This document shows positions 1 to 53,167 of a stretch of DNA of 53,167 nucleotides, in pieces; position 1 is the first letter of the stretch, and the number at the start of each line of letters is the position of its first letter. The DNA is from Parvularculaceae bacterium. Lineage in GTDB: Bacteria; Pseudomonadota; Alphaproteobacteria; Caulobacterales; Parvularculaceae. A model generated the notes under the pieces. That model ran no database searches, had not been told where the DNA came from, and saw only the letters and a list, made by a program, of their open reading frames with translations. A program made the translations under genes and the position numbers. The DNA is taken from positions 1-53,167 of the forward strand of contig JAJFFU010000122.1 of NCBI GenBank assembly GCA_021776465.1, written 5' to 3'.

Positions 1-113
1 GCAAATCCAATTGTGAAAGTTTTGTCAATATTATGCCGTTTCAGTTGCGCGCTGCGTGTCGTGTCGGCGTTGTGATATGTTCTATTTGGCGTGCAATCTG
101 TTCACAGATTAAT

Positions 114-1004
114 TTATGGGCGTGATTCTTCGTAATCGAGGGTGGCGCCGTTCTCGATGATGATTTCATTGTCGAAAATAGCAGGTGTCAGATCCGTATC
201 GTTCCGCAGGAACTGGCCATTGCGCCGGCGATTGACGATCTTGTTGCCGCTGATCTCCAGTGCGCGCGCTTCGCCGCCGCGGGTCGTATCGTAATTGATC
301 ATCGTGATGTTTTCTGCGTCAGCGGATTGAATGATGGTGTTTCCAGTGATCACGACCCGACCGGCTTTTGAAAGGTCTACTGCATAGCTCGGCGTACCGT
401 CTGCATCGTCAAGCACTGAATTCTTGATGATCGTCTCGTCAGCCAGCGATTTCACATGATGTCCAACATGCGTTGCGATAAATTTGCTGTTCGTGATTTC
501 GAGTTTCACCCCGCGCAGCATATAAATACCGTGTGAATACCCATCGCCATGGCCATTGCGCAAAAATGTCGATCCCGTGATCGTGATTTTCCCGTCGCGA
601 TCGCCGGTGGACAGGACGCCGTTTTCATTGTTCTCGAAAACGCAATCGATGATCGTCAGGTAACGCCCGTCATTGCGAATGCCGGCGCCGTTATCGTCTG
701 GCGAACGGGCACCGCGAAAGGTGAGGTTTTCGACCGTAAGCGTGACGCCGGAAAGCGGGTTTAAAAGTCCCTTGGCGACCGGCTTCGACGCGTAAAGGAC
801 AACCGCGCCATCGCCGCGCAAAGTCAGGTCTTCTTCGATTTTCAGATCGGCGATATCATAGTCGCCGGCCGCAAGCGTGATCACTTCGCCCGGCGCGGCC
901 CGCCATACGGCCCGCTTCAGCGCGCCGGCATTGTCTACGGTAACGGCGGCGCAGGCCGGCATCGCGGAAAGGCATAGAACGGCGATTAGAATTGTTCGGA
1001 TCAT
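114..1004 (-). CDS. Exported right-handed beta-helix repeat protein
   Basis: A 296-residue protein that begins with a clear signal peptide (hydrophobic stretch about residues 4-14, likely cleavage after the ACA at about 17-19). The rest is built of short recurring strands of the type 'I-x-x-x-x-F' and 'I-x-G-N-x-I', such as LTIIDCVFENN, ITITGSTFLRN, LEITNSKFIA and VVITGNTIIQ. These are the coils of a right-handed parallel beta-helix of the NosD/pectate-lyase-like kind. Proteins of this fold often bind or cleave polysaccharides, but no catalytic residues can be assigned here, so the substrate is not known. It stands alone, 45 bp beyond the stop of the DsbA-like gene and on the same strand, so it may be co-transcribed with it. 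The final residues (EESRP) lie 113 bp from the window edge. Confidence 0.75.
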   Translation of the reverse strand: MIRTILIAVLCLSAMPACAAVTVDNAGALKRAVWRAAPGEVITLAAGDYDIADLKIEEDLTLRGDGAVVLYASKPVAKGLLNPLSGVTLTVENLTFRGARSPDDNGAGIRNDGRYLTIIDCVFENNENGVLSTGDRDGKITITGSTFLRNGHGDGYSHGIYMLRGVKLEITNSKFIATHVGHHVKSLADETIIKNSVLDDADGTPSYAVDLSKAGRVVITGNTIIQSADAENITMINYDTTRGGEARALEISGNKIVNRRRNGQFLRNDTDLTPAIFDNEIIIENGATLDYEESRP

Positions 1005-1049
1005 CGTCAGCCTCGGCTGTTAATAAATGCGGATACGCACGCTCAGCGC

Positions 1050-1730
1050 CTAGTGGGTATGACGATGCAAGTCCTTGGCCGCATCCCGGAACGCCTCGGC
1101 CATCCGGTCCGGCGGCATGGCGCCGGAGAAGCCGTCGCGTTCATTAACGATAAATGTCGGGACGCCGGAAACGCCGGCGCGCCGAAACGCTTCGGCCTCG
1201 GCAAGGACGGTATTTTTCGATTTCGCGTCTTGCAAGTCACGTCTTGCATTGTCTGCGTCGAGGCCCGTGGCTTTCGCGATCGCAATCAGCGCATCATCGT
1301 CGCCGATATCGACGCCATCGTCCCAGAACGCGCTGTAGAGATTTTCAACAAGGCGTTCCTGCGCGCCGTCAAAATGCGACAGGCGGATCAATTGATGGGC
1401 CTTTGTCGTATTGGGCAGATGTTTTGGAATAGACGGATCGAATTTGAAGCCGGCGCCGAGCGCTGCGGCTTGCAGTTGCATTCGCATCGTGTCGCGCTGG
1501 GCCGCATCGGGGAATTTCTTTTCGTAATAGGCGGCGCGGTCGACGCCACTCGCCGGCGTATCAGGATTGAGCAAGTAAGCGCGAACCCGTGGCAGCACCT
1601 GAAACTCCGACGAAATGCGGTCGCGTGCGAGTTGAAAGGCTTTGAAACCGACATAACACCACGGGCAAACGGGATCGGAAACAATATCGACCAGCAATCG
1701 CGGCCGTGACTGTTGCGGCGTTTCTGTCAT
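1050..1730 (-). CDS. DsbA-family (FrnE-like) thiol oxidoreductase
   Basis: A 226-residue thioredoxin-fold protein of the DsbA/2-hydroxychromene-2-carboxylate isomerase superfamily, closest in layout to FrnE. The redox motif C22-P-W-C25 follows the first strand (LLVDIVSDPVCPWC). The helical insertion spans roughly residues 50-160, and the cis-proline loop is visible as GVSGVPTFIV near residue 185. There is no signal peptide, so unlike periplasmic DsbA it should act in the cytoplasm, as FrnE proteins do. In the family these catalyse dithiol/disulfide exchange and some protect against oxidative stress. The natural partner is not evident from context. The length matches the family (about 210-230 residues), and the start is the only ATG in front of the first strand. 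Confidence 0.85.
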   Translation of the reverse strand: MTETPQQSRPRLLVDIVSDPVCPWCYVGFKAFQLARDRISSEFQVLPRVRAYLLNPDTPASGVDRAAYYEKKFPDAAQRDTMRMQLQAAALGAGFKFDPSIPKHLPNTTKAHQLIRLSHFDGAQERLVENLYSAFWDDGVDIGDDDALIAIAKATGLDADNARRDLQDAKSKNTVLAEAEAFRRAGVSGVPTFIVNERDGFSGAMPPDRMAEAFRDAAKDLHRHTH

Positions 1731-1769
1731 AACCTGTCCTCGCGCATGTTGGCGCCGACAAGCGCGGCG

Positions 1770-2852
1770 CTAAAACCCAACGGCCCAGGCCGCTTCCGCC
1801 GGTGTTTTGCCGGTATAAACATCCCGCCAAGCATGTTCGACGGCGTCAAACCCATGCGCCTCCTGAATGGTGAGCCAGCTCCGGCTTTTAAGCGCGGCGT
1901 CGCGCCAAAATATGTGGGCGCGTTTTTCAAATTCGCCCGGACCCCAGTCCTTCGTACGCTTCTGGATATGTCCCGGCGCAAAAAACATGGCGCTCCGGTC
2001 ACGGATGAAATCAGGGCTCATTTCGTTGGCGGTGAAGTGCGTGACGCCGACATTCGACGTGTACTTCATGTTATCGCCCAGCAGTTTGTGCAGCCGCCCA
2101 AGAACGCCGCCGTCGCCGGACATGTCGATGATAATTGTCGCTACATCGCTGCTAAGTTTTTCGATGTCTTCGTAAACGACCACTTCATCATAAAGTCCGA
2201 GCCGTTCTACGGCGTCCCGATTTCGCGCGCTCGTCAGCCCGACAAGCGTCGGCGGCGCGGCGTCGGATTTAATGGCGTAAGCCGTGCCGATCGCGGTTTT
2301 TGATGACGCGCTGCCGACGATCACCCGCTTGGCGGCGAACCAGTCATTGTCTTTCAGAAAATCATAAATGCAGAACGACGTCGCATAAAGCGGCATCAAC
2401 ACCATGCGATCATTGTCCGTTTCGCCATCGTAACCCGGCTCGTTGCTGACGCGCGCATAGCTGTTGTAAACGGGCGGCAATTCGCGCCGATGCGGTGCGT
2501 CATCGGCAAGGCGCTTTGCTGAAACCTTGCCCGGCGTTATGACAAGATGGCTCGCCATTGGCCAATATCCGTAAAGGCGTTCGCCGACGGAAATTTCAGG
2601 ATGGTTCGACGCTTCGACGTCGGCAAATCCCCAGACAGGGATCACCCCCCAGCCTTCGTCCGTGACCGGAAAGAATTTCCAATAGCCGATCCGCTCGCCG
2701 ACGACGCCATAGGTTACGTTATTGGCGGTAATCGCGAAGCGATCGACTTTGGCGAGGATTTGCCCGTCGCCGATGGTCGGTTTGTCGTGTTGAACGCGCC
2801 GGGTTTCGTCGAGCTTGTCCTTGCGGACCTGGAATTCTGTGATATCGGCCAT
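1770..2852 (-). CDS. DUF2855 family protein
   Basis: A 360-residue protein that I recognise as DUF2855, a family of unknown function found in proteobacteria. The N-terminal part (FQVRKDKLDETRR onwards, then ITANNVTYGVVGERIGYWKFF) resembles the GroES-like half of medium-chain dehydrogenases. The middle contains a Rossmann-like segment (KRVIVGSASSKTAIGTAYAI, about residue 160). A link to the zinc-independent MDR superfamily is therefore plausible, but the reaction is unknown. I place the start at the ATG at 2852, because a GGAGCG ribosome-binding site lies about 7 bases upstream. An in-frame ATG 9 codons earlier (2879) has no such site. It lies between the DsbA-like gene and a GNAT acetyltransferase on the same strand with short gaps, so an operon is possible. 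Confidence 0.75.
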   Translation of the reverse strand: MADITEFQVRKDKLDETRRVQHDKPTIGDGQILAKVDRFAITANNVTYGVVGERIGYWKFFPVTDEGWGVIPVWGFADVEASNHPEISVGERLYGYWPMASHLVITPGKVSAKRLADDAPHRRELPPVYNSYARVSNEPGYDGETDNDRMVLMPLYATSFCIYDFLKDNDWFAAKRVIVGSASSKTAIGTAYAIKSDAAPPTLVGLTSARNRDAVERLGLYDEVVVYEDIEKLSSDVATIIIDMSGDGGVLGRLHKLLGDNMKYTSNVGVTHFTANEMSPDFIRDRSAMFFAPGHIQKRTKDWGPGEFEKRAHIFWRDAALKSRSWLTIQEAHGFDAVEHAWRDVYTGKTPAEAAWAVGF

Positions 2853-2891
2853 GTTGGGCGCTCCGAATTGCGACGTCATTGGGTCTTGTCT

Positions 2892-3458
2892 CTAAGCGTC
2901 GGCGGCGGTGATGACAATCGCGGGACTCACCTCGAAATCCGCGCGCGCAAGGGTTAAGCGCGCTGTGTCCACGCTTTCGCCCCGCCCAAGCGAATGCATG
3001 GCGATGGTTTCGCCTGTCGCCTTAAACCCTGCGCGATCCAGGACCCGCCCGGATGTTGGGTTGTCAGCAAAAAAGCCGGCCGTTGCGACGGTGGCCCCAA
3101 GTTCCAGAAACGCAAACTGGGTGACGGCGCGCGCGGTGCGGGTCGCAATGCCTTGCCGCCGATAATCGGCGCCGACCCAATACCCAATCTCATAAACAGT
3201 GTCGCCTGTGCCGTGCGCGCCGGCACAGGCGACGATCTCGTTTTCGCGGCAGACGGCGAAAACATATTCATTGTCGTCGCCAAACATCCCGGCGCCTCGT
3301 TTGGCGACAAAAGCATCGGCGTCCGCGCGGCTATAAGGATGCGCAATGCGCGACGTATTGCGCGCTACGTCTATGTCGTTGCACAGATATGCAAAACGCG
3401 CAGCGTCTTCCAGTTCAATCGGTCGCAAAACCAGATCGCCGGTGCGTATCTCAACCAT
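2892..3458 (-). CDS. GNAT family N-acetyltransferase (RimJ/RimL-like)
   Basis: A 188-residue acetyltransferase of the Acetyltransf_3 branch of the GNAT fold. The beginning (IRTGDLVLRPIELEDA) is the usual first strand and helix. The acetyl-CoA pyrophosphate loop is visible as DYRRQGIATRTARAV at about residues 95-109, and the later N-P-x-S-x-R-V-L-D-R-A-G-F segment is the conserved helix and strand of RimJ/L-type enzymes. The acceptor (protein N-terminus, amino acid or drug) cannot be told. An upstream in-frame start would run through the rpmA terminator hairpin, so I prefer the ATG at 3458, which has TTTTGGAGC 5-6 bases before it. The gene lies directly downstream of the rplU-rpmA terminator. 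Confidence 0.82.
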   Translation of the reverse strand: MVEIRTGDLVLRPIELEDAARFAYLCNDIDVARNTSRIAHPYSRADADAFVAKRGAGMFGDDNEYVFAVCRENEIVACAGAHGTGDTVYEIGYWVGADYRRQGIATRTARAVTQFAFLELGATVATAGFFADNPTSGRVLDRAGFKATGETIAMHSLGRGESVDTARLTLARADFEVSPAIVITAADA

Positions 3459-3470
3459 GTCAAAGCTCCA

Positions 3471-3506
3471 AAAGAAAAAAGGGAAGGCGCTACGGCCTTC
3501 CCTTTT
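3471..3506 (-). terminator. Intrinsic terminator of the rplU-rpmA operon
   Basis: A perfect 12-bp inverted repeat (3477-3488 with 3495-3506, AAAAGGGAAGGC / GCCTTCCCTTTT) encloses a 6-base loop. Read on the minus strand it is followed by a T-rich tract. It sits 57 bp after the rpmA stop codon and directly before the acetyltransferase ribosome-binding site, as expected for a rho-independent terminator of the ribosomal protein operon. Confidence 0.85.
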
Positions 3507-3562
3507 AAACATTTTGAAGGCTCATGCGCATGCCGCGCCGAACCGCAAACTTCGCGTCGATG

Positions 3563-3823
3563 CTATTCTGCGTCGCTGACGATCGACACGTAGCTGCGTC
3601 CACCGCGTTTGGTTGCGAACTCTACGCGCCCGCCGGATGTCGCGAACAATGTGTGGTCGCGCCCGATGCCGACATTGGCGCCGGGGTGAAATTTGGTGCC
3701 GCGCTGACGAACAAGAATATTGCCCGGTACAACGGTTTCGCCGCCGTATTTTTTCACGCCCAATCGGCGCCCTGCGGAGTCGCGGCCGTTCCGTGACGAG
3801 CCGCCTGCCTTTTTATGCGCCAT
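3563..3823 (-). CDS. rpmA: 50S ribosomal protein L27
   Basis: An 86-residue protein that matches ribosomal protein L27 over its whole length: [16 protein letters not shown] at the N-terminus, then [13 protein letters not shown], the [15 protein letters not shown] segment and [11 protein letters not shown]. The flexible N-terminal tail reaches into the peptidyl transferase centre of the large subunit. The sequence starts directly with MAHKK and lacks the processed N-terminal extension seen in Firmicutes. It follows rplU with a 3-base gap, so the two are co-transcribed and probably translationally coupled. A strong hairpin terminator lies downstream. Confidence 0.97.
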
Positions 3824-3826
3824 CTC

Positions 3827-4486
3827 TTACTCCTCTTCGCCGTTAGCGAGTTTTTTCGCCTGTTCGACCCAGCCTTCGCGTTCGATCCGGCCTTTGAATG
3901 ACAATTTCTCGTCGAATTCTTCAATCTCCGCCGGGCCCCACGCTGCAATCTGCGCGAAGGACGTAACGCCGGCTTCGTTCAGTTTCGTCTCAAGCACCGG
4001 ACCGACGCCGGAAAGCTTTTTCAGATCGTCAGCGCCAGCTGCTTTCGACGTCGCCGCTTTCTCTTTCACTGCTTTCGGCGCGTCTGCTTTTGGCGCGGCC
4101 GCTTTTGCTTCCGCTTTTGGTGCTGCCTTCTTCGCAGGTTTTTTCGCCGCGGCTTTCTTCGATGGCTTGGCGCCGTCGGTGAGAATTTCAGTGACCCTCA
4201 ACAGCGTGAAATGCTGACGATGGCCATGCTTGCGCCGGTAATTTTGCCGACGCCGCTTTTTGAAAACGATGATTTTCTTGTCGCGCGCCTGCTCGACGAT
4301 TTCGGCGGCAACAGCGGCGCCGTCAATGACGGGCTCGCCGACAGTCACAGTCTTGCCGTCGCCCAGCATCAACACATCGGCCAGCGTGACGATATCGCCC
4401 GCTTCGCCGGCAAGGCGCTCGACTTTAAGGGTGTCATTTTCGGAAACGCGGTATTGCTTACCGCCAGTCTTGACGACTGCGTACAT
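3827..4486 (-). CDS. rplU: 50S ribosomal protein L21 with C-terminal HhH extension
   Basis: A 219-residue protein. Residues 1 to about 103 are a standard L21 ([20 protein letters not shown], then [22 protein letters not shown]), which binds 23S rRNA. Typical L21 is about 103 residues, so this one is twice the usual length. The extra part has two pieces: a low-complexity Ala/Lys/Pro linker (about 105-152), and a folded-looking 65-residue tail ([21 protein letters not shown] onwards) with the helix-hairpin-helix signature L-S-G-V-G-P-x-L-E-x-K-L. Similar tails occur on some alphaproteobacterial L21 proteins and at the C-terminus of some NuoE proteins. Its role is not known to me; nucleic-acid or protein binding is an inference. 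The gene has a good promoter upstream and leads into rpmA. Confidence 0.95.
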
Positions 4487-4570
4487 TTTCGACCTCTGTT
4501 TGGCGCAATTTGTGCGCCAGCGTCCTTTTTCGCCCCGGCTTCATTTGTCCGGTTGTTTAAAAGAAGCGCG

Positions 4571-4599
4571 CATATAGCGGCGGCGCGCCGCCGGGTCAA
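4571..4599 (-). promoter_or_regulatory. Sigma-70-type promoter of rplU-rpmA
   Basis: On the minus strand TTGACC (4594-4599) and TATATG (4571-4576) are separated by exactly 17 bases, giving a near-consensus vegetative promoter. Transcription would start about 75-80 bases before the rplU ATG. The GC-rich spacer is itself an inverted repeat (GGCGGCGCGCCGCC). The left att repeat of the island begins only 25 bp upstream of the -35 box, so the insertion left this promoter intact but replaced whatever lay upstream of it. Confidence 0.7.
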
Positions 4600-4623
4600 T
4601 ATCAGGACATCGAATGATGTGCT

Positions 4624-4640
4624 TCTGGCGGAGAGAGAGG
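4624..4640. repeat. Left attachment-site repeat (att core)
   Basis: Perfect 17-base copy (TCTGGCGGAGAGAGAGG) of the 3' end of tRNA-Ser(CGA), including the encoded CCA. There is no tRNA on this side: after the repeat the sequence departs from the tRNA T-arm. It marks the boundary between the island and the rplU promoter region. Confidence 0.88.
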
Positions 4641-4653
4641 TTATTCGTCCGTA

Positions 4654-4678
4654 GTCCAACGATGTCCATTGGCATCCA
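4654..4678. repeat. Three TCCA motifs at 10-bp spacing next to the left att
   Basis: TCCA occurs at 4655, 4665 and 4675, exactly one helical turn apart, each preceded by G or A. They lie between the att core and the integrase gene, the place where tyrosine integrases have arm-type binding sites. That role is an inference from position and phasing. Confidence 0.4.
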
Positions 4679-4782
4679 AAATACCATTAATTTCAATAAG
4701 GTAGTTGCATACGTCGTCCGATGGTGTTGTCCTAAATCCTGCCTAATCCGAGCGTTATCTCGGGATACAGAGTGGGAGGGTT

Positions 4783-5991
4783 ATGATGAAGGCTGGTTAT
4801 ACGGACGGTCGATTAACGGTGCTAAAGGTGAAGACTGTGAAGGAGCCTGGCCGCTATGGCGACGGCAATGGTTTGTACCTCATGGTCACCAAATCAGGCG
4901 CCAAGCATTGGGTGCTCAGGACGTTTATTCAGGGTCGGCGTCGCGACATGGGGCTTGGGGGCGCTCGTCTCGTCTCATTGGCAATGGCGCGGCAGGCGGC
5001 GGTTGAACATCGCTACATTGCGCGGGAAGGGGGCGATCCCATTGCCTTGCGCCGGCAGCGCCGCCGCGTCGCCATGTCATTCGAGGAGGCGGCAACGTCG
5101 GTCCATCGCGAATTGGCCCCGTCCTGGAAGAATGAAAAGCACTGCGCGCAGTGGATAAACTCGCTTCGTGAATACGCCTTCCCCGTCTTTGGTGCCCGGC
5201 CAGTTAATCAAGTGACTTCGGCGGATGTCTTACAGGCATTGTCGCCAATCTGGCTCCAAAAACCGGAAACCGCGCGGCGCCTTCGCCAACGCATTAAGGT
5301 CGTCTTTGATTGGGCGAAGGCCATGGGGCTGTATGCGGGCGATAATCCTGTCGACGGTGTCGCCAAGGCGTTGCCAAAACAGAAGTCGGTGGAAAATCAC
5401 CATGCAGCTGTGCCTTATGGTCAAGTACGAGAAACCATTTCAGCGATTAATTCCGGAGACAGCGAAGCGTCGGTTAAGCTCGCTTTCGAGTTTCTAATTC
5501 TGACGGCGTCCCGCACAAGCGAAGTCCTGAACGCGGAATGGTCGGAGGTCGACTTTGCTAACGAAGTTTGGACGATACCGGCAAACCGCATGAAAGCGAA
5601 CCGCGAACACCGCGTGCCACTATCACGCCGGGCCCTCGAGATTTTGGCGCAAGTATCGCTATTGAAAGGAAGTTCGGTTTTTGTCTTTCCGTCTCGGAAT
5701 GGAGAGGCATTGTCGAATATGGCACTCTTGATGACCCTTCGTCGATTGGGCGTCGACGCGACAGTCCATGGGTTCCGATCGTCTTTTCGTGATTGGGCGG
5801 CTGAACAAACGAACTTCGCGCGAGAGGTGTGCGAGCGGGCGCTGGCCCATACTATCAAGAACAAAGCGGAAGCGGCCTATCAGCGCGGTGATCTTATCGA
5901 CAAGCGCCGCAAACTCATGGACGCTTGGGCGCGCTATGTCGGCGCCGACAAAGGCGATATCGTCGCCTTCCCAAACAGCGCCAGCGCTTGA
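4783..5991 (+). CDS. Tyrosine-type site-specific integrase (P4-like)
   Basis: A 402-residue integrase with the DUF4102-type N-terminal arm-binding domain (KEPGRYGDGNGLYLMVTKSG at about 20-39), a core-binding SAM-like domain (about 100-185) and a C-terminal catalytic domain. All catalytic residues are present: R244 (TASRTSE), H329 and R332 (HGFR), H356 and nucleophile Y366 (AAYQR). The enzyme should therefore be active. It would integrate and excise the island at tRNA-Ser. The start ATG-ATG at 4783 follows a GGGAGGG ribosome-binding site. The gene is 140 bp inside the left att repeat and is followed 10 bp later by a hypothetical gene, probably co-transcribed. Confidence 0.93.
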   Translation: MMKAGYTDGRLTVLKVKTVKEPGRYGDGNGLYLMVTKSGAKHWVLRTFIQGRRRDMGLGGARLVSLAMARQAAVEHRYIAREGGDPIALRRQRRRVAMSFEEAATSVHRELAPSWKNEKHCAQWINSLREYAFPVFGARPVNQVTSADVLQALSPIWLQKPETARRLRQRIKVVFDWAKAMGLYAGDNPVDGVAKALPKQKSVENHHAAVPYGQVRETISAINSGDSEASVKLAFEFLILTASRTSEVLNAEWSEVDFANEVWTIPANRMKANREHRVPLSRRALEILAQVSLLKGSSVFVFPSRNGEALSNMALLMTLRRLGVDATVHGFRSSFRDWAAEQTNFAREVCERALAHTIKNKAEAAYQRGDLIDKRRKLMDAWARYVGADKGDIVAFPNSASA

Positions 5992-6001
5992 ACTTGGAGC
6001 A

Positions 6002-6622
6002 ATGAAAATGACCGAGCAGCCAGGTGAACCCGACTACGATTTTTGGATGGGCATGGCGTCTTGGAGTAAAGACGACGCGATAGCGCTCGCCGTCGGTATG
6101 GATCCGGATGTGGCTGATTGGCGAATCCATATGAGCGACGATCAAAACAAACGCGTGCGGCAAATCGAGCGCGCAATTGTTACCGGCGTCTTCCCGAACA
6201 GCGACCTCATCAACCCGCGTGACTTTTTGTCGGAAATGATGAGCAACGATTACGAGTTTCCCAAGGGCTTAATGGCGGCGGCAAAAGCGCGAAAGGTTGA
6301 GATCAAAAATTGGAAACATGCGCATGACGCCGTCGTCGCAAAATTTGAGGTTACGAGTCGTTCCGACGTTATGTCTGCAGACGCGAAATCCGGGTCGAAA
6401 TTGCCGACGCCTCGACTAGAGTCTTGCTATCGCATCATCCTAGGGGTCGCGTGCACGCGATATGGATATGAACCTAAAAAGAATTACAATACGGCGACGA
6501 AGAAAATCTTTCGGGACATTGAAAAATCCGGGATCAAAATCACGGATGAAACCATCCTAAGTACGGTGCGCAAAGCGTATGAAGAAGTCGGATTGGAACT
6601 AATCGAATCCGATCGGATTTAA
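6002..6622 (+). CDS. Hypothetical island protein downstream of integrase
   Basis: A 206-residue protein that I cannot assign to a family. The N-terminal half (PDYDFWMGMASWSKDDAIAL) looks alpha-helical and acidic. The last 65 residues (LESCYRIILGVACTRYGYEP, then a Lys-rich helix, and ITDETILSTVRKAYEEVG) resemble C-terminal segments I have seen in hypothetical proteins next to integrases in proteobacterial islands; that is memory, not proof. GGAG at 5996-5999 precedes ATG 6002 closely, and a second in-frame ATG at 6008 has better spacing, so the start may be two codons later. It begins 10 bp after the integrase stop, in the same direction, and precedes the AlpA regulator, so it belongs to the integration/regulation module. 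Confidence 0.75.
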   Translation: MKMTEQPGEPDYDFWMGMASWSKDDAIALAVGMDPDVADWRIHMSDDQNKRVRQIERAIVTGVFPNSDLINPRDFLSEMMSNDYEFPKGLMAAAKARKVEIKNWKHAHDAVVAKFEVTSRSDVMSADAKSGSKLPTPRLESCYRIILGVACTRYGYEPKKNYNTATKKIFRDIEKSGIKITDETILSTVRKAYEEVGLELIESDRI

Positions 6623-6693
6623 TTGATCCGAATTCGTCCTACTAATTCCGTAGTTGATCGAGAATGCTTCCTTAGGTTCAGTAAGGAGGCCTT

Positions 6694-6909
6694 ATGGCTA
6701 AGTTTGATGAGTTGCCCGATGATGGGTTTGTAAGGCTAAAAGACGTCTTGGCGCCGCGTGGGCCGATCCCCGTGAGTCGTTCGACATGGTGGGCCGGCGT
6801 AAAATCGGGACGCTACCCACAACCAACCAAATTTGGACCGCGCATAACAGCCTGGCGGGTGCGCGACATACGCGAATTGCTCGAGAATGGCGATTGGCGC
6901 GCGCGATAG
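6694..6909 (+). CDS. AlpA-family DNA-binding regulator / excisionase-like
   Basis: A 71-residue winged-helix protein of the AlpA/MerR-like family. It shows the family pattern: FVRLKDVLAP in the first helix, then VSRSTWWAGVKSGRYPQPTKFGPRITAWRV (recognition helix followed by the K-F-G-x-R-x-x-x-W-R wing) and a final helix DIRELLENG. Such small proteins activate integrase genes or act as excisionases in P4-type elements. A very strong AAGGAGG ribosome-binding site lies 8 bases before the ATG. Its neighbours are the integrase module upstream and two phased repeat arrays downstream, which are candidate binding sites for it or for a partner (inference). Confidence 0.85.
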   Translation: MAKFDELPDDGFVRLKDVLAPRGPIPVSRSTWWAGVKSGRYPQPTKFGPRITAWRVRDIRELLENGDWRAR

Positions 6910-6953
6910 TATCTGGCGACCGCATTCCGCATGCATTCAGATAGGTATTCAGA

Positions 6954-7043
6954 CATAGGATAGGGATACCATAGCGATACCCTAGAGATAGGGTAGCGAT
7001 ACCTGTAGCCATACTGCAGCGATAGTATGCGCCATAGTATCTG
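6954..7043. repeat. Phased repeat array A: about eight 11-12 bp ATA units
   Basis: From 6954 the DNA is made of consecutive imperfect units of 11 or 12 bases. Their left end is (G/C)ATA(C/G) and most end in AG(C/A); one unit is GATACCATAGC (6965-6975). ATA falls at 6955, 6966, 6977, 6988, 6999, 7011, 7022 and 7034. The period is close to one DNA helical turn, so the motif lies on one face of the helix. Because 11 is not a multiple of three, the repetition is not that of a coding repeat. It begins 45 bp after the AlpA-like gene. The array has no spacers and is not CRISPR-like. Confidence 0.8.
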
Positions 7044-7098
7044 CAACCGGCGTTTGCTCCGAGAAAACAACGCCATCGCCAGCTGCGCGTAATTGTAT

Positions 7099-7133
7099 TT
7101 GGACATTATCGGCCTTTATTTGGCATTATCGCC
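7099..7133. repeat. Direct repeat pair around CATTATCG, 20 bp apart
   Basis: CATTATCGGC at 7104-7113 and CATTATCGCC at 7124-7133 are near-identical and two helical turns apart, each preceded by TTGG with or without one extra A. They lie between phased arrays A and B and may belong to the same protein-binding region. Confidence 0.5.
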
Positions 7134-7199
7134 GACGTTATATCAGTCGCATATATTCCTTATATCCGTGCAATAATCATAAAATACCTTCGGTAAAAA

Positions 7200-7296
7200 C
7201 GAAGGCGCCATCGAAGCTATATCGAAGGTCGTTCGAAGCTATTCCGAAGGTTTATCGAAGCAATATCTAAGGAAACAACGAAGCCAGAAACGAAGC
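7200..7296. repeat. Phased repeat array B: nine C(G/T)AAG(G/C) motifs at 11-12 bp
   Basis: CGAAG(G/C), once CTAAGG, starts at 7200, 7212, 7223, 7234, 7245, 7256, 7267, 7279 and 7291, a spacing of 12,11,11,11,11,11,12,12. The sixth base alternates G,C,G,C,G,C,G,C,C, so the true unit may be a pair of motifs of about 22 bp. The motif differs completely from array A although the phasing is the same. An iteron-like or operator array for a cooperatively binding protein is the natural reading. The function is unknown. Confidence 0.82.
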
Positions 7297-7474
7297 TTTT
7301 CCTCAAATTTTCTGTGGGAGTGTCGTGCTGAACGGCCGGATCGAATTCGCCGATCGGCCATTCGTGTAGCATCGCTGCACCCTTTTCCTAGGTATCGATT
7401 TCGGGCGCGCCGTTTGAATTAAAACAGCGACGTGTTAAATCGGGCTGCGACGTCCGAAATGCGCGCAAAAGGAG

Positions 7475-7810
7475 ACATTAGTCATTGGACCATCTGTGGA
7501 ATTTTGGGTCGGGGTTTACCCCGCCGCAAAAGAACAGAGCTCCGGCATGGCCGCGCCTGATGTCTTTAGCGCCGTGATTACAGCTGTTGAGGTTTCATGA
7601 TCTCACCGCCACTGGGAACGAAGGTGTTGTATGCGGTCGAGATCACCGCCATGCGCTGAGGTTTGATGGACTATCGGCGCAAATTGAGGCGTTGTTTCCG
7701 CTCCATCCTACGTCCCGAAGCGTGTTAGTGTTCAGGGGGCGTTCCGGCGACTGGCCAATGGTGTTATGGTGGGATTGGTAAGGCGCATGTTTGCTCCACG
7801 AGTACATGCC
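7475..7810 (+). mobile_element. Degenerate IS66-family remnant (orf1 end and orf2 start)
   Basis: From ATG 7597 the frame reads MISPPLGTKVLYAVEITAMR and then stops. After a frameshift it continues as RFDGLSAQIEALF, SRSVLVFRGRSGD and VLWWDW, then a stop and GACLLHEY. This is the IS66 Orf2 (TnpB) pattern 'T-x-M-R-x-G-F-D-G-L-S-A ... V-F-x-G-R-R-G-D ... K-x-L-W-W-D-G'. The open frame before it (about 7475-7600) ends in TGA inside the ATGA that starts orf2, the translational coupling expected between IS66 orf1 and orf2. Neither reading frame is functional and no transposase (orf3) or inverted ends are seen. It is a scar directly in front of the S41 peptidase gene. The stretch 7300-7474 holds no gene that I can see. 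Confidence 0.62.
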
Positions 7811-7846
7811 CTGCCCGGACGGTCACAAATAGGAGGATCTCAGATC

Positions 7847-8863
7847 ATGAAAGCATCACTCAAAATAGCAGGTGCTGGCATAATCGCTTGCGTGATGGCG
7901 ATGACAAATGGCGCCGCGCAAGATTCGAAAACGCCGACGTCCGATTACTTGGCTGTCGCTGCAGCCATCGACGAAACAATGCGCGCCTATCATTACAATC
8001 CGGCGGAGCTCGCCGCCGCCCCTTATCAGGAAGTTGTGGGCAAGGTTACAGCGCTTGCAGAAACTGCGCAGGATGACGAAACATTTGTGACCGGATTTAC
8101 AGAGATTTGGAAAGAAGGCCCGTTTTCTCATGTCCAGTTAAGCAAGGCGGCGCAAAGCGCGGAAGAGCTTGCGGCCTATCTAGACAATATTCGCATTGGC
8201 GGCGGCGGCGCCGTTCTTTCCTGGCAAGACAATACCGCAATCCTTACGGTCGATACGATGATGGGGCTCGATACGATCGAGGAAATTGACGCCGCCTATG
8301 AAACAATTGCCGAACAGGGCGCGGAAAAACTGATTATCGACTTGCGTAACAATGGCGGCGGCGCCTTCGCTGTGCGTCCCCTGGTAAACCATTTGACGGA
8401 CAAGGCGTTTATCGCCGGCGGTTTTGTATCGCAGCCATGGAATGCAAAACATACCCGTGCGCCGAAACTGAAAGACATGAAAAAAGTCGCCCCCTGGGAA
8501 GGCTGGTCGATCCGCGCCTTCTGGAAAGACGCTCAGGAAAATGCGTTGACTGTCGTGCAGTTTGAATCAGACGAACCGGTCTATGATGGGCCTGTCTTTG
8601 TTCTCATCAGCGCGCGCACAGCAAGCGCTGCGGAACTGGCGGCGGATGCTCTGAAAGTTTCAGGTCGCGCCGTCATTGTCGGCGAAAAAACCGCGGGCCA
8701 AATGCTGTCACAGAAAATCTATGATATTCCGGGCGGCTTTCACTTAAACTTGCCGATTGCGGATTATTATTCAGCGGCGCATGGCCGTATTGAAGGCGCT
8801 GGCGTTACGCCGGATATTTCAGCGCCTGCAGCCGACGCTTTAGAGGTGGCGTTAAGCCAATAA
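7847..8863 (+). CDS. Exported S41-family (tail-specific type) peptidase
   Basis: A 338-residue protein with a signal peptide (KASLKIAGAGIIACVMAMTN, cleavage near the AAQ at about 25) and a C-terminal S41 peptidase domain. The strand-helix LIIDLRNNGGG is the family's oxyanion-region motif. The nucleophile is S260 (TASAAELAADAL) and the general base is K281 (VGEKTAGQ), the Ser-Lys dyad of tail-specific proteases and interphotoreceptor-retinoid-binding-like peptidases. No PDZ domain is evident, so it is nearer to the short IRBP-like group. The start at 7847 has AGGAGG 10 bases upstream; an earlier in-frame start would lie inside the IS66 remnant. It stands alone, and its link to the redox cluster is only adjacency. 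Confidence 0.85.
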   Translation: MKASLKIAGAGIIACVMAMTNGAAQDSKTPTSDYLAVAAAIDETMRAYHYNPAELAAAPYQEVVGKVTALAETAQDDETFVTGFTEIWKEGPFSHVQLSKAAQSAEELAAYLDNIRIGGGGAVLSWQDNTAILTVDTMMGLDTIEEIDAAYETIAEQGAEKLIIDLRNNGGGAFAVRPLVNHLTDKAFIAGGFVSQPWNAKHTRAPKLKDMKKVAPWEGWSIRAFWKDAQENALTVVQFESDEPVYDGPVFVLISARTASAAELAADALKVSGRAVIVGEKTAGQMLSQKIYDIPGGFHLNLPIADYYSAAHGRIEGAGVTPDISAPAADALEVALSQ

Positions 8864-9227
8864 CGCGGCAGTCATCAGTGGAGGTTGGATGAATTCATTG
8901 AGCTAGACCCATTCAGCTGCACGCGACCCGAATGCGCATACGTGCGAATTCCGTCGCATCGTAACGGGTGGTTTCAGACGCTGCTCTCTGGCCTAGGGCG
9001 CATGTTCAATGTCGCCTCGGCGGTGCATCGCAATTGCGTCGCCAGTGCGAACAGAATTTTATTAGTTTAGCAACTCAACAAAGTGTCAATAGCAAAGTTA
9101 TGCATCTGGAAAACTGATTTTACTCCATCGCTTTAGCGAAAATCAGATTACATTTGTCCGGGTTGAATGGGGCGCTGCAAATGGCGATTCTAAAGTATAA
9201 TCGGTTGCACCCGAGGAGGATCAAAAA
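8864..9227. other. Intergenic stretch with a hairpin, before the RidA gene
   Basis: No convincing gene. A short open frame at 8885-9070 has no family resemblance. A hairpin with an 8-bp stem (CTGATTTT 9114-9121 with AAAATCAG 9139-9146) encloses a second small hairpin (CGC TTTA GCG). It could act in termination or regulation. A strong GAGGAGG ribosome-binding site at the right end serves the gene at 9228. Confidence 0.45.
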
Positions 9228-9677
9228 ATGGGTAAGTCCGTCGTTTACTCGACGCCGCAGGATGTCATGGCGCCGATTGGTCCATATAATCATATTTCAA
9301 TATCTGGAAATTTCATTTGGATAGGCGCAGTCGCGGGAGTGAACCCGTTTACTGGACAGCTTGTCGACTCCGGTATCGCAGGACAAACGACCCAGATCAT
9401 CGGTTCGTTCGACACAATGTTGCGGTCAGTCGAAGCAAGTCTCGATAATATTCTTCACATCAACGTCTTTCTTAAAGACATGGCGGATTTTGCCGCAATG
9501 AATGCCGCTTATGAAGAAGCAATGGATGGTCGAAAACCGCCGCGCACAGCAAAACCGGACATAAAAGCGTGGCGTGATCGTTGTTATCTAATTGTACAAC
9601 CATCAGCAAGACTAGTTTGCAACGCTCAAACAAGTTCAGCATCAGTCATAATTTCAATAATGACAGGGCCGTTATAG
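9228..9677 (+). CDS. RidA-family imine deaminase homologue with altered C-terminus
   Basis: A 149-residue RidA/YjgF/UK114-type protein. It is collinear with the intact paralogue at 15772 (PIGPYNHISISGNFIWIGAV, then a GVNPFTGQL turn and the HINVFLKDMADFAAMN helix) up to the substrate-carboxylate arginine, R106 in both. After R106 the usual final strands (C-I-A-V-x-x-L-P-x-G-A-x-L) are replaced by about 43 unrelated residues. The reading frame runs 52 bp into the 3' end of the convergent Rieske-ThDP gene. RidA proteins are trimeric enamine/imine hydrolases, and the last strands contribute to the trimer interface and active site. This copy may therefore be damaged, or altered in function. It has a strong GAGGAGG ribosome-binding site. 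Confidence 0.75.
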   Translation: MGKSVVYSTPQDVMAPIGPYNHISISGNFIWIGAVAGVNPFTGQLVDSGIAGQTTQIIGSFDTMLRSVEASLDNILHINVFLKDMADFAAMNAAYEEAMDGRKPPRTAKPDIKAWRDRCYLIVQPSARLVCNAQTSSASVIISIMTGPL

Positions 9678-11614
9678 TCGATGCCTCGCTGTAATTCAGT
9701 TTCAAGCGCTGCCGCATCAGTAACGCGAATACCTAAGCCGCCGCAGGATTGTGCAAACTCAGCAAAATTTGGATTATGCAACGAGGTTTGCCAGACTGGC
9801 CATTCGCCGCCGCGCTGTTCCTTCGAAATTTTGCCAAGCTCGCCATTGTTCATTAGTATGTGGGTTATATCCATGCCGTATTTCACGGCGGTCGTAAATT
9901 CCATGGCGTACTGACCAAAGCCGCCGTCTCCGGATATGGAAATGACTTTCCGGCCTCGAAATTCCTCAAAATCTTGCGTTGCCGCCCAGGCGCCCATGGC
10001 CGCCGGAAATCCGAATCCGATCGAGCCAAGATACCCTGACATCAGAATGCGTTGTCCGCACGGTTCAAAATATCGCCCGAAGGAATATGTGTTGTTTCCG
10101 ACATCGACGGGTATGACTGCGTCGCCCGGAGCCACTTTTGTGAGTGCGGCGAACACTGAAGCAGCGTTTATGCCTTTGCCGCGATTGTCGGCGAGGCGGC
10201 GTTCCTTTTCTCGCCGCCATATCGCCCATCTTTCAGAAATCTCTTTTCGTTGGTCGGTGGCGGAACGTTTGGCCGGTGCTTTCTTAGCCATCCCTTTCAA
10301 AGTTTCACCGATTTCCCCCCAAACAGGCAATGCAACGGGGTGCCCTTTGCCGAGATGCATACGGTCAAAGTCGAACTGCACAATCGGCTTTGAAGGTTCA
10401 ATGCCGGTATGATGCGAAAAGGATGCGCCTATAGCGATGATCAAATCGCACTCATTCATGAACCAAGAGGCGATAGGCGTGCCGGAGCGGCCAAGAACGC
10501 CGCCGGCCAAGGGGTGTGTATCCGGAATTTGCCCTTTGGCTTTGAACGTCGTCAGCACGGGGCAGTTCAAGTCTTCTGCGAGACTAATGACTGCCTCCAT
10601 CGATTCTCGCGCGCCATAGCCTACAACGATAAGCGGGCGTTTGGCGCTATGTATTCTCTTAACTGTGGCATCGATCACACCTTCTGTCGGCACCATGAGC
10701 GCCGGAACAAGCCGCCCCGACGGGCTCCCCGCTTTATCGTTCGCTGCGGGAAGCGTTTGCGCATCGTCCGGAAAAATCATGACTGAAACGTCGCGTTCGA
10801 CGAGGGCGGTTTTCATGGCCAGAGATGTGGTTTCGCCGTAATTCGATGCGTGGAGAACAAGACCGTTGAATTTTGCAAGTGGTGCGAATGCGCTGTGAAG
10901 GTCGATGTCCTGAAAAGCAAACGGCGAGAAAACTTGCACTTGCACTTGCCCTGCGCAGGCGACAACGGGCGCGCGGTCAACTTTGGCGTCCCAGAGACCG
11001 GTCATCAAATTCGTGGCGCCGGGACCGGCGATGGAGAGGCACGCGGCGGGTTTTCCGGACAGTTTCGCATAGCCAGAACAAGCAAACGCCGCCGCGCCTT
11101 CATGACGTATGCCAATATAAGAGATGTTGCCTGCTTCTTCCTGCCGTCGAAACGCATCAGCGAGTCCAAGGTTTGAATGCCCGACCATGCCGAAGACGCG
11201 CTTTAATCCCCAATTGACCATCGTTTCTGCAACCACGTCCGTTGATGTACGGACATGTTCAGGTTCAGGAGGCAATCCTACGTAAACGCCATCGTCACGA
11301 ACCTCGACCGGGAAAGTCTCCTGTCCGGAATCCTCGTGACCACCGGGCGGTTTGCCAGTCAACGGATCAAAGTCCCACCCATGCCAGGGGCATCGAATCC
11401 AACATTTTCCGCCTTCGCCCTTTTCAATGGAACCTTCCCCCAAGGGGCCGCCCTGATGCGGACAGCGATTATCCATTGCTGCGTACTGCCCATCAAAATG
11501 CACGAGAGCGAGAGTCTTAATACCAGCGGTCACGCTCATCACGCGGCCATCCGCTAGCTGGTCTTTAGCCGCGACACGATGCCAACGGAGTTTTTTTGAT
11601 GGCGCATCAGTCAT
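9626..11614 (-). CDS. Rieske [2Fe-2S] - thiamine diphosphate-dependent enzyme fusion
   Basis: A 662-residue protein. Residues 1-115 are a complete Rieske ferredoxin domain with C51-x-H53 and C75-x-x-H78. From about 122 follows a full ThDP enzyme of the acetolactate synthase/pyruvate oxidase superfamily. Its N-terminal Pyr domain has the cofactor-activating E172 (RHEGAAAFA), then comes a central domain, and its C-terminal PP domain has G562-D-G and N589-N590 of the ThDP/Mg motif. The family normally has no Rieske domain, so the fusion suggests that electrons from an oxidised ThDP intermediate are passed to, or drawn from, the iron-sulfur cluster. The substrate is unknown; a 2-oxo acid is likely. 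There is no signal peptide. It is transcribed divergently from the glutamate-synthase-like operon, and its 3' end overlaps the RidA gene. Confidence 0.9.
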   Translation of the reverse strand: MTDAPSKKLRWHRVAAKDQLADGRVMSVTAGIKTLALVHFDGQYAAMDNRCPHQGGPLGEGSIEKGEGGKCWIRCPWHGWDFDPLTGKPPGGHEDSGQETFPVEVRDDGVYVGLPPEPEHVRTSTDVVAETMVNWGLKRVFGMVGHSNLGLADAFRRQEEAGNISYIGIRHEGAAAFACSGYAKLSGKPAACLSIAGPGATNLMTGLWDAKVDRAPVVACAGQVQVQVFSPFAFQDIDLHSAFAPLAKFNGLVLHASNYGETTSLAMKTALVERDVSVMIFPDDAQTLPAANDKAGSPSGRLVPALMVPTEGVIDATVKRIHSAKRPLIVVGYGARESMEAVISLAEDLNCPVLTTFKAKGQIPDTHPLAGGVLGRSGTPIASWFMNECDLIIAIGASFSHHTGIEPSKPIVQFDFDRMHLGKGHPVALPVWGEIGETLKGMAKKAPAKRSATDQRKEISERWAIWRREKERRLADNRGKGINAASVFAALTKVAPGDAVIPVDVGNNTYSFGRYFEPCGQRILMSGYLGSIGFGFPAAMGAWAATQDFEEFRGRKVISISGDGGFGQYAMEFTTAVKYGMDITHILMNNGELGKISKEQRGGEWPVWQTSLHNPNFAEFAQSCGGLGIRVTDAAALETELQRGIDYNGPVIIEIMTDAELV

Positions 11615-11834
11615 GATGAAAAATTCCTTCGGGAGTCGCGTTCATATGAGATTCATGCCGAAAATGCATTTCACCAAAACCCATCTCAGAAATTATGCTG
11701 ATTTGGGTCAAGATGATGATTCGTGCGTCCTCGGACATTTGCATTTTAAAGCGCAGTTACTAGGATGGCGCAAATCAATTATGGCGACGGCCCTAGCTCG
11801 TCTGAGCCCGCCATACCAAGCATGAGATATAGAA
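11615..11834. promoter_or_regulatory. Divergent promoter region of the Rieske cluster
   Basis: This 220-bp stretch separates the divergent Rieske-ThDP and Rieske-glutamate-synthase-like genes and must hold both promoters. An imperfect inverted repeat (CCCATCTCAG 11680-11689 with CTGATTTGGG 11698-11707, 8 of 10 matching, 8-base centre) is a candidate operator. I cannot assign -35/-10 boxes with confidence. Confidence 0.4.
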
Positions 11835-13457
11835 ATGTGCCAAAAATGGATCTCTGTCGCTAAATGGTCTGAGTTGGAGGATCGTCAGCCAGCCTACGGC
11901 CTGGTCGGCGAAGTCGATCTGGTTATCGTCCGTCATGACGAAAAGGTATCAGTCCTATATGGGCGATGCTTGCACCGTGGAGCGTTGCTCGCGGATGGCC
12001 ATATCGATGGCGATAACCTGATCTGCGGGTTGCATAATTGGGACTATCGTCTTGATACGGGCGTTAGCGAATATAACAATCATGAAGTATTGCAAAAATT
12101 CTCTACGAGAATAGAAGGCGGAAAGGTCTTCGTCGATGAAGACGAGATCAGTTTGTGGTCGAAAGACCATCCGCAACCGTTTCATCGCGACGAATATCTC
12201 GGGCTATACGCCGACACGCATCCGGAGCCGGAAGAACCGCATGTCGGCCTGATCCAGGGGTATGCGCGTGACGGTCTGTCCAAAACCGGTCATCATGGCG
12301 TTGCGGCGGCGATGGGTGTGCCCAGGGACGACGTACCAAGCTGGGATGATATTCAGTTCATTACTGCGCAACTCCATCGTGTCCCATTGCTTGACGATGA
12401 GGCTGTAGAAACGTCTACGATCATCGGGCCAGGTGCTAAAAAGCCTCTAAAGTTGGACATTCCGCTTTTTGTTTCAGACATGAGCTTTGGCGCGTTGTCG
12501 CGGGAAGCCAAAATAGCGCTCGCTAAAGGCGCCGAAAAAGCTGGAACCGGCATTTGCGCGGGAGAAGGCGGTTCGCTTGACGAAGAACGGCGCGCGAATA
12601 GCCGTTATTTTTATGAGCTGGCGTCAGCGCGATTCGGATTTTCATGGGACAAGGTTCGCGAATCCGCGGCGTTTCATTTCAAGGGCGGTCAGGGCGCAAA
12701 AACGGGTACCGGCGGACATCTGCCTGGCGCGAAAGTCACCGATGAGATTGCAAAAGTCCGCGGCCTTAAACCTGGCGAGGATGCAATATCACCCTCTCGT
12801 TTTCCTGAATGGACAGAGCCGGCTCAGTTTCAAGATTTTGCAGAAGAGGTTCGCGAAAAGACCGGCGGGATTCCCATCGGATTTAAGTTGTCGGCGCAGC
12901 ATATTGAAAAAGACATTGATGCAGCGCTGGAAATCGGCGTTGACTATATCATTCTAGATGGTCGCGGCGGCGGCACTGGGGCGGCCCCGGTGATTTTTCG
13001 CGATAATATTTCTGTTCCGACAATTCCGGCCTTGGCGCGTGCGCGTCGGCATCTTGATAGATCCGGTGCCAGTCAAGTTTCGCTCATTGCAACGGGCGGT
13101 CTGCGAAAACCTGCAGACTTTGCCAAAGCGATGGCGTTGGGGGCGGATGCTGTCGCGCTTTCCAATGCGCCAATGCAAGCTATCGGCTGCCTTGGCATGC
13201 GCGCCTGCCATACGAACAATTGTCCGGTGGGGATAGCGACACAAAAGGAAAATCTGCGGGTGCGACTAGAGGTCGAGATTTCTGCAACGCGGCTTGCGAA
13301 CTTCTTTGAGGCGGCGACCGAACTGATGACGCTGCTTGCGCGGGCCTGCGGGCATCGCAGCCTTTCGGACTTTTCTCCCGACGATCTGACGACATTCAAA
13401 CGCGATATGGCAGAACTATCCGGCGTCGCTTTTGGCGGCGCAGGAGAGTGCTCATGA
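11835..13457 (+). CDS. Rieske [2Fe-2S] - FMN/3Fe-4S glutamate-synthase-like fusion
   Basis: A 540-residue protein. Residues 1-110 form a Rieske domain (C45-x-H47, C64-x-x-H67). Residues from about 150 are the FMN-binding (beta/alpha)8 domain of glutamate synthase (GltB2/archaeal type): MSFGALSREAKIALAKGAEK, then GEGG, then KGGQGAKTGTGGHLPG, GRGGGTGAAP, and the 3Fe-4S cysteines C452, C458 and C463 (C-x5-C-x4-C, followed by PVGIATQ). The glutaminase domain and GltD-type NADPH subunit are absent. Known relatives reduce 2-iminoglutarate or make N-methylglutamate. Here the Rieske domain probably delivers or accepts electrons in place of GltD (inference). The gene starts a tight operon: its TGA overlaps the next ATG. 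No strong ribosome-binding site is visible before ATG 11835. Confidence 0.9.
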   Translation: MCQKWISVAKWSELEDRQPAYGLVGEVDLVIVRHDEKVSVLYGRCLHRGALLADGHIDGDNLICGLHNWDYRLDTGVSEYNNHEVLQKFSTRIEGGKVFVDEDEISLWSKDHPQPFHRDEYLGLYADTHPEPEEPHVGLIQGYARDGLSKTGHHGVAAAMGVPRDDVPSWDDIQFITAQLHRVPLLDDEAVETSTIIGPGAKKPLKLDIPLFVSDMSFGALSREAKIALAKGAEKAGTGICAGEGGSLDEERRANSRYFYELASARFGFSWDKVRESAAFHFKGGQGAKTGTGGHLPGAKVTDEIAKVRGLKPGEDAISPSRFPEWTEPAQFQDFAEEVREKTGGIPIGFKLSAQHIEKDIDAALEIGVDYIILDGRGGGTGAAPVIFRDNISVPTIPALARARRHLDRSGASQVSLIATGGLRKPADFAKAMALGADAVALSNAPMQAIGCLGMRACHTNNCPVGIATQKENLRVRLEVEISATRLANFFEAATELMTLLARACGHRSLSDFSPDDLTTFKRDMAELSGVAFGGAGECS

Positions 13458-13684
13458 TAGTTGGGGAGATGATTGTCATTGGTCTTGGCGTCTGGTTTGG
13501 TCTTGGCGGCGTGATTGCTTTGATTTTTCTTAGCTTCGGCGTTTCGCGGATTGATGAAGCAGCAAAAGGCGCTAGTTTTCTCTTTCGATCAATGATTTTT
13601 CTCGGCTGTACGATATTGTGGCCGGTGGTTCTCTTTCGTTGGTTTTCCGGTGATAAAATTAACGAGCAGAATGAGGAATCATAA
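13454..13684 (+). CDS. Small two-helix membrane protein
   Basis: A 76-residue protein with two hydrophobic segments (about residues 5-28 and 42-61) and a polar C-terminus ending in N-E-E-S. I chose ATG 13454 because it overlaps the stop of the preceding gene (ATGA) and has AGGAG at 13442-13446; an in-frame GTG at 13448 is less likely. I do not recognise the family. Its place between the Rieske-glutamate-synthase-like gene and the haem/Rieske membrane gene suggests a small subunit or assembly factor of a membrane-bound redox complex. Confidence 0.75.
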   Translation: MIVGEMIVIGLGVWFGLGGVIALIFLSFGVSRIDEAAKGASFLFRSMIFLGCTILWPVVLFRWFSGDKINEQNEES

Positions 13685-13840
13685 ATGAAGAGACCTCATC
13701 GGCGTATGCATCTTTTCGCCTGGTTAATTCTCGGCCCGACGATTCTGGCTATGGGAATCTTCGCTTGGCTGCAGCGCCCCGAAACCCCGTATGCCGACAT
13801 TCCGGACATAATAGAAGACGATAAATCGAGCTTGGATTAG
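13685..13840 (+). CDS. Very small single-pass membrane protein
   Basis: A 51-codon reading frame starts directly after the stop of the preceding gene (TAA then ATG) and ends 2 bases before the next gene. It has a positively charged start (M-K-R-P-H-R-R), one membrane segment (about residues 9-29, LFAWLILGPTILAMGIFAWL) and an acidic tail (P-Y-A-D-I-P-D-I-I-E-D-D-K). No gap is left in the operon if it is real, and the charge pattern is that of an N-in, C-out small membrane subunit. It is easily missed because of its size. No family is recognised. Confidence 0.72.
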   Translation: MKRPHRRMHLFAWLILGPTILAMGIFAWLQRPETPYADIPDIIEDDKSSLD

Positions 13841-13842
13841 TT

Positions 13843-14907
13843 ATGGGCCATCAATACAAGGCAGTGCAATGGAACGGCAACAAAGTCGTTTATGACATTT
13901 ATGTCCTCGGGTTTATCGCGCTATTTGTCGGCGTTTTCATGTTTGTCGGATTGCAAACATATGAAAGCGGCCACCGGGCTGACCCGGTCGTTCTAGCTAT
14001 CAGGGCGTTGGGTACGACAGCCTTCATGCTGCTTACGATAATCCTCGCTATCGGACCGCTCGCACGTCTGAACAAGAGGTTTTTGCCGTTGCTTTATAAC
14101 CGGCGTCACTTTGGCGTTTTGACATTCCTTGTGGCGTCTGCCCATTTCGGTCTGGCGCTCTTTTGGTATCATGGCGGCGGGCCATTGAATCCGCTTGTGT
14201 CGTTGTTTTCTTCAAACCCGCTTTACGATTCCATTCCTGGCTTTCCGTTCGAAGTTCTAGGCTTCGTCGCATTCCTCATAATGATGACGATGGCGGCGAC
14301 AAGCCATGATTTCTGGCTAAACAACTTGGCTGCGCCGGTCTGGAAGGCGCTGCATATGCTCATCTATCCGGCCTATGCGCTTTTGGTGATGCATGTTGTG
14401 CTTGGCGCTCTAATGACAGAAAAATCCATGGTTTATCCGGCCATGACGGCGGCGGCCTTTATCGCCGTCACACTGCTTCACTTAATCGCCGGTACGCGTG
14501 AGTGGCGCGCCGACAACGGCATGAAATCTTTGAAATCCAAAGGCTGGATCGATATTTGCGCACCGGACGACATTGCCGATAATCGTGCTGTGATTGCGCC
14601 TTTGCCAAAGGGTGATCGCATCGCCGTCTTTCGTTACAACGGAAAGATATCTGCAGTAACCAACGCGTGCCGACATCAAAACGGCCCTCTTGGAGAAGGC
14701 CGTATTATCGACGGCTGCATCACATGTCCGTGGCATGGCTGGCAATACCGGCCAAACGACGGCGTTTCGCCGCCGCCTTTTACGGAAAAGATTTCGACCT
14801 ACAGCGTTAAAATTGAAAATGGGCGCGTGCTTGTCGATCCAAAATCGAATCCGCCCGGAACGCATGTTGAACCTGCGGTTATTCCTGCAGGCGGAGGCGA
14901 GGCATGA
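13843..14907 (+). CDS. Ferric-reductase-like haem membrane domain fused to Rieske domain
   Basis: A 354-residue protein. The first two thirds hold about six membrane helices of the ferric-reductase/MsrQ (YedZ) type. Paired histidines 12-13 residues apart, in RRHFGVLTFLVASAHF and in HMLIYPAYALLVMHVVL, are the expected haem-b ligands. The C-terminal 120 residues form a Rieske [2Fe-2S] domain with C276-x-H278 and C295-x-x-H298. A haem-containing membrane core joined to a Rieske cluster implies electron transfer between the membrane (or quinone pool) and soluble partners, here most simply the two Rieske-fused enzymes encoded beside it. It overlaps the next gene by 4 bases (ATGA). Confidence 0.88.
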   Translation: MGHQYKAVQWNGNKVVYDIYVLGFIALFVGVFMFVGLQTYESGHRADPVVLAIRALGTTAFMLLTIILAIGPLARLNKRFLPLLYNRRHFGVLTFLVASAHFGLALFWYHGGGPLNPLVSLFSSNPLYDSIPGFPFEVLGFVAFLIMMTMAATSHDFWLNNLAAPVWKALHMLIYPAYALLVMHVVLGALMTEKSMVYPAMTAAAFIAVTLLHLIAGTREWRADNGMKSLKSKGWIDICAPDDIADNRAVIAPLPKGDRIAVFRYNGKISAVTNACRHQNGPLGEGRIIDGCITCPWHGWQYRPNDGVSPPPFTEKISTYSVKIENGRVLVDPKSNPPGTHVEPAVIPAGGGEA

Positions 14908-15701
14908 GTAAAACGAAAGGCGTTATTGATCCTGCTGCAGTCGATAAGGAAGAGATGTTTATCGGCTGGGCGCCGGCGCCGGCGGTAGACAGGCGATTTC
15001 TGCTGGCCGCTTTGCCGTTTGGTCTTTTGGGCGCCGGCGGCGCAAGCTGGCTGGTTGCAAGCGAGCTTGGCGACCCGGGCGCGGGCGAATGGCTGACAAA
15101 CGCGACGCATGAGGTTACCGGTCTTTTGACGGCGGCGCCTTATCCCATGATCAGAGTTGCCGACCCCTCGGGGCCTTACGGCATGCGAACAGTCCTTCTT
15201 GTCGCGCAAGGAAAGTGTACAACGGCTTTAAAATTCGGCGTCCATGAAGCATCGCTCGTTACGGCCTCAGGTGTCCTTATTCAGCGTAAAAATCGTCAAA
15301 TGCTGGAGGTTCCCCCGTTTCTCGAAAAATGGCTGGAGCCGGCGGAAATCTCGTTGAGCAGCGACGTTGCCGATCCAACCCCAGTAAATCTTGGAAGCGC
15401 GCGTCTTTCCGGCACAATCATGGATTCTAAATGTTTCTTCGGCGTCATGCGTCCAGGTCACGGCAAGACGCACAAGGCTTGCGCCAGTCTTTGCATTCGC
15501 GGCGGCATTCCGCCGAGCTTTTGGGCGCGTACGAGAGACGGGCGAGAATCCGTTATGCTCATGACGGACTCAAATGGCGGGCCGATGTCGATGGATATTT
15601 TACCGTATGTGGCTGATCCCGTAGAGGCGGAGGGGGAAGTCGTTCAGGTCGGTGACTTAATTCAGTTCCGCGCTGACGCAAGCGCCTATCGCCGCATATA
15701 G
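14904..15701 (+). CDS. Membrane-anchored protein with C/H-rich motif, redox operon
   Basis: A 265-residue protein. Residues 27-50 (V-D-R-R-F-L-L-A-A-L followed by a Gly/Leu-rich stretch) look like a Tat-type signal or N-terminal anchor after an unusual 26-residue cytoplasmic extension. The C-terminal half contains a compact cluster C177, H186, H190, C193, C197 in the context G-T-I-M-D-S-K-C ... P-G-H-G-K-T-H-K-A-C-A-S-L-C-I-R-G-G-I-P. This looks like a metal or cofactor site. I do not know its family. It overlaps the haem/Rieske gene by 4 bases, so the two are translationally coupled, and its mature part is expected on the periplasmic side. A role as periplasmic electron acceptor or donor is an inference. 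Confidence 0.82.
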   Translation: MSKTKGVIDPAAVDKEEMFIGWAPAPAVDRRFLLAALPFGLLGAGGASWLVASELGDPGAGEWLTNATHEVTGLLTAAPYPMIRVADPSGPYGMRTVLLVAQGKCTTALKFGVHEASLVTASGVLIQRKNRQMLEVPPFLEKWLEPAEISLSSDVADPTPVNLGSARLSGTIMDSKCFFGVMRPGHGKTHKACASLCIRGGIPPSFWARTRDGRESVMLMTDSNGGPMSMDILPYVADPVEAEGEVVQVGDLIQFRADASAYRRI

Positions 15702-15771
15702 AGTGTAATTGTAGGGCCGCCCATGTAGGAAGCGCCTTACAGGCTCTGGACCAAGATGGGATGCGCCGTAA

Positions 15772-16176
15772 ATGACGAAAACACTGAAATCAATAACGTC
15801 GCCAAACGTCATGAAACCGATTGGCCCTTATAGCCATGTTGTAACATTTGGCGACTGGATCACAATTAGCGCAATCGCTGGCGTCAATCCAACGACCGGC
15901 GAGCTGGCCGGCCCTGATGTCAAGTCGCAGACAGAGCAAATATTAAATGCATTCGAAATATTATTGGAGGCTGCGGGTTCCAATCTCGAACATATTGCCC
16001 ACGTCAACGTTTTTCTAAAATCAATGGATGATTTTTCCGAAATGAACGAGGTTTACGAAAAACGGATGGGCGTTTGGCGACCTGCGCGGACTTGCATAGC
16101 GGTGTCGGATTTACCCAAGCCGGGAGCCCGGCTCACCATGAACCTTACTGCAGTCACGGCCGCAAAAAATACCTAA
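15772..16176 (+). CDS. RidA-family enamine/imine hydrolase
   Basis: A 134-residue intact RidA/YjgF protein: PIGPYSHVVTFGDWITISAI, G-V-N-P-T-T-G-E-L, the I-A-H-V-N-V-F-L-K strand, and the carboxylate-binding R106 in P-A-R-T-C-I-A-V. RidA proteins hydrolyse reactive enamine/imine intermediates to 2-oxo acids and ammonia. It is the last gene of the operon that starts with the Rieske-glutamate-synthase-like gene, 70 bp after the previous stop. Its presence suggests that the pathway produces or consumes an imine. The homologue at 9228 diverges right after R106. Its 3' end overlaps the convergent antiporter gene by 4 bases. Confidence 0.9.
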   Translation: MTKTLKSITSPNVMKPIGPYSHVVTFGDWITISAIAGVNPTTGELAGPDVKSQTEQILNAFEILLEAAGSNLEHIAHVNVFLKSMDDFSEMNEVYEKRMGVWRPARTCIAVSDLPKPGARLTMNLTAVTAAKNT

Positions 16177-17429
16177 GGATTCGCGCCAGTATCTGTTGCA
16201 ACGACATCGACATCAGCATCTTTTTTAGCGGCGGCGGTACTGCCGTAGAGTTTTGAAAGCGGGGCTGCGGTTGCGCCATGCAATATGATGCTCAAGAAGA
16301 CGGTCACATAAACAATCGCCTCAATTTCAGAAAGTCGTCCCATCTCTTCATGCTCGACTGCAATCAGCAGGAAGAGGATAGAGGCTAATCCACGTGGGCC
16401 AAACCAACCTATAAACAACATTGACTGCAGTTTGAGTTTGAGGCCAACCAAGGAAAACGCCGTCGGCGCCATACGAATTACTGTTAGGCTCAATACCGCA
16501 TAAAGTACGCAAATAGTCGTAAAATGAACAAAAGCGCTAGGAAGCAAAACCGCGCCGAAGAAGAAAAATATTATCAAGCTGAAAAGTTGACCTTCCTCTT
16601 CCACAAAGTTGGTGAGCGAGCCTGCACGTTTTGAACAAAAGCTTCCAAAAACCAGCCCGCCGACAAACGCTGCGATAAAGCCGTTTCCGCCTGCGAGGTG
16701 TGCGCAAAACAAAGTGAGTATAGCGACGCCAATACAAGTCAAATTACGGAAAGCGTGCGCAATCCACTCTTTTCCGTCGGCGAAGTGAATGAATTTCCCC
16801 AAGGCGCCGCCGGCGATGGCGCCAACAATCACGCCAATGACTATTTGTTGCGCGGCAAATCTTATCCAATAGCCAACACTGTGTCCCTCTACGCCCATCA
16901 TCGAAAAAGCGAGCGCTGCAAAAAGCAAGACTGCCGGCAATGCAAGCCCGTCATTCAGACCGGACTCTACCAACACCGCCTGACGAATTCTCTCCGGCAC
17001 ATATTTACTGGTTACAACCGCAAGCCCAAGCGCTGCGTCAGTCGGCGCCAGGATCGCTGCGATTAGAGCAGCTTCCTGCCAGCCGAGGTTTGGAAAGAGA
17101 GCGATCGCAACTATAGCACCCAGCAAAATCGTCAACGGCAGCGCAACAAGCAAAAGCCTTTTCGGAATCCGCGACTCGCGAACAAGGTTACGACTATTGG
17201 TCGATGCAGCGTCAGCAAAAAGAATAAATCCAAGCGTTAATTCGCCGAACCCCTCCAGAATGGCGTTCTCGATATCAATAGACACGATTCCAAGCCCGGC
17301 CTGGCCTGACGCTAGTCCGGCCAACATAAACACCATCGGCGCTGATATTGCCGTTGAAGAAAGGCGCGCGGAGAAGGCGCCGTAAGAAACGATGCACAAC
17401 GCAATGACGATTAGCGGCTCAGTGACCAT
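16173..17429 (-). CDS. CPA1-type cation:proton antiporter
   Basis: A 418-residue polytopic membrane protein of the Na+/H+ (NhaP/CPA1) exchanger family. Around 11-12 hydrophobic segments are visible. The signatures are A-P-T-D-A-A-L-G (about residues 147-154, with the ion-binding Asp) and V-E-S-G-L-N-D-G-L-A-L-P (with the N-D pair of electroneutral CPA1 exchangers). There is no long cytoplasmic C-terminal domain, so it is a short, bacterial-type exchanger. It lies in the island, convergent with the redox operon, and could help ion or pH balance for a membrane redox system, but this is only proximity. The C-terminal tail is charged (K-K-D-A-D-V-D). Confidence 0.88.
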   Translation of the reverse strand: MVTEPLIVIALCIVSYGAFSARLSSTAISAPMVFMLAGLASGQAGLGIVSIDIENAILEGFGELTLGFILFADAASTNSRNLVRESRIPKRLLLVALPLTILLGAIVAIALFPNLGWQEAALIAAILAPTDAALGLAVVTSKYVPERIRQAVLVESGLNDGLALPAVLLFAALAFSMMGVEGHSVGYWIRFAAQQIVIGVIVGAIAGGALGKFIHFADGKEWIAHAFRNLTCIGVAILTLFCAHLAGGNGFIAAFVGGLVFGSFCSKRAGSLTNFVEEEGQLFSLIIFFFFGAVLLPSAFVHFTTICVLYAVLSLTVIRMAPTAFSLVGLKLKLQSMLFIGWFGPRGLASILFLLIAVEHEEMGRLSEIEAIVYVTVFLSIILHGATAAPLSKLYGSTAAAKKDADVDVVATDTGANP

Positions 17430-17688
17430 GGCAGTATTATGACGTGGTTTAAGCCCAAAGCCAGACCGGATAATCAGCTGCTTGGGCTGGCAGGAACCTG
17501 AATATTGCTAGAAGGCGGGTATGCACGCAATTCCGACTGTTGCCTTGGAACTAAGACGGTTTTCTTTGGGGTCTCCTGACGGTCGCCTCCCCGCATTGGA
17601 GCGGCTGAATTGAGACAACTTAAATCCCTCGGAAGAAGTCGACTGTTGATCTGTTATTTGTTTAGCCCCCCGAAATAAGGAGCTGAAT

Positions 17689-18312
17689 ATGTCAATAACC
17701 AATTCAACAGAAAACCAAATTCCGTGGAATAAGGGCAAACTTGTTGGCCAAAAAGCGCCACTCAAACCTCCGGAAGTGTGGGCAATCCGCGTGCGCCTTC
17801 AGCTTGCTGATGACAAACGAGACCTTGCGCTTTTTAATTTGGCAATCGATAGTAAGCTAAGGGGCTGCGATCTCTTACGAATACGCGTCTCGGATTTGCG
17901 AATGGGTGGCGAAATTCGAAGTCGTGCAAAAATTCTGCAAAGCAAGACCGGAAATCCAGTTCAATTCGAGGTCACAAAGTGTGCGCGTGAAGCCATTGGC
18001 GAATGGTGTAGCTTCAAAAAGTTGCGCCCGCACGATTGGCTTTTCCCGAGCAGAAAAGACCGAAATAAGCACCTGACGACACGGCAATATGCGCGATTGG
18101 TCGAGCGATGGATCGGATCGATCGATTTACCGCGATCATCTTACGCAACTCATTCAATGAGGCGGACGAAGGCAACATTAATTTATCGGAAAACCGGTAA
18201 TTTGCGGGCTGTCCAATTGCTTTTAGGCCATACGAAAATTGATAGCACGGTGAGGTATCTTGGCGTGGAAGTCGAGGATGCATTGGCCCTCGCAGAAAGT
18301 ATTGAGTTGTAA
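17689..18312 (+). CDS. Minimal tyrosine recombinase
   Basis: A 207-residue tyrosine recombinase that has little more than the catalytic domain. The catalytic residues can be read: Arg in D-S-K-L-R-G-C-D-L-L-R-I, the H-S-M-R-R box, L-L-G-H-T-K and the nucleophile Tyr in S-T-V-R-Y-L-G-V. Arm- and core-binding domains of full integrases are missing. Such roughly 200-residue recombinases are known in proteobacterial mobile DNA. The start has AAGGAG 9 bases upstream. Its partner site is not known; a 15-base palindrome downstream (18573-18587) is one candidate. It sits near the point where the island becomes AT-rich, so it may be left from a separate acquisition. Confidence 0.87.
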   Translation: MSITNSTENQIPWNKGKLVGQKAPLKPPEVWAIRVRLQLADDKRDLALFNLAIDSKLRGCDLLRIRVSDLRMGGEIRSRAKILQSKTGNPVQFEVTKCAREAIGEWCSFKKLRPHDWLFPSRKDRNKHLTTRQYARLVERWIGSIDLPRSSYATHSMRRTKATLIYRKTGNLRAVQLLLGHTKIDSTVRYLGVEVEDALALAESIEL

Positions 18313-18678
18313 CATCCTCGCTTGCGTCATGGTCATGTCGACAGCTGGGTATGTTTATGTCTGGTTTGAGGATTAAGACGGCATCACTGATGCACTTTCT
18401 GCACCTCCGGTGGGGTTCCGAATCAGACGGTTCATGTTGTGATTTTCTGAGCTAACACTTCGAATTTTGTAAGTTCCGTGGTTTTGAATCGGACGAGGTA
18501 GCGCAAGAGGGTGCCAACGTCGAAGAAAATTACATTTCTCAGCCAATTCAGTTCGGTAAAGTGTAAATAAGGCGGACATACTGTCCGTGCTCTAAAAATG
18601 TCTTATTCTCGCCGAAATTTAACACGGTGCCCGCAGGGTTTCCCGAGTCTTTCTGAAACTTTCATCGATAAGTTCGTT
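18313..18678. other. Gene-free stretch with a CGGACA palindrome
   Basis: No supportable gene. The notable feature is a perfect 6-bp inverted repeat with a 3-base centre, CGGACATACTGTCCG at 18573-18587, followed by AT-rich DNA. It could be an operator or a recombinase crossover site. No function can be assigned. Confidence 0.4.
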
Positions 18679-19866
18679 TCATGGAGTGTTCTCCGAAAAA
18701 AATTCAAAATTCTCGGCATTCTGAAGTGCTTTCTGCGGCCTTAACTTAGCCAATTCTCTGGCATGAGAGATGCCTATAAACAAATCTCTCGTCGAAGCTG
18801 CAACATAAAAGTGGCTTATTTCATGCACAAACGTACTTCGTTGAGACTTCATTCCATGTTGTGGTGCTTGCCAAAATTTTGGACAGAGCCAGACTTTCCT
18901 TGGATTATTTGGACGAACATACGCAAATGCGCGCTCAGGATTTTTTATATTGCATTCGCAAACAAGATTAAGGTTTTGGCGCCTAAGTATAGAATGAATA
19001 TTTGTAAATTTGGCGAGAGCGGAACTATAATTTTGTCGCGTATAATTCCCAAACCATGTCTTAAATCTTTTGCCACCATTAGCGAATGAATTCAGGTGAT
19101 TAAGCGCGCTTGATACGCTACCCGTTGATTCCTGGTAAGCCAGCCCAGCGATTACTTTTTCGCCATTATTGCATTGCGTAAACGACGGTTGATCGCCAAA
19201 TCGGTCGTCCCTTTGCTCGAATTTATTGAACGGCAATTCCTTGTCGTCAAATTCACGTTCACCTCGCTCAATGATTAAACTATCGGTCTTTATTCGAAAT
19301 ATTCTCGGCTCACTCTTCAGAAACAAGGCGTCAAATTGTTCTTCGTCAGTCAAATGACCAAAATCATTTCCGAAATCTTTTCCGCGTTTAATATTTTGGA
19401 TGGCAGTATCAACTTCGAGCGCGTACTCGCCAACGCTAATTAGATCGAAATACTCAGAGACATCAACGGCGTTAGTTAGCTGTTCTCCCGGCGCAATTAT
19501 AATATAATCTTCGAGTTCAGGAGCTCCGTAATTAATGACCTTGCCTTCATATGGTAGTTCATATCGAATTTCGTCTTCAGGACCATTGGGCAAAAGGTAA
19601 ATTCTAATTGCAGGGCCTGAAAATTCAGTTTCGAACGGCGTGTTCCAGGGTAGAAAATATATAGTATCATCGCCGGAATTTTGTAACACAAATTCGAAGT
19701 AAATAGGTTCACTACCGTCAAAAGCGGATACGTCTGGTGTAAGAATGGAAATCGAAATTTCAGGTACCGATTCTAAAATTTCCGCTGCCGCCGTATGAAC
19801 GGCCAAAATGGATGCAAATCCAGTTCCAACCAAAACGGCCGTGACCGTTTTCTTAATACGGCACAT
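18679..19866 (-). CDS. Exported Asp-zincin metalloprotease (M35/peptidyl-Lys type)
   Basis: A 395-residue protein. The signal peptide is clear with the start at 19866 (M-C-R-I-K-K then a hydrophobic core and H-T-A-A-A-E). Further in-frame starts exist at 19884, 19911 and GTG 19941, none with a good ribosome-binding site, so the start is uncertain. Residues about 35-220 form a beta-rich region resembling the immunoglobulin-like domain of secreted proteins. The C-terminal 140 residues hold the zinc motif H348-E-I-S-H352 and, nine residues on, D361 in S-T-R-D-L-F-I-G, the Asp-zincin pattern. A-L-Q-N-A-E-N-F-E-F-F at the end also matches peptidyl-Lys metalloendopeptidases. It is visibly AT-richer than the core genome and belongs to a group of secreted proteases. 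Confidence 0.8.
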   Translation of the reverse strand: MCRIKKTVTAVLVGTGFASILAVHTAAAEILESVPEISISILTPDVSAFDGSEPIYFEFVLQNSGDDTIYFLPWNTPFETEFSGPAIRIYLLPNGPEDEIRYELPYEGKVINYGAPELEDYIIIAPGEQLTNAVDVSEYFDLISVGEYALEVDTAIQNIKRGKDFGNDFGHLTDEEQFDALFLKSEPRIFRIKTDSLIIERGEREFDDKELPFNKFEQRDDRFGDQPSFTQCNNGEKVIAGLAYQESTGSVSSALNHLNSFANGGKRFKTWFGNYTRQNYSSALAKFTNIHSILRRQNLNLVCECNIKNPERAFAYVRPNNPRKVWLCPKFWQAPQHGMKSQRSTFVHEISHFYVAASTRDLFIGISHARELAKLRPQKALQNAENFEFFSENTP

Positions 19867-20023
19867 TAGCTCGTTGCATAGCATTTTAGATTCGTTAGTC
19901 AAAAAAAACATCGAGCGGATTCTCTTTTTTGTTAAATACACAATAGAGGAGAAAAATGATGAATGCGAATAATGAACGCAACCGAAATTCGCTTCATGGC
20001 GAGCGGTGCAAAAAAAGAGGCAT

Positions 20024-20980
20024 TCATTTATCCTTTTTCACTTCTTTATTTTCGAACGCTTTTGCCACAGCCTCGACTTCGCTTAACGTAGTATTCAAAA
20101 CTGTCAGAATATCGCGTTCGACCGTATTGGACTTCGTCACGTTGGCGGAGCATCCGTCAAATGCAACAGCGCCCTTAGCAGGAAATTTAATTGTCTCTAC
20201 ATATTGCCAGTTAGGAACGACTTCTTGATCAGTTAGACGATACGCGACGTCGGTAACTGCACCAGCAACATTTACCTGCACGTACCGCAATTCCAATGTT
20301 AGGTCTTGGCAGGAGGAGTAAACTAGGATCCCTTTGCTGGCTAACGCGCTTGCTTCGGATGCGTCTAGGCTAAAGCTAGTGCTGCTTCTGGGACCGAGGT
20401 TAAATTTTGCTTGCCATTTTTCGCTTGTCGTTCGCCCGGAGGAGATATCAATCCATTGACCTTCCTGATTACCTCTGCTTCTGAGATCTAAGGCCCATTT
20501 TTCTGGAAAGGTTTGGAGAATTTCTTCCTCATTCGCTGGAGGCCAGTCTATTCCTGCGCTCAGCAATGGCCCAGCGAAAAACAACTTTGCAGCCTGCTTA
20601 GTTAAAGCTGACGCAGATTTTATTCTATCCTCCAATTTATCTTCTGTCTCAACCGAAATCGATTGCAGCAATTTCTTTTTGGTTGTTTTTGGCAATATAG
20701 TAGTTTTTCTGAAAAAGCCGTCGCGTCCGGATAACGAAAAGAGAGGGCCAGCTGGGGCATTGATTGCGCTACTGGTTAGTTTTGAAATTTCCTTTTTTTG
20801 ATCCTTATCGTACTTGGTTGACCGCTGAACATATACGATAGCCGACGACAATCGAAACTTAGCCGCGCCAGATTTATCCGGCGTATTCTGTTGCAATTCT
20901 TGTAGGTTGAACTGCGGATCTAGCGCGCACCCGTTAGTTAGCGCGATTGCTGATATAATACTAATTAGTCTATTATTCAT
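20024..20980 (-). CDS. Exported protein of unknown function, protease region
   Basis: A 318-residue protein with an N-terminal export signal (N-N-R-L-I-S-I-I-S-A-I-A-L) ending in T-N-G-C-A, an imperfect lipobox, so it may be a lipoprotein. I do not recognise the rest. It contains a Lys-rich helical stretch (about 60-130), then a beta-rich half with a possible disulfide (S-S-C-Q-D and D-G-C-S-A), and a Lys/Glu-rich C-terminal helix. The start at 20980 follows AAGGTGGGG. It lies on the same strand as the M35-like gene, 157 bp upstream of it, so they may be expressed together. Base composition is AT-rich. Confidence 0.7.
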   Translation of the reverse strand: MNNRLISIISAIALTNGCALDPQFNLQELQQNTPDKSGAAKFRLSSAIVYVQRSTKYDKDQKKEISKLTSSAINAPAGPLFSLSGRDGFFRKTTILPKTTKKKLLQSISVETEDKLEDRIKSASALTKQAAKLFFAGPLLSAGIDWPPANEEEILQTFPEKWALDLRSRGNQEGQWIDISSGRTTSEKWQAKFNLGPRSSTSFSLDASEASALASKGILVYSSCQDLTLELRYVQVNVAGAVTDVAYRLTDQEVVPNWQYVETIKFPAKGAVAFDGCSANVTKSNTVERDILTVLNTTLSEVEAVAKAFENKEVKKDK

Positions 20981-21688
20981 TTGCCCCACCTTCTTATATT
21001 CTGTATCCGGATAAAAAAAACAGAGTATCTCTGCTCAATGAAAATCCAAATTACGAAATTAAGATTGATTAGCAGTCCGCCCCCGAGTGTTAAAAAATAA
21101 AACTTTGCCCGCAGAATGCAACAGAAAATAGGTATTCAAATCTTTGGTCACATGCCGTTGACCCCATTGCTTGTTGCAAAGTTCTATGAAATTCAGACGG
21201 TTGCCGAATGTACTTCCATAAAGTTTTATTTTTAGCGCCGCTGCTGCATTCGCGAAAGATCGCGAAGGTAGGGCCAAGGATAACTTGATGTTTGTACGCT
21301 GAGGGTTACGCGGGATTTAGTTTTTTCAAGCTTGATAATCGCGTCATAGGCCTCTGAAACAAATGGAAATTCAACCGGCTAACCAATCGCTGCTGCGAAG
21401 ACAAGTTTGCTAGGGGCAATGAGGTAGCAAATAATTTGTCGGTCGCTCTGTTTTGCGTAGCGCAACTCTATCGCCTTTCATGCGGCATTATTTTGGTGCG
21501 CGCTTTGTTTGGATACGTTATGGATCGCATCGATTTGTTTCTATTGCTATCTATTTGATAAGTTTATCGCTTCGATGCATCCAAGATATTGTGAATTCAA
21601 AACGCCATGCGAGCGTCTTGTAATTCGAATGTGTCGCAAATAGTGTTGCCGTCGAGGTATAAACGAAACCATCGGGACGGGGGTCAAC
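20981..21688. other. Gene-poor AT-rich stretch in the protease region
   Basis: About 700 bp without a supportable gene. A 72-codon open frame on the minus strand (21059-21277) shows no family features and no good ribosome-binding site. The region must contain the promoters for the divergent 20980 (minus) and 21689 (plus) genes. I see no repeats or clear hairpins. Confidence 0.4.
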
Positions 21689-23245
21689 ATGCGTATATCG
21701 TCTATCGGGATTTTTGCTATTGCGAGCGCTGCTAATCTCAATGCATACGCACAAGAAACCCAGAATGAAGAGAATAAAAATGCGATATCTATTGGCGTAG
21801 AGGGTCGAGAAATTACGGACGAAGACCGCAATCCGGATGTCAATCTCGACGCAGCGCTAATGCACGGCATAAAGCAATTGAAGGACGCTTATAAGGGGCG
21901 CCTTGATGGGCGCGGCATTCACGTCGGCGTCTGGGACGGCGGGCAGATCCTCAGCACGCATCAAGCCCTGCGTGGTCGGGTCCGTGTACGTGAAAAGGAT
22001 GTCGAGCGAAATTACCATGCCACGCATGTCGCGGGAACGATTGCCGCGGCATCTTCTTTAGGATTTGAATCTTCGGAAGGCATGGCGCCAGGAGCGCAAT
22101 TGGAATCCTATGATTTTTGTCCCGTAACTACAGTAGAAAAGGATACGCCCAAAGAGCTTATCGGCGCAGTAAAAAGAAATAACAGGTTAAGCGTAACAAA
22201 TCACTCATGGGGTATCCCTCGCAAGACCTATACGGACATGACTCGCGATTTTGATGATGCGATCTTCAATCACCCGCAATTAGTTAGTATGGTCGCAGCC
22301 GGCAACGAGGGAGGTGATCTTCGTGATCCCGCAGTTGCAAAGAATGTCATTACCGTCGGTGCCATGAAAGACATTATGGTGAGCGGAAAGGCTGTAAATG
22401 TCGCAAAATATAGAAGTAAAATAGAAAAAACAGGATTTAGCAATAAAGGTCCAACCACCGATGGCCGAATAAAACCCGACGTGATCGCGAATGGGTATAA
22501 TCTGCTGTCGCCGTCCTCTTACAAAGCAAAGGAATGCAGCAAGAAATTCAACGTTGAAGTCAATAAATGCTCTAATGTGAGTCTTGGCGATAAGGAAGAA
22601 AGCGAATGCTATAGAATATTGATGGGTACATCGATGGCGACACCCGTTATGTCGGGTTTGGCAGCGCTTCTCCAACAAATTGCGAACGAAACGCGGAGCG
22701 GACGGAATAAAACGCTGCGGGCGCATGAGATGAAAACTGTTTTCATTCATACAGCGTTAAGCAAAGACAATAAGCCGACTTACGAAAATGGATGGGGCGC
22801 GGTATCTGCGCCGCTCGCTGCGAGCGTAGTTAAGGCCTGGGATAAGGATTTCAAACCGAATGATTCTGGCGTTGTGCTAACACGCCTTAGCGTCGGCGAT
22901 AAGCCAACCTCGTTTAAGGTTCGCCGCCATGGCTCAGATTACGTTCGTATCACCGCCACTTGGCTCGACAAACCGGGCAACACCCTAATCAATGACGTCG
23001 ATATGGTGTTGGAACGCGAAAGCGACGGAAAGCAATACCACCCTTGGGCGCTTAACATGTTTAACCAATCTGCAACGGCTATGCGACGAAAAAATAATAT
23101 CGACAATGTCGAACGGATTGATGTTTTCACAAATGAAGACATGTCTGGCAGCGATTGGAATTTGACATTCATGCGCACGAAAGGTTCGGATACAATTGAT
23201 CTCTCGCTCGCCACATCTGGCTTAGAACTCGCTGACGAACCTTAA
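21689..23245 (+). CDS. Secreted subtilisin-like serine protease (S8)
   Basis: A 518-residue protein with a signal peptide (R-I-S-S-I-G-I-F-A-I-A-S-A-A, cleavage about A-Y-A-Q) and a complete S8 catalytic domain: D83 (G-V-W-D-G-G), H113 (H-A-T-H-V-A-G-T), the oxyanion Asn in A-A-G-N-E-G, and S315 (G-T-S-M-A-T-P). The last 150 residues (S-V-G-D-K-P-T-S-F-K-V onwards, ending W-N-L-T-F-M-R) look like a beta-sandwich of the proprotein-convertase P type. Two Cys-containing insertions lie before the active Ser. There is no recognisable inhibitory propeptide apart from about 40 residues after the signal. The trypsin-like gene starts 4 bp after its stop, so the two are one transcript. Confidence 0.92.
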   Translation: MRISSIGIFAIASAANLNAYAQETQNEENKNAISIGVEGREITDEDRNPDVNLDAALMHGIKQLKDAYKGRLDGRGIHVGVWDGGQILSTHQALRGRVRVREKDVERNYHATHVAGTIAAASSLGFESSEGMAPGAQLESYDFCPVTTVEKDTPKELIGAVKRNNRLSVTNHSWGIPRKTYTDMTRDFDDAIFNHPQLVSMVAAGNEGGDLRDPAVAKNVITVGAMKDIMVSGKAVNVAKYRSKIEKTGFSNKGPTTDGRIKPDVIANGYNLLSPSSYKAKECSKKFNVEVNKCSNVSLGDKEESECYRILMGTSMATPVMSGLAALLQQIANETRSGRNKTLRAHEMKTVFIHTALSKDNKPTYENGWGAVSAPLAASVVKAWDKDFKPNDSGVVLTRLSVGDKPTSFKVRRHGSDYVRITATWLDKPGNTLINDVDMVLERESDGKQYHPWALNMFNQSATAMRRKNNIDNVERIDVFTNEDMSGSDWNLTFMRTKGSDTIDLSLATSGLELADEP

Positions 23246-23249
23246 GTCG

Positions 23250-24899
23250 ATGCGCTTCTTAACATTCTTGCCTATGCTGATGTGCGGCGGCGTATTTTGT
23301 GCTGCATCTATTGCGCACGCGCAATCTCCGCCTTGTCCCGTTACTGACAAGTCAATATTTCACATCGTCAGCGAGAGTTTTGATTCGTTTACTGGCGAAC
23401 CTACCACTTTTCCGCCAGGAACGGGCTTCGCTGTAACAACCGGAGGAGGCGAGTTCAGAATCATTACCGCAGCGCATGTTGTCGCGGACCAAACAGATCC
23501 TCCGACTGTAACGCATACAGCCTATTGGGCATGCGCACCGACTGCGAGAATTGAATTAGAACTCGAAGCGGATCTTAGAGCCGATGTTGCGACAACAAAA
23601 AATAACGACGTCGCGATTCTGTCTTTTAAACTGCCAAACTCGGTTAACAAGGACGTCATTCCGTTAAGGGTTATGGAACCCCGTACAGCCGAAAATCGTA
23701 TGCTGACTGTTCGAGGAATCCGACGTCTCGTGGATGGTGTCACCGGCGAAGAAGGCATCGGCTTCAGCAATACAGCGCTTCGAGATAAAATGACCGTGAA
23801 TGGCCGTTTCGTCGGTGGTTACAGCGGTTCGCCTGTAAGAAATGAAAATAATGAGGCAATTGGTCTCATCACGAATGTCGCTGAAGATGAGGCATCAAAA
23901 TCAGATGTGCTCGTATTTCGGCATCGTATCAAGAAATTTTTAGAAGAGCATCTGGATATAACGCTCTCCAAGGAAATCATTCAGCCCGGGCGAGCTTCAG
24001 GCGGCAACGCTGACTCCGTGCCGGCGCCGATTAACGAAGTGTTGGTTGAGAACACCACGCACATTATCGGCCGTGTAGAGCTTCATGTGGCTGCCGAACA
24101 GCATGAAATTGCACTTGGTACGTCGCCCTATCGTTTTTCACTTCACTGGTCTTCACGATCTGCGGATAGCGCCTACCTTTATAAAAATGCCGTCAATGCG
24201 ACATTGGCGGCTGACCAGCAAAATTCGATGGAACACCCGGCGACCTTCAAAGACATACTCATGTTGTACGCCGCGCCTGCAAGCGAAAACTCGATTAGCG
24301 TCAATGAGAACCAATTTGGAATTTTGCAAAATAGCCGCGGTTACGTGGCCGTCATCGAAGTACTTGATATCGTGCCTAGTATACAACCGCGCGATTTCAA
24401 AATTAGATTTAATTATTGGCTATCAAAAAATCTTCCGCCAAACTTTCAGAATGTAAAATACCCAATAGACGCGAAAGACGTGGTCATAAATACGTTTAGT
24501 GATGAACGGCGCCAACGTGTATTGAGCAACATTGCCGACGGCGTGTCCTGCGGTCCTGAGGAGCAACGTCGCGTAAATGTAGTTAATAATGTGAGCTCAC
24601 TATGCAGCGATCGAATACCGCTTTTGCCTAAACAAATTTCTGAGCTTTTGGCTGACGATAAGCCCGCCTGTGCTATTAAATTAATAACAAACGCTTGCAG
24701 CCTTTCACGCTCGAGAATTCCTTGTGGAGCTATCATTTATAACTACTACGATGAAGCCGGTGATGAAGAAATTCTTCAGGCCTTGTCGGAGGACGAGATT
24801 TTGAAAAATTTTTCATCTTTGGCGTCCGACAAGGCGCAGTTAAATTATTATACAAGTGATGCGGAGAGCCGAGCGGCTCTTGTTGAGGATTGTAGGTAA
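23250..24899 (+). CDS. Secreted trypsin-like serine protease with unknown C-terminal region
   Basis: A 549-residue protein. A signal peptide (F-L-T-F-L-P-M-L-M-C-G-G, cleavage after H-A-Q) is followed by a V8/trypsin-like S1 domain with the full triad: H76 (T-A-A-H-V-V), D120 (N-N-D-V-A-I-L) and S192 (G-G-Y-S-G-S-P-V). This domain ends near residue 235. The remaining 310 residues are not from a family I know. They include a beta-rich part (about 270-400) and an all-helical Cys-containing part near the end. The gene follows the S8 protease with a 4-bp gap. Co-expression of an S8 and an S1 protease suggests a proteolytic cascade or joint secretion (inference). Confidence 0.85.
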   Translation: MRFLTFLPMLMCGGVFCAASIAHAQSPPCPVTDKSIFHIVSESFDSFTGEPTTFPPGTGFAVTTGGGEFRIITAAHVVADQTDPPTVTHTAYWACAPTARIELELEADLRADVATTKNNDVAILSFKLPNSVNKDVIPLRVMEPRTAENRMLTVRGIRRLVDGVTGEEGIGFSNTALRDKMTVNGRFVGGYSGSPVRNENNEAIGLITNVAEDEASKSDVLVFRHRIKKFLEEHLDITLSKEIIQPGRASGGNADSVPAPINEVLVENTTHIIGRVELHVAAEQHEIALGTSPYRFSLHWSSRSADSAYLYKNAVNATLAADQQNSMEHPATFKDILMLYAAPASENSISVNENQFGILQNSRGYVAVIEVLDIVPSIQPRDFKIRFNYWLSKNLPPNFQNVKYPIDAKDVVINTFSDERRQRVLSNIADGVSCGPEEQRRVNVVNNVSSLCSDRIPLLPKQISELLADDKPACAIKLITNACSLSRSRIPCGAIIYNYYDEAGDEEILQALSEDEILKNFSSLASDKAQLNYYTSDAESRAALVEDCR

Positions 24900-25202
24900 T
24901 ATTTGCCGTCTATCCAGCCCCATTCAGATATTAACACCAAGATAGATTGTCTCGCGTAATTAATCACGGAAGACTAAAAATTCGGATCCTCAAAGTCATT
25001 TATCGAACCGGCTTGCGAATGTCCGTTTTCGACCAGAGAAGTCATTCAGGCCTCGGATTCTTATAGGCAGCGTTCTCGGTTGATGCCACAGACTGGTGAT
25101 TGTTGTCGAAGCCAACTGGCGCATTCAAATGTGGGGTATTTTGTGGGGTAACGTCAGTATTCCACGAAATGTTTTTTATAATCAATAACTTATCGGCAGC
25201 TC
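24900..25202. other. Right end of the island, gene-free, with direct repeats near att
   Basis: No gene is seen. Two perfect copies of TGTGGGGTA, at 25130-25138 and 25142-25150, lie about 50-70 bp inside the right att core and 12 bp apart. Paired G-rich repeats at this position are typical arm-type integrase sites of P4-like islands. On the left side the minus strand contains GGTATTTTGG, a partial match to the centre of this repeat pair. Confidence 0.5.
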
Positions 25203-25217
25203 TGGCGGAGAGAGAGG
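25201..25217. repeat. Right attachment-site repeat inside tRNA-Ser
   Basis: The sequence TCTGGCGGAGAGAGAGG, identical to 4624-4640. Here it forms the last bases of the tRNA-Ser gene (CCA, discriminator, acceptor 3' strand and the start of the T stem) on the minus strand, so the tRNA stays intact after integration. Confidence 0.88.
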
Positions 25218-25292
25218 GATTCGAACCCTCGGAACGCTTGCGCGCTCAACGGTTTTCGAGACCGCCCCGTTCGACCACTCCGGCACCTCTCC
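25203..25292 (-). tRNA. tRNA-Ser (anticodon CGA)
   Basis: A 90-base class II tRNA. The acceptor stem GGAGAGG pairs with TCTCTCC (one G-U), followed by discriminator G and an encoded CCA. The anticodon loop is CT-CGA-AA, reading UCG codons. A long variable arm (about GAGCGCGCAAGCGTTC) and the T arm GAGGG-TTCGAAT-CCCTC are present. The 3' end is the integration site of the island. The first 21 bases of this gene are repeated 113 bp upstream. Confidence 0.96.
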
Positions 25293-25448
25293 GCGGGGAC
25301 GGCGTCTTTAGCACGAATTTGGAGAAACGGAAGGCCGTCGAGCGTGGTCGAACAAATTATGAATCGCGCGCTTTCGCGCGCGGGCGACCACTCCGGCGCC
25401 TCTCCGCGGGGACGGCGTCTTTAGCACGAATTTGGAGAAACGGAAGGC
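25272..25448. repeat. 64-bp direct repeat carrying the tRNA-Ser 5' end
   Basis: Positions 25272-25335 and 25385-25448 match over 64 bases with one difference. Each copy holds the first 21 bases of tRNA-Ser and about 43 bases upstream of it. The second copy is not followed by the rest of a tRNA; instead a GC-rich spacer with an inverted repeat (CGCGCG-CTTT-CGCGCG) lies between them. It looks like a tandem tRNA duplication of which one copy was deleted, or an old integration scar. Confidence 0.75.
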
Positions 25449-25466
25449 TGTGGATCGCGACTGTGG

Positions 25467-25991
25467 TTACTGCGCACGGGTTGCTTCCGCGGCGACGGCG
25501 GCGAGGAGACCTTCGATCTTCACGATCACCGGCAGGTCCGCGGCTGCGCCATGGCGGCGCGCGATGTAGTCGACTGCATTATACTCGTACATGACGGCGC
25601 CGTTTTGCTCGGAGATGAGCGCCTTCATGGGAAGGTCAATGGCGGCCGATCGCGAGGCGAGCATGAGCTGTGTGCCGGCGGCGGGGTTGCCAAACAAGAC
25701 GAGCGTTGTCGGCGGTAAATCCAAATCCGCGCCAGCAGCGTTTGCGGCGTGATCGATTTTCGCCATCACTGTAATGCCGCGTGCGGCGAGGGCTGTCTCC
25801 AGGCGCGCAACCGTTTCGTCAACCGAATAGGCGCTGACGATACGCACAAGGCCGTCGCTGTGATGGCCGGGGTTCGTCTTGCCGGGCGCATTTTGTGACA
25901 CCGTTGCCGCCGCGGCGACCGGTGCAGGAGATTGCGCATGGGCGCAGGCGCTGATGAACAGCGCCGACATGATCGTAGTTTTTCGTAACAT
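25467..25991 (-). CDS. DUF302 family lipoprotein
   Basis: A 174-residue protein with an export signal ending in a lipobox-like F-I-S-A-C (Cys 16), followed by a low-complexity Ala/Pro stretch and a DUF302 domain (about 50-172). The family pattern is clear: Y-S-V-D-E-T-V-A-R-L-E, G-I-T-V-M-A-K-I-D-H-A-A, T-T-L-V-L-F-G-N-P-A-A-G-T and a final Y-E-Y-N-A-V-D-Y-I. The molecular role of DUF302 is not established. It is placed just outside the island, 21 bp downstream of trxB on the same strand, so it may be read from the trxB transcript. Confidence 0.85.
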   Translation of the reverse strand: MLRKTTIMSALFISACAHAQSPAPVAAAATVSQNAPGKTNPGHHSDGLVRIVSAYSVDETVARLETALAARGITVMAKIDHAANAAGADLDLPPTTLVLFGNPAAGTQLMLASRSAAIDLPMKALISEQNGAVMYEYNAVDYIARRHGAAADLPVIVKIEGLLAAVAAEATRAQ

Positions 25992-26012
25992 AACCCTTCT
26001 CCTTACGGTTCT

Positions 26013-26972
26013 TTATTCCGCCGCGGCTTTATGGGCGACGTCTTGTTCCGCGAGGTATTTTTCCGCTTCAAGCGCCGCCATGCAACCCATGCCCGCAGCG
26101 GTGACGGCCTGGCGATAAATGTCGTCTGTGACATCTCCGGCCGCATAAACGCCGGGGATTTCTGTCACTGTCGAATCCGGCGCCGTTTCCAGATAGCCGT
26201 GGCTGTTCATCGTCAACTTGTCGGCAAAGAGTTCTGTCGATGGCTTGTGGCCGATGGCAACGAAAACGCCGTCGACTTTTATGTCCTGCGTTTCGCCGGT
26301 CTTGGCGTGCTTTAGCCGCGCGCCTGTAACACCGAGCGGGTTTTCGTCGCCAAGAATTTCGTCGAGACCGTGATCCCAGATGACGTCGATGTTTTCTTTG
26401 TCGAAAAGGCGCTGTTGCAGGATTTTTTCCGCCCGCAATTCATCGCGCCGGTGGACCAGCGTCACTTTGTTTGCAAGGCCGGACAGGTAAAGCGCTTCCT
26501 CGACCGCGGTGTTGCCGCCGCCGATGACAAGGACGTCTTTGCCGCGATAGAAAAATCCGTCGCATGTGGCGCAGGCCGAAACGCCGAAGCCTTGAAACTT
26601 TTCTTCAGATGGAAGCCCCAGCCACTTCGCCTGGGCGCCGGTTGCGATGACAAGCGCGTCGGCTTCGTAATGTTCGCCGCTGTCGCCTTTCAGCGTAATG
26701 GGCCGCCGGGTCAGGTCGATGTCGACAATGATGTCGTTGACGAATTCCGTTCCCACATGTTCGGCCTGTTTTTGCATTTGCTCCATCAGCCAGGGGCCCT
26801 GAATGACATCGGCGAAGCCCGGATAGTTTTCCACATCGGTGGTGATGGTCATCTGCCCGCCGGGCTGCAGCCCGTGGACGAGCACCGGTTTCAGGCCGGC
26901 GCGGGCGGCGTAAATGGCGGCGGTGAGGCCCGCCGGGCCCGACCCTAGAATTAAAAGACGCGTCTTTTTCAC
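26013..26972 (-). CDS. trxB: Thioredoxin-disulfide reductase
   Basis: A 319-residue flavoprotein that reduces thioredoxin with NADPH. The FAD dinucleotide motif G-S-G-P-A-G-L-T-A-A-I is at residues 10-20, the redox-active pair C134-A-T-C137 lies in S-A-C-A-T-C-D-G-F, the NADPH-binding G-G-G-N-T-A-V-E-E-A is near 155, and the final FAD segment G-V-Y-A-A-G-D-V is near 285. The length is normal for low-molecular-weight TrxB. It is transcribed away from panE, with DUF302 following it. Confidence 0.96.
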   Translation of the reverse strand: MKKTRLLILGSGPAGLTAAIYAARAGLKPVLVHGLQPGGQMTITTDVENYPGFADVIQGPWLMEQMQKQAEHVGTEFVNDIIVDIDLTRRPITLKGDSGEHYEADALVIATGAQAKWLGLPSEEKFQGFGVSACATCDGFFYRGKDVLVIGGGNTAVEEALYLSGLANKVTLVHRRDELRAEKILQQRLFDKENIDVIWDHGLDEILGDENPLGVTGARLKHAKTGETQDIKVDGVFVAIGHKPSTELFADKLTMNSHGYLETAPDSTVTEIPGVYAAGDVTDDIYRQAVTAAGMGCMAALEAEKYLAEQDVAHKAAAE

Positions 26973-27032
26973 AGTTTACCTCATTCACGCTGTTTATTTG
27001 CGCCGTCAGAAAATGGGAGGACCGCGCGGTCC

Positions 27033-27404
27033 TTGCAACCATCAACGGCCCAAGCTCCCGAAGGCGTTACCAAAGCGGCCGCGAATGGGAAAGGGGCTGT
27101 TTTCCCGGCCTTGCGCGTGGGCAAACGCGGTGGCAACAACGCCGCCAACCCGCAAGCCACTGAAAGGCCGGTTTTGGCCCAGACCCAACATCCCGATCCG
27201 GAAAGCCTGTGCTGTGTTTCGATGCAGGCCGCGCTCGAAATGCAATGCGAAACCCACAGTGATCCGTTTGAGTGCCCGGACAGTCTCATCGCCTATCACG
27301 AAGGGCTCAAACAATTTGCTCTGATCATCCATGATGGCGACCGAAATGTGGTGGTGATCCGTCACTGCCCGTGGTGCGGCGCGGCGTTGAGCGAGGCGGC
27401 GTAA
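27033..27404 (+). CDS. DUF6980-like small protein with Cys pairs
   Basis: The last 63 residues (C-C-V-S-M-Q-A-A-L ... C-E-T-H ... F-E-C-P-D-S-L-I-A-Y ... I-R-H-C-P-W-C-G-A-A-L) match a small family I know as DUF6980, with several conserved cysteines and a final C-P-W-C-G-x-x-L knuckle that could bind zinc. The preceding 57 residues are low-complexity. The start is doubtful: the frame is open from a TTG at 27033, there is no ATG before the conserved part, and GTG 27118 is an alternative. It is followed by panE with a TAATG overlap, which implies translational coupling. The function is unknown. Confidence 0.6.
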   Translation: MQPSTAQAPEGVTKAAANGKGAVFPALRVGKRGGNNAANPQATERPVLAQTQHPDPESLCCVSMQAALEMQCETHSDPFECPDSLIAYHEGLKQFALIIHDGDRNVVVIRHCPWCGAALSEAA

Positions 27405-28417
27405 TGGCTGATGAAAACCGACCAACGATCGTGATTGCCGGCGCCGGTTCGGTGGGCTGTTTTGTCGGCGGGGTTCTCGCCCATGGCGGCGGCGATGTGC
27501 GCTTCCTTGCAAGAGAACGCATCGCGGCGATGATCCTGCAACATGGCTTGCGCGCGACCGATCACGATGGGCTCGACGCTTATCTTCCGCCCGCGGATCT
27601 GAAAATTTCGACCGACCCGTCCGTGTTGGCGGGGGCCGACATAATCTTCGTCACGGTAAAGAGCGGCGCCACAGCGGAGATGGGTGCGCTCATTGCGGCT
27701 CATGCGCCGGCGGCGGCGAAAGTCATCAGCCTGCAGAACGGCGTTTCTAATACAGATGTTTTACGCAATGCGTTGCCGGGCCGCGACGTGCGCGCCGGCA
27801 TGATCGCCTATAATGTTTTGAATGCCGGCGAAGGCCGCTTTCATCGTGGCACGGGCGGCAATATTGTTATTGAGGCAGGGGAGGGCGACCTAGCGCAAGC
27901 GCTGTCGACGTCGCATCTCGCCATATACGAATCATCGGACATTCGCGCCGTGCAGTGGGGCAAGCTGTTGGTCAATCTGAATAACGCCCTCAACGCCCTT
28001 TCCGGCGCGCCGTTGCTTGAAGAATTGTCGAACCGCGATTGGCGCTCTCTGTTTGCTGACGAAATCGCTGAGGGCCTGCCGGCCTTGAAAGCCGAGGGCG
28101 TAAAGCCGCGCTCGGCGTTTCCGTTGCCGATCGCGTTGTTGCCCCATGTCTTGCGTCTGCCAACGCCGATCTATCGGATCATCGCTGGTCCGAGCCTGAA
28201 GATCGATCCGCAGGCGCGGTCGTCAATGTGGGAAGACCTTGAACAGGGTCGAAAAACCGAAATTGGCGAATTGCAGGAAACGATCGTTGCGTTGTGTGAC
28301 AAATATGGCCTGCCGGCGCCAGTCAACAAACGGGTTGCTGCGCTGATCCGCGAATGCGAGGAAAAAGGCGGCGGGTCGCCGAAAATGACGCCAGCGGATG
28401 TGCGCGCCGGGGTCTGA
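27404..28417 (+). CDS. panE: 2-dehydropantoate 2-reductase
   Basis: A 337-residue NADPH-dependent reductase of the ketopantoate reductase family, catalysing ketopantoate to pantoate in pantothenate/CoA synthesis. The N-terminal Rossmann motif G-A-G-S-V-G-C-F (residues 12-19), the V-K-S-G-A-T motif at about 87-92, and the catalytic Lys region K-L-L-V-N-L-N-N-A-L-N-A-L-S (about 186-199) are visible, then the helical C-terminal domain. The start at 27404 overlaps the preceding stop (TAATG). Some family members act on other 2-oxo acids, so the exact substrate is inferred from family. The FAH-family gene follows by 38 bp. Confidence 0.88.
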   Translation: MADENRPTIVIAGAGSVGCFVGGVLAHGGGDVRFLARERIAAMILQHGLRATDHDGLDAYLPPADLKISTDPSVLAGADIIFVTVKSGATAEMGALIAAHAPAAAKVISLQNGVSNTDVLRNALPGRDVRAGMIAYNVLNAGEGRFHRGTGGNIVIEAGEGDLAQALSTSHLAIYESSDIRAVQWGKLLVNLNNALNALSGAPLLEELSNRDWRSLFADEIAEGLPALKAEGVKPRSAFPLPIALLPHVLRLPTPIYRIIAGPSLKIDPQARSSMWEDLEQGRKTEIGELQETIVALCDKYGLPAPVNKRVAALIRECEEKGGGSPKMTPADVRAGV

Positions 28418-28455
28418 TCAAGAATTCGAAGACGTATTGAAAGGACGATTTGCAA

Positions 28456-29469
28456 ATGAAACTTGCTTCGCTCAAAGGCGGCCGCGACGGCAGGCTCGTC
28501 GTCGTTTCAAAGGATCTCACCCGATACACCGATGCGGCCCGGGTTGCGCCGACAATGCAGGCGGCGCTGGATGATTGGACGCATGCCGAAGTTGGCCTTA
28601 GCGAGCTGGCGCAGGGTGTTGAGACGGGGTCAGTGCCGACGGAGCGGTTTCATGAGCGCGACGCGGCGTCGCCCTTGCCGCGCAGCTATCAGTGGGCGGA
28701 CGGTTCGGCCTATATCAATCACGTGGAACTGGTGCGCAAAGCGCGCGGCGCGGAAGTGCCGGATAGTTTTTACGAAGACCCGCTGATGTATCAGGGCGGA
28801 TCGGATTCATTTCTCGGTCCCCGCGACGACATTGTCATGGCAAAAGACGAAGGCTGGGGCATCGACATGGAAGGCGAGATCGCGGTTATTACAGGCGACG
28901 TTCCAATGGGCGTTTCGGTTGCCGAAGCGGGCGACTACATCCGCCTGATCATGCTGGTGAATGACGTCTCATTGCGCGGACTGATCCCCGGCGAACTGGC
29001 CAAGGGTTTCGGGTTCTTTCAGTCGAAACCGTCATCAGCGTTCAGTCCCTGCGCGGTGACGCCCGAAGAACTGGGCGATGCGTGGAAAGACGGCGCGGTC
29101 CATTTGCCATTGATTGTCGACTATAATGGCGCGCCATTCGGTTGCGCCAACGCAGGCGTTGATCTGACGTTCAATTTTCCGAAATTGATCGCGCACGCCG
29201 CGAAGACCCGGCCCCTCGGCGCTGGAACGGTCATCGGTTCCGGCACCGTTTCAAACAAACTCGACGGCGGCCCCGGCAAACCTGTGGCTGAAGGGGGCGC
29301 CGGCTATTCCTGCATCGCGGAAATCCGGATGATCGAAACGATCTATGAAGGTGCAGCAAAAACGCCGTTCATGTCTTATGGCGATACAGTGGAAATTCGC
29401 ATGGAAGATGCGAACGGAAAGTCGATCTTCGGCGCCATTAATCAGAAAGTTGCAAAATACGACCGCTGA
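28456..29469 (+). CDS. Fumarylacetoacetate hydrolase-family protein
   Basis: A 337-residue protein of the FAH superfamily, which cleaves C-C bonds or acts on related oxo-acids with a divalent metal. The metal ligands are seen in D-M-E-G-E-I-A-V-I (the E-x-E pair) and in N-D-V-S-L-R-G-L (Asp). The K-G-F-G-F-F-Q-S-K segment is the conserved loop of bacterial fumarylacetoacetases, and G-T-V-S-N near 260 is also typical. The overall length is that of the bacterial two-domain fumarylacetoacetase (about 330), so tyrosine/homogentisate breakdown is likely. Other genes of that pathway are not in the window. AAGGACG precedes ATG 28456. Confidence 0.88.
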   Translation: MKLASLKGGRDGRLVVVSKDLTRYTDAARVAPTMQAALDDWTHAEVGLSELAQGVETGSVPTERFHERDAASPLPRSYQWADGSAYINHVELVRKARGAEVPDSFYEDPLMYQGGSDSFLGPRDDIVMAKDEGWGIDMEGEIAVITGDVPMGVSVAEAGDYIRLIMLVNDVSLRGLIPGELAKGFGFFQSKPSSAFSPCAVTPEELGDAWKDGAVHLPLIVDYNGAPFGCANAGVDLTFNFPKLIAHAAKTRPLGAGTVIGSGTVSNKLDGGPGKPVAEGGAGYSCIAEIRMIETIYEGAAKTPFMSYGDTVEIRMEDANGKSIFGAINQKVAKYDR

Positions 29470-29676
29470 TTGCCCCCGATGCGCCTTGAAAACCAGAACC
29501 TGATCCATCGTTCGGCAGTTTCGTTCGGCCTGAAGGCCTCGTCCAACTGAGCATTCCCCGCGACGATGCGGTAATTGGAAGCGTCGCGCCCGACGCGAAA
29601 GTCTGGTAACGCTGTTGCATCGCCCTTAGCGTCGCTATCGCTCGCCAATTCGTTGTTTACCCGGTCCGTACCTGTC

Positions 29677-31695
29677 GTGATTCGCACCATTTCATTTGCA
29701 CTCGTCGTCCTCGCCGCTAGCGGCGTCGCGAAGGCTCAAGACCAGATCATCGTCACTGGTGATCGTCGGCCGCAGGCTGCCGAAACCGCGCCGGCGTCAA
29801 TTACGTCAATCGGCGAAAGCGAATTGGGCATCGTCGGCGCCGATCACATTGCCGAAGTGTTGTCGCGGGCGGCGGGCGTCAATCTCCATCGCGGCTCCGG
29901 CGCGGAGCACCTCACCGCCATCCGCTCGCCGGTGCTGACGGCCGGGGCCGGCGCGGGCTCTTTCCTTTTTCTTGAAAACGGCGTGCCGCTTCGTTCGGCC
30001 GGGTTCGCCAATATCAACGGACTGTTCGACGCGCATCACGAACTCGCCGAGCGCATCGAAATTGTGCGCGGACCGTCGGGCGCCCTTTACGGGGCCAACG
30101 CCATTCACGGCGTCGTCAATGTCATCGGCCCCGACCCGGCGGAGACTTTCTCTGTATCCGGAGAAATATTCGGCGACACGGAAGACCGGTATAAATGGAA
30201 AGGCTCAGTGTCTAATGCGATTGGCCGCCATGGCGTTTATGCTGGCGTATCCGCCGTGTCGGAAGACGGCTATCGCGATGATGCGGGCCTCGATCAGCAA
30301 AAGGCGACACTGCGTCATGTCTATGATGGCGACGCCATATCGATTGATACAATCTTTGCGGTCGATAATCTCGAACAGGAAACGGCCGGCTTTATTTTCG
30401 GCCGCGATGACCTTTTCGATCGGGACCGGCGGCGGACGAATGATTTCCCGCAAGCCTTTCGCGACGCAAAGTCAGTGCGCCTGCAATCAACCATAACAGC
30501 GCCTGTTTCCGAGCGCGCCGAGCTGCGCGTTACGCCTTATGCGCGCTGGAACGATATGGATTTTCTCCAGCATTTTCTTCCGGGCAATGCGCTGGAGGAA
30601 AACGGCCATTGGAGCGTCGGTATACAAAGCGCCTATTACCTTGATCGCGATCGCTTCGCGCTTATTGCCGGCATTGACGCAGAATACACCGAAGGCTGGC
30701 TGACCGAGCTTCAGGAAGGCTCGAGCGTCTTTTCGTTCACGCAAGGCCTGCACTACGATTACGATGTTCAGGCGATCAATGCGTCGGGTTTTGTTGAGGC
30801 TCAATATGAACTAACGCCGCGCACCGTCGTGACCGCAGCGGCGCGCGTTGACGGCGCGATTTATGATTACAACAACAAGGCGAGCAGCGGTGCAAATGGC
30901 CGATTTTTGCGGCCTGCCGATCAGGTCGACCGCTTTGTGACCGCGAGCCCCAAGCTCAGTATCCGTCACGAACTGTCAAATCGTGCGAGCGTTTATGCAA
31001 GTTTTGCACGCGGCGCCCGTCCGCCGCAAACGACAGACCTGTATCGGTTGCAAAGCAACCAGACCGACAACGCTGCTAACCCTGAAATTATTGACGCCAT
31101 CGAGGTCGGAAGCCGCGCAGCGTTTGGCGAGCGCATCAGCTTGAATGTCGCGGCGTTCTGGATGGAGAAGCGCAACGTCTTTTTTCGCGATGCTGACGGT
31201 TTTAATGTCAATGACGGAAAAACGCGTCATGTCGGCGTCGAAGCCGAAACCGTGGTTGCGCTGCATGAGACATTGACCCTGTCGAGCGCGGTGACATACG
31301 CGGCGCACACGTATCAGTTTGACCGTAACCCGTTAGCGACTCCCGGCGTCTTTAACGAGAATATATCGTCTGGCGATGACGTTGATACGGCGCCGCGGAT
31401 CGTCGCCAATACGCGGCTCGAATGGCGGCCGATCGCGCCCTTGCGGTTTGAGGCGGAGTGGCGCTCGGTCGGGTCGTATTTTACGGACGCCGCCAACGAC
31501 CATTCCTATGAGGGATATGATATTTTGAACCTCCGCGCAGAGACGGAAATTCGCGCCGGGCTTGCCGCTTTCCTGACCCTGCGCAACGCAACAGACGCGC
31601 TTTATGCGGAGCGGGCCGATTTTGCCTTCGGTAATGACCGGTTTTTTCCCGGCGAAACGCGCACATTGGGCTTCGGGCTTCGATTTCGGAATTGA
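29677..31695 (+). CDS. TonB-dependent outer membrane receptor
   Basis: A receptor of about 672 residues. A signal peptide (V-I-R-T-I-S-F-A-L-V-V-L-A-A-S-G, cleavage at A-K-A-Q) leads to a TonB-box-like D-Q-I-I-V-T-G, a plug domain (P-A-S-I-T-S-I-G-E ... R-I-E-I-V-R-G-P-S-G-A-L-Y-G-A-N-A-I-H-G-V-V-N-V-I) and a beta-barrel with S-P-K-L-S-I-R-H-E-L and R-P-P-Q-T-T-D-L-Y in the usual order. The last residue is Asn, not the usual aromatic. No ATG lies near the signal peptide; GTG 29677 is my choice, and TTG starts up to 29575 are open. The ligand is unknown, and no siderophore or B12 genes are adjacent. Confidence 0.85.
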   Translation: MIRTISFALVVLAASGVAKAQDQIIVTGDRRPQAAETAPASITSIGESELGIVGADHIAEVLSRAAGVNLHRGSGAEHLTAIRSPVLTAGAGAGSFLFLENGVPLRSAGFANINGLFDAHHELAERIEIVRGPSGALYGANAIHGVVNVIGPDPAETFSVSGEIFGDTEDRYKWKGSVSNAIGRHGVYAGVSAVSEDGYRDDAGLDQQKATLRHVYDGDAISIDTIFAVDNLEQETAGFIFGRDDLFDRDRRRTNDFPQAFRDAKSVRLQSTITAPVSERAELRVTPYARWNDMDFLQHFLPGNALEENGHWSVGIQSAYYLDRDRFALIAGIDAEYTEGWLTELQEGSSVFSFTQGLHYDYDVQAINASGFVEAQYELTPRTVVTAAARVDGAIYDYNNKASSGANGRFLRPADQVDRFVTASPKLSIRHELSNRASVYASFARGARPPQTTDLYRLQSNQTDNAANPEIIDAIEVGSRAAFGERISLNVAAFWMEKRNVFFRDADGFNVNDGKTRHVGVEAETVVALHETLTLSSAVTYAAHTYQFDRNPLATPGVFNENISSGDDVDTAPRIVANTRLEWRPIAPLRFEAEWRSVGSYFTDAANDHSYEGYDILNLRAETEIRAGLAAFLTLRNATDALYAERADFAFGNDRFFPGETRTLGFGLRFRN

Positions 31696-31770
31696 CGGCT
31701 AATGTCGCCAGCGGTGTTGTTGAGACCCCGGCAATGATGTGCGAAACTTCGCCCAGATGGGGAAAACAAT

Positions 31771-32049
31771 ATGCGCTCGGATGTCGTCAAATTGATCATT
31801 GCGGTTGCGCTGGATGTTCTCGATTTCACGATCGGGCGGATACCGGGATTTGAAATGTTTTTTGATGCGGCCATGGGCGTCGCCGCCATCGCGTTGTTCG
31901 GCTGGTCCGGGTTGTTTGCATTCTGGGAGCTTGGCGACCCGACCGGCAATGTCGATGCATTTGTTCCCACCATGACGATTATTGCATTGACGCAAATGGG
32001 CAAAAACAAAAAACAGAGATTTAGAGGCGATCCGCCGCCGATTGAATAA
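31771..32049 (+). CDS. Small two-helix membrane protein
   Basis: A 92-residue protein with two hydrophobic segments (about 5-22 and 29-52) and a third weaker one near 62-75, ending in a basic, Pro-rich tail (G-K-N-K-K-Q-R-F-R-G-D-P-P-P). The family is not recognised. AGATGGGG lies 12-19 bases upstream of ATG 31771. It follows the receptor gene by 75 bp in the same direction and may be on the same transcript. Confidence 0.65.
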   Translation: MRSDVVKLIIAVALDVLDFTIGRIPGFEMFFDAAMGVAAIALFGWSGLFAFWELGDPTGNVDAFVPTMTIIALTQMGKNKKQRFRGDPPPIE

Positions 32050-32069
32050 CCGGATGAGTGCGCCCCACT

Positions 32070-32106
32070 AAAAAAATTGCGGCCCGCCAATTTGACGGAC
32101 CGCAAT
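32070..32106 (-). terminator. Intrinsic terminator of the glycine-zipper gene
   Basis: A hairpin with a 7-bp outer stem (ATTGCGG 32076-32082 with CCGCAAT 32100-32106) and an inner CCG/CGG pairing is followed, on the minus strand, by a run of seven T. It lies 27 bp after the stop of the minus-strand gene at 32133. It may also block read-through from the plus strand. Confidence 0.75.
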
Positions 32107-32132
32107 ATTACGCAACAAACTTTCTAGAGGGA

Positions 32133-32519
32133 TTAGTGGCGTCGGCGATTGCGTCGATTGTCACGCCGGCGGTTGTTGCCGCCATATTCGCGAAAGGAAC
32201 CGTCTTCCCAATAGGTGTCGCCATATTGGGGATCGACGTAATAATATTGGCCGGAATAGCGATCATAGCGCCGTTGACCATGGTCTCGTGCACGACCGCC
32301 GCACGTGCCAGCGCGCGAACATCCCTCATAAGCGCCGAGGGCGCCGCCGATGAGCGCGCCATAGGCTGCGCCGCGGCCGGGACGTCCCGCAAAAATTTCA
32401 CCAGCGATTGCGCCGCCTGCAGCGCCGATCGCTGCGCCCGTAAGCGCGCCTTCACCCGTAGACTGGCACCCTGTTACCGCCAGCAACATTGCGCCTGATG
32501 CAATTAAAATACTTTTCAT
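32133..32519 (-). CDS. Glycine-zipper lipoprotein
   Basis: A 128-residue protein with a lipoprotein signal (I-L-I-A-S-G-A-M-L-L-A-V-T-G-C, Cys 18 as the lipid attachment). A glycine-zipper segment follows (G-A-L-T-G-A-A-I-G-A-A-G-G-A-I-A-G and a second G-A-A-Y-G-A-L-I-G-G-A-L-G-A), about residues 24-64. The tail is rich in Tyr, Arg and Asn and very basic. Glycine-zipper lipoproteins of this size sit in the outer membrane or periplasm and often respond to envelope stress. The exact role here is unknown. It is a single gene with its own terminator. Confidence 0.82.
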   Translation of the reverse strand: MKSILIASGAMLLAVTGCQSTGEGALTGAAIGAAGGAIAGEIFAGRPGRGAAYGALIGGALGAYEGCSRAGTCGGRARDHGQRRYDRYSGQYYYVDPQYGDTYWEDGSFREYGGNNRRRDNRRNRRRH

Positions 32520-32729
32520 GGCTTTTCGAAGCCTCCGTTCGTTGCGTCGTTTTCATTCACGTTGAGGCGGCTGGTTGGTTTGCCCCGTCGCCGTGATGCC
32601 TACTGTCGTAGCCGTCCAAGGCGAGATTGAGGCAAGGATTTGTCCGAATTACGGGCTGCTCTTCACGCTGTCGCGAGCGAGGGATAGGCGATACAGTTGC
32701 CACAAATTCGCCAAAATGAGGACGAGCCC

Positions 32730-33767
32730 ATGTCAGATCGCAAGTCGAAGTCGGTATTTCTGAAGGCCTACCCACAAGGGATGCCGGCAGCGAGCGATTT
32801 TGAAATCCGGGAAACCACTGTGCCGGCGGCCGGCGCAAATGAAATGGTTTGTCGCACGATCTGGATGTCCGTCGATCCTTATATGCGCGGCCGAATGCGG
32901 CCGGACGTCAAGAGTTACATTCCGCCATTTTCGCTCGATGAACCGCTCGCGGGCGGCGCCGTCGCGGAGGTCGTTGAATCGAACATCGCCGACTATGGCG
33001 TCGGCGATCTCATTGTCGACTTCACCGGCGGCTGGAAGGAATATTACGTTTCCAGCGGCGAGCGAACGCAAAAAATAATTCCCAATCTCGCGCCGCTGCC
33101 AGCCTGGCTGGGGGTTCTTGGCATGCCCGGCCTGACGGCGTGGGCTGGCGTCACGCAAATCATGAAACCGAAAGAAGGCGAAACGCTTTTTGTTTCCGGG
33201 GCTGCGGGCGCGGTCGGTTCTGTTGTTTGCCAGCTTGGTAAAATGCGCGGCGCGCGCGTTGTCGCGTCGGCTGGATCGCCAGAGAAAATTCGATGGCTGA
33301 AGGAAGAAGCGGGCGTCGACGTTGCGCTAAACTATAAAGATTACAAGAACGCCGCTGAGCTTACCAAGGCGCTCGCTGAAGCGGCGCCGAATGGCGTTGA
33401 CTGTTATTTTGAAAATGTCGGCGGCATGCATCTGGAAGCGGCGATTAACTGCATCGGTTTTGGCGGGCGCATGGCGCTTTGCGGCATGATCTCAATGTAC
33501 AATAATACTGAAGTGGAACCGGGTCCGCCAAATCTTGTCAATCTGATCGGTCGCGGCGTTATGGCCCGCGGATTTATTGTCTCCGAATATGCGGACAAGG
33601 CCATGGAATTCGCCGGCGAGGTGGCGCCGCTCGTAGTGTCGAAAAAAATAAAGTTTCAGCAGACCGAATATGATGGTCTCGACCGCGCCGCCGACGCTTT
33701 CGTTGGCCTGTTCCACGGTGAAAATGCGGGCAAGGCGGTGGTTCGCGTCGGCGCCGACCCGGCCTGA
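32730..33767 (+). CDS. NADP-dependent oxidoreductase (MDR, alkenal reductase type)
   Basis: A 345-residue zinc-independent medium-chain reductase of the leukotriene-B4-dehydrogenase/curcumin-reductase group. Seen are the S-V-D-P-Y-M-R-G-R-M-R motif (about 50-60), G-M-P-G-L-T-A-W-A-G (about 133), the NADP-binding A-A-G-A-V-G-S-V-V (about 156-164), and F-E-N-V-G-G near 228. Family members reduce alpha,beta-unsaturated carbonyls with NADPH. Start ATG 32730 follows GAGGACGAG. It is a single gene, converging on the coiled-coil gene at 33772. Confidence 0.9.
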   Translation: MSDRKSKSVFLKAYPQGMPAASDFEIRETTVPAAGANEMVCRTIWMSVDPYMRGRMRPDVKSYIPPFSLDEPLAGGAVAEVVESNIADYGVGDLIVDFTGGWKEYYVSSGERTQKIIPNLAPLPAWLGVLGMPGLTAWAGVTQIMKPKEGETLFVSGAAGAVGSVVCQLGKMRGARVVASAGSPEKIRWLKEEAGVDVALNYKDYKNAAELTKALAEAAPNGVDCYFENVGGMHLEAAINCIGFGGRMALCGMISMYNNTEVEPGPPNLVNLIGRGVMARGFIVSEYADKAMEFAGEVAPLVVSKKIKFQQTEYDGLDRAADAFVGLFHGENAGKAVVRVGADPA

Positions 33768-33771
33768 CGGG

Positions 33772-34308
33772 CTACGCTTCGCGCAACGCCGCCGACAGTG
33801 CGTCGAGGGAATACTCGAGTTCAATCAGCTCGCTGCGGATCATGTCGATCGCGCCACGGGTTTCGTGAAACTCCGCATCGCCTAGGTCGTCGCGACGGTC
33901 GCTGAGCATTGCTTCGGCTTCGTCCAGCGCTTTGCGCGCTTTGGTGATGGCCATACCGGTTGCGCGATCGACAGCGACTTGCGCGACGTTAAAGGCGGCG
34001 TTGGCAATCGCCGCGCCAATAACGGTGTCTTTAACTTCTTCTTTGGCTTCGGCAATTTCGCCTATAGCCTCTTCGATATCATCGCGCGCTTCAACCAGGT
34101 CCGCTTGTAACTCTGCGATGTCGCTTGCATCCATCTCGATCAACTCGTCAAGCAATTCATCGGCGTCGCCAATATGGAAATTCCTGGCGTCAGCCGGCGT
34201 CGGCGCGAGCGCTGCGATAATGAGGGCGATGGTTGCGCCAGCGGCGAGCATAAAATTGCGAAATGCCGCACGCGGATCGTTAAGGTTCAAGGTTCGTATG
34301 GTCAGCAT
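33772..34308 (-). CDS. Exported coiled-coil protein of unknown function
   Basis: A 178-residue protein with a membrane or signal segment (F-M-L-A-A-G-A-T-I-A-L-I-I-A-A-L-A, about 19-35, cleavage at A-D-A-R). After it the protein is almost wholly helical and acidic (L-D-E-L-I-E-M-D-A-S-D-I-A-E-L-Q ... E-E-A-I-G-E-I-A-E-A-K-E-E-V). Heptad-like spacing of Leu/Ile/Ala suggests a coiled coil broken by a small Ala/Gly-rich part near 100-120. The family is not recognised. AAGGAAA precedes the ATG. The product is expected in the periplasm. Confidence 0.7.
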   Translation of the reverse strand: MLTIRTLNLNDPRAAFRNFMLAAGATIALIIAALAPTPADARNFHIGDADELLDELIEMDASDIAELQADLVEARDDIEEAIGEIAEAKEEVKDTVIGAAIANAAFNVAQVAVDRATGMAITKARKALDEAEAMLSDRRDDLGDAEFHETRGAIDMIRSELIELEYSLDALSAALREA

Positions 34309-34463
34309 GGCGTCGGTTTCCTTTTCTTCGCCGCACGGTCACACCAGATCTCTGCGCCTGGTTTCGTAACAAGTGGGCGCATTAACCCTGGCGCCGACTG
34401 TGGCGGCGCGATAGCCCCGATGCGATGGGCCGAGGGTGGAATGCGGCAGGAGACCGGAACTCG

Positions 34464-35018
34464 TCAGGCGCGAGCGCGCAACATGTGGCTTTCCGCCGCC
34501 GTGAAGACATCTTCCGGCTTTTCCACGAAAATAAGGTCGGAAATCAATTCCTTGTCCGCGAAGCCTTCTTCGATCACATGTTCGATCAATTTTTTCAGCG
34601 GCGTCCAGAACCCCTTCATGTTCAGCACAATGAGGGGTTTTCGATGCAATGACAGGCGCGCCCAGGAGAGAACTTCGATCAGTTCCTCAAGCGTGCCGAT
34701 GCCGCCGGGGAGCGTCAAAATTGCGTCAGATTCCTCGAACATCAGCATTTTGCGTTCGTGCATGGTCTTGACGACCTTGTGATCGACGCCCTCGAGGATG
34801 CCTTCAAGTTCGACCAGAAAGTCAGGAATCACCCCGAAAACCTTGCCGCCGGCGTCGCGGGCCGCGCCAGCCGTCGCCCCCATCAAGCCGAGTTTGCCGC
34901 CGCCATAGACGATACGGACATCGCGGCGGGCGGCTTCTGCGCCGATCCACTCGGCGGTTTTCTTGAAGGCAGGGTCGGCGCCGGGTCGAGACCCGCAGTA
35001 TACACAGAGGGATTTCAT
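34464..35018 (-). CDS. LOG-family Rossmann-fold protein (TIGR00730)
   Basis: A 184-residue protein of the LONELY GUY family. It shows the start S-L-C-V-Y-C-G-S-R-P-G, the G-G-G-K-L-G-L-M-G motif (about 40-48), and the signature P-G-G-I-G-T-L-E-E-L (about 103-112), which contains the catalytic Glu. Family members are nucleoside 5'-monophosphate phosphoribohydrolases; plant and some bacterial members release cytokinins, while others act on AMP or other nucleotides. The length is normal. It is a single gene, divergent from the LysM gene. Confidence 0.92.
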   Translation of the reverse strand: MKSLCVYCGSRPGADPAFKKTAEWIGAEAARRDVRIVYGGGKLGLMGATAGAARDAGGKVFGVIPDFLVELEGILEGVDHKVVKTMHERKMLMFEESDAILTLPGGIGTLEELIEVLSWARLSLHRKPLIVLNMKGFWTPLKKLIEHVIEEGFADKELISDLIFVEKPEDVFTAAESHMLRARA

Positions 35019-35122
35019 GAATTCACAACGTTTGATGGGTTCCAGCGCACATTGTACGATGATTTATGACGGGGTAAAGTCAAATTCCAATTAGTGTGTA
35101 ATCGCCGCAGGAAGGGCCCGCT

Positions 35123-36097
35123 ATGCGCGTCGTTGTTATCGTCCTATTACTGATTGTTCTGGGGTTCCTCGCCTGGCAGGGCGCACAGCGCTTTGGCCTC
35201 ATCGAGACGCCGCCGGACGACGCCGACATCGTTAACACCACGGACGAGGCGCCGGACGGCGACGACGCCGAGCCGGTCGAGGCGGCATTGCCCAATTTCG
35301 ATATCGTACGGGTTGATCGCACGGGCTACGCCGTGATCGCCGGGCGCGCCGCGCCGGGCGCAGAGGTGACGATTTTCGCAAATGGCGAGGAAATCGCGCA
35401 AACGCAGGCCGAAGCTGACGGATCGTGGGCGCTCTCTACGGATACGCCGCTGGACGCCGGGCCGGTTGAGCTCAGCCTTTCGATGACGACGCCGGACGGC
35501 TTGACCATTCGGTCCGAGCAGACGGTGATCATTCTTGTTCCGGCGCAGGACGGCGATGCGCCGCGCGTTTTACGAACGACGCCGGGCGGCGCCACCGAGG
35601 TGTTGCAGGAGCCGGGCGATGTTGGCGAGGGGCTCGGCCCGCTGGCGCTCGATGTCATTGATTATGACGATTCCGGCGCCGTTATTTTTTCCGGCCGCGC
35701 GACGCCGGGCGCTGTCGTGCAGATCTTTATCAACCGGCAATTGATCGGCCAGACGCAAGCCAACGATCGCGGGCGTTGGGTGTTGTCGCCTGACGCGACC
35801 ATCAATCCGGGCGTTTATCAGCTCCTGATCGTACAACTCGATGACAGCGGCCGGCCGGCTTACGCCATTGAACTGCCGTTTGAGCGGGCATCCCCTGACG
35901 ATATCCAGCTCGGCGACGGGCGTGTCGTGGTGCAGCCGGGCAATAGTCTGTGGCGCATCGCGCGGCGCGCTTATGGCCGCGGCGCGCAATACACCATCAT
36001 TTACGCCGCAAATGCCGATCAGATCCGCGATCCTGATCTCATTTATCCGGGCCAGATTTTCGACGTGCCCGACGAACAGCCCGCGGAAGAGGAATAA
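35123..36097 (+). CDS. Membrane-anchored LysM protein with bacterial Ig-like repeats
   Basis: A 324-residue protein. One N-terminal membrane segment (V-V-V-I-V-L-L-L-I-V-L-G-F-L-A-W) is followed by an acidic linker and two homologous beta-sandwich repeats, each with A-V-I-x-G-R-A-x-P-G-A-x-V-x-I-F-x-N (about 71-90 and 188-205) and a D-G-S-W-A-L-S or R-G-R-W-V-L-S strand. A C-terminal LysM domain (V-Q-P-G-N-S-L-W-R-I-A-R-R ... Y-P-G-Q-I-F, about 271-315) is the peptidoglycan-binding part. The protein is likely a periplasmic cell-wall-binding factor. The exact role is unknown. Confidence 0.87.
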   Translation: MRVVVIVLLLIVLGFLAWQGAQRFGLIETPPDDADIVNTTDEAPDGDDAEPVEAALPNFDIVRVDRTGYAVIAGRAAPGAEVTIFANGEEIAQTQAEADGSWALSTDTPLDAGPVELSLSMTTPDGLTIRSEQTVIILVPAQDGDAPRVLRTTPGGATEVLQEPGDVGEGLGPLALDVIDYDDSGAVIFSGRATPGAVVQIFINRQLIGQTQANDRGRWVLSPDATINPGVYQLLIVQLDDSGRPAYAIELPFERASPDDIQLGDGRVVVQPGNSLWRIARRAYGRGAQYTIIYAANADQIRDPDLIYPGQIFDVPDEQPAEEE

Positions 36098-36110
36098 ACG
36101 CCCGCCAAAC

Positions 36111-37265
36111 TCAGCGAGCGCCGACATCCATTTCGGTGGTCTGATGCGCCTGCGCCCATTCAGCGAGCACGTCGGCGTCCGCTTCTTCGTGCGCGTGGGC
36201 GGTGCGAAGCGTTGAAAAGGTTTCTTCGTCTGTTAGCTGAGCGATCGCCCAGATGGCCGCGCCGCGCACGATTGCGCTCTCGTCCCGCAAAAGATTTTGC
36301 ACCGCGCCGGTGAGGGCATGATCACCGCTATTGCCGATAGCGATCGCCACATTGCGCACAAACCGATCGCGGCCGGTGCGTTTGATCGGCGAGCCGGAAA
36401 ACAGTTTTCGAAAGGCGCCGTCGTCAAGGGCGGCGAGATCGGAAAGCGGCGGTGATTTCAGGTCATCGCGCCCGCGCAATTTCGCCTCGCGGGCCGTCGA
36501 TGCAAATTTGTTCCACGGACAGACGGCGAGGCAATCGTCGCAGCCATAGATCCGGTTACCGATGCCGGCGCGAAGCGCGTGCGGGATCGGGCCTTTGTGT
36601 TCGATAGTGAGGTAGGAAATGCACCGCCGCGCATCGAGTTGATAGGGCGCCGGAAAAGCGTTCGTCGGACAAATATCAAGGCAGTTGCTACAGGATCCGC
36701 AATGGTCTTCCTCGCGCGGATCGGGCGGCAATTCGAGCGTCGTCAGGATCGCGCCGAGAAAAAGCCACGACCCGAAATCGCGCGAGACAAGGTTGGTGTG
36801 CTTTCCCTGCCAGCCGGCGCCGGCTTGTGCGGCGAGCGGCTTTTCCATTAGCGGCGCCGTATCGACAAAGACTTTCAATTCACTGTCATAGGTTTCGCCA
36901 AGCCAGCGACCGAGTTGTTTCAGGCGTTTTTTGATGAGGTCATGATAATCGCGATTGCGGGCGTAGACCGAAATGACGCCGGCGGATTTGTCCTCGAGCG
37001 CTGTCATTGGATCGGTGTCCGGGCCATAATTCATGGTCAGGACAATCGCGCTTGTCGCCGCCGGCCACAGCGCATCCGGACTGGCGCGCTGTTCCTTGCG
37101 GGCATCTAGCCAGTCCATATCGCCGTGACGGTTCTCGTCGAGGAATAGGGTGAGGCGATCGCCGATTTCCGCTGGCAATGACGCGTGCGTAAAGTGTGCG
37201 CCGTCAAAGCCGAGCGCCAACGCCTTTTCGCGTATCGCATCGCGCGCGCGTGTCGCCTCGCTCAT
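36111..37265 (-). CDS. queG: Epoxyqueuosine reductase
   Basis: A 384-residue iron-sulfur, cobalamin-dependent enzyme that makes the last step of queuosine synthesis, reducing epoxyqueuosine in tRNA. Both 4Fe-4S motifs are seen: C-G-S-C-S-N-C-L-D-I-C-P (about 192-203) and C-D-D-C-L-A-V-C-P-W-N (about 240-250). The N-terminal catalytic region contains M-N-Y-G and Y-A-R-N-R-D-Y-H. The C-terminal part with I-V-R-G-A-A-I-W-A-I-A-Q-L is the HEAT-like tRNA-binding domain. The GST gene ends just 2 bp upstream of its start on the same strand, so the two are one operon. Confidence 0.95.
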   Translation of the reverse strand: MSEATRARDAIREKALALGFDGAHFTHASLPAEIGDRLTLFLDENRHGDMDWLDARKEQRASPDALWPAATSAIVLTMNYGPDTDPMTALEDKSAGVISVYARNRDYHDLIKKRLKQLGRWLGETYDSELKVFVDTAPLMEKPLAAQAGAGWQGKHTNLVSRDFGSWLFLGAILTTLELPPDPREEDHCGSCSNCLDICPTNAFPAPYQLDARRCISYLTIEHKGPIPHALRAGIGNRIYGCDDCLAVCPWNKFASTAREAKLRGRDDLKSPPLSDLAALDDGAFRKLFSGSPIKRTGRDRFVRNVAIAIGNSGDHALTGAVQNLLRDESAIVRGAAIWAIAQLTDEETFSTLRTAHAHEEADADVLAEWAQAHQTTEMDVGAR

Positions 37266-37267
37266 GG

Positions 37268-37951
37268 TTAGAAATCCGGGTCAGCGTAATGGCGCGGCGG
37301 CGGCATGCCTTCAACGCGGTCGCGCAGGATCGGACGAAGCGCCGGGCGCGATTTTACCCGCGCATACCATTCCTTCACGGCGGGAAATCGGTCCCACGGA
37401 ACGCCATCCACATAATCGACGCAGGAAATATATCCGGCCGCAGCGACATCCGCCGCCGTGTAAACGTCGCCGGCAAACCAGCTTCGCTGATCGATTAACC
37501 ATGCGAAATAATCCATGTGCCAGTCGAGCGCTTCAAGGCCGGCCCGTAATAAATCATAGTCCGGCTGACCGCGCCGCATTAACCGCTTGTCGATCCGTTC
37601 CCGGACAATCAAGTCAATAACATCGCGTTCAAATTTCTGCGTGAACCAGGCAACAAGGCGGCGCGTTTCGGCGCGCGTTTCGGCGCCGGTCGGAAAAAGC
37701 GACGGGCTCGGATACCGCTCTTCGAGATATTCCATCGCAACGCTTGCCGGTGCGAACGGGCTTTCTTCGCCGCTGCGCGATTCGTCAATCAGGACGGGAA
37801 TGGAGCCGGCGGGGTTTAACGAGGTAATCCGCTCGCCAGCCTCCCACGGCCGCGTTTCCTCGAATTCGGCGGGAAGACCCTTCTCTGCGAGCGCAATTCG
37901 GAGCATTCGCGAGGCCGGATCGAGGGGCATGTGCAACAGCCGGCGCATCAA
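37268..37951 (-). CDS. Glutathione S-transferase family protein
   Basis: A 227-residue GST-fold protein. The N-terminal thioredoxin-like domain has S-R-M-L-R-I-A-L-A-E-K-G (about 14-25), N-P-A-G-S-I-P-V-L (with the cis-Pro) and an E-S-x-A/V-x-x-E-Y-L-E-E-like segment (S-V-A-M-E-Y-L-E-E). The helical C-terminal domain has the W-F-A-G-D-V-Y-T-A-A-D-V-A-A-A box. The substrate is unknown. It precedes queG by 2 bp and is probably translated with it; the association is likely historical rather than functional. Confidence 0.9.
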   Translation of the reverse strand: MMRRLLHMPLDPASRMLRIALAEKGLPAEFEETRPWEAGERITSLNPAGSIPVLIDESRSGEESPFAPASVAMEYLEERYPSPSLFPTGAETRAETRRLVAWFTQKFERDVIDLIVRERIDKRLMRRGQPDYDLLRAGLEALDWHMDYFAWLIDQRSWFAGDVYTAADVAAAGYISCVDYVDGVPWDRFPAVKEWYARVKSRPALRPILRDRVEGMPPPRHYADPDF

Positions 37952-38214
37952 TAATCCTTACCATCGGTCCAATTTGGCGCGGCCATCGCGCAAGGCGCAC
38001 CGTCCGTATATTTGCCCCGCCAACCCGCAGCGTTGCAAGGGCGTCCCGTTAACCATACTGCGCGCGCCGGACACAACCGAAATCGCCGCAACATGAAGCG
38101 TTCCGGTGACCAAAGGCCCACAGCGGCAAAGGCTTTGCAACCGTCCCATTAACGAAGCCGCACACCCGTTTCAATCCGAGACGCCGCGTGTCGCTGACAA
38201 GGGGAAAGCGGACT

Positions 38215-39825
38215 ATGTCCAGCAAACGCAACGACAATCCTGCCGAATTCGCATGGCGGCGCCCGGCGCCGGCGGCGCGCCGTGTCGCGCTTGTTTTATA
38301 TGCCTGGCAACGCCCGGCGATTTCGTATTTTGCAGCGCTTGTCGCGGCGGCGCCGTTTATCGCTGCGGCCATCCTTGCGCCGGCCCTGCTCAGCCTGTCG
38401 CCAACCGTCGAAATGATTGGACCGATTGCTGATGCGCGCGCTGCGCTCGGCGGTGAAATAAATATCGAAACTGTATCCGCCCCCTTTTACCTGATGACGC
38501 TCATGCTCGGTGATTTGTTCGCCGATACGCCCGGACGCGTGCATCTCGTCGCCAAAGCCATTAGCGCCATGATTGTTGTCGTACCCATGGCGTATTTTTC
38601 CGTTTCCCGTTTGCCGGTTTTTGCTGGCGCGGTAATGACTGCGGGGCTCGCCGGAACGGTCGCGTCGCCATTTGGCGGACCGGCGGAATTTGCGCTGGCG
38701 CTCTTTCTCGTTTGCGGGTTTTGCTTTCTTTCGCCTTGCGCCGATCAGTCAAAAGGACGGGCGCGCTTCGAAGGCATTCTCGCTGGCATCTCACTTTTTG
38801 TGTTGTGGCTCCTCAACCCGGTGTTCTCGCTCGCCGGCTTTGCGGTCCTGTCATTTTGTCCGTTTCTCTCCGGCCCGCACGGGCTGAACCGGTATGCATC
38901 AACGCTGTTGATGTTCGCGATCTGCGCCGGCGTCGCCGAATATTTTGCACCGGGCATGAACGTTGCGCGCGCCGCCGCGGCGTCCGGAACGTTGACCATG
39001 GGCGTCCATTTCGCCGGCGACGAAAGCGCGTTTCGTCTTAGCGGCGTTGCGGTCAGCGCCCTTCTCGTGCTCGCGATGACCGGTATTTTCGGCGGCCGCG
39101 AAAATCGACGCGCAACGCTGACGGCGCTGTTTTTCGGTATCATCTCATTCGCAGCCGCGTGGTTTTCCGGCGCCAATACGCTGCCTGTTTTTGTCTTCGC
39201 TGCCACGATCGCGGCGTTCTCGGTGTCCTCGCCTTTTTACGCCGGGTTGTTCCAGAACCATGATCGCGCCAGCGTCGCCGCAGCCCTCGGCGTTGCCGTA
39301 CTGCCGATGTTCTGGACCGGCGCGATGGCCGCTCATGCTGCGCAACAATTTTCACTTCAGCACCAGACGGCCTTGAACGCGCCGCAAAATATCCGGTCGG
39401 AATTAGCCCTCGTACAGCCGGGCGGCCCGACCATCGCCAACTGGATCGAAGAGGGGCGCTTCTCAACACCGGAAGCGCGCGAGTTACTGGCGCTGGCCCC
39501 GGTCGACCAATCAGCGATGCTGTTAGAAGCAGCCAGCCGCGCGAAAATCATTACGGCGCGCGGACACGAGGTTGCGATCCTGACCGGCGCAGACGCCGCT
39601 TGTGTCATCGCCGATGCCCGCAATTGCCGCGCCGACAGCAATGACGCCGCCGCAAACGCCAGCGTCGTATTCGTTCCCCGCCTGGATCTGGGGCCGGCTG
39701 CGCTTGCCGCGAAAGGGCGCGCCGAAGCGCTGCTCTACACGGAATTCAAGCTGCAGGAAGAAACGCCGTTCTGGGAAATCTGGGTCCGTCGCAATACTTC
39801 CGACGGCGGATTGCTGCGCGGTTAG
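38215..39825 (+). CDS. Polytopic membrane protein of unknown function
   Basis: A 536-residue protein. Residues about 30-375 contain about ten hydrophobic segments, with a first extracytoplasmic loop of about 40 residues (about 65-105). The last 155 residues form a soluble, alpha/beta-looking domain (A-L-V-Q-P-G-G-P-T-I-A-N-W-I-E-E ... F-W-E-I-W-V-R-R). The topology recalls GT-C glycosyltransferases (PMT/ArnT-like) with a periplasmic C-terminal domain, but I do not see an Asp-Glu catalytic loop clearly, so I leave the function open. The start at 38215 follows GGGGAAA; an in-frame GTG lies 9 codons earlier. Confidence 0.7.
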   Translation: MSSKRNDNPAEFAWRRPAPAARRVALVLYAWQRPAISYFAALVAAAPFIAAAILAPALLSLSPTVEMIGPIADARAALGGEINIETVSAPFYLMTLMLGDLFADTPGRVHLVAKAISAMIVVVPMAYFSVSRLPVFAGAVMTAGLAGTVASPFGGPAEFALALFLVCGFCFLSPCADQSKGRARFEGILAGISLFVLWLLNPVFSLAGFAVLSFCPFLSGPHGLNRYASTLLMFAICAGVAEYFAPGMNVARAAAASGTLTMGVHFAGDESAFRLSGVAVSALLVLAMTGIFGGRENRRATLTALFFGIISFAAAWFSGANTLPVFVFAATIAAFSVSSPFYAGLFQNHDRASVAAALGVAVLPMFWTGAMAAHAAQQFSLQHQTALNAPQNIRSELALVQPGGPTIANWIEEGRFSTPEARELLALAPVDQSAMLLEAASRAKIITARGHEVAILTGADAACVIADARNCRADSNDAAANASVVFVPRLDLGPAALAAKGRAEALLYTEFKLQEETPFWEIWVRRNTSDGGLLRG

Positions 39826-39837
39826 AACCGGCGCTGG

Positions 39838-40638
39838 TTACGCGCCCGACGCAATAAAATACGGATTATCAAACCCGCGCTCGCGTTTGTTGTAGCCCAG
39901 TGCTTCGCCGGATGGATGGGCGCAGACTTTGCCGCCAGCGGCCTCGAGCACGGCCTGACCGGCGCCCGTATCCCATTCCATCGTCCGTCCGAACCGCGGA
40001 TAGATGTGGGCCGCGCCTTCCGCAATCAGGCAAAATTTCAATGACGATCCCGCTGCCGCGAAGTCGGCGATGTCCAGCGTTTCAAGAAACGCATCTGTTT
40101 CCGGCGACCGGTGCGACCGGCTGGCAACGGCGATCATCCCTTTCGCGGGAACGGACGCCGCTTTGATTTCGCATCGGTCCGTGATGGCGCCGTCTTTATC
40201 GACAATCACGCGCCACGCGCCGTGGCCGACAACGCCTGCATAAAGTTTACCGGTCACCGGCGTATAAACGACGCCAAGGGCCGGCCTGGTATTGCGGACG
40301 AGCGCGATGTTGACCGTGAATTCCCCGGTGCGGTTTACAAATTCGCGTGTCCCGTCGAGCGGGTCGACGAGAAAGAACTGATCGCCAAAGGTCGGGATAT
40401 GGCCTTCGCTGGCCGCCTCCTCAGCAAGAACGGGAATATCGGGTGCTATATCGCGAAGACCAGCAAGGATAATTTTTTCAGCGCGCTTATCGGCTTCCGT
40501 CACAGGCGAGGCGTCGTCCTTTTGTTCGACGACGAAGTCGCTTTCATAGACTGACATAATGACGGCGCCGGCTTTGATCGCCAGCGCTGTCAGCGCGTCG
40601 CACAGTGCAATGTCTTCGGAAGTGGATTGGTCGCTCAT
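39838..40638 (-). CDS. cysQ: 3'(2'),5'-bisphosphate nucleotidase
   Basis: A 266-residue Mg2+-dependent phosphatase of the inositol monophosphatase superfamily. It removes the 3' phosphate from PAP, recycling the by-product of sulfate assimilation. The metal motif V-D-P-L-D-G-T-R-E-F (about 91-100), the upstream E-E-A-A (about 73-76), S-P-V-T-E-A-D and the C-terminal W-D-T-G-A-G-Q-A-V-L-E-A-A-G-G (about 215-229) are all present. The R-E-F after D-G-T is characteristic of CysQ rather than inositol monophosphatase. It is a single gene converging on the membrane-protein gene. Confidence 0.93.
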   Translation of the reverse strand: MSDQSTSEDIALCDALTALAIKAGAVIMSVYESDFVVEQKDDASPVTEADKRAEKIILAGLRDIAPDIPVLAEEAASEGHIPTFGDQFFLVDPLDGTREFVNRTGEFTVNIALVRNTRPALGVVYTPVTGKLYAGVVGHGAWRVIVDKDGAITDRCEIKAASVPAKGMIAVASRSHRSPETDAFLETLDIADFAAAGSSLKFCLIAEGAAHIYPRFGRTMEWDTGAGQAVLEAAGGKVCAHPSGEALGYNKRERGFDNPYFIASGA

Positions 40639-40703
40639 GGAGCGGCTGATAAGGCCCCGCGCCGCCGCTTGGCAAGCCCGGTCAACCTCAGGTCAGCGCT
40701 AAA

Positions 40704-40928
40704 TTAGCGAAAAGCGACGATCGTGAACGCGGCCGACTGTTTCGGCATGATGCCGGTTGCCGGTATAATGTCCTGAACGATCCAGCCTTCATCAGCGAGT
40801 GCGTTCAGGCGCTCCTGCATGGCCGCCGCCGCGGCCCGCGCATAGTCGCGCTCATTGGCGACAAGCCCAACGGGGCGCCGTTTGGCGTCGCGCCAGCTGA
40901 CATGAAATACGGCAAACTGTTTCGTCAT
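40704..40928 (-). CDS. Conserved-looking small protein of unknown function
   Basis: A 74-residue protein without signal peptide or membrane segment. The sequence suggests a beta-alpha-beta layout: F-A-V-F-H-V-S-W, a long helix (A-R-A-A-A-A-A-M-Q-E-R-L-N-A-L-A-D-E-G), then W-I-V-Q-D-I-I-P and F-T-I-V-A-F. The pattern 'N-A-L-A-D-E-G-W-x-V' is like the L-N-x-L-G-x-E-G-W-E-L motif of small DUF4177-type proteins. This is a weak resemblance. It lies between cysQ and the UDP-glucose dehydrogenase gene. Confidence 0.6.
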   Translation of the reverse strand: MTKQFAVFHVSWRDAKRRPVGLVANERDYARAAAAAMQERLNALADEGWIVQDIIPATGIMPKQSAAFTIVAFR

Positions 40929-41113
40929 GGGACAACGGACCCTTCGCGCCGATATCGGCGGAACTGCTTTGGCTTTATACAGGCAAATGCCGGGCCGTTA
41001 AGGCCCTCGTCGGGCGCCGTTCCGGTGGTGGCCTTTCGGAATAAGGGCGTCTAAACAAAATCCAGCCCGGCGGCCCGCCGCCAGCCGCAACTTAAAGACG
41101 AAAGGCCAGTTTC

Positions 41114-42421
41114 ATGCGCGTTACGATGATTGGAGCCGGTTATGTCGGACTGGTGTCCGGCGCCTGTTTTGCTGATTTCGGTCACGACGTCGTCTGCGTC
41201 GACAAGGACGAAAAGAAAATTCGCAAACTCGAAGACGGTGTCATGCCGATCTACGAGCCGGGCCTTGAGAGCCTCGTCAGGGAAAATGTAAAGGCCGGCC
41301 GGTTGTCTTTCAGCCTCGATCTCGCGGCGTCGACGCCCGATGCCGATGCTGTTTTCATCGCTGTCGGGACGCCGTCGCGGCGCGGCGACGGCTTTGCGGA
41401 CCTCTCTTATGTTTATCAGGCGGCCGAAGAGATCGCCAAAGTCATCAACGGCTATACGGTCATCGTCACCAAATCCACGGTCCCGGTCGGCACCGGCGCC
41501 GAGGTTGAAGCAATCATCAGGCGCACCCGGCCGGATGCAGAATTTTCCGTCGTCTCCAATCCTGAATTCCTGCGCGAAGGCGCCGCGATCAATGATTTCA
41601 AACGACCGGACCGGGTTATCGTCGGGGTCGAAGATGAGGCGTCAGTTGCAGTCATGCGCGAACTTTATCGCCCGCTCTATCTCAACGAAACGCCCGTCGT
41701 CTTCACCAACCGGTCGACATCTGAACTGATCAAATACGCCGCCAATGCGTTTCTTGCGACCAAGATTACCTTCATCAATGAAATGGCCGACATTTGCGAG
41801 AAAGTCGGCGCAAACGTCCAGGAAGTGGCGCGCGGTATCGGTCTTGACGGTCGCATCGGCGGAAAATTCCTGCATGCGGGACCCGGATATGGCGGGTCCT
41901 GTTTTCCGAAAGACACGTTGGCGCTCGTTAAAACCGCACAGACATATGATGCGCCAACGAAGATCGTTGAGGCCGTCGTCGAGATCAATGATCGGCGGAA
42001 AAAGCGAATGGCCGAGCGTGTCGTTGCGGCGTGTGATGGTTCGATCGACGGCAAAACGATTGCTGTCCTTGGCCTCACCTTTAAGCCGAATACAGACGAT
42101 ATGCGCGATTCCCCGTCGCTCGATATCATTCCGGCGCTGCAAGGGAAGGGCGCAAAAATCGCGGCGTTCGATCCCGCCGGTATGGAAGAAGCCGCCGGCC
42201 TTTTGACGGATGTTGATTACAAAGAGGGGCCATACCAGACGCTGGAAGGCGCTGATGCCGTTGTTATCATTACGGAATGGGACGAGTTCCGCGCCCTTGA
42301 TGTTGAGCGGGTCAAGTCACTGATGAAAACGCCCATCATGATCGACCTGCGCAATATTTATCGCGCCGCGGAAATGACAGCGAGCGGTATCGAATATCAT
42401 TCGATTGGCAGACCGACGTAA
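41114..42421 (+). CDS. ugd: UDP-glucose 6-dehydrogenase
   Basis: A 435-residue NAD-dependent dehydrogenase that oxidises UDP-glucose twice to UDP-glucuronate. The NAD motif G-A-G-Y-V-G-L-V (about 7-14), the V-T-K-S-T-V-P-V-G-T segment (about 117-126), the catalytic C263 in G-Y-G-G-S-C-F-P-K-D, and L-T-F-K-P-N-T-D-D-M-R-D-S-P in the C-terminal domain are all present. UDP-glucuronate is used for capsule, exopolysaccharide or lipid A sugars. The epimerase gene at 43165 would take the product to UDP-galacturonate. AAAGGCC precedes the ATG. Confidence 0.94.
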   Translation: MRVTMIGAGYVGLVSGACFADFGHDVVCVDKDEKKIRKLEDGVMPIYEPGLESLVRENVKAGRLSFSLDLAASTPDADAVFIAVGTPSRRGDGFADLSYVYQAAEEIAKVINGYTVIVTKSTVPVGTGAEVEAIIRRTRPDAEFSVVSNPEFLREGAAINDFKRPDRVIVGVEDEASVAVMRELYRPLYLNETPVVFTNRSTSELIKYAANAFLATKITFINEMADICEKVGANVQEVARGIGLDGRIGGKFLHAGPGYGGSCFPKDTLALVKTAQTYDAPTKIVEAVVEINDRRKKRMAERVVAACDGSIDGKTIAVLGLTFKPNTDDMRDSPSLDIIPALQGKGAKIAAFDPAGMEEAAGLLTDVDYKEGPYQTLEGADAVVIITEWDEFRALDVERVKSLMKTPIMIDLRNIYRAAEMTASGIEYHSIGRPT

Positions 42422-42440
42422 AAAAAGGTGCAGGTGGGCG

Positions 42441-42458
42441 AAACCGGCTGGCCGGTTT
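42441..42458. terminator. Possible hairpin between convergent genes
   Basis: An 8-bp perfect inverted repeat (AAACCGGC / GCCGGTTT) with a minimal centre lies between the convergent dehydrogenase and DUF4174-like genes. A run of A lies at 42420-42426, which as T would follow on the minus strand, but 14 bases away. It is a weak terminator candidate. Confidence 0.3.
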
Positions 42459-42476
42459 AAGGGCGCAACCGCCTAA

Positions 42477-42992
42477 TCAGGCAGCGCGCAGTTTTTTCAG
42501 CACTTTGGATTTGCGAGCGCGGCTTTGCGGCTCGCCGGGAACGACAATCTTTATCTGCGCTTGCCGGAGAATATCGGCGGTCAGCATGGGCGCTTCGCCG
42601 CGAAACTGCGTTTTGCCGTCCGGGTCCACATAAATAATATTAAACCCCGGACCGGCCGCAATCGCGTGGCGCAAAAGGGCCGGATCGAGCCAGTCGAGCG
42701 GTTCGCCATTTTTGCGCGGCGTTTCTTCGCCGTAGAGCTCCATGACGATAACATCATCGCGGATGAGCGCTGGAATGGCCGGCTTCAAGAGGCGTCGTTG
42801 CATCCGGCAAGCCTGATGGTTCGCTGCCGGACCGACAATAAAAAGCGTATTTTTCGGCGTAAACTTTCGCACCGCCTCGGTCTTGCGCAGGCTGGCCGTA
42901 ACTTCAGCGGCAAAATTCGGGCGCACGGACATGATCGCAGCGATGCCGCCGACGATCAGGCAGATAGCGATGATGAAAAGCGAAAAACCCAT
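42477..42992 (-). CDS. Membrane-anchored DUF4174-like protein
   Basis: A 171-residue protein with one N-terminal membrane segment (F-S-L-F-I-I-A-I-C-L-I-V-G-G-I-A-A-I). The soluble part follows a thioredoxin-like order of strands: N-T-L-F-I-V-G, Q-A-C-R-M-Q-R-R-L-L, V-I-V-M-E-L-Y-G-E, and F-N-I-I-Y-V-D-P-D-G-K-T-Q-F-R. This fits DUF4174, a thioredoxin-fold-like family of unknown function. The redox C-x-x-C motif is absent, as in that family. The C-terminus is basic. Confidence 0.6.
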   Translation of the reverse strand: MGFSLFIIAICLIVGGIAAIMSVRPNFAAEVTASLRKTEAVRKFTPKNTLFIVGPAANHQACRMQRRLLKPAIPALIRDDVIVMELYGEETPRKNGEPLDWLDPALLRHAIAAGPGFNIIYVDPDGKTQFRGEAPMLTADILRQAQIKIVVPGEPQSRARKSKVLKKLRAA

Positions 42993-43164
42993 TGTAGCCT
43001 AAATTTATGGTAACGATGTTTCAGCTGCGTTAAGGCGCTGGCGCAAAAAGGCGCCAATTGGACGGGGACGATGCAACTCACTTGCCATACGGTCCCCCCA
43101 TACGGCCCCCGCGGGCGAAAAATGTATTAAAGCCTGTTAACTATTTTACGAATTGATCCCGAAC

Positions 43165-44136
43165 TCAGAATGGCTGGTCGAGACTGAGGCGCCATGCGGC
43201 AAAGCGCTTAATTCCTTCCGCCAGCGAAACAGACGGCGCGTAACCAAGCTCGTCGCGGGCGCGGCCGATATCGGCCCAGGTGCGCTCCACGTCGCCGGGC
43301 TGCATCGGTTTCATGATCTTTTCGGTAGTTTTCCCCAGCTCGGTCTCAAGTAGGGAAACGAGGGTCATCAACTCTTCGGGCTGATCATTTCCGAGATTGA
43401 ATATCCGATGAAAATGATGATCGGCCCCCGGCGGGCGGTCATGGGCGGCGATAACGCCTTTCACGATATCGTCGACATAGGTGAAATCGCGGCCCATAGC
43501 GCCATTGTTGTAGATGTCGATGGGCGCGCCGCTCAGGATTTTTTCGGTGAAAATCCAATAGGCCATGTCCGGTCGGCCCCATGGTCCGTATACGGTGAAA
43601 AAGCGAAGGCCTGTCTGCGGCAAGGCGTAGAGCCGCGCATAAGACGCCGACATCGCCTCATTTGCCTTCTTGGTCGCGCCGTATAGCGAGACAGGCGCGT
43701 GCGTTGGATCGGTCTCGCTGAACGGCGTTTTCGTATTGGCGCCGTACACCGACGATGACGATGCGTATGTCAGATGCTCAACCTTGCGTTGGCGTGCAAG
43801 TTCAATGACCGAAAGATGGCCGTCGAGATTTGATTTTCCGTAGTCGAACGGATGGGTGATCGAGTGACGCACGCCCGCCTGCGCCGCGAGATGAATGATC
43901 GCTGAAAACTTTATGCCGGTCAGTGCAGCGGTCAGTTCCTGGTAATTCGAAATATCGGCCTTGATGAATTTAAAATTCGACGCGGCGCCGATGCGATCAA
44001 GGCGCGCGCGTTTCAGCGCCGGGGAATAATAGGCGTTGAGATTATCAATGCCGATCACCTGGTCGCCGCGCGCCGTCAGGGCGCGCGCGGTCTCTGATCC
44101 GATAAAGCCGGCGGCGCCGGTCACGAGTATGGTCAT
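43165..44136 (-). CDS. UDP-glucuronate 4-epimerase-like NAD-dependent epimerase
   Basis: A 323-residue extended short-chain dehydrogenase. The NAD motif G-A-A-G-F-I-G-S (about 7-14), N-L-N-A-Y-Y-S-P-A-L-K-R-A-R-L (about 32-46, the form typical of UDP-glucuronate 4-epimerases) and the catalytic S-L-Y-G-A-T-K-K (Tyr and Lys) are present, with S-S-S-S-V-Y-G upstream. F-T-Y-V-D-D-I-V and Y-G-P-W-G-R-P-D-M-A follow. It would make UDP-galacturonate from the product of the dehydrogenase at 41114, for surface polysaccharide. The two genes are on opposite strands about 0.7 kb apart. Confidence 0.88.
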   Translation of the reverse strand: MTILVTGAAGFIGSETARALTARGDQVIGIDNLNAYYSPALKRARLDRIGAASNFKFIKADISNYQELTAALTGIKFSAIIHLAAQAGVRHSITHPFDYGKSNLDGHLSVIELARQRKVEHLTYASSSSVYGANTKTPFSETDPTHAPVSLYGATKKANEAMSASYARLYALPQTGLRFFTVYGPWGRPDMAYWIFTEKILSGAPIDIYNNGAMGRDFTYVDDIVKGVIAAHDRPPGADHHFHRIFNLGNDQPEELMTLVSLLETELGKTTEKIMKPMQPGDVERTWADIGRARDELGYAPSVSLAEGIKRFAAWRLSLDQPF

Positions 44137-44192
44137 CGATGCAAACTAATCATGATATGAATGGACGATAGCGACTATGCGCAAAGCAAACG

Positions 44193-45545
44193 TTACGAAG
44201 ACGACAAACTAGACGCCGAAAGGGCTTCTTCATAGAGCCCGGCGGGAAGTGTCCGGCCTCGTTGGACCATGACCGCGCCAATCAGGAACATCGCGCTGCC
44301 GACGCCTGCAAAGACAAGCGTCGGATCAACGCCGTTTCCCGTAACGGCCAATATCGACAATGAGCCGGGGATGGCGAAGGCGGCGTTTGAAAAGATGCTG
44401 GCGGCGAGGATGCGGGCGCGGATCGGGGCTGGGGCGCGCCGTTGCATCGCTGCCTGTAACGGCGCGATGTAAACGCCAGAAAAGGCCGACGTCGCCACGA
44501 ATAAAAGGACAAGCGTAACGCCTGCGGTCGATGAAAAGAGCCCGTTCAGGGAAAGCGGCGCCGCCGGTGTCCCGGCCGCAAGGGGGGTCACAAAGACGAT
44601 CGCAAAGCTCATGAAACCGGCGCCAATAATCCCCGCTGTCGAAAACCTGAAGCCTGTGCGTCCTTTCGCAAGGCTCGCGGCGCCCACCGCGCCGATCATC
44701 GCGCCGATGGCGAAGAGCCCGTTTAGCGCCGCCCAGACAAGCGGGTCGGCGTGCAGCGCGTCGCGGCCGTAGAGCGGCACGGCGACGGTTACCGCCGTCG
44801 ACAAAAAATAGAAAACGCCGACGCCGATCAGTGTCGGGCCGACACCGCGTGAGCCGAACGCCAGACGAAACATAGAGACCGTCTGTGCCGGGGCATTGAA
44901 ACTTAGTTTCAGAGTCGGATCATTCGCCGCCGCGAACGGCGTGTTGAGCGATGCGAGCCAGCCGATAAGCGCTGCGCTCACAAGCGCAACGCCGACAGCG
45001 CCGCCGCCATTTTCCCGGACGATCAAAATACTGCCAACCGTGTATCCGAGCAGGATAAACGTAAAGAGGCCAGCGTTGCATAAGCCGTTGCCGCGCACGA
45101 GTTCGTCCGCGTGAAGATATTTCGGCATGGCGCCCACTCGCACCGGCGAGAAGAACGCAGACTGCGCGCCCATCGCAAAAAGCATGGCGATGGCGAGCAT
45201 GCCGTTGCCAAATGTGAACGCAAGTGCGGCGACGCTCATCAGCACAATTTCCATGAACTTTGTGCGCCGGAACATCATTGATGTCTCGTATTTATCGGCG
45301 AGTTGTCCGGAGACGGACGAGAACAGCAAGATCGCGAGCGGCAGGAGGGCGCCGATATAGGGGATCGCATTGTCGGCGTTGGCGAAAAACGGCACCGAGA
45401 TGATGCCGGCGGGAATGCCAATCAGCAGCGCCTGGCGCAGGGTGTTGTCGGCGAGCGTGCCAAAGGACAGGGCGACCCACATTGGAAAGAAGCGACGTTG
45501 GAAGAATAGCGGCAAACGGGAGGCCGGCTGTGCGGCGTCGGTCAT
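44193..45545 (-). CDS. MFS transporter
   Basis: A 450-residue membrane protein of the major facilitator superfamily with about 12 hydrophobic helices. The conserved loop between helices 2 and 3 reads G-Q-L-A-D-K-Y-E-T (about 83-91), near the G-x-L-a-D-r-x-G-r-k pattern. The layout and the F-S-P-V-R-V-G-A-M-P-K-Y segment (about 130-141) resemble the LplT group (lysophospholipid transporters), without the acyltransferase domain. Start ATG 45545 is 12 codons inside a longer open frame and directly precedes T-D-A-A-Q-P-A-S-R-L. The substrate is unknown. Confidence 0.87.
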   Translation of the reverse strand: MTDAAQPASRLPLFFQRRFFPMWVALSFGTLADNTLRQALLIGIPAGIISVPFFANADNAIPYIGALLPLAILLFSSVSGQLADKYETSMMFRRTKFMEIVLMSVAALAFTFGNGMLAIAMLFAMGAQSAFFSPVRVGAMPKYLHADELVRGNGLCNAGLFTFILLGYTVGSILIVRENGGGAVGVALVSAALIGWLASLNTPFAAANDPTLKLSFNAPAQTVSMFRLAFGSRGVGPTLIGVGVFYFLSTAVTVAVPLYGRDALHADPLVWAALNGLFAIGAMIGAVGAASLAKGRTGFRFSTAGIIGAGFMSFAIVFVTPLAAGTPAAPLSLNGLFSSTAGVTLVLLFVATSAFSGVYIAPLQAAMQRRAPAPIRARILAASIFSNAAFAIPGSLSILAVTGNGVDPTLVFAGVGSAMFLIGAVMVQRGRTLPAGLYEEALSASSLSSS

Positions 45546-45811
45546 GAGGGCGTCCCCGCACGCCGGGCGGCGATGATCCAATGGCCAATGGGCCCTGAAT
45601 GTTTCGGCGCTTGAAAAAGGGCGCTTTTGGCGGCTGACATTTTTGGATTCTCACTGTGTTCGCAGAAAATGGCTATCGGCCGCCTCGGCAATGAAATCAA
45701 TGGATTGCAACCGCGGGGGTGATGGCTATATACCGCGGAGCCGTGGCGGCGGAGGAAATCTGGCCGCAATCTGTCGCCTGCCGACAAATTCCCGAGGAGA
45801 GGAATATTTCC

Positions 45812-46144
45812 ATGTTTATTTCGCCCGCTTATGCGCAAGCTGGAGAGGCTTCAACGCAGAGTGTCATTATGCAGTTGGCGCCGCTGGTCTTCATTTTCGT
45901 CATTTTTTACTTCCTGCTGATCCGGCCGCAGATGACCGCCCGCAAGAAGCATCAGGAAATGGTCTCCAATGTCCGGCGCGGCGACACGGTCGTGACCGCT
46001 GGCGGCATTATCGGCAAAGTCACCAAAGTCCTGGAGGGCGAAGAAGTGATGGTCGAGCTTGCCGACAAGGTTACGGTCAAGGTTGTAAAATCAACACTGA
46101 CCGATGTGCGCAATAAACCCGAGCCCGCCGCAAACGATTCCTGA
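45812..46144 (+). CDS. yajC: Sec translocon accessory subunit YajC
   Basis: A 110-residue single-pass membrane protein. The N-terminus M-F-I-S-P-A-Y-A-Q and the membrane helix P-L-V-F-I-F-V-I-F-Y-F-L-L-I-R-P-Q (about 24-40) are typical, then K-K-H-Q-E-M-V-S-N-V-R-R-G-D-T-V-V-T-A-G-G-I as in all YajC. It forms part of the SecDF-YajC complex, which supports protein export. GAGGAGAGG lies upstream of the ATG. It is the first gene of the yajC-secD-secF run. Confidence 0.96.
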   Translation: MFISPAYAQAGEASTQSVIMQLAPLVFIFVIFYFLLIRPQMTARKKHQEMVSNVRRGDTVVTAGGIIGKVTKVLEGEEVMVELADKVTVKVVKSTLTDVRNKPEPAANDS

Positions 46145-46202
46145 TCGCAGCGGCCGTCCGGGCGGCGCGCGCTAAATCGTCAAACGCTAGACAGTTCATC
46201 TC

Positions 46203-47834
46203 ATGCTTCATTTTAATAAATCTCAAACCGCCGGGATCATCGGGCTTGTCTTGCTCGGGATTTTATTCGCGCTCCCGAATTTCCTGAATGATGAAACGCG
46301 GGCGAGCATGCCCGGCTTTGCACCGAAATCGACGATCAATCTCGGGCTTGATCTGCAAGGCGGCTCTTATCTTCTGCTCGGCGTTGATACGGAAAAAGTG
46401 ATCGACGACCGCATGCGGTCAATCATGTCCGACATCCGGCGGGAGATGCGCCCTAATCGCGGCGCCGGGCGAGAACGCATTTCGATCAACAATCTCACCT
46501 ATGATGATGCAGCGGCGCATATAACATTGCGCGTCGCCGAAGCCGGCGACTTTGACGCTGCGCGGGACCGCGTGCGTGATGTAACGCGAAGCGGCGCCGG
46601 TGCGCTCGGGCTGGGCATCAGACCTTACACGGTGACTGCCGAAGACGGTCGCATTGTCATTGCCATGACGCCGGAAGCGGAGCGCCAGTTTTCGTCCGAG
46701 GCCGTGCGCGACTCAATTGAAGTCGTCCGACGGCGGATCGACCCAGCCGGTAACAAGGAAGTCGTCATCGCGCCGCAAGGCGTTGACCGCATCGTGGTGC
46801 AGGTGCCGGGCGACGATGATCCGGAGGCCTTGAAGGCGATCATCAACCGTACGGGCCAATTGTCCTTTCACGCCGCAGACTTGACCGTCAATCCGTCAGA
46901 CGCCGCCTCCGGACTGTTGCCGCCGGGGCGCATCCTGGTTCCCTATTCAGCGCTCGAAGGGACGGGACGCCCGCCCATGGTGCTGGTTGAGGATCCGGAA
47001 ATCACCGGCGACATGGTGAACAACGCATCCGCAACGCAAAGTTCAGATGGTCCGGGTTTTCAGATTAATTTTGAATTCGACAGTCGCGGCGCCCGTCGTT
47101 TTGCCGATTATACGCGAAACAATATCGGACAGGTTTTTGCGATCGTACTCGACAATGAGATCATCTCGGCGCCAACAATTCAAAGCGCGATCACGCAAGG
47201 GTCAGGGCGTATTACCGGCGACTTTACGCCGGCCGAAGCAAGCGACACGGCGCTGCTTATCCGTTCCGGTGCGCTGCCGGCGGAGCTTACGACGCTGGAG
47301 CAGCGTTCGGTCGGTCCGCAGTTGGGACAAGACTCCATCGAGGCGGGCGCTAAAGCGCTGATCATCGGCTTTATCGCGGTGATCATTTACATGGTTATCA
47401 GCTATGGCCGGTTCGGGATCTACGCTGACATCGCGTTGATCGCCAATGTCATTCTGATCGCCGGCGCCCTGTCGCTGATGGGCTCGACACTGACACTGCC
47501 GGGCATTGCGGGCATCGTTCTGACCATCGGCATGGCGGTTGATGCAAACGTTTTGATCTTTGAGCGCATTCGCGAAGAATTGGCTGCCGGCAAAACGCCC
47601 ATTATTGCAGCAGAGCTCGGCTATCAAAAAGCATGGTCGGCGATCCTAGATGCGAACGTAACAACATTTCTGGCGGCGCTGATTATGTTCCAACTGGGCG
47701 CAGGGCCCGTGCGCGGCTTTGCGATCACGCTCGCGGTCGGTGTCGCGACGTCGGTGTTCACTGCCTATGTGCTGACGCGATTGCTTGCGGGCGGGTATCT
47801 GCTCTCCAAGCGTCCGCAACAACTGGCGTTATAG
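46203..47834 (+). CDS. secD: Protein translocase subunit SecD
   Basis: A 543-residue membrane protein. One N-terminal helix is followed by a large periplasmic region with L-D-L-Q-G-G-S-Y-L-L-L (about 48-58) and the P1-type fold, then five helices with the family motif A-V-D-A-N-V-L-I-F-E-R-I-R-E-E (about 442-456). SecD with SecF uses the proton motive force to pull proteins across the inner membrane. It starts 58 bp after yajC and is followed by secF after 13 bp, so the three are one operon. Confidence 0.96.
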   Translation: MLHFNKSQTAGIIGLVLLGILFALPNFLNDETRASMPGFAPKSTINLGLDLQGGSYLLLGVDTEKVIDDRMRSIMSDIRREMRPNRGAGRERISINNLTYDDAAAHITLRVAEAGDFDAARDRVRDVTRSGAGALGLGIRPYTVTAEDGRIVIAMTPEAERQFSSEAVRDSIEVVRRRIDPAGNKEVVIAPQGVDRIVVQVPGDDDPEALKAIINRTGQLSFHAADLTVNPSDAASGLLPPGRILVPYSALEGTGRPPMVLVEDPEITGDMVNNASATQSSDGPGFQINFEFDSRGARRFADYTRNNIGQVFAIVLDNEIISAPTIQSAITQGSGRITGDFTPAEASDTALLIRSGALPAELTTLEQRSVGPQLGQDSIEAGAKALIIGFIAVIIYMVISYGRFGIYADIALIANVILIAGALSLMGSTLTLPGIAGIVLTIGMAVDANVLIFERIREELAAGKTPIIAAELGYQKAWSAILDANVTTFLAALIMFQLGAGPVRGFAITLAVGVATSVFTAYVLTRLLAGGYLLSKRPQQLAL

Positions 47835-47847
47835 GGGCGCTCAAATC

Positions 47848-48828
47848 ATGTTTCTCAAACTTGTCCCTGAAAGCACAAATATACCGTTCGTCAAAGTCCG
47901 GTTCATCGCCATGCTGTTTTCGGCGGCGCTGATCGTTGGGTCGTTCTTTGCGCTGTTCACCATTGGTCTCAATTTCGGCATCGATTTCCGCGGCGGCGTG
48001 ACGATTGAAGTTACCGATTCCGAACCGATAGAACTCGACGCCGTACGAAACGCGGTTGGCGAACTCGGGCTTGGCAATGTGAATGTACAGGCCATTCAGG
48101 ATTTTGCAGGGTCAGAAGAGGCCGTGGTTGTTTATGTTGAACAGCAGGACGTTTCAGTTGTCGACGACGATGAAGACGCCAATACAGCCAGTGAAAATGC
48201 GCAGCAAGAAGCGCGGGGCGCCGTCGAAGGCGCATTGCGCGAGCTTCTTGGCGAAGGCATGCAGATCAGGAAAGTCGATGTTGTCGGCCCGACCGTCTCC
48301 GGCGAGTTGATCCAGAAAGGCATTACGGCCGTTATTCTCGCGATTGCGATGATGCTGATCTATATCTGGCTGCGTTTTGAATGGCAGTTTTCGCTCGGCG
48401 CGATTGTCGCGCTCGTCCATGATGTCATCATCACCATGGGCATGTTCGCCGTTACGCAGTTGAAATTCGAACTCGCCATTATCGCCGCGATCCTGACCAT
48501 CGTCGGCTATTCCATGAACGATACGGTTGTTGTCTATGACCGCGTTCGGGAAAATCTGCGCAAGTTTAAATCAAAGCCGTTGGGCGATATTCTTGACCTT
48601 TCGATCAACGATACGTTGGCGCGAACGGTCATGACGTCTGTTACGACGTTACTGGCTTTGATTTCGTTGGCGATTTTTGGCGGTGAAGTGCTGCGCGGTT
48701 TCACCCTCGCGATGATCTGGGGGATCGTGATCGGCACCTATTCATCGATCTTTGTCGCGTCGCCGTTTCTTCTTGCGACAGGCGTCAAGCGCGATTGGTC
48801 AAAACAGCCAGCCGCCGCGACGCCGTAA
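47848..48828 (+). CDS. secF: Protein translocase subunit SecF
   Basis: A 326-residue membrane protein. The F-G-I-D-F-R-G-G-V segment after the first helix (about 41-49) and the motif Y-S-M-N-D-T-V-V-V-Y-D-R-V-R-E-N (about 220-235) are diagnostic. Six helices are visible. The periplasmic loop has an acidic insertion (D-V-S-V-V-D-D-D-E-D, about 100-109) not seen in all SecF. The start at 47848 gives a typical N-terminus (M-F-L-K-L-V-P). It ends exactly before the convergent gene at 48829. Confidence 0.95.
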   Translation: MFLKLVPESTNIPFVKVRFIAMLFSAALIVGSFFALFTIGLNFGIDFRGGVTIEVTDSEPIELDAVRNAVGELGLGNVNVQAIQDFAGSEEAVVVYVEQQDVSVVDDDEDANTASENAQQEARGAVEGALRELLGEGMQIRKVDVVGPTVSGELIQKGITAVILAIAMMLIYIWLRFEWQFSLGAIVALVHDVIITMGMFAVTQLKFELAIIAAILTIVGYSMNDTVVVYDRVRENLRKFKSKPLGDILDLSINDTLARTVMTSVTTLLALISLAIFGGEVLRGFTLAMIWGIVIGTYSSIFVASPFLLATGVKRDWSKQPAAATP

Positions 48829-49452
48829 TTATCGAAGAACGCGTTTGACTTTGTACTTCGCGTCGCGCTTTCCGTATTGCACGGTCCAGCTTCCTAAAAT
48901 GCCCGGCGTTATCCGGGCGATATCGCCGGCGCGCGGTTTTGCGCCAACGGCGGCGGCAAACTCACGCCAGACTTCGCCATTTTCAAGTTGCACATTTCGG
49001 ATTTTATAACCGGTCGTAAACACGCGGACGATTTTGCTTTCATAGGCTACGCGCTGAACTTCACGGTCCCGCTCACCGGCCTTGCGCCGTAAATCTTCGG
49101 CCTCAGCTTTTGACAGCACGACATAATCATCGCCTGGCGCTGGCGGCGCAGCGGCGACAGGCGGCGTAGGCGCTGAGGCGGGCGCGGTCGGCGCGCTCAC
49201 ATCGGCGGCGGATTTTTGCACAGGCGCCGGCTGGGGCGCGTTGGCGTTGCGGCTCGACATAGCTGCATCGAAGCAGGCAAGGCGGTCGGCATTGTCGGTC
49301 AGGTTGGCGCAGGCTTCAAACGGATCCTGTACGGATGAGGCGCTTTGCTGGAAGGCTTGGAGCGGCGAGGCGCAAAAAACTGTTGACGACCCAAGTATAA
49401 CGAGGAGCGTCGAAGTTCTGCGATTAGATCGTATTACGCGATTATCTGCCAT
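48829..49452 (-). CDS. Exported protein with C-x5-D-x2-R-L-x-C-F-D motif
   Basis: A 207-residue protein with a signal peptide (T-S-T-L-L-V-I-L-G-S-S-T-V-F-C-A). The mature start F-E-A-C-A-N-L-T-D-N-A-D-R-L-A-C-F-D-A-A is a disulfide motif found at the beginning of many small secreted proteobacterial proteins. A Pro/Ala-rich linker follows, then a C-terminal domain (Y-E-S-K-I-V-R-V-F-T-T ... V-K-R-V-L). I do not know its function. ATG 49452 with GGCGGGG upstream is preferred over one 9 codons earlier. Confidence 0.72.
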   Translation of the reverse strand: MADNRVIRSNRRTSTLLVILGSSTVFCASPLQAFQQSASSVQDPFEACANLTDNADRLACFDAAMSSRNANAPQPAPVQKSAADVSAPTAPASAPTPPVAAAPPAPGDDYVVLSKAEAEDLRRKAGERDREVQRVAYESKIVRVFTTGYKIRNVQLENGEVWREFAAAVGAKPRAGDIARITPGILGSWTVQYGKRDAKYKVKRVLR

Positions 49453-49823
49453 TTTTACCCCGCCTTTAAGCCACCCCAACCAAATTGGGTCTTTGGCTAT
49501 ATCAACAATGCCGCCAAATGCGCCCGGATCATCAGCGCAGCACGATTTTCATAATCGACAATGGGGAAACTGGCAATCAGCGCAAGGGCGCTCGATTATG
49601 GTTAACCGCATGATGTATTTACGCAACATTGAAAACCGATTGCTTCACTGAACGACCTCGGGCGTTTGACATGACAATAGTGTGATGAAAGGATTTCAAT
49701 CAAATTCGGGGGTGCGCGATCAATGTTGCCGGTTCACCGGCGGCGACCATGGTCCGCCAGGCCGGGTTTCGGGGCGGAGGGTATGCCGTCCTAATTTTTG
49801 GGCAACTATTGGGCAGACTTAAA
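49453..49823. other. Intergenic region before the large TonB receptor
   Basis: About 370 bp with no supportable gene. It must contain the promoter of the receptor at 49824 and of the minus-strand gene at 49452. A TTGACA hexamer lies at 49666-49671, but no matching -10 box is clear. A short inverted repeat (CCAAA-TTGGG) is near 49490. Confidence 0.35.
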
Positions 49824-52800
49824 ATGATCAACAAACTGAATCCGGACTCCGCGCATTTGCGCGGTTTCCTCGCTACGAGTGCCTCCATTTTCGCGCTTGG
49901 TTTAGGCGCATCTGCGATGGCGCAACCTGACGACGCGCCTATTCCTATCGATGTTATTGACGAAGACGATATTCCCGATGCGGATGAAGACAGAATTGTC
50001 GTCACCGGTTCGCGGATCCGAAAGAATTCATTCACGTCAACATCGCCACTGCAGACGATCGATGCGGAAACGGTCGCTGATCTCGGATTGATCGATATCC
50101 AGGATGTCTTGCAGAACACAACGGTTGTTCAGGGCGTTCAGCTCGATCAGCAATTCAACGCAAACTTTGTTTCCAATGCGGGTCCCGGCGGTTCGGCTGT
50201 TTCCCTGCGTGGTCTCGGCGCCGACAGAACGCTTCTGTTGATTAACGGTCGCCGCGTCGCGCCGGCCGGCATTGAGGGTGCGCCGTCCTTCCCGGACACC
50301 TCGATCCTGCCTTCATCAATGTTGCAACGTATCGACATTCTGCTTGATGGCGCATCGTCCGTTTACGGTTCTGACGCCGTTGCAGGCGTTGTGAACGTCA
50401 TTTTGCGGGACGAATTCGAAGGCGTCCAACTCGACGCATTCCGCACCGCGCCGTTTGAAAACGCCGCCGGCACCGAGCAACGCTATTCCATCATGATCGG
50501 CGATACCGGTGAACGCGGCAGCTTCATCGTTGCAGCGGAATATCTTCACTTTGAAGAAGTGAACGGCAATGATCGCGACTGGATGTTTGCCACAGACTTC
50601 GGTCCGGACGCGTTTCTTCTTCCGGGCGGCGGCACGCGAGAGCTCGCTGGTCCTGTCGATTTTGCACCGTTCGATGCTGATGGAGATGGAACAAGCGATT
50701 CGGTCCGCCGCCAGTTCGGCGACTTGACCCGTTCGCAGCAATTTGCAGCGTTTCCGTTTGGCGGGGTTTTGACCCCGCGTCCGGGGACGGCGAACCCTGC
50801 GTTCGGCGTGTTCGGTAATTTCGAAAACTGGGATGGCGACGGCGACCAGCTTGACGGTCCAGCGGCGCTGATTCGTCAGGGCGATCAGTTCATTCCGGAA
50901 TTCCAGCGCTTCAACGTATACGCCACCTCGAAATACGATTTGAGCGATTGGGTTGAGGGAACGGAAGCGTTCTTCGAATTCAATATGAGCAACCGTCAAT
51001 CCAAGTCGGAAAGCTCGCAAGCTGAAACGCTTGATGTTCAGGTAACAACAAGCAACTTGTTCAGCCCGTTCACGGCGTTTGGACAAACGGCGAATATCAC
51101 GTTCCGTCCGTTCCAGCCGTTTCAGGACGAGAACAATACAGAGCTCACGCAATACCGTTTATTCGCTGGTTTGCGCGGTGATCTCGGTTTCGGAAAACTT
51201 CCTGATTGGGAATATGAACTCTACGGCGGATATACGCGCTCGCAGGGTTTCTCGGAACGCACGGGCCTGCGCGAAGTAGAGTTTTTGCGCTCTCTCGAGC
51301 ATGAACTTGACGGTAATGGCAACATCGTTTGTACGGAACCAATTGCCAACCCGACAGCGCCGTTGGCAAGCACAGAGACGTTAGAACCGTGTATTCCATT
51401 CAATGCCTTCGATCCGGGCCTGACGCCTCTGGACGGGTCAAGACCGCAGATCACGGGCGCCAACGATCCGCGCGTTATCGATTATCTGCGCGGTGTGCGG
51501 ACGATCGACACCTTTGTCGACGAAGCGATTATCTCCGGTTACTTCACGGGCCCAATCTTCGACTTGCCCGCGGGTCCGGTGCAATTGCTACTTGGCGGTG
51601 AAGCCAGAGAAACAGCTCTGGAAACACGCGCTGACGACGTAGCAGCGCGCGGCCTTCTTTCCGGCTTCTTCCTTGACCGTCCGTCCAATGGCGACGTTCA
51701 TGTCTGGGAACTGTTCGGTGAGATCTTCATTCCGGTCTTCAAGGACTCGCCGCTCGGCCAGAACCTTGAACTGGAAGGCGCTGGTCGTTTCACCAACCAT
51801 GAGTTCTACGGCTCGAACTTCACCTATTCGGGTAAAATGAGCTATAGCCCGGTCGATTTCTTTACGATCAAATCAACGGTTGGTTCATCGTTCCGGGCGC
51901 CTGGGTTGCGCGAACTCTTCCTGGAGGGCCAGTCGGGCTTCCAGAACGTGGCTGACCCTTGTGTCGTGCCTGGCCTCGCCCAGACCGATACGGATATGGA
52001 CGGTGTTACCGATACTTATTCGCCAGGCGCGCCAAATGCGGATGGCACATTCGCCAACGACCGGCGTGATCCGCAAACCTTAGCGAACTGTGTGGCGGAG
52101 GGTATTGACCCTGTCATGCTCGGTCTCGGCATCACGCCGGGTTCCGCGGAAGTCTTCCGCGCCGGTAACATTGGTCTTGATCCGGAAACGTCGTTCGCCT
52201 TCTCCGGCGGCATCGTTTTCGAACAGCCGTTTACCGATGCGTTCGATCTTCGGTTCAGCGCCACCTACTGGGACATCAAGGTCAAAGGCTCGGTCCTGAC
52301 CCCGACGGCCCAGTTCCTGGTGGACTCCTGCTACACGTCGGCAAACTTCCCGAACGATCCGTTCTGTACGCGCCGTGTGCGTGATCCGAACGATATGTTC
52401 CTGTCGGAAATTGATGCGACGCCGTTCAACATTGCTGAAGACAAAGCGTCCGGCATCGACATCAACATGTCCTACAATCAGGACTTCACTCTTGGCGGCG
52501 AGGCGTTCAGCGTCGCACTCGATACGGTCTCGACCTTGTCGCGGCGCGTGAATGATCTGACGATCCTTCCTGGCGCACCGGCGGTGTTCGATGAAGATGC
52601 AGGTGAAATCGGACTGCCAAGATGGCGTTCGACAGCGACTGCCCGCGTCAACTGGGAAGACTTCACGCTGTTCTGGCAGGCTCGCCATATCGGCAAGCAA
52701 GTCGATGAGTTGGAAGAGCGGCCCGCGAACTGTTTCGATCCAACGATGAATATCGACTTTGCACGTTGTTACACCGTGCCGCATACGGTGTTCCACGACA

Positions 52801-52985
52801 CGTCTGTTGCTTGGCGGAAAGAGTCCTTCACGATCCGTGTCGGCCTCAACAACGTCTTTGACAAAGCGCCGCCGCAAGTGGACGAAGATGTAGGCGGAAC
52901 GCTCAACTCACGGTCTGTGCCACTCGGCGTTGGCTACGACCTTCTCGGACGTCGCGTCTTCTTCAACGTGACAGCAAACTTCTAA
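49824..52985 (+). CDS. Large TonB-dependent receptor
   Basis: A 1053-residue outer membrane receptor. A signal peptide (A-S-I-F-A-L-G-L-G-A-S-A-M-A-Q) leads to a TonB-box-like D-R-I-V-V-T-G-S-R-I (about 55-64), the plug (S-P-L-Q-T-I-D-A-E-T-V ... R-I-D-I-L-L-D-G-A-S-S-V-Y-G-S-D-A-V-A-G-V-V-N-V-I) and a long barrel ending in the expected aromatic residue (V-T-A-N-F). Two loops hold the calcium-loop pattern D-x-D-x-D-G-x-x-D (about 284-292 and 721-729), and W-D-G-D-G-D-Q is similar. Receptors of this size are common in Caulobacterales and relatives and take up oligosaccharides or peptides. The ligand is unknown. A strong terminator follows. Confidence 0.92.
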   Translation: MINKLNPDSAHLRGFLATSASIFALGLGASAMAQPDDAPIPIDVIDEDDIPDADEDRIVVTGSRIRKNSFTSTSPLQTIDAETVADLGLIDIQDVLQNTTVVQGVQLDQQFNANFVSNAGPGGSAVSLRGLGADRTLLLINGRRVAPAGIEGAPSFPDTSILPSSMLQRIDILLDGASSVYGSDAVAGVVNVILRDEFEGVQLDAFRTAPFENAAGTEQRYSIMIGDTGERGSFIVAAEYLHFEEVNGNDRDWMFATDFGPDAFLLPGGGTRELAGPVDFAPFDADGDGTSDSVRRQFGDLTRSQQFAAFPFGGVLTPRPGTANPAFGVFGNFENWDGDGDQLDGPAALIRQGDQFIPEFQRFNVYATSKYDLSDWVEGTEAFFEFNMSNRQSKSESSQAETLDVQVTTSNLFSPFTAFGQTANITFRPFQPFQDENNTELTQYRLFAGLRGDLGFGKLPDWEYELYGGYTRSQGFSERTGLREVEFLRSLEHELDGNGNIVCTEPIANPTAPLASTETLEPCIPFNAFDPGLTPLDGSRPQITGANDPRVIDYLRGVRTIDTFVDEAIISGYFTGPIFDLPAGPVQLLLGGEARETALETRADDVAARGLLSGFFLDRPSNGDVHVWELFGEIFIPVFKDSPLGQNLELEGAGRFTNHEFYGSNFTYSGKMSYSPVDFFTIKSTVGSSFRAPGLRELFLEGQSGFQNVADPCVVPGLAQTDTDMDGVTDTYSPGAPNADGTFANDRRDPQTLANCVAEGIDPVMLGLGITPGSAEVFRAGNIGLDPETSFAFSGGIVFEQPFTDAFDLRFSATYWDIKVKGSVLTPTAQFLVDSCYTSANFPNDPFCTRRVRDPNDMFLSEIDATPFNIAEDKASGIDINMSYNQDFTLGGEAFSVALDTVSTLSRRVNDLTILPGAPAVFDEDAGEIGLPRWRSTATARVNWEDFTLFWQARHIGKQVDELEERPANCFDPTMNIDFARCYTVPHTVFHDTSVAWRKESFTIRVGLNNVFDKAPPQVDEDVGGTLNSRSVPLGVGYDLLGRRVFFNVTANF

Positions 52986-53012
52986 ACGCAACTCTTTTTG
53001 CGAAAATAATAG

Positions 53013-53042
53013 ACCGGGGCGGATTACCGCCCCGGTTTTTTT
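53013..53042 (+). terminator. Intrinsic terminator after the TonB receptor gene
   Basis: A perfect 10-bp inverted repeat (ACCGGGGCGG 53013-53022 with CCGCCCCGGT 53027-53036) has a 4-base loop and is followed by six more T. It lies 27 bp after the receptor stop codon. The remaining 125 bp to the window end show no supportable gene. Confidence 0.92.
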
Positions 53043-53167
53043 ATGACGGGCATCCTGCCGCGTCCTCTCTGTTTTCGTGGTCATAAACAGACAAATGCGC
53101 CGTATTCCGGGCTATCCGCCCCGTGTGCGGGAAAACTCAAACGCTCGCCGGCGGTAAAAGTCGGCGC

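Follow-up and report, generated by a model that had tools for sequence, protein, structure and literature searches.

A recurring gene block with three Rieske fusions suggests a Rieske-wired route for electrons to the membrane

Why should a single locus of a Parvularculaceae bacterium carry Rieske domains fused to three unlike partners? The question is raised by a gene block at 9.2-17.4 kb of the window (the whole stretch of 53,167 nucleotides analysed, contig JAJFFU010000122.1), which holds three Rieske fusions, two small membrane proteins, a protein named CH265, two RidA homologues and an antiporter. The first-pass annotation had placed the cluster at 9228..16176 and had described Rieske fusions to a ThDP enzyme, an FMN/3Fe-4S GltS-like domain and a ferric-reductase-like domain, with complete C-x-H / C-x-x-H pairs. 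Pfam searches recovered each fusion where it had been located, and the ligand pairs were found in all three Rieske domains. The genes listed do lie within those limits, but a Na_H_Exchanger-type cation/proton antiporter (16173..17429, reverse strand; Pfam E 8.9e-37), which recurs in related loci, falls just outside them. An integrase/AlpA pair flanks the block on one side and a second tyrosine recombinase on the other.

The Rieske-ThDP fusion (662 aa; 9626..11614, reverse strand; Pfam Rieske and TPP_enzyme N/M/C) carries its Rieske domain at about residues 10-112 (E 1.4e-16), ahead of a pyruvate-oxidase/acetolactate-synthase-like ThDP enzyme (TPP domains E 8.5e-29 to 1.3e-34). Residues E172, D563-G564-G565, K595 and E599 are invariant in 30 aligned homologues; a catalytic Glu of the E172 type and the GDG motif are functional elements of ThDP enzymes. 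ALS1 and PoxB are the top-scoring solved relatives. The fusion has the same three ThDP-enzyme domains as the pyruvate oxidase family and scores PoxB, POX and ALS comparably, below the NCBIfam cut-offs (358 bits versus 742 for PRK08611, the best among the models listed, and 271 bits versus 792 for the PRK09124 equivalog). It differs from PoxB by the N-terminal Rieske domain and by the invariant Lys595 in place of a Phe, a change that may point to a substrate with an acidic group. Compared with the PoxB chain of 572 residues, the fusion stops early: its match reaches PoxB residue 528, only 4 residues follow, and the C-terminal tail of PoxB (about 40 residues) is missing. Because this tail is what binds PoxB to the membrane, the fusion needs another exit for its electrons. 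Its substrate would be a 2-oxo acid.

The Rieske-GLT fusion (540 aa; 11835..13457, forward strand) likewise has an N-terminal Rieske domain (E 4.9e-14), here on a glutamate-synthase-type FMN domain (Glu_synthase, PF01645, E 1.8e-92). The motif C-x5-C-x4-C provides the 3Fe-4S cysteines in glutamate synthase; the corresponding C452, C458 and C463 are invariant in an alignment of 26 sequences (A6) and align with those of ferredoxin-GOGAT (1llw). The enzyme thus shares the FMN domain and the cysteine motif with GltS/GOGAT, although it reaches only 138 of 1047 bits against the GltB equivalog. Whereas glutamate synthase is partnered by ferredoxin or GltD, GLT has a Rieske domain instead (CDGSH in relatives), and over its 540 residues Pfam gave only Rieske and FMN/Glu_synthase-type matches and no glutaminase domain. 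An amino or imino acid is the presumed substrate.

The third fusion, FRD-Rieske (13843..14907, forward strand; Pfam and NCBIfam), combines a ferric-reductase/MsrQ-like membrane domain (Ferric_reduct, PF01794, E 5.4e-13; 49.5 bits, cut-off 28) with a C-terminal Rieske domain at about 14545-14793 (E 2.7e-15). Five histidines (89, 101, 155, 171 and 184) are invariant in an alignment of 27 sequences (A2). Haem-binding histidines of the FRD superfamily come in pairs, in helices 3 and 5. A His-X12/14-His spacing is used to define NOX proteins in the part of PMC5676040 concerned; H171-X12-H184 fits it, and H89-X11-H101 is one residue short. Two named families of this kind were matched, both below cut-off: MamZ, slightly better, and MsrQ (45 bits against 130 for the equivalog). 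Like MsrQ and bacterial NOX, FRD has a haem-type membrane domain with conserved histidines. Pfam found only Ferric_reduct and Rieske-type domains in FRD and none of the FAD- and NADPH-binding domain of NOX; a Rieske domain stands in place of the flavin domain. Like MsrQ, which works with MsrP (as stated in the same part of PMC5676040), FRD would have a periplasmic partner, here CH.

CH265 (14904..15701, forward strand), the membrane-anchored C/H-motif protein of the first-pass annotation, has no match in Pfam or NCBIfam and, judged from its alignment, represents an unclassified conserved protein family. It is thus not MsrP-like by sequence. An N-terminal hydrophobic anchor is followed by two OB-like barrels, as read from the predicted strands, and D174, K176, C177, M182, H190, C193 and C197 of the second barrel are invariant in an alignment of 30 sequences (A1). 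The AF2 model (pLDDT 82.6, pTM 0.74) found no PDB fold at E<=1e-3; its best matches were weak ones to OB-fold proteins (top E 2.7e-3). In one related locus (L043), CH and FRD-Rieske are fused into one polypeptide.

By motif search, the Rieske ligand pairs are kept in 39/39 ThDP relatives (one of 40 proteins, L054, is split over two frames and was omitted), in 86/87 GLT relatives (7 of 94 omitted: five with a CDGSH N-terminus, one fragment and L054) and in 37/38 FRD relatives, the sole miss (L035) being cut by a contig end. Extra cysteines mark the bc1-type Rieske proteins and are absent from the ferredoxin type; the bc1-type pattern occurred in none of the ThDP, GLT and FRD Rieske proteins scanned. 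Rieske ferredoxins of dioxygenase systems have the same ligand motif; among solved structures they match the FRD domain best, and the GLT domain has them among its weak matches. Unlike these ferredoxins, the Rieske domains of the block form part of oxidoreductases and of a haem-type protein, and the block contains no oxygenase.

The block recurs. Among the loci of the best 80 GLT relatives, a ThDP fusion lies within 5 kb of GLT in 36 and FRD is present in 30, 28 of which have CH adjoining. All three fusions share one locus in 20/80, in five gene orders. Where GLT, ThDP, FRD-CH and the antiporter lie together, their orientations vary too. The antiporter is found within 3 kb of GLT in 29/80 loci, 27 of these within 500 bp, and is a recurring member of the block. 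Genome-wide, the three fusions occur together in 36 of 77 scorable Rieske-GLT genomes; ThDP only was found in 9, FRD only in 9 and neither in 23, many of these genomes being MAGs that may be incomplete. ThDP and FRD are associated in these genomes (Fisher p 6.6e-6, kinship ignored; all p-values given here ignore the relatedness of genomes). A phylum sample of 249 genomes contained Rieske-GLT in 9, FRD-Rieske in 7, CH in 7 and Rieske-ThDP in 5; FRD and CH share the identical 7 genomes, and all 5 Rieske-ThDP genomes also carry the other three genes. The two samples share members: G000 and G099 scored positive in each of them, and G415, G435 and G390 seem to be the genomes from which L004, L019 and L077 come. 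Genomes with all three fusions are labelled Proteobacteria, Nitrospirales, Planctomycetota, Thermoanaerobaculia and Acidobacteria, though many are MAGs and the labels may be wrong. The grouping of the block genes is far beyond chance.

Partial sets are common as well. In the phylum sample, 4/9 Rieske-GLT genomes have neither ThDP nor FRD-Rieske. Of 13 alphaproteobacterial Rieske-ThDP genomes, 6 lack both Rieske-GLT and FRD-Rieske. Two genomes (G083 and G227) have FRD-CH without Rieske-GLT or Rieske-ThDP, Rhizobium plasmids carry FRD-CH alongside a ThDP gene without Rieske, and the second copy in the source genome has no adjoining ThDP gene. ThDP and GLT fusions occur on two haloarchaeal plasmids, in the stretches of which FRD was not found. 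This sizeable share of genomes holding only some of the parts argues against a strict three-part system.

Domain swapping, as read from the sequences, is the strongest support for the view that the Rieske domains are electron plugs, and it backs this idea of the first-pass annotation independently. Distant GLT relatives have CDGSH iron-sulfur domains in place of Rieske, and some ThDP relatives have CDGSH ahead of Rieske. Among 21 genomes with a GLT relative (at least 58% identity) that has another or a cut N-terminus, 19 showed CDGSH-type motifs and 2 had broken genes; the calls were made by motif, with Pfam run on one Vibrio protein. The exchange co-varies with the membrane protein: FRD-Rieske is present in 5/9 Rieske-GLT genomes versus 0/19 CDGSH-GLT genomes (p 0.0013), and in 7/8 genomes with Rieske-ThDP lacking an added CDGSH versus 0/5 with one (p 0.0047). 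According to the part of PMC5859297 concerned, CDGSH domains can hand over electrons or whole clusters. There, CDGSH plus Glu_synthase and CDGSH plus Rieske_2 are reported as domain combinations, and the passages give no function, gene cluster, ThDP fusion or Rieske-Glu_synthase fusion.

The gene set, the domain layout, the conserved ligands, the recurrent co-localisation, the FRD-CH fusion and the replacement of Rieske by CDGSH where FRD-Rieske is missing are the observations on which our main reading is built. It describes a membrane redox system in which Rieske domains couple soluble ThDP and GLT dehydrogenases to a haem protein of the membrane, and we put its probability at about one half. 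The 2-oxo-acid-oxidase-like ThDP enzyme and the GltS-type FMN/3Fe-4S enzyme, each with an N-terminal ferredoxin-type Rieske domain, would pass substrate electrons through these domains to the cytoplasmic Rieske domain of FRD. From there, electrons could reach the b haems of FRD and then the quinone pool or CH as a periplasmic OB-fold protein. The antiporter might serve ion balance or export released ammonium. We infer that the Rieske domains exchange electrons with each other, in the oxidative direction and at low potential; the membrane sides proposed for the FRD and CH parts come from judging the loops by eye under the positive-inside rule. A wider, more tentative form of this reading is a novel modular respiratory system for NAD-free oxidation of amino and 2-oxo acids. 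Exchangeable plugs (Rieske, CDGSH or CDGSH-Fer4_19-CDGSH) on ThDP and FMN enzymes might select a membrane or a soluble acceptor, with the Rieske type docking on a dedicated Rieske-tailed haem membrane protein that has a novel periplasmic OB-fold metal or haem protein beside it.

Electrons could also flow the other way, which we consider unlikely. FRD-CH or a 2-oxo-acid-oxidising ThDP enzyme would then feed GLT via Rieske, and GLT would reductively aminate an imino acid as the ferredoxin-dependent glutamate synthase does. The FMN and 3Fe-4S elements of GltS are present in GLT, and GltS enzymes work reductively, which counts for this direction. So does the ability of MsrQ, one of the below-cut-off matches of FRD, to hand electrons on to a periplasmic acceptor (according to the part of PMC5676040 concerned). 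However, a ThDP enzyme with a Rieske domain of its own is explained more easily as an electron source, and GLT, having no glutaminase domain, would require free ammonia. Moreover, a direct feed from ThDP to GLT would make FRD dispensable, yet FRD and ThDP associate.

A further proposal, that of the first-pass annotation, is that GLT makes an imino acid, RidA1 and RidA2 hydrolyse it and the ThDP enzyme oxidises the resulting 2-oxo acid. The chemistry is consistent, and the two predicted RidA genes, both of which match Pfam Ribonuc_L-PSP, do flank the block in the source genome: RidA1 at 9228..9677 (forward strand, E 2e-18), whose 3' end overlaps that of the Rieske-ThDP gene tail to tail, and RidA2 at 15772..16176 (forward strand, E 1.1e-26). 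The two proteins are 40% identical, score 64.3 and 98.2 of the 106.25 bits required by TIGR00004, and RidA1 has an aberrant C-terminus when set against RidA2. As members of a conserved system, however, the RidA proteins did not hold up. The 80 related loci gave no RidA match at E<=1e-4, and none was seen near the second copy of the block in the same genome. A smaller locus database yielded one 28% match about 10 kb from GLT (L011), and the other ThDP loci one weak RidA-like ORF (26%, about 8 kb off, L117 only). RidA was therefore rejected as a core part, RidA1 is probably accessory and outside the conserved core, and the full pathway appears quite improbable.

About equally improbable is the idea that both domain types, Rieske and CDGSH, sense redox state or clusters and so switch the enzymes on or off within a stress-response set that includes the antiporter. 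The transfer of whole clusters by CDGSH (PMC5859297, part concerned) and the antiporter within 500 bp of GLT in 27/80 loci would suit such a role, but the three unlike partners, one of them a haem-type membrane protein, the complete ligands and the ferredoxin-like sequence favour electron transfer. That unrelated metabolic genes without joint function merely gathered on a mobile island, as the flanking recombinase genes and the occurrence of every gene without the rest might suggest, is very improbable and was already unlikely from the recurrence and co-occurrence counts, since distant taxa keep the block in differing arrangements, FRD and CH can be fused, and ThDP tightly co-occurs with GLT, FRD and CH in the phylum sample.

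In agreement with the first-pass annotation, which knew of no characterised pathway with this gene set, we found no published pathway or description of the block in the full text of open PMC papers; the recurring set is apparently undescribed. It suggests a new path for electrons from small-molecule breakdown to the cell membrane. If the Rieske-wired reading is true, matching Rieske domains would let electrons enter the membrane without NAD, and the CDGSH-glutamate-synthase fusions catalogued in PMC5859297 (part concerned) may acquire a functional context. The block also defines the CH family and allows iron-sulfur domains to be tested as exchangeable plugs.

Other neighbours are scattered among the related loci (glutamine-synthetase-like genes, GMC oxidoreductases, M20 hydrolases and others), so no substrate was assigned from context. 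A gene found beside ThDP or GLT in 9 loci and in L113, with one member weakly DUF5996-like (below cut-off), was modelled confidently (pLDDT 93); the model matches no PDB fold at E<=1e-3 and thus gave no functional hint. One locus (L014), in which an aldehyde dehydrogenase stands next to a paralogous pair, had suggested a general pairing of GltS-type FMN and ThDP enzymes. This pairing was unsupported: the paralogue is present in 57/249 genomes, and in none of the 30 fetched loci did a match to the searched ThDP proteins lie within about 1.5 kb. The two tiny membrane proteins of the first-pass annotation correspond to two ORFs between GLT and FRD, one of 78 aa and one of 51 aa, both with hydrophobic stretches. 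TM78 (13448..13684, forward strand, alternative start ATG 13454) was recognised by hydropathy, and TM51 (13685..13840, forward strand), with a single hydrophobic segment, by sequence and hydropathy. Relatives of TM78 adjoin FRD in related loci, and relatives of TM51 are found in some of them.

The block opens with RidA1, a Rid-family homologue (9228-9677, +), followed by Rieske-ThDP, a ThDP enzyme with an N-terminal Rieske domain (9626-11614, -), and Rieske-GLT, a glutamate-synthase-like FMN/3Fe-4S enzyme with the same extension (11835-13457, +). Next come the small membrane proteins TM78 (13448-13684, +) and TM51 (13685-13840, +), the ferric-reductase-like haem-type membrane protein FRD-Rieske with its C-terminal Rieske domain (13843-14907, +), the membrane-anchored C/H protein CH265 (14904-15701, +) and a second Rid homologue, RidA2 (15772-16176, +). 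A cation/proton antiporter closes the block (16173-17429, -). From GLT to CH265 the coordinates of neighbouring genes overlap or almost meet, which suggests a single operon. The C-x-H and C-x-x-H ligand pairs, read as complete in the first-pass annotation, are intact in 3/3 Rieske domains, and a motif scan found the extra bc1-type cysteines in none of the three. Among solved structures, the FRD Rieske matched naphthalene dioxygenase ferredoxin best; matches of the GLT Rieske were weaker and of mixed kind. Given the complete ligands, the missing bc1-type cysteines and the ferredoxin match of FRD, family knowledge makes a low redox potential likely.

The three fusions recur together elsewhere. 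A scan with one genome per species gave at least 586 GLT relatives, of which the best 80 were kept, so that the counts describe the closest relatives; part of these loci end at contig ends. Rieske-ThDP lies within 5 kb of GLT in 36/80 loci (within 1 kb in 25), FRD within 5 kb in 30 (adjacent to CH in 28) and the antiporter within 3 kb in 29 (within 500 bp in 27), while 28 loci have none of these nearby. All three fusions occur together in 20 loci, in five orders or orientations (7, 6, 4, 2 and 1 loci), or nine patterns when the antiporter and a tie involving the fused locus L043 are counted. When loci short of ThDP (45 genomes) or of FRD (48 genomes) were followed up genome-wide, with 77 of the 80 genomes scored (3 left out), 36 carried ThDP and FRD, 9 ThDP only, 9 FRD only and 23 neither. 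No such gene cluster, and no published pathway with the same gene set, was found in the open PMC full-text literature, judged from listings.

Co-occurrence was also apparent in 249 genomes spread across the phylum. Full-length Rieske-GLT was present in nine (G000, G047, G164, G179, G099, G123, G088, G025, G132), five of which were the only genomes with Rieske-ThDP; these 5/5 also had FRD and CH, and the other four had neither ThDP nor FRD. FRD-Rieske occurred in seven genomes and CH in the identical seven, including two (G083, G227) lacking both Rieske enzymes. Hypergeometric probabilities, uncorrected for kinship (n=249), were 1.6e-8 for ThDP in GLT genomes, 2.7e-9 for ThDP in FRD genomes and 9.2e-14 for CH in FRD genomes. 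The class sample was less tidy: of 13/289 genomes with Rieske-ThDP, seven had both Rieske-GLT and FRD-Rieske and six neither, and G306 has a 43% GLT relative whose match begins only at residue 165. The samples share genomes: G000 and G099 score positive in each, and G415, G435 and G390, judged by contig coordinates or lengths, seem to be those of loci L004, L019 and L077.

In five of the six class-sample genomes without Rieske-GLT and FRD-Rieske, the Rieske-ThDP protein has an N-terminal extension bearing CDGSH motifs. Pfam places two CDGSH domains, Fer4_19, Rieske and ThDP in one chain in L108 and L110, and two CDGSH, Rieske and ThDP in L112; L109 and L111 resemble L108 by eye, Fer4_19 included. 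The sixth, L113, has a plain Rieske-ThDP. FRD-Rieske was found in 7/8 genomes with the plain form, as judged from ORFs (window, L113-L117) or open-frame length alone (G099, G435), versus 0/5 with the extended form (Fisher p 0.0047). For GLT, a survey of relatives at 58% identity or more gave 21 phylum-sample genomes whose match begins past the Rieske domain. Of these, 19 have CDGSH-type motifs at the N-terminus (two in 18, one plus a CDASH variant in G021), and two (G141, G191) have a broken gene. For one Vibrio protein Pfam detects a pair of CDGSH domains but no Rieske domain, the other calls being motif-based; named relatives in Vibrio, Photobacterium and Pseudoalteromonas show the same match type, with CDGSH status checked for Vibrio. 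FRD-Rieske was present in 5/9 Rieske-GLT versus 0/19 CDGSH-GLT genomes (p 0.0013). The unrelated ThDP and GLT enzymes make the same choice of iron-sulfur domain and the membrane partner tracks it, as the first-pass proposal of Rieske as a shared electron plug predicts. Kinship could explain part of this association, because 17 of the 19 CDGSH-GLT genomes lie outside the class of the window and only two (G067, G103) inside it. Excerpts of PMC5859297 list combinations of CDGSH with Glu_synthase and with Rieske_2, and no CDGSH-Rieske-ThDP fusion was seen in them.

Rieske-ThDP scores similarly against acetolactate synthase and PoxB, well under the cut-offs of its top-scoring NCBIfam models. E172, K595, E599 and the residues of the GDG motif do not vary among 30 aligned homologues. 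The K595 position is Phe in PoxB and the POX chain compared and Leu in ALS1, making pyruvate an unsafe substrate guess. PoxB has a C-terminal membrane tail, whereas Rieske-ThDP ends about 40 residues before the PoxB C-terminus and therefore lacks it. GLT shares with GltS the FMN domain and cysteines C452, C458 and C463 (invariant, n=26) but has no glutaminase domain; it is highly conserved, with 66-82% best-segment identity across the best 80 of at least 586 relatives. In the membrane part of FRD five histidines are invariant (n=27); H171/H184 satisfies the His-X12/14-His rule, taken from an excerpt of PMC5676040, and H89/H101 is one residue short. The CH265 model (mean pLDDT 82.6) has one helix near the N-terminal end and two strand sets, which we read as putative OB-like barrels; a PDB fold search gave no match at E<=1e-3, with OB-fold proteins leading below threshold. 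Residues D174, K176, C177, M182, H190, C193 and C197 are invariant (n=30). By the positive-inside rule, with loops judged by eye, the FRD Rieske would be cytoplasmic and the CH barrels outside, consistent with the fusion of FRD-Rieske and CH in a single polypeptide in L043.

We think that the block encodes a membrane-linked dehydrogenase system, in which Rieske-bearing dehydrogenases would dock through their Rieske domains onto the membrane partner. The oxidative direction is preferred since a ThDP enzyme of the 2-oxo-acid-oxidase type requires an electron exit, the enzyme here lacks the tail of PoxB, and FRD co-occurs with ThDP. The window's own genome has a second GLT-TM78-TM51-FRD-CH-antiporter set, divided between contigs C61 and C13, whose ends overlap by 141 bases; its proteins share 62-85% identity with their counterparts in the window. 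Neither ThDP nor RidA was found beside it, which says that GLT-FRD-CH-antiporter can stand alone; the genome has a single Rieske-ThDP at E<=1e-90. RidA and imine chemistry may play a role in this block, but they lie outside the conserved set.

Related sets occur on plasmids. In Salinirubellus and Halorarius, Rieske-ThDP (57%) lies close to Rieske-GLT (58-59%), the Rieske domain of the Salinirubellus ThDP protein being confirmed by Pfam and the Halorarius plasmid also carrying an annotated sodium:proton antiporter; a Halorubrum plasmid stretch has GLT alone of the set. Each of the three haloarchaeal plasmids (L100, L101, L102) has an annotated M20-type hydrolase on the downstream side of GLT, in two with an annotated dihydrofolate reductase between; that of L102 scores 275 of 300 bits against HdrA. 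Rhizobium plasmids L105, L106 and L107 carry TM-TM-FRD-Rieske-CH (with a TM78-like gene) and an SDR gene, with a CoA transferase and a ThDP gene without Rieske nearby (Pfam check on one plasmid); this is the same membrane module in a different enzyme setting. The L105 ThDP gene is acetolactate-synthase-like. A gene that we take to resemble dihydroxyacid dehydratase IlvD (L108:11189-13060, L109:5676-7514) lies beside the CDGSH-Rieske-ThDP gene, hinting that this fusion may have an acetolactate-synthase-like role. An unclassified family adjoins ThDP or GLT in nine loci and L113 (e.g., L057:13666-14514, L113:10364-11104), with invariant W180-P-H and F184-D-I-A; its AF2 model is confident (pLDDT 93) and matched no PDB fold at E<=1e-3.

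The block may lie on a mobile island, since it is bracketed by a tyrosine integrase (4783-5991, +) and an AlpA-like regulator (6694-6909, +; 22.1 bits, cut-off 21) on one side and a second tyrosine recombinase (17689-18312, +) on the other. From 18000 to 25000 the GC content drops to 41-48%, against 56-60% over much of the remaining window, and this stretch encodes an M35-like peptidase, a subtilase and a trypsin-like protein. A tRNA-Ser (CGA) gene (25203-25292, -) has a direct repeat, 20 bases or longer, adjoining its 5' end, with copies at 25288 and 25401.
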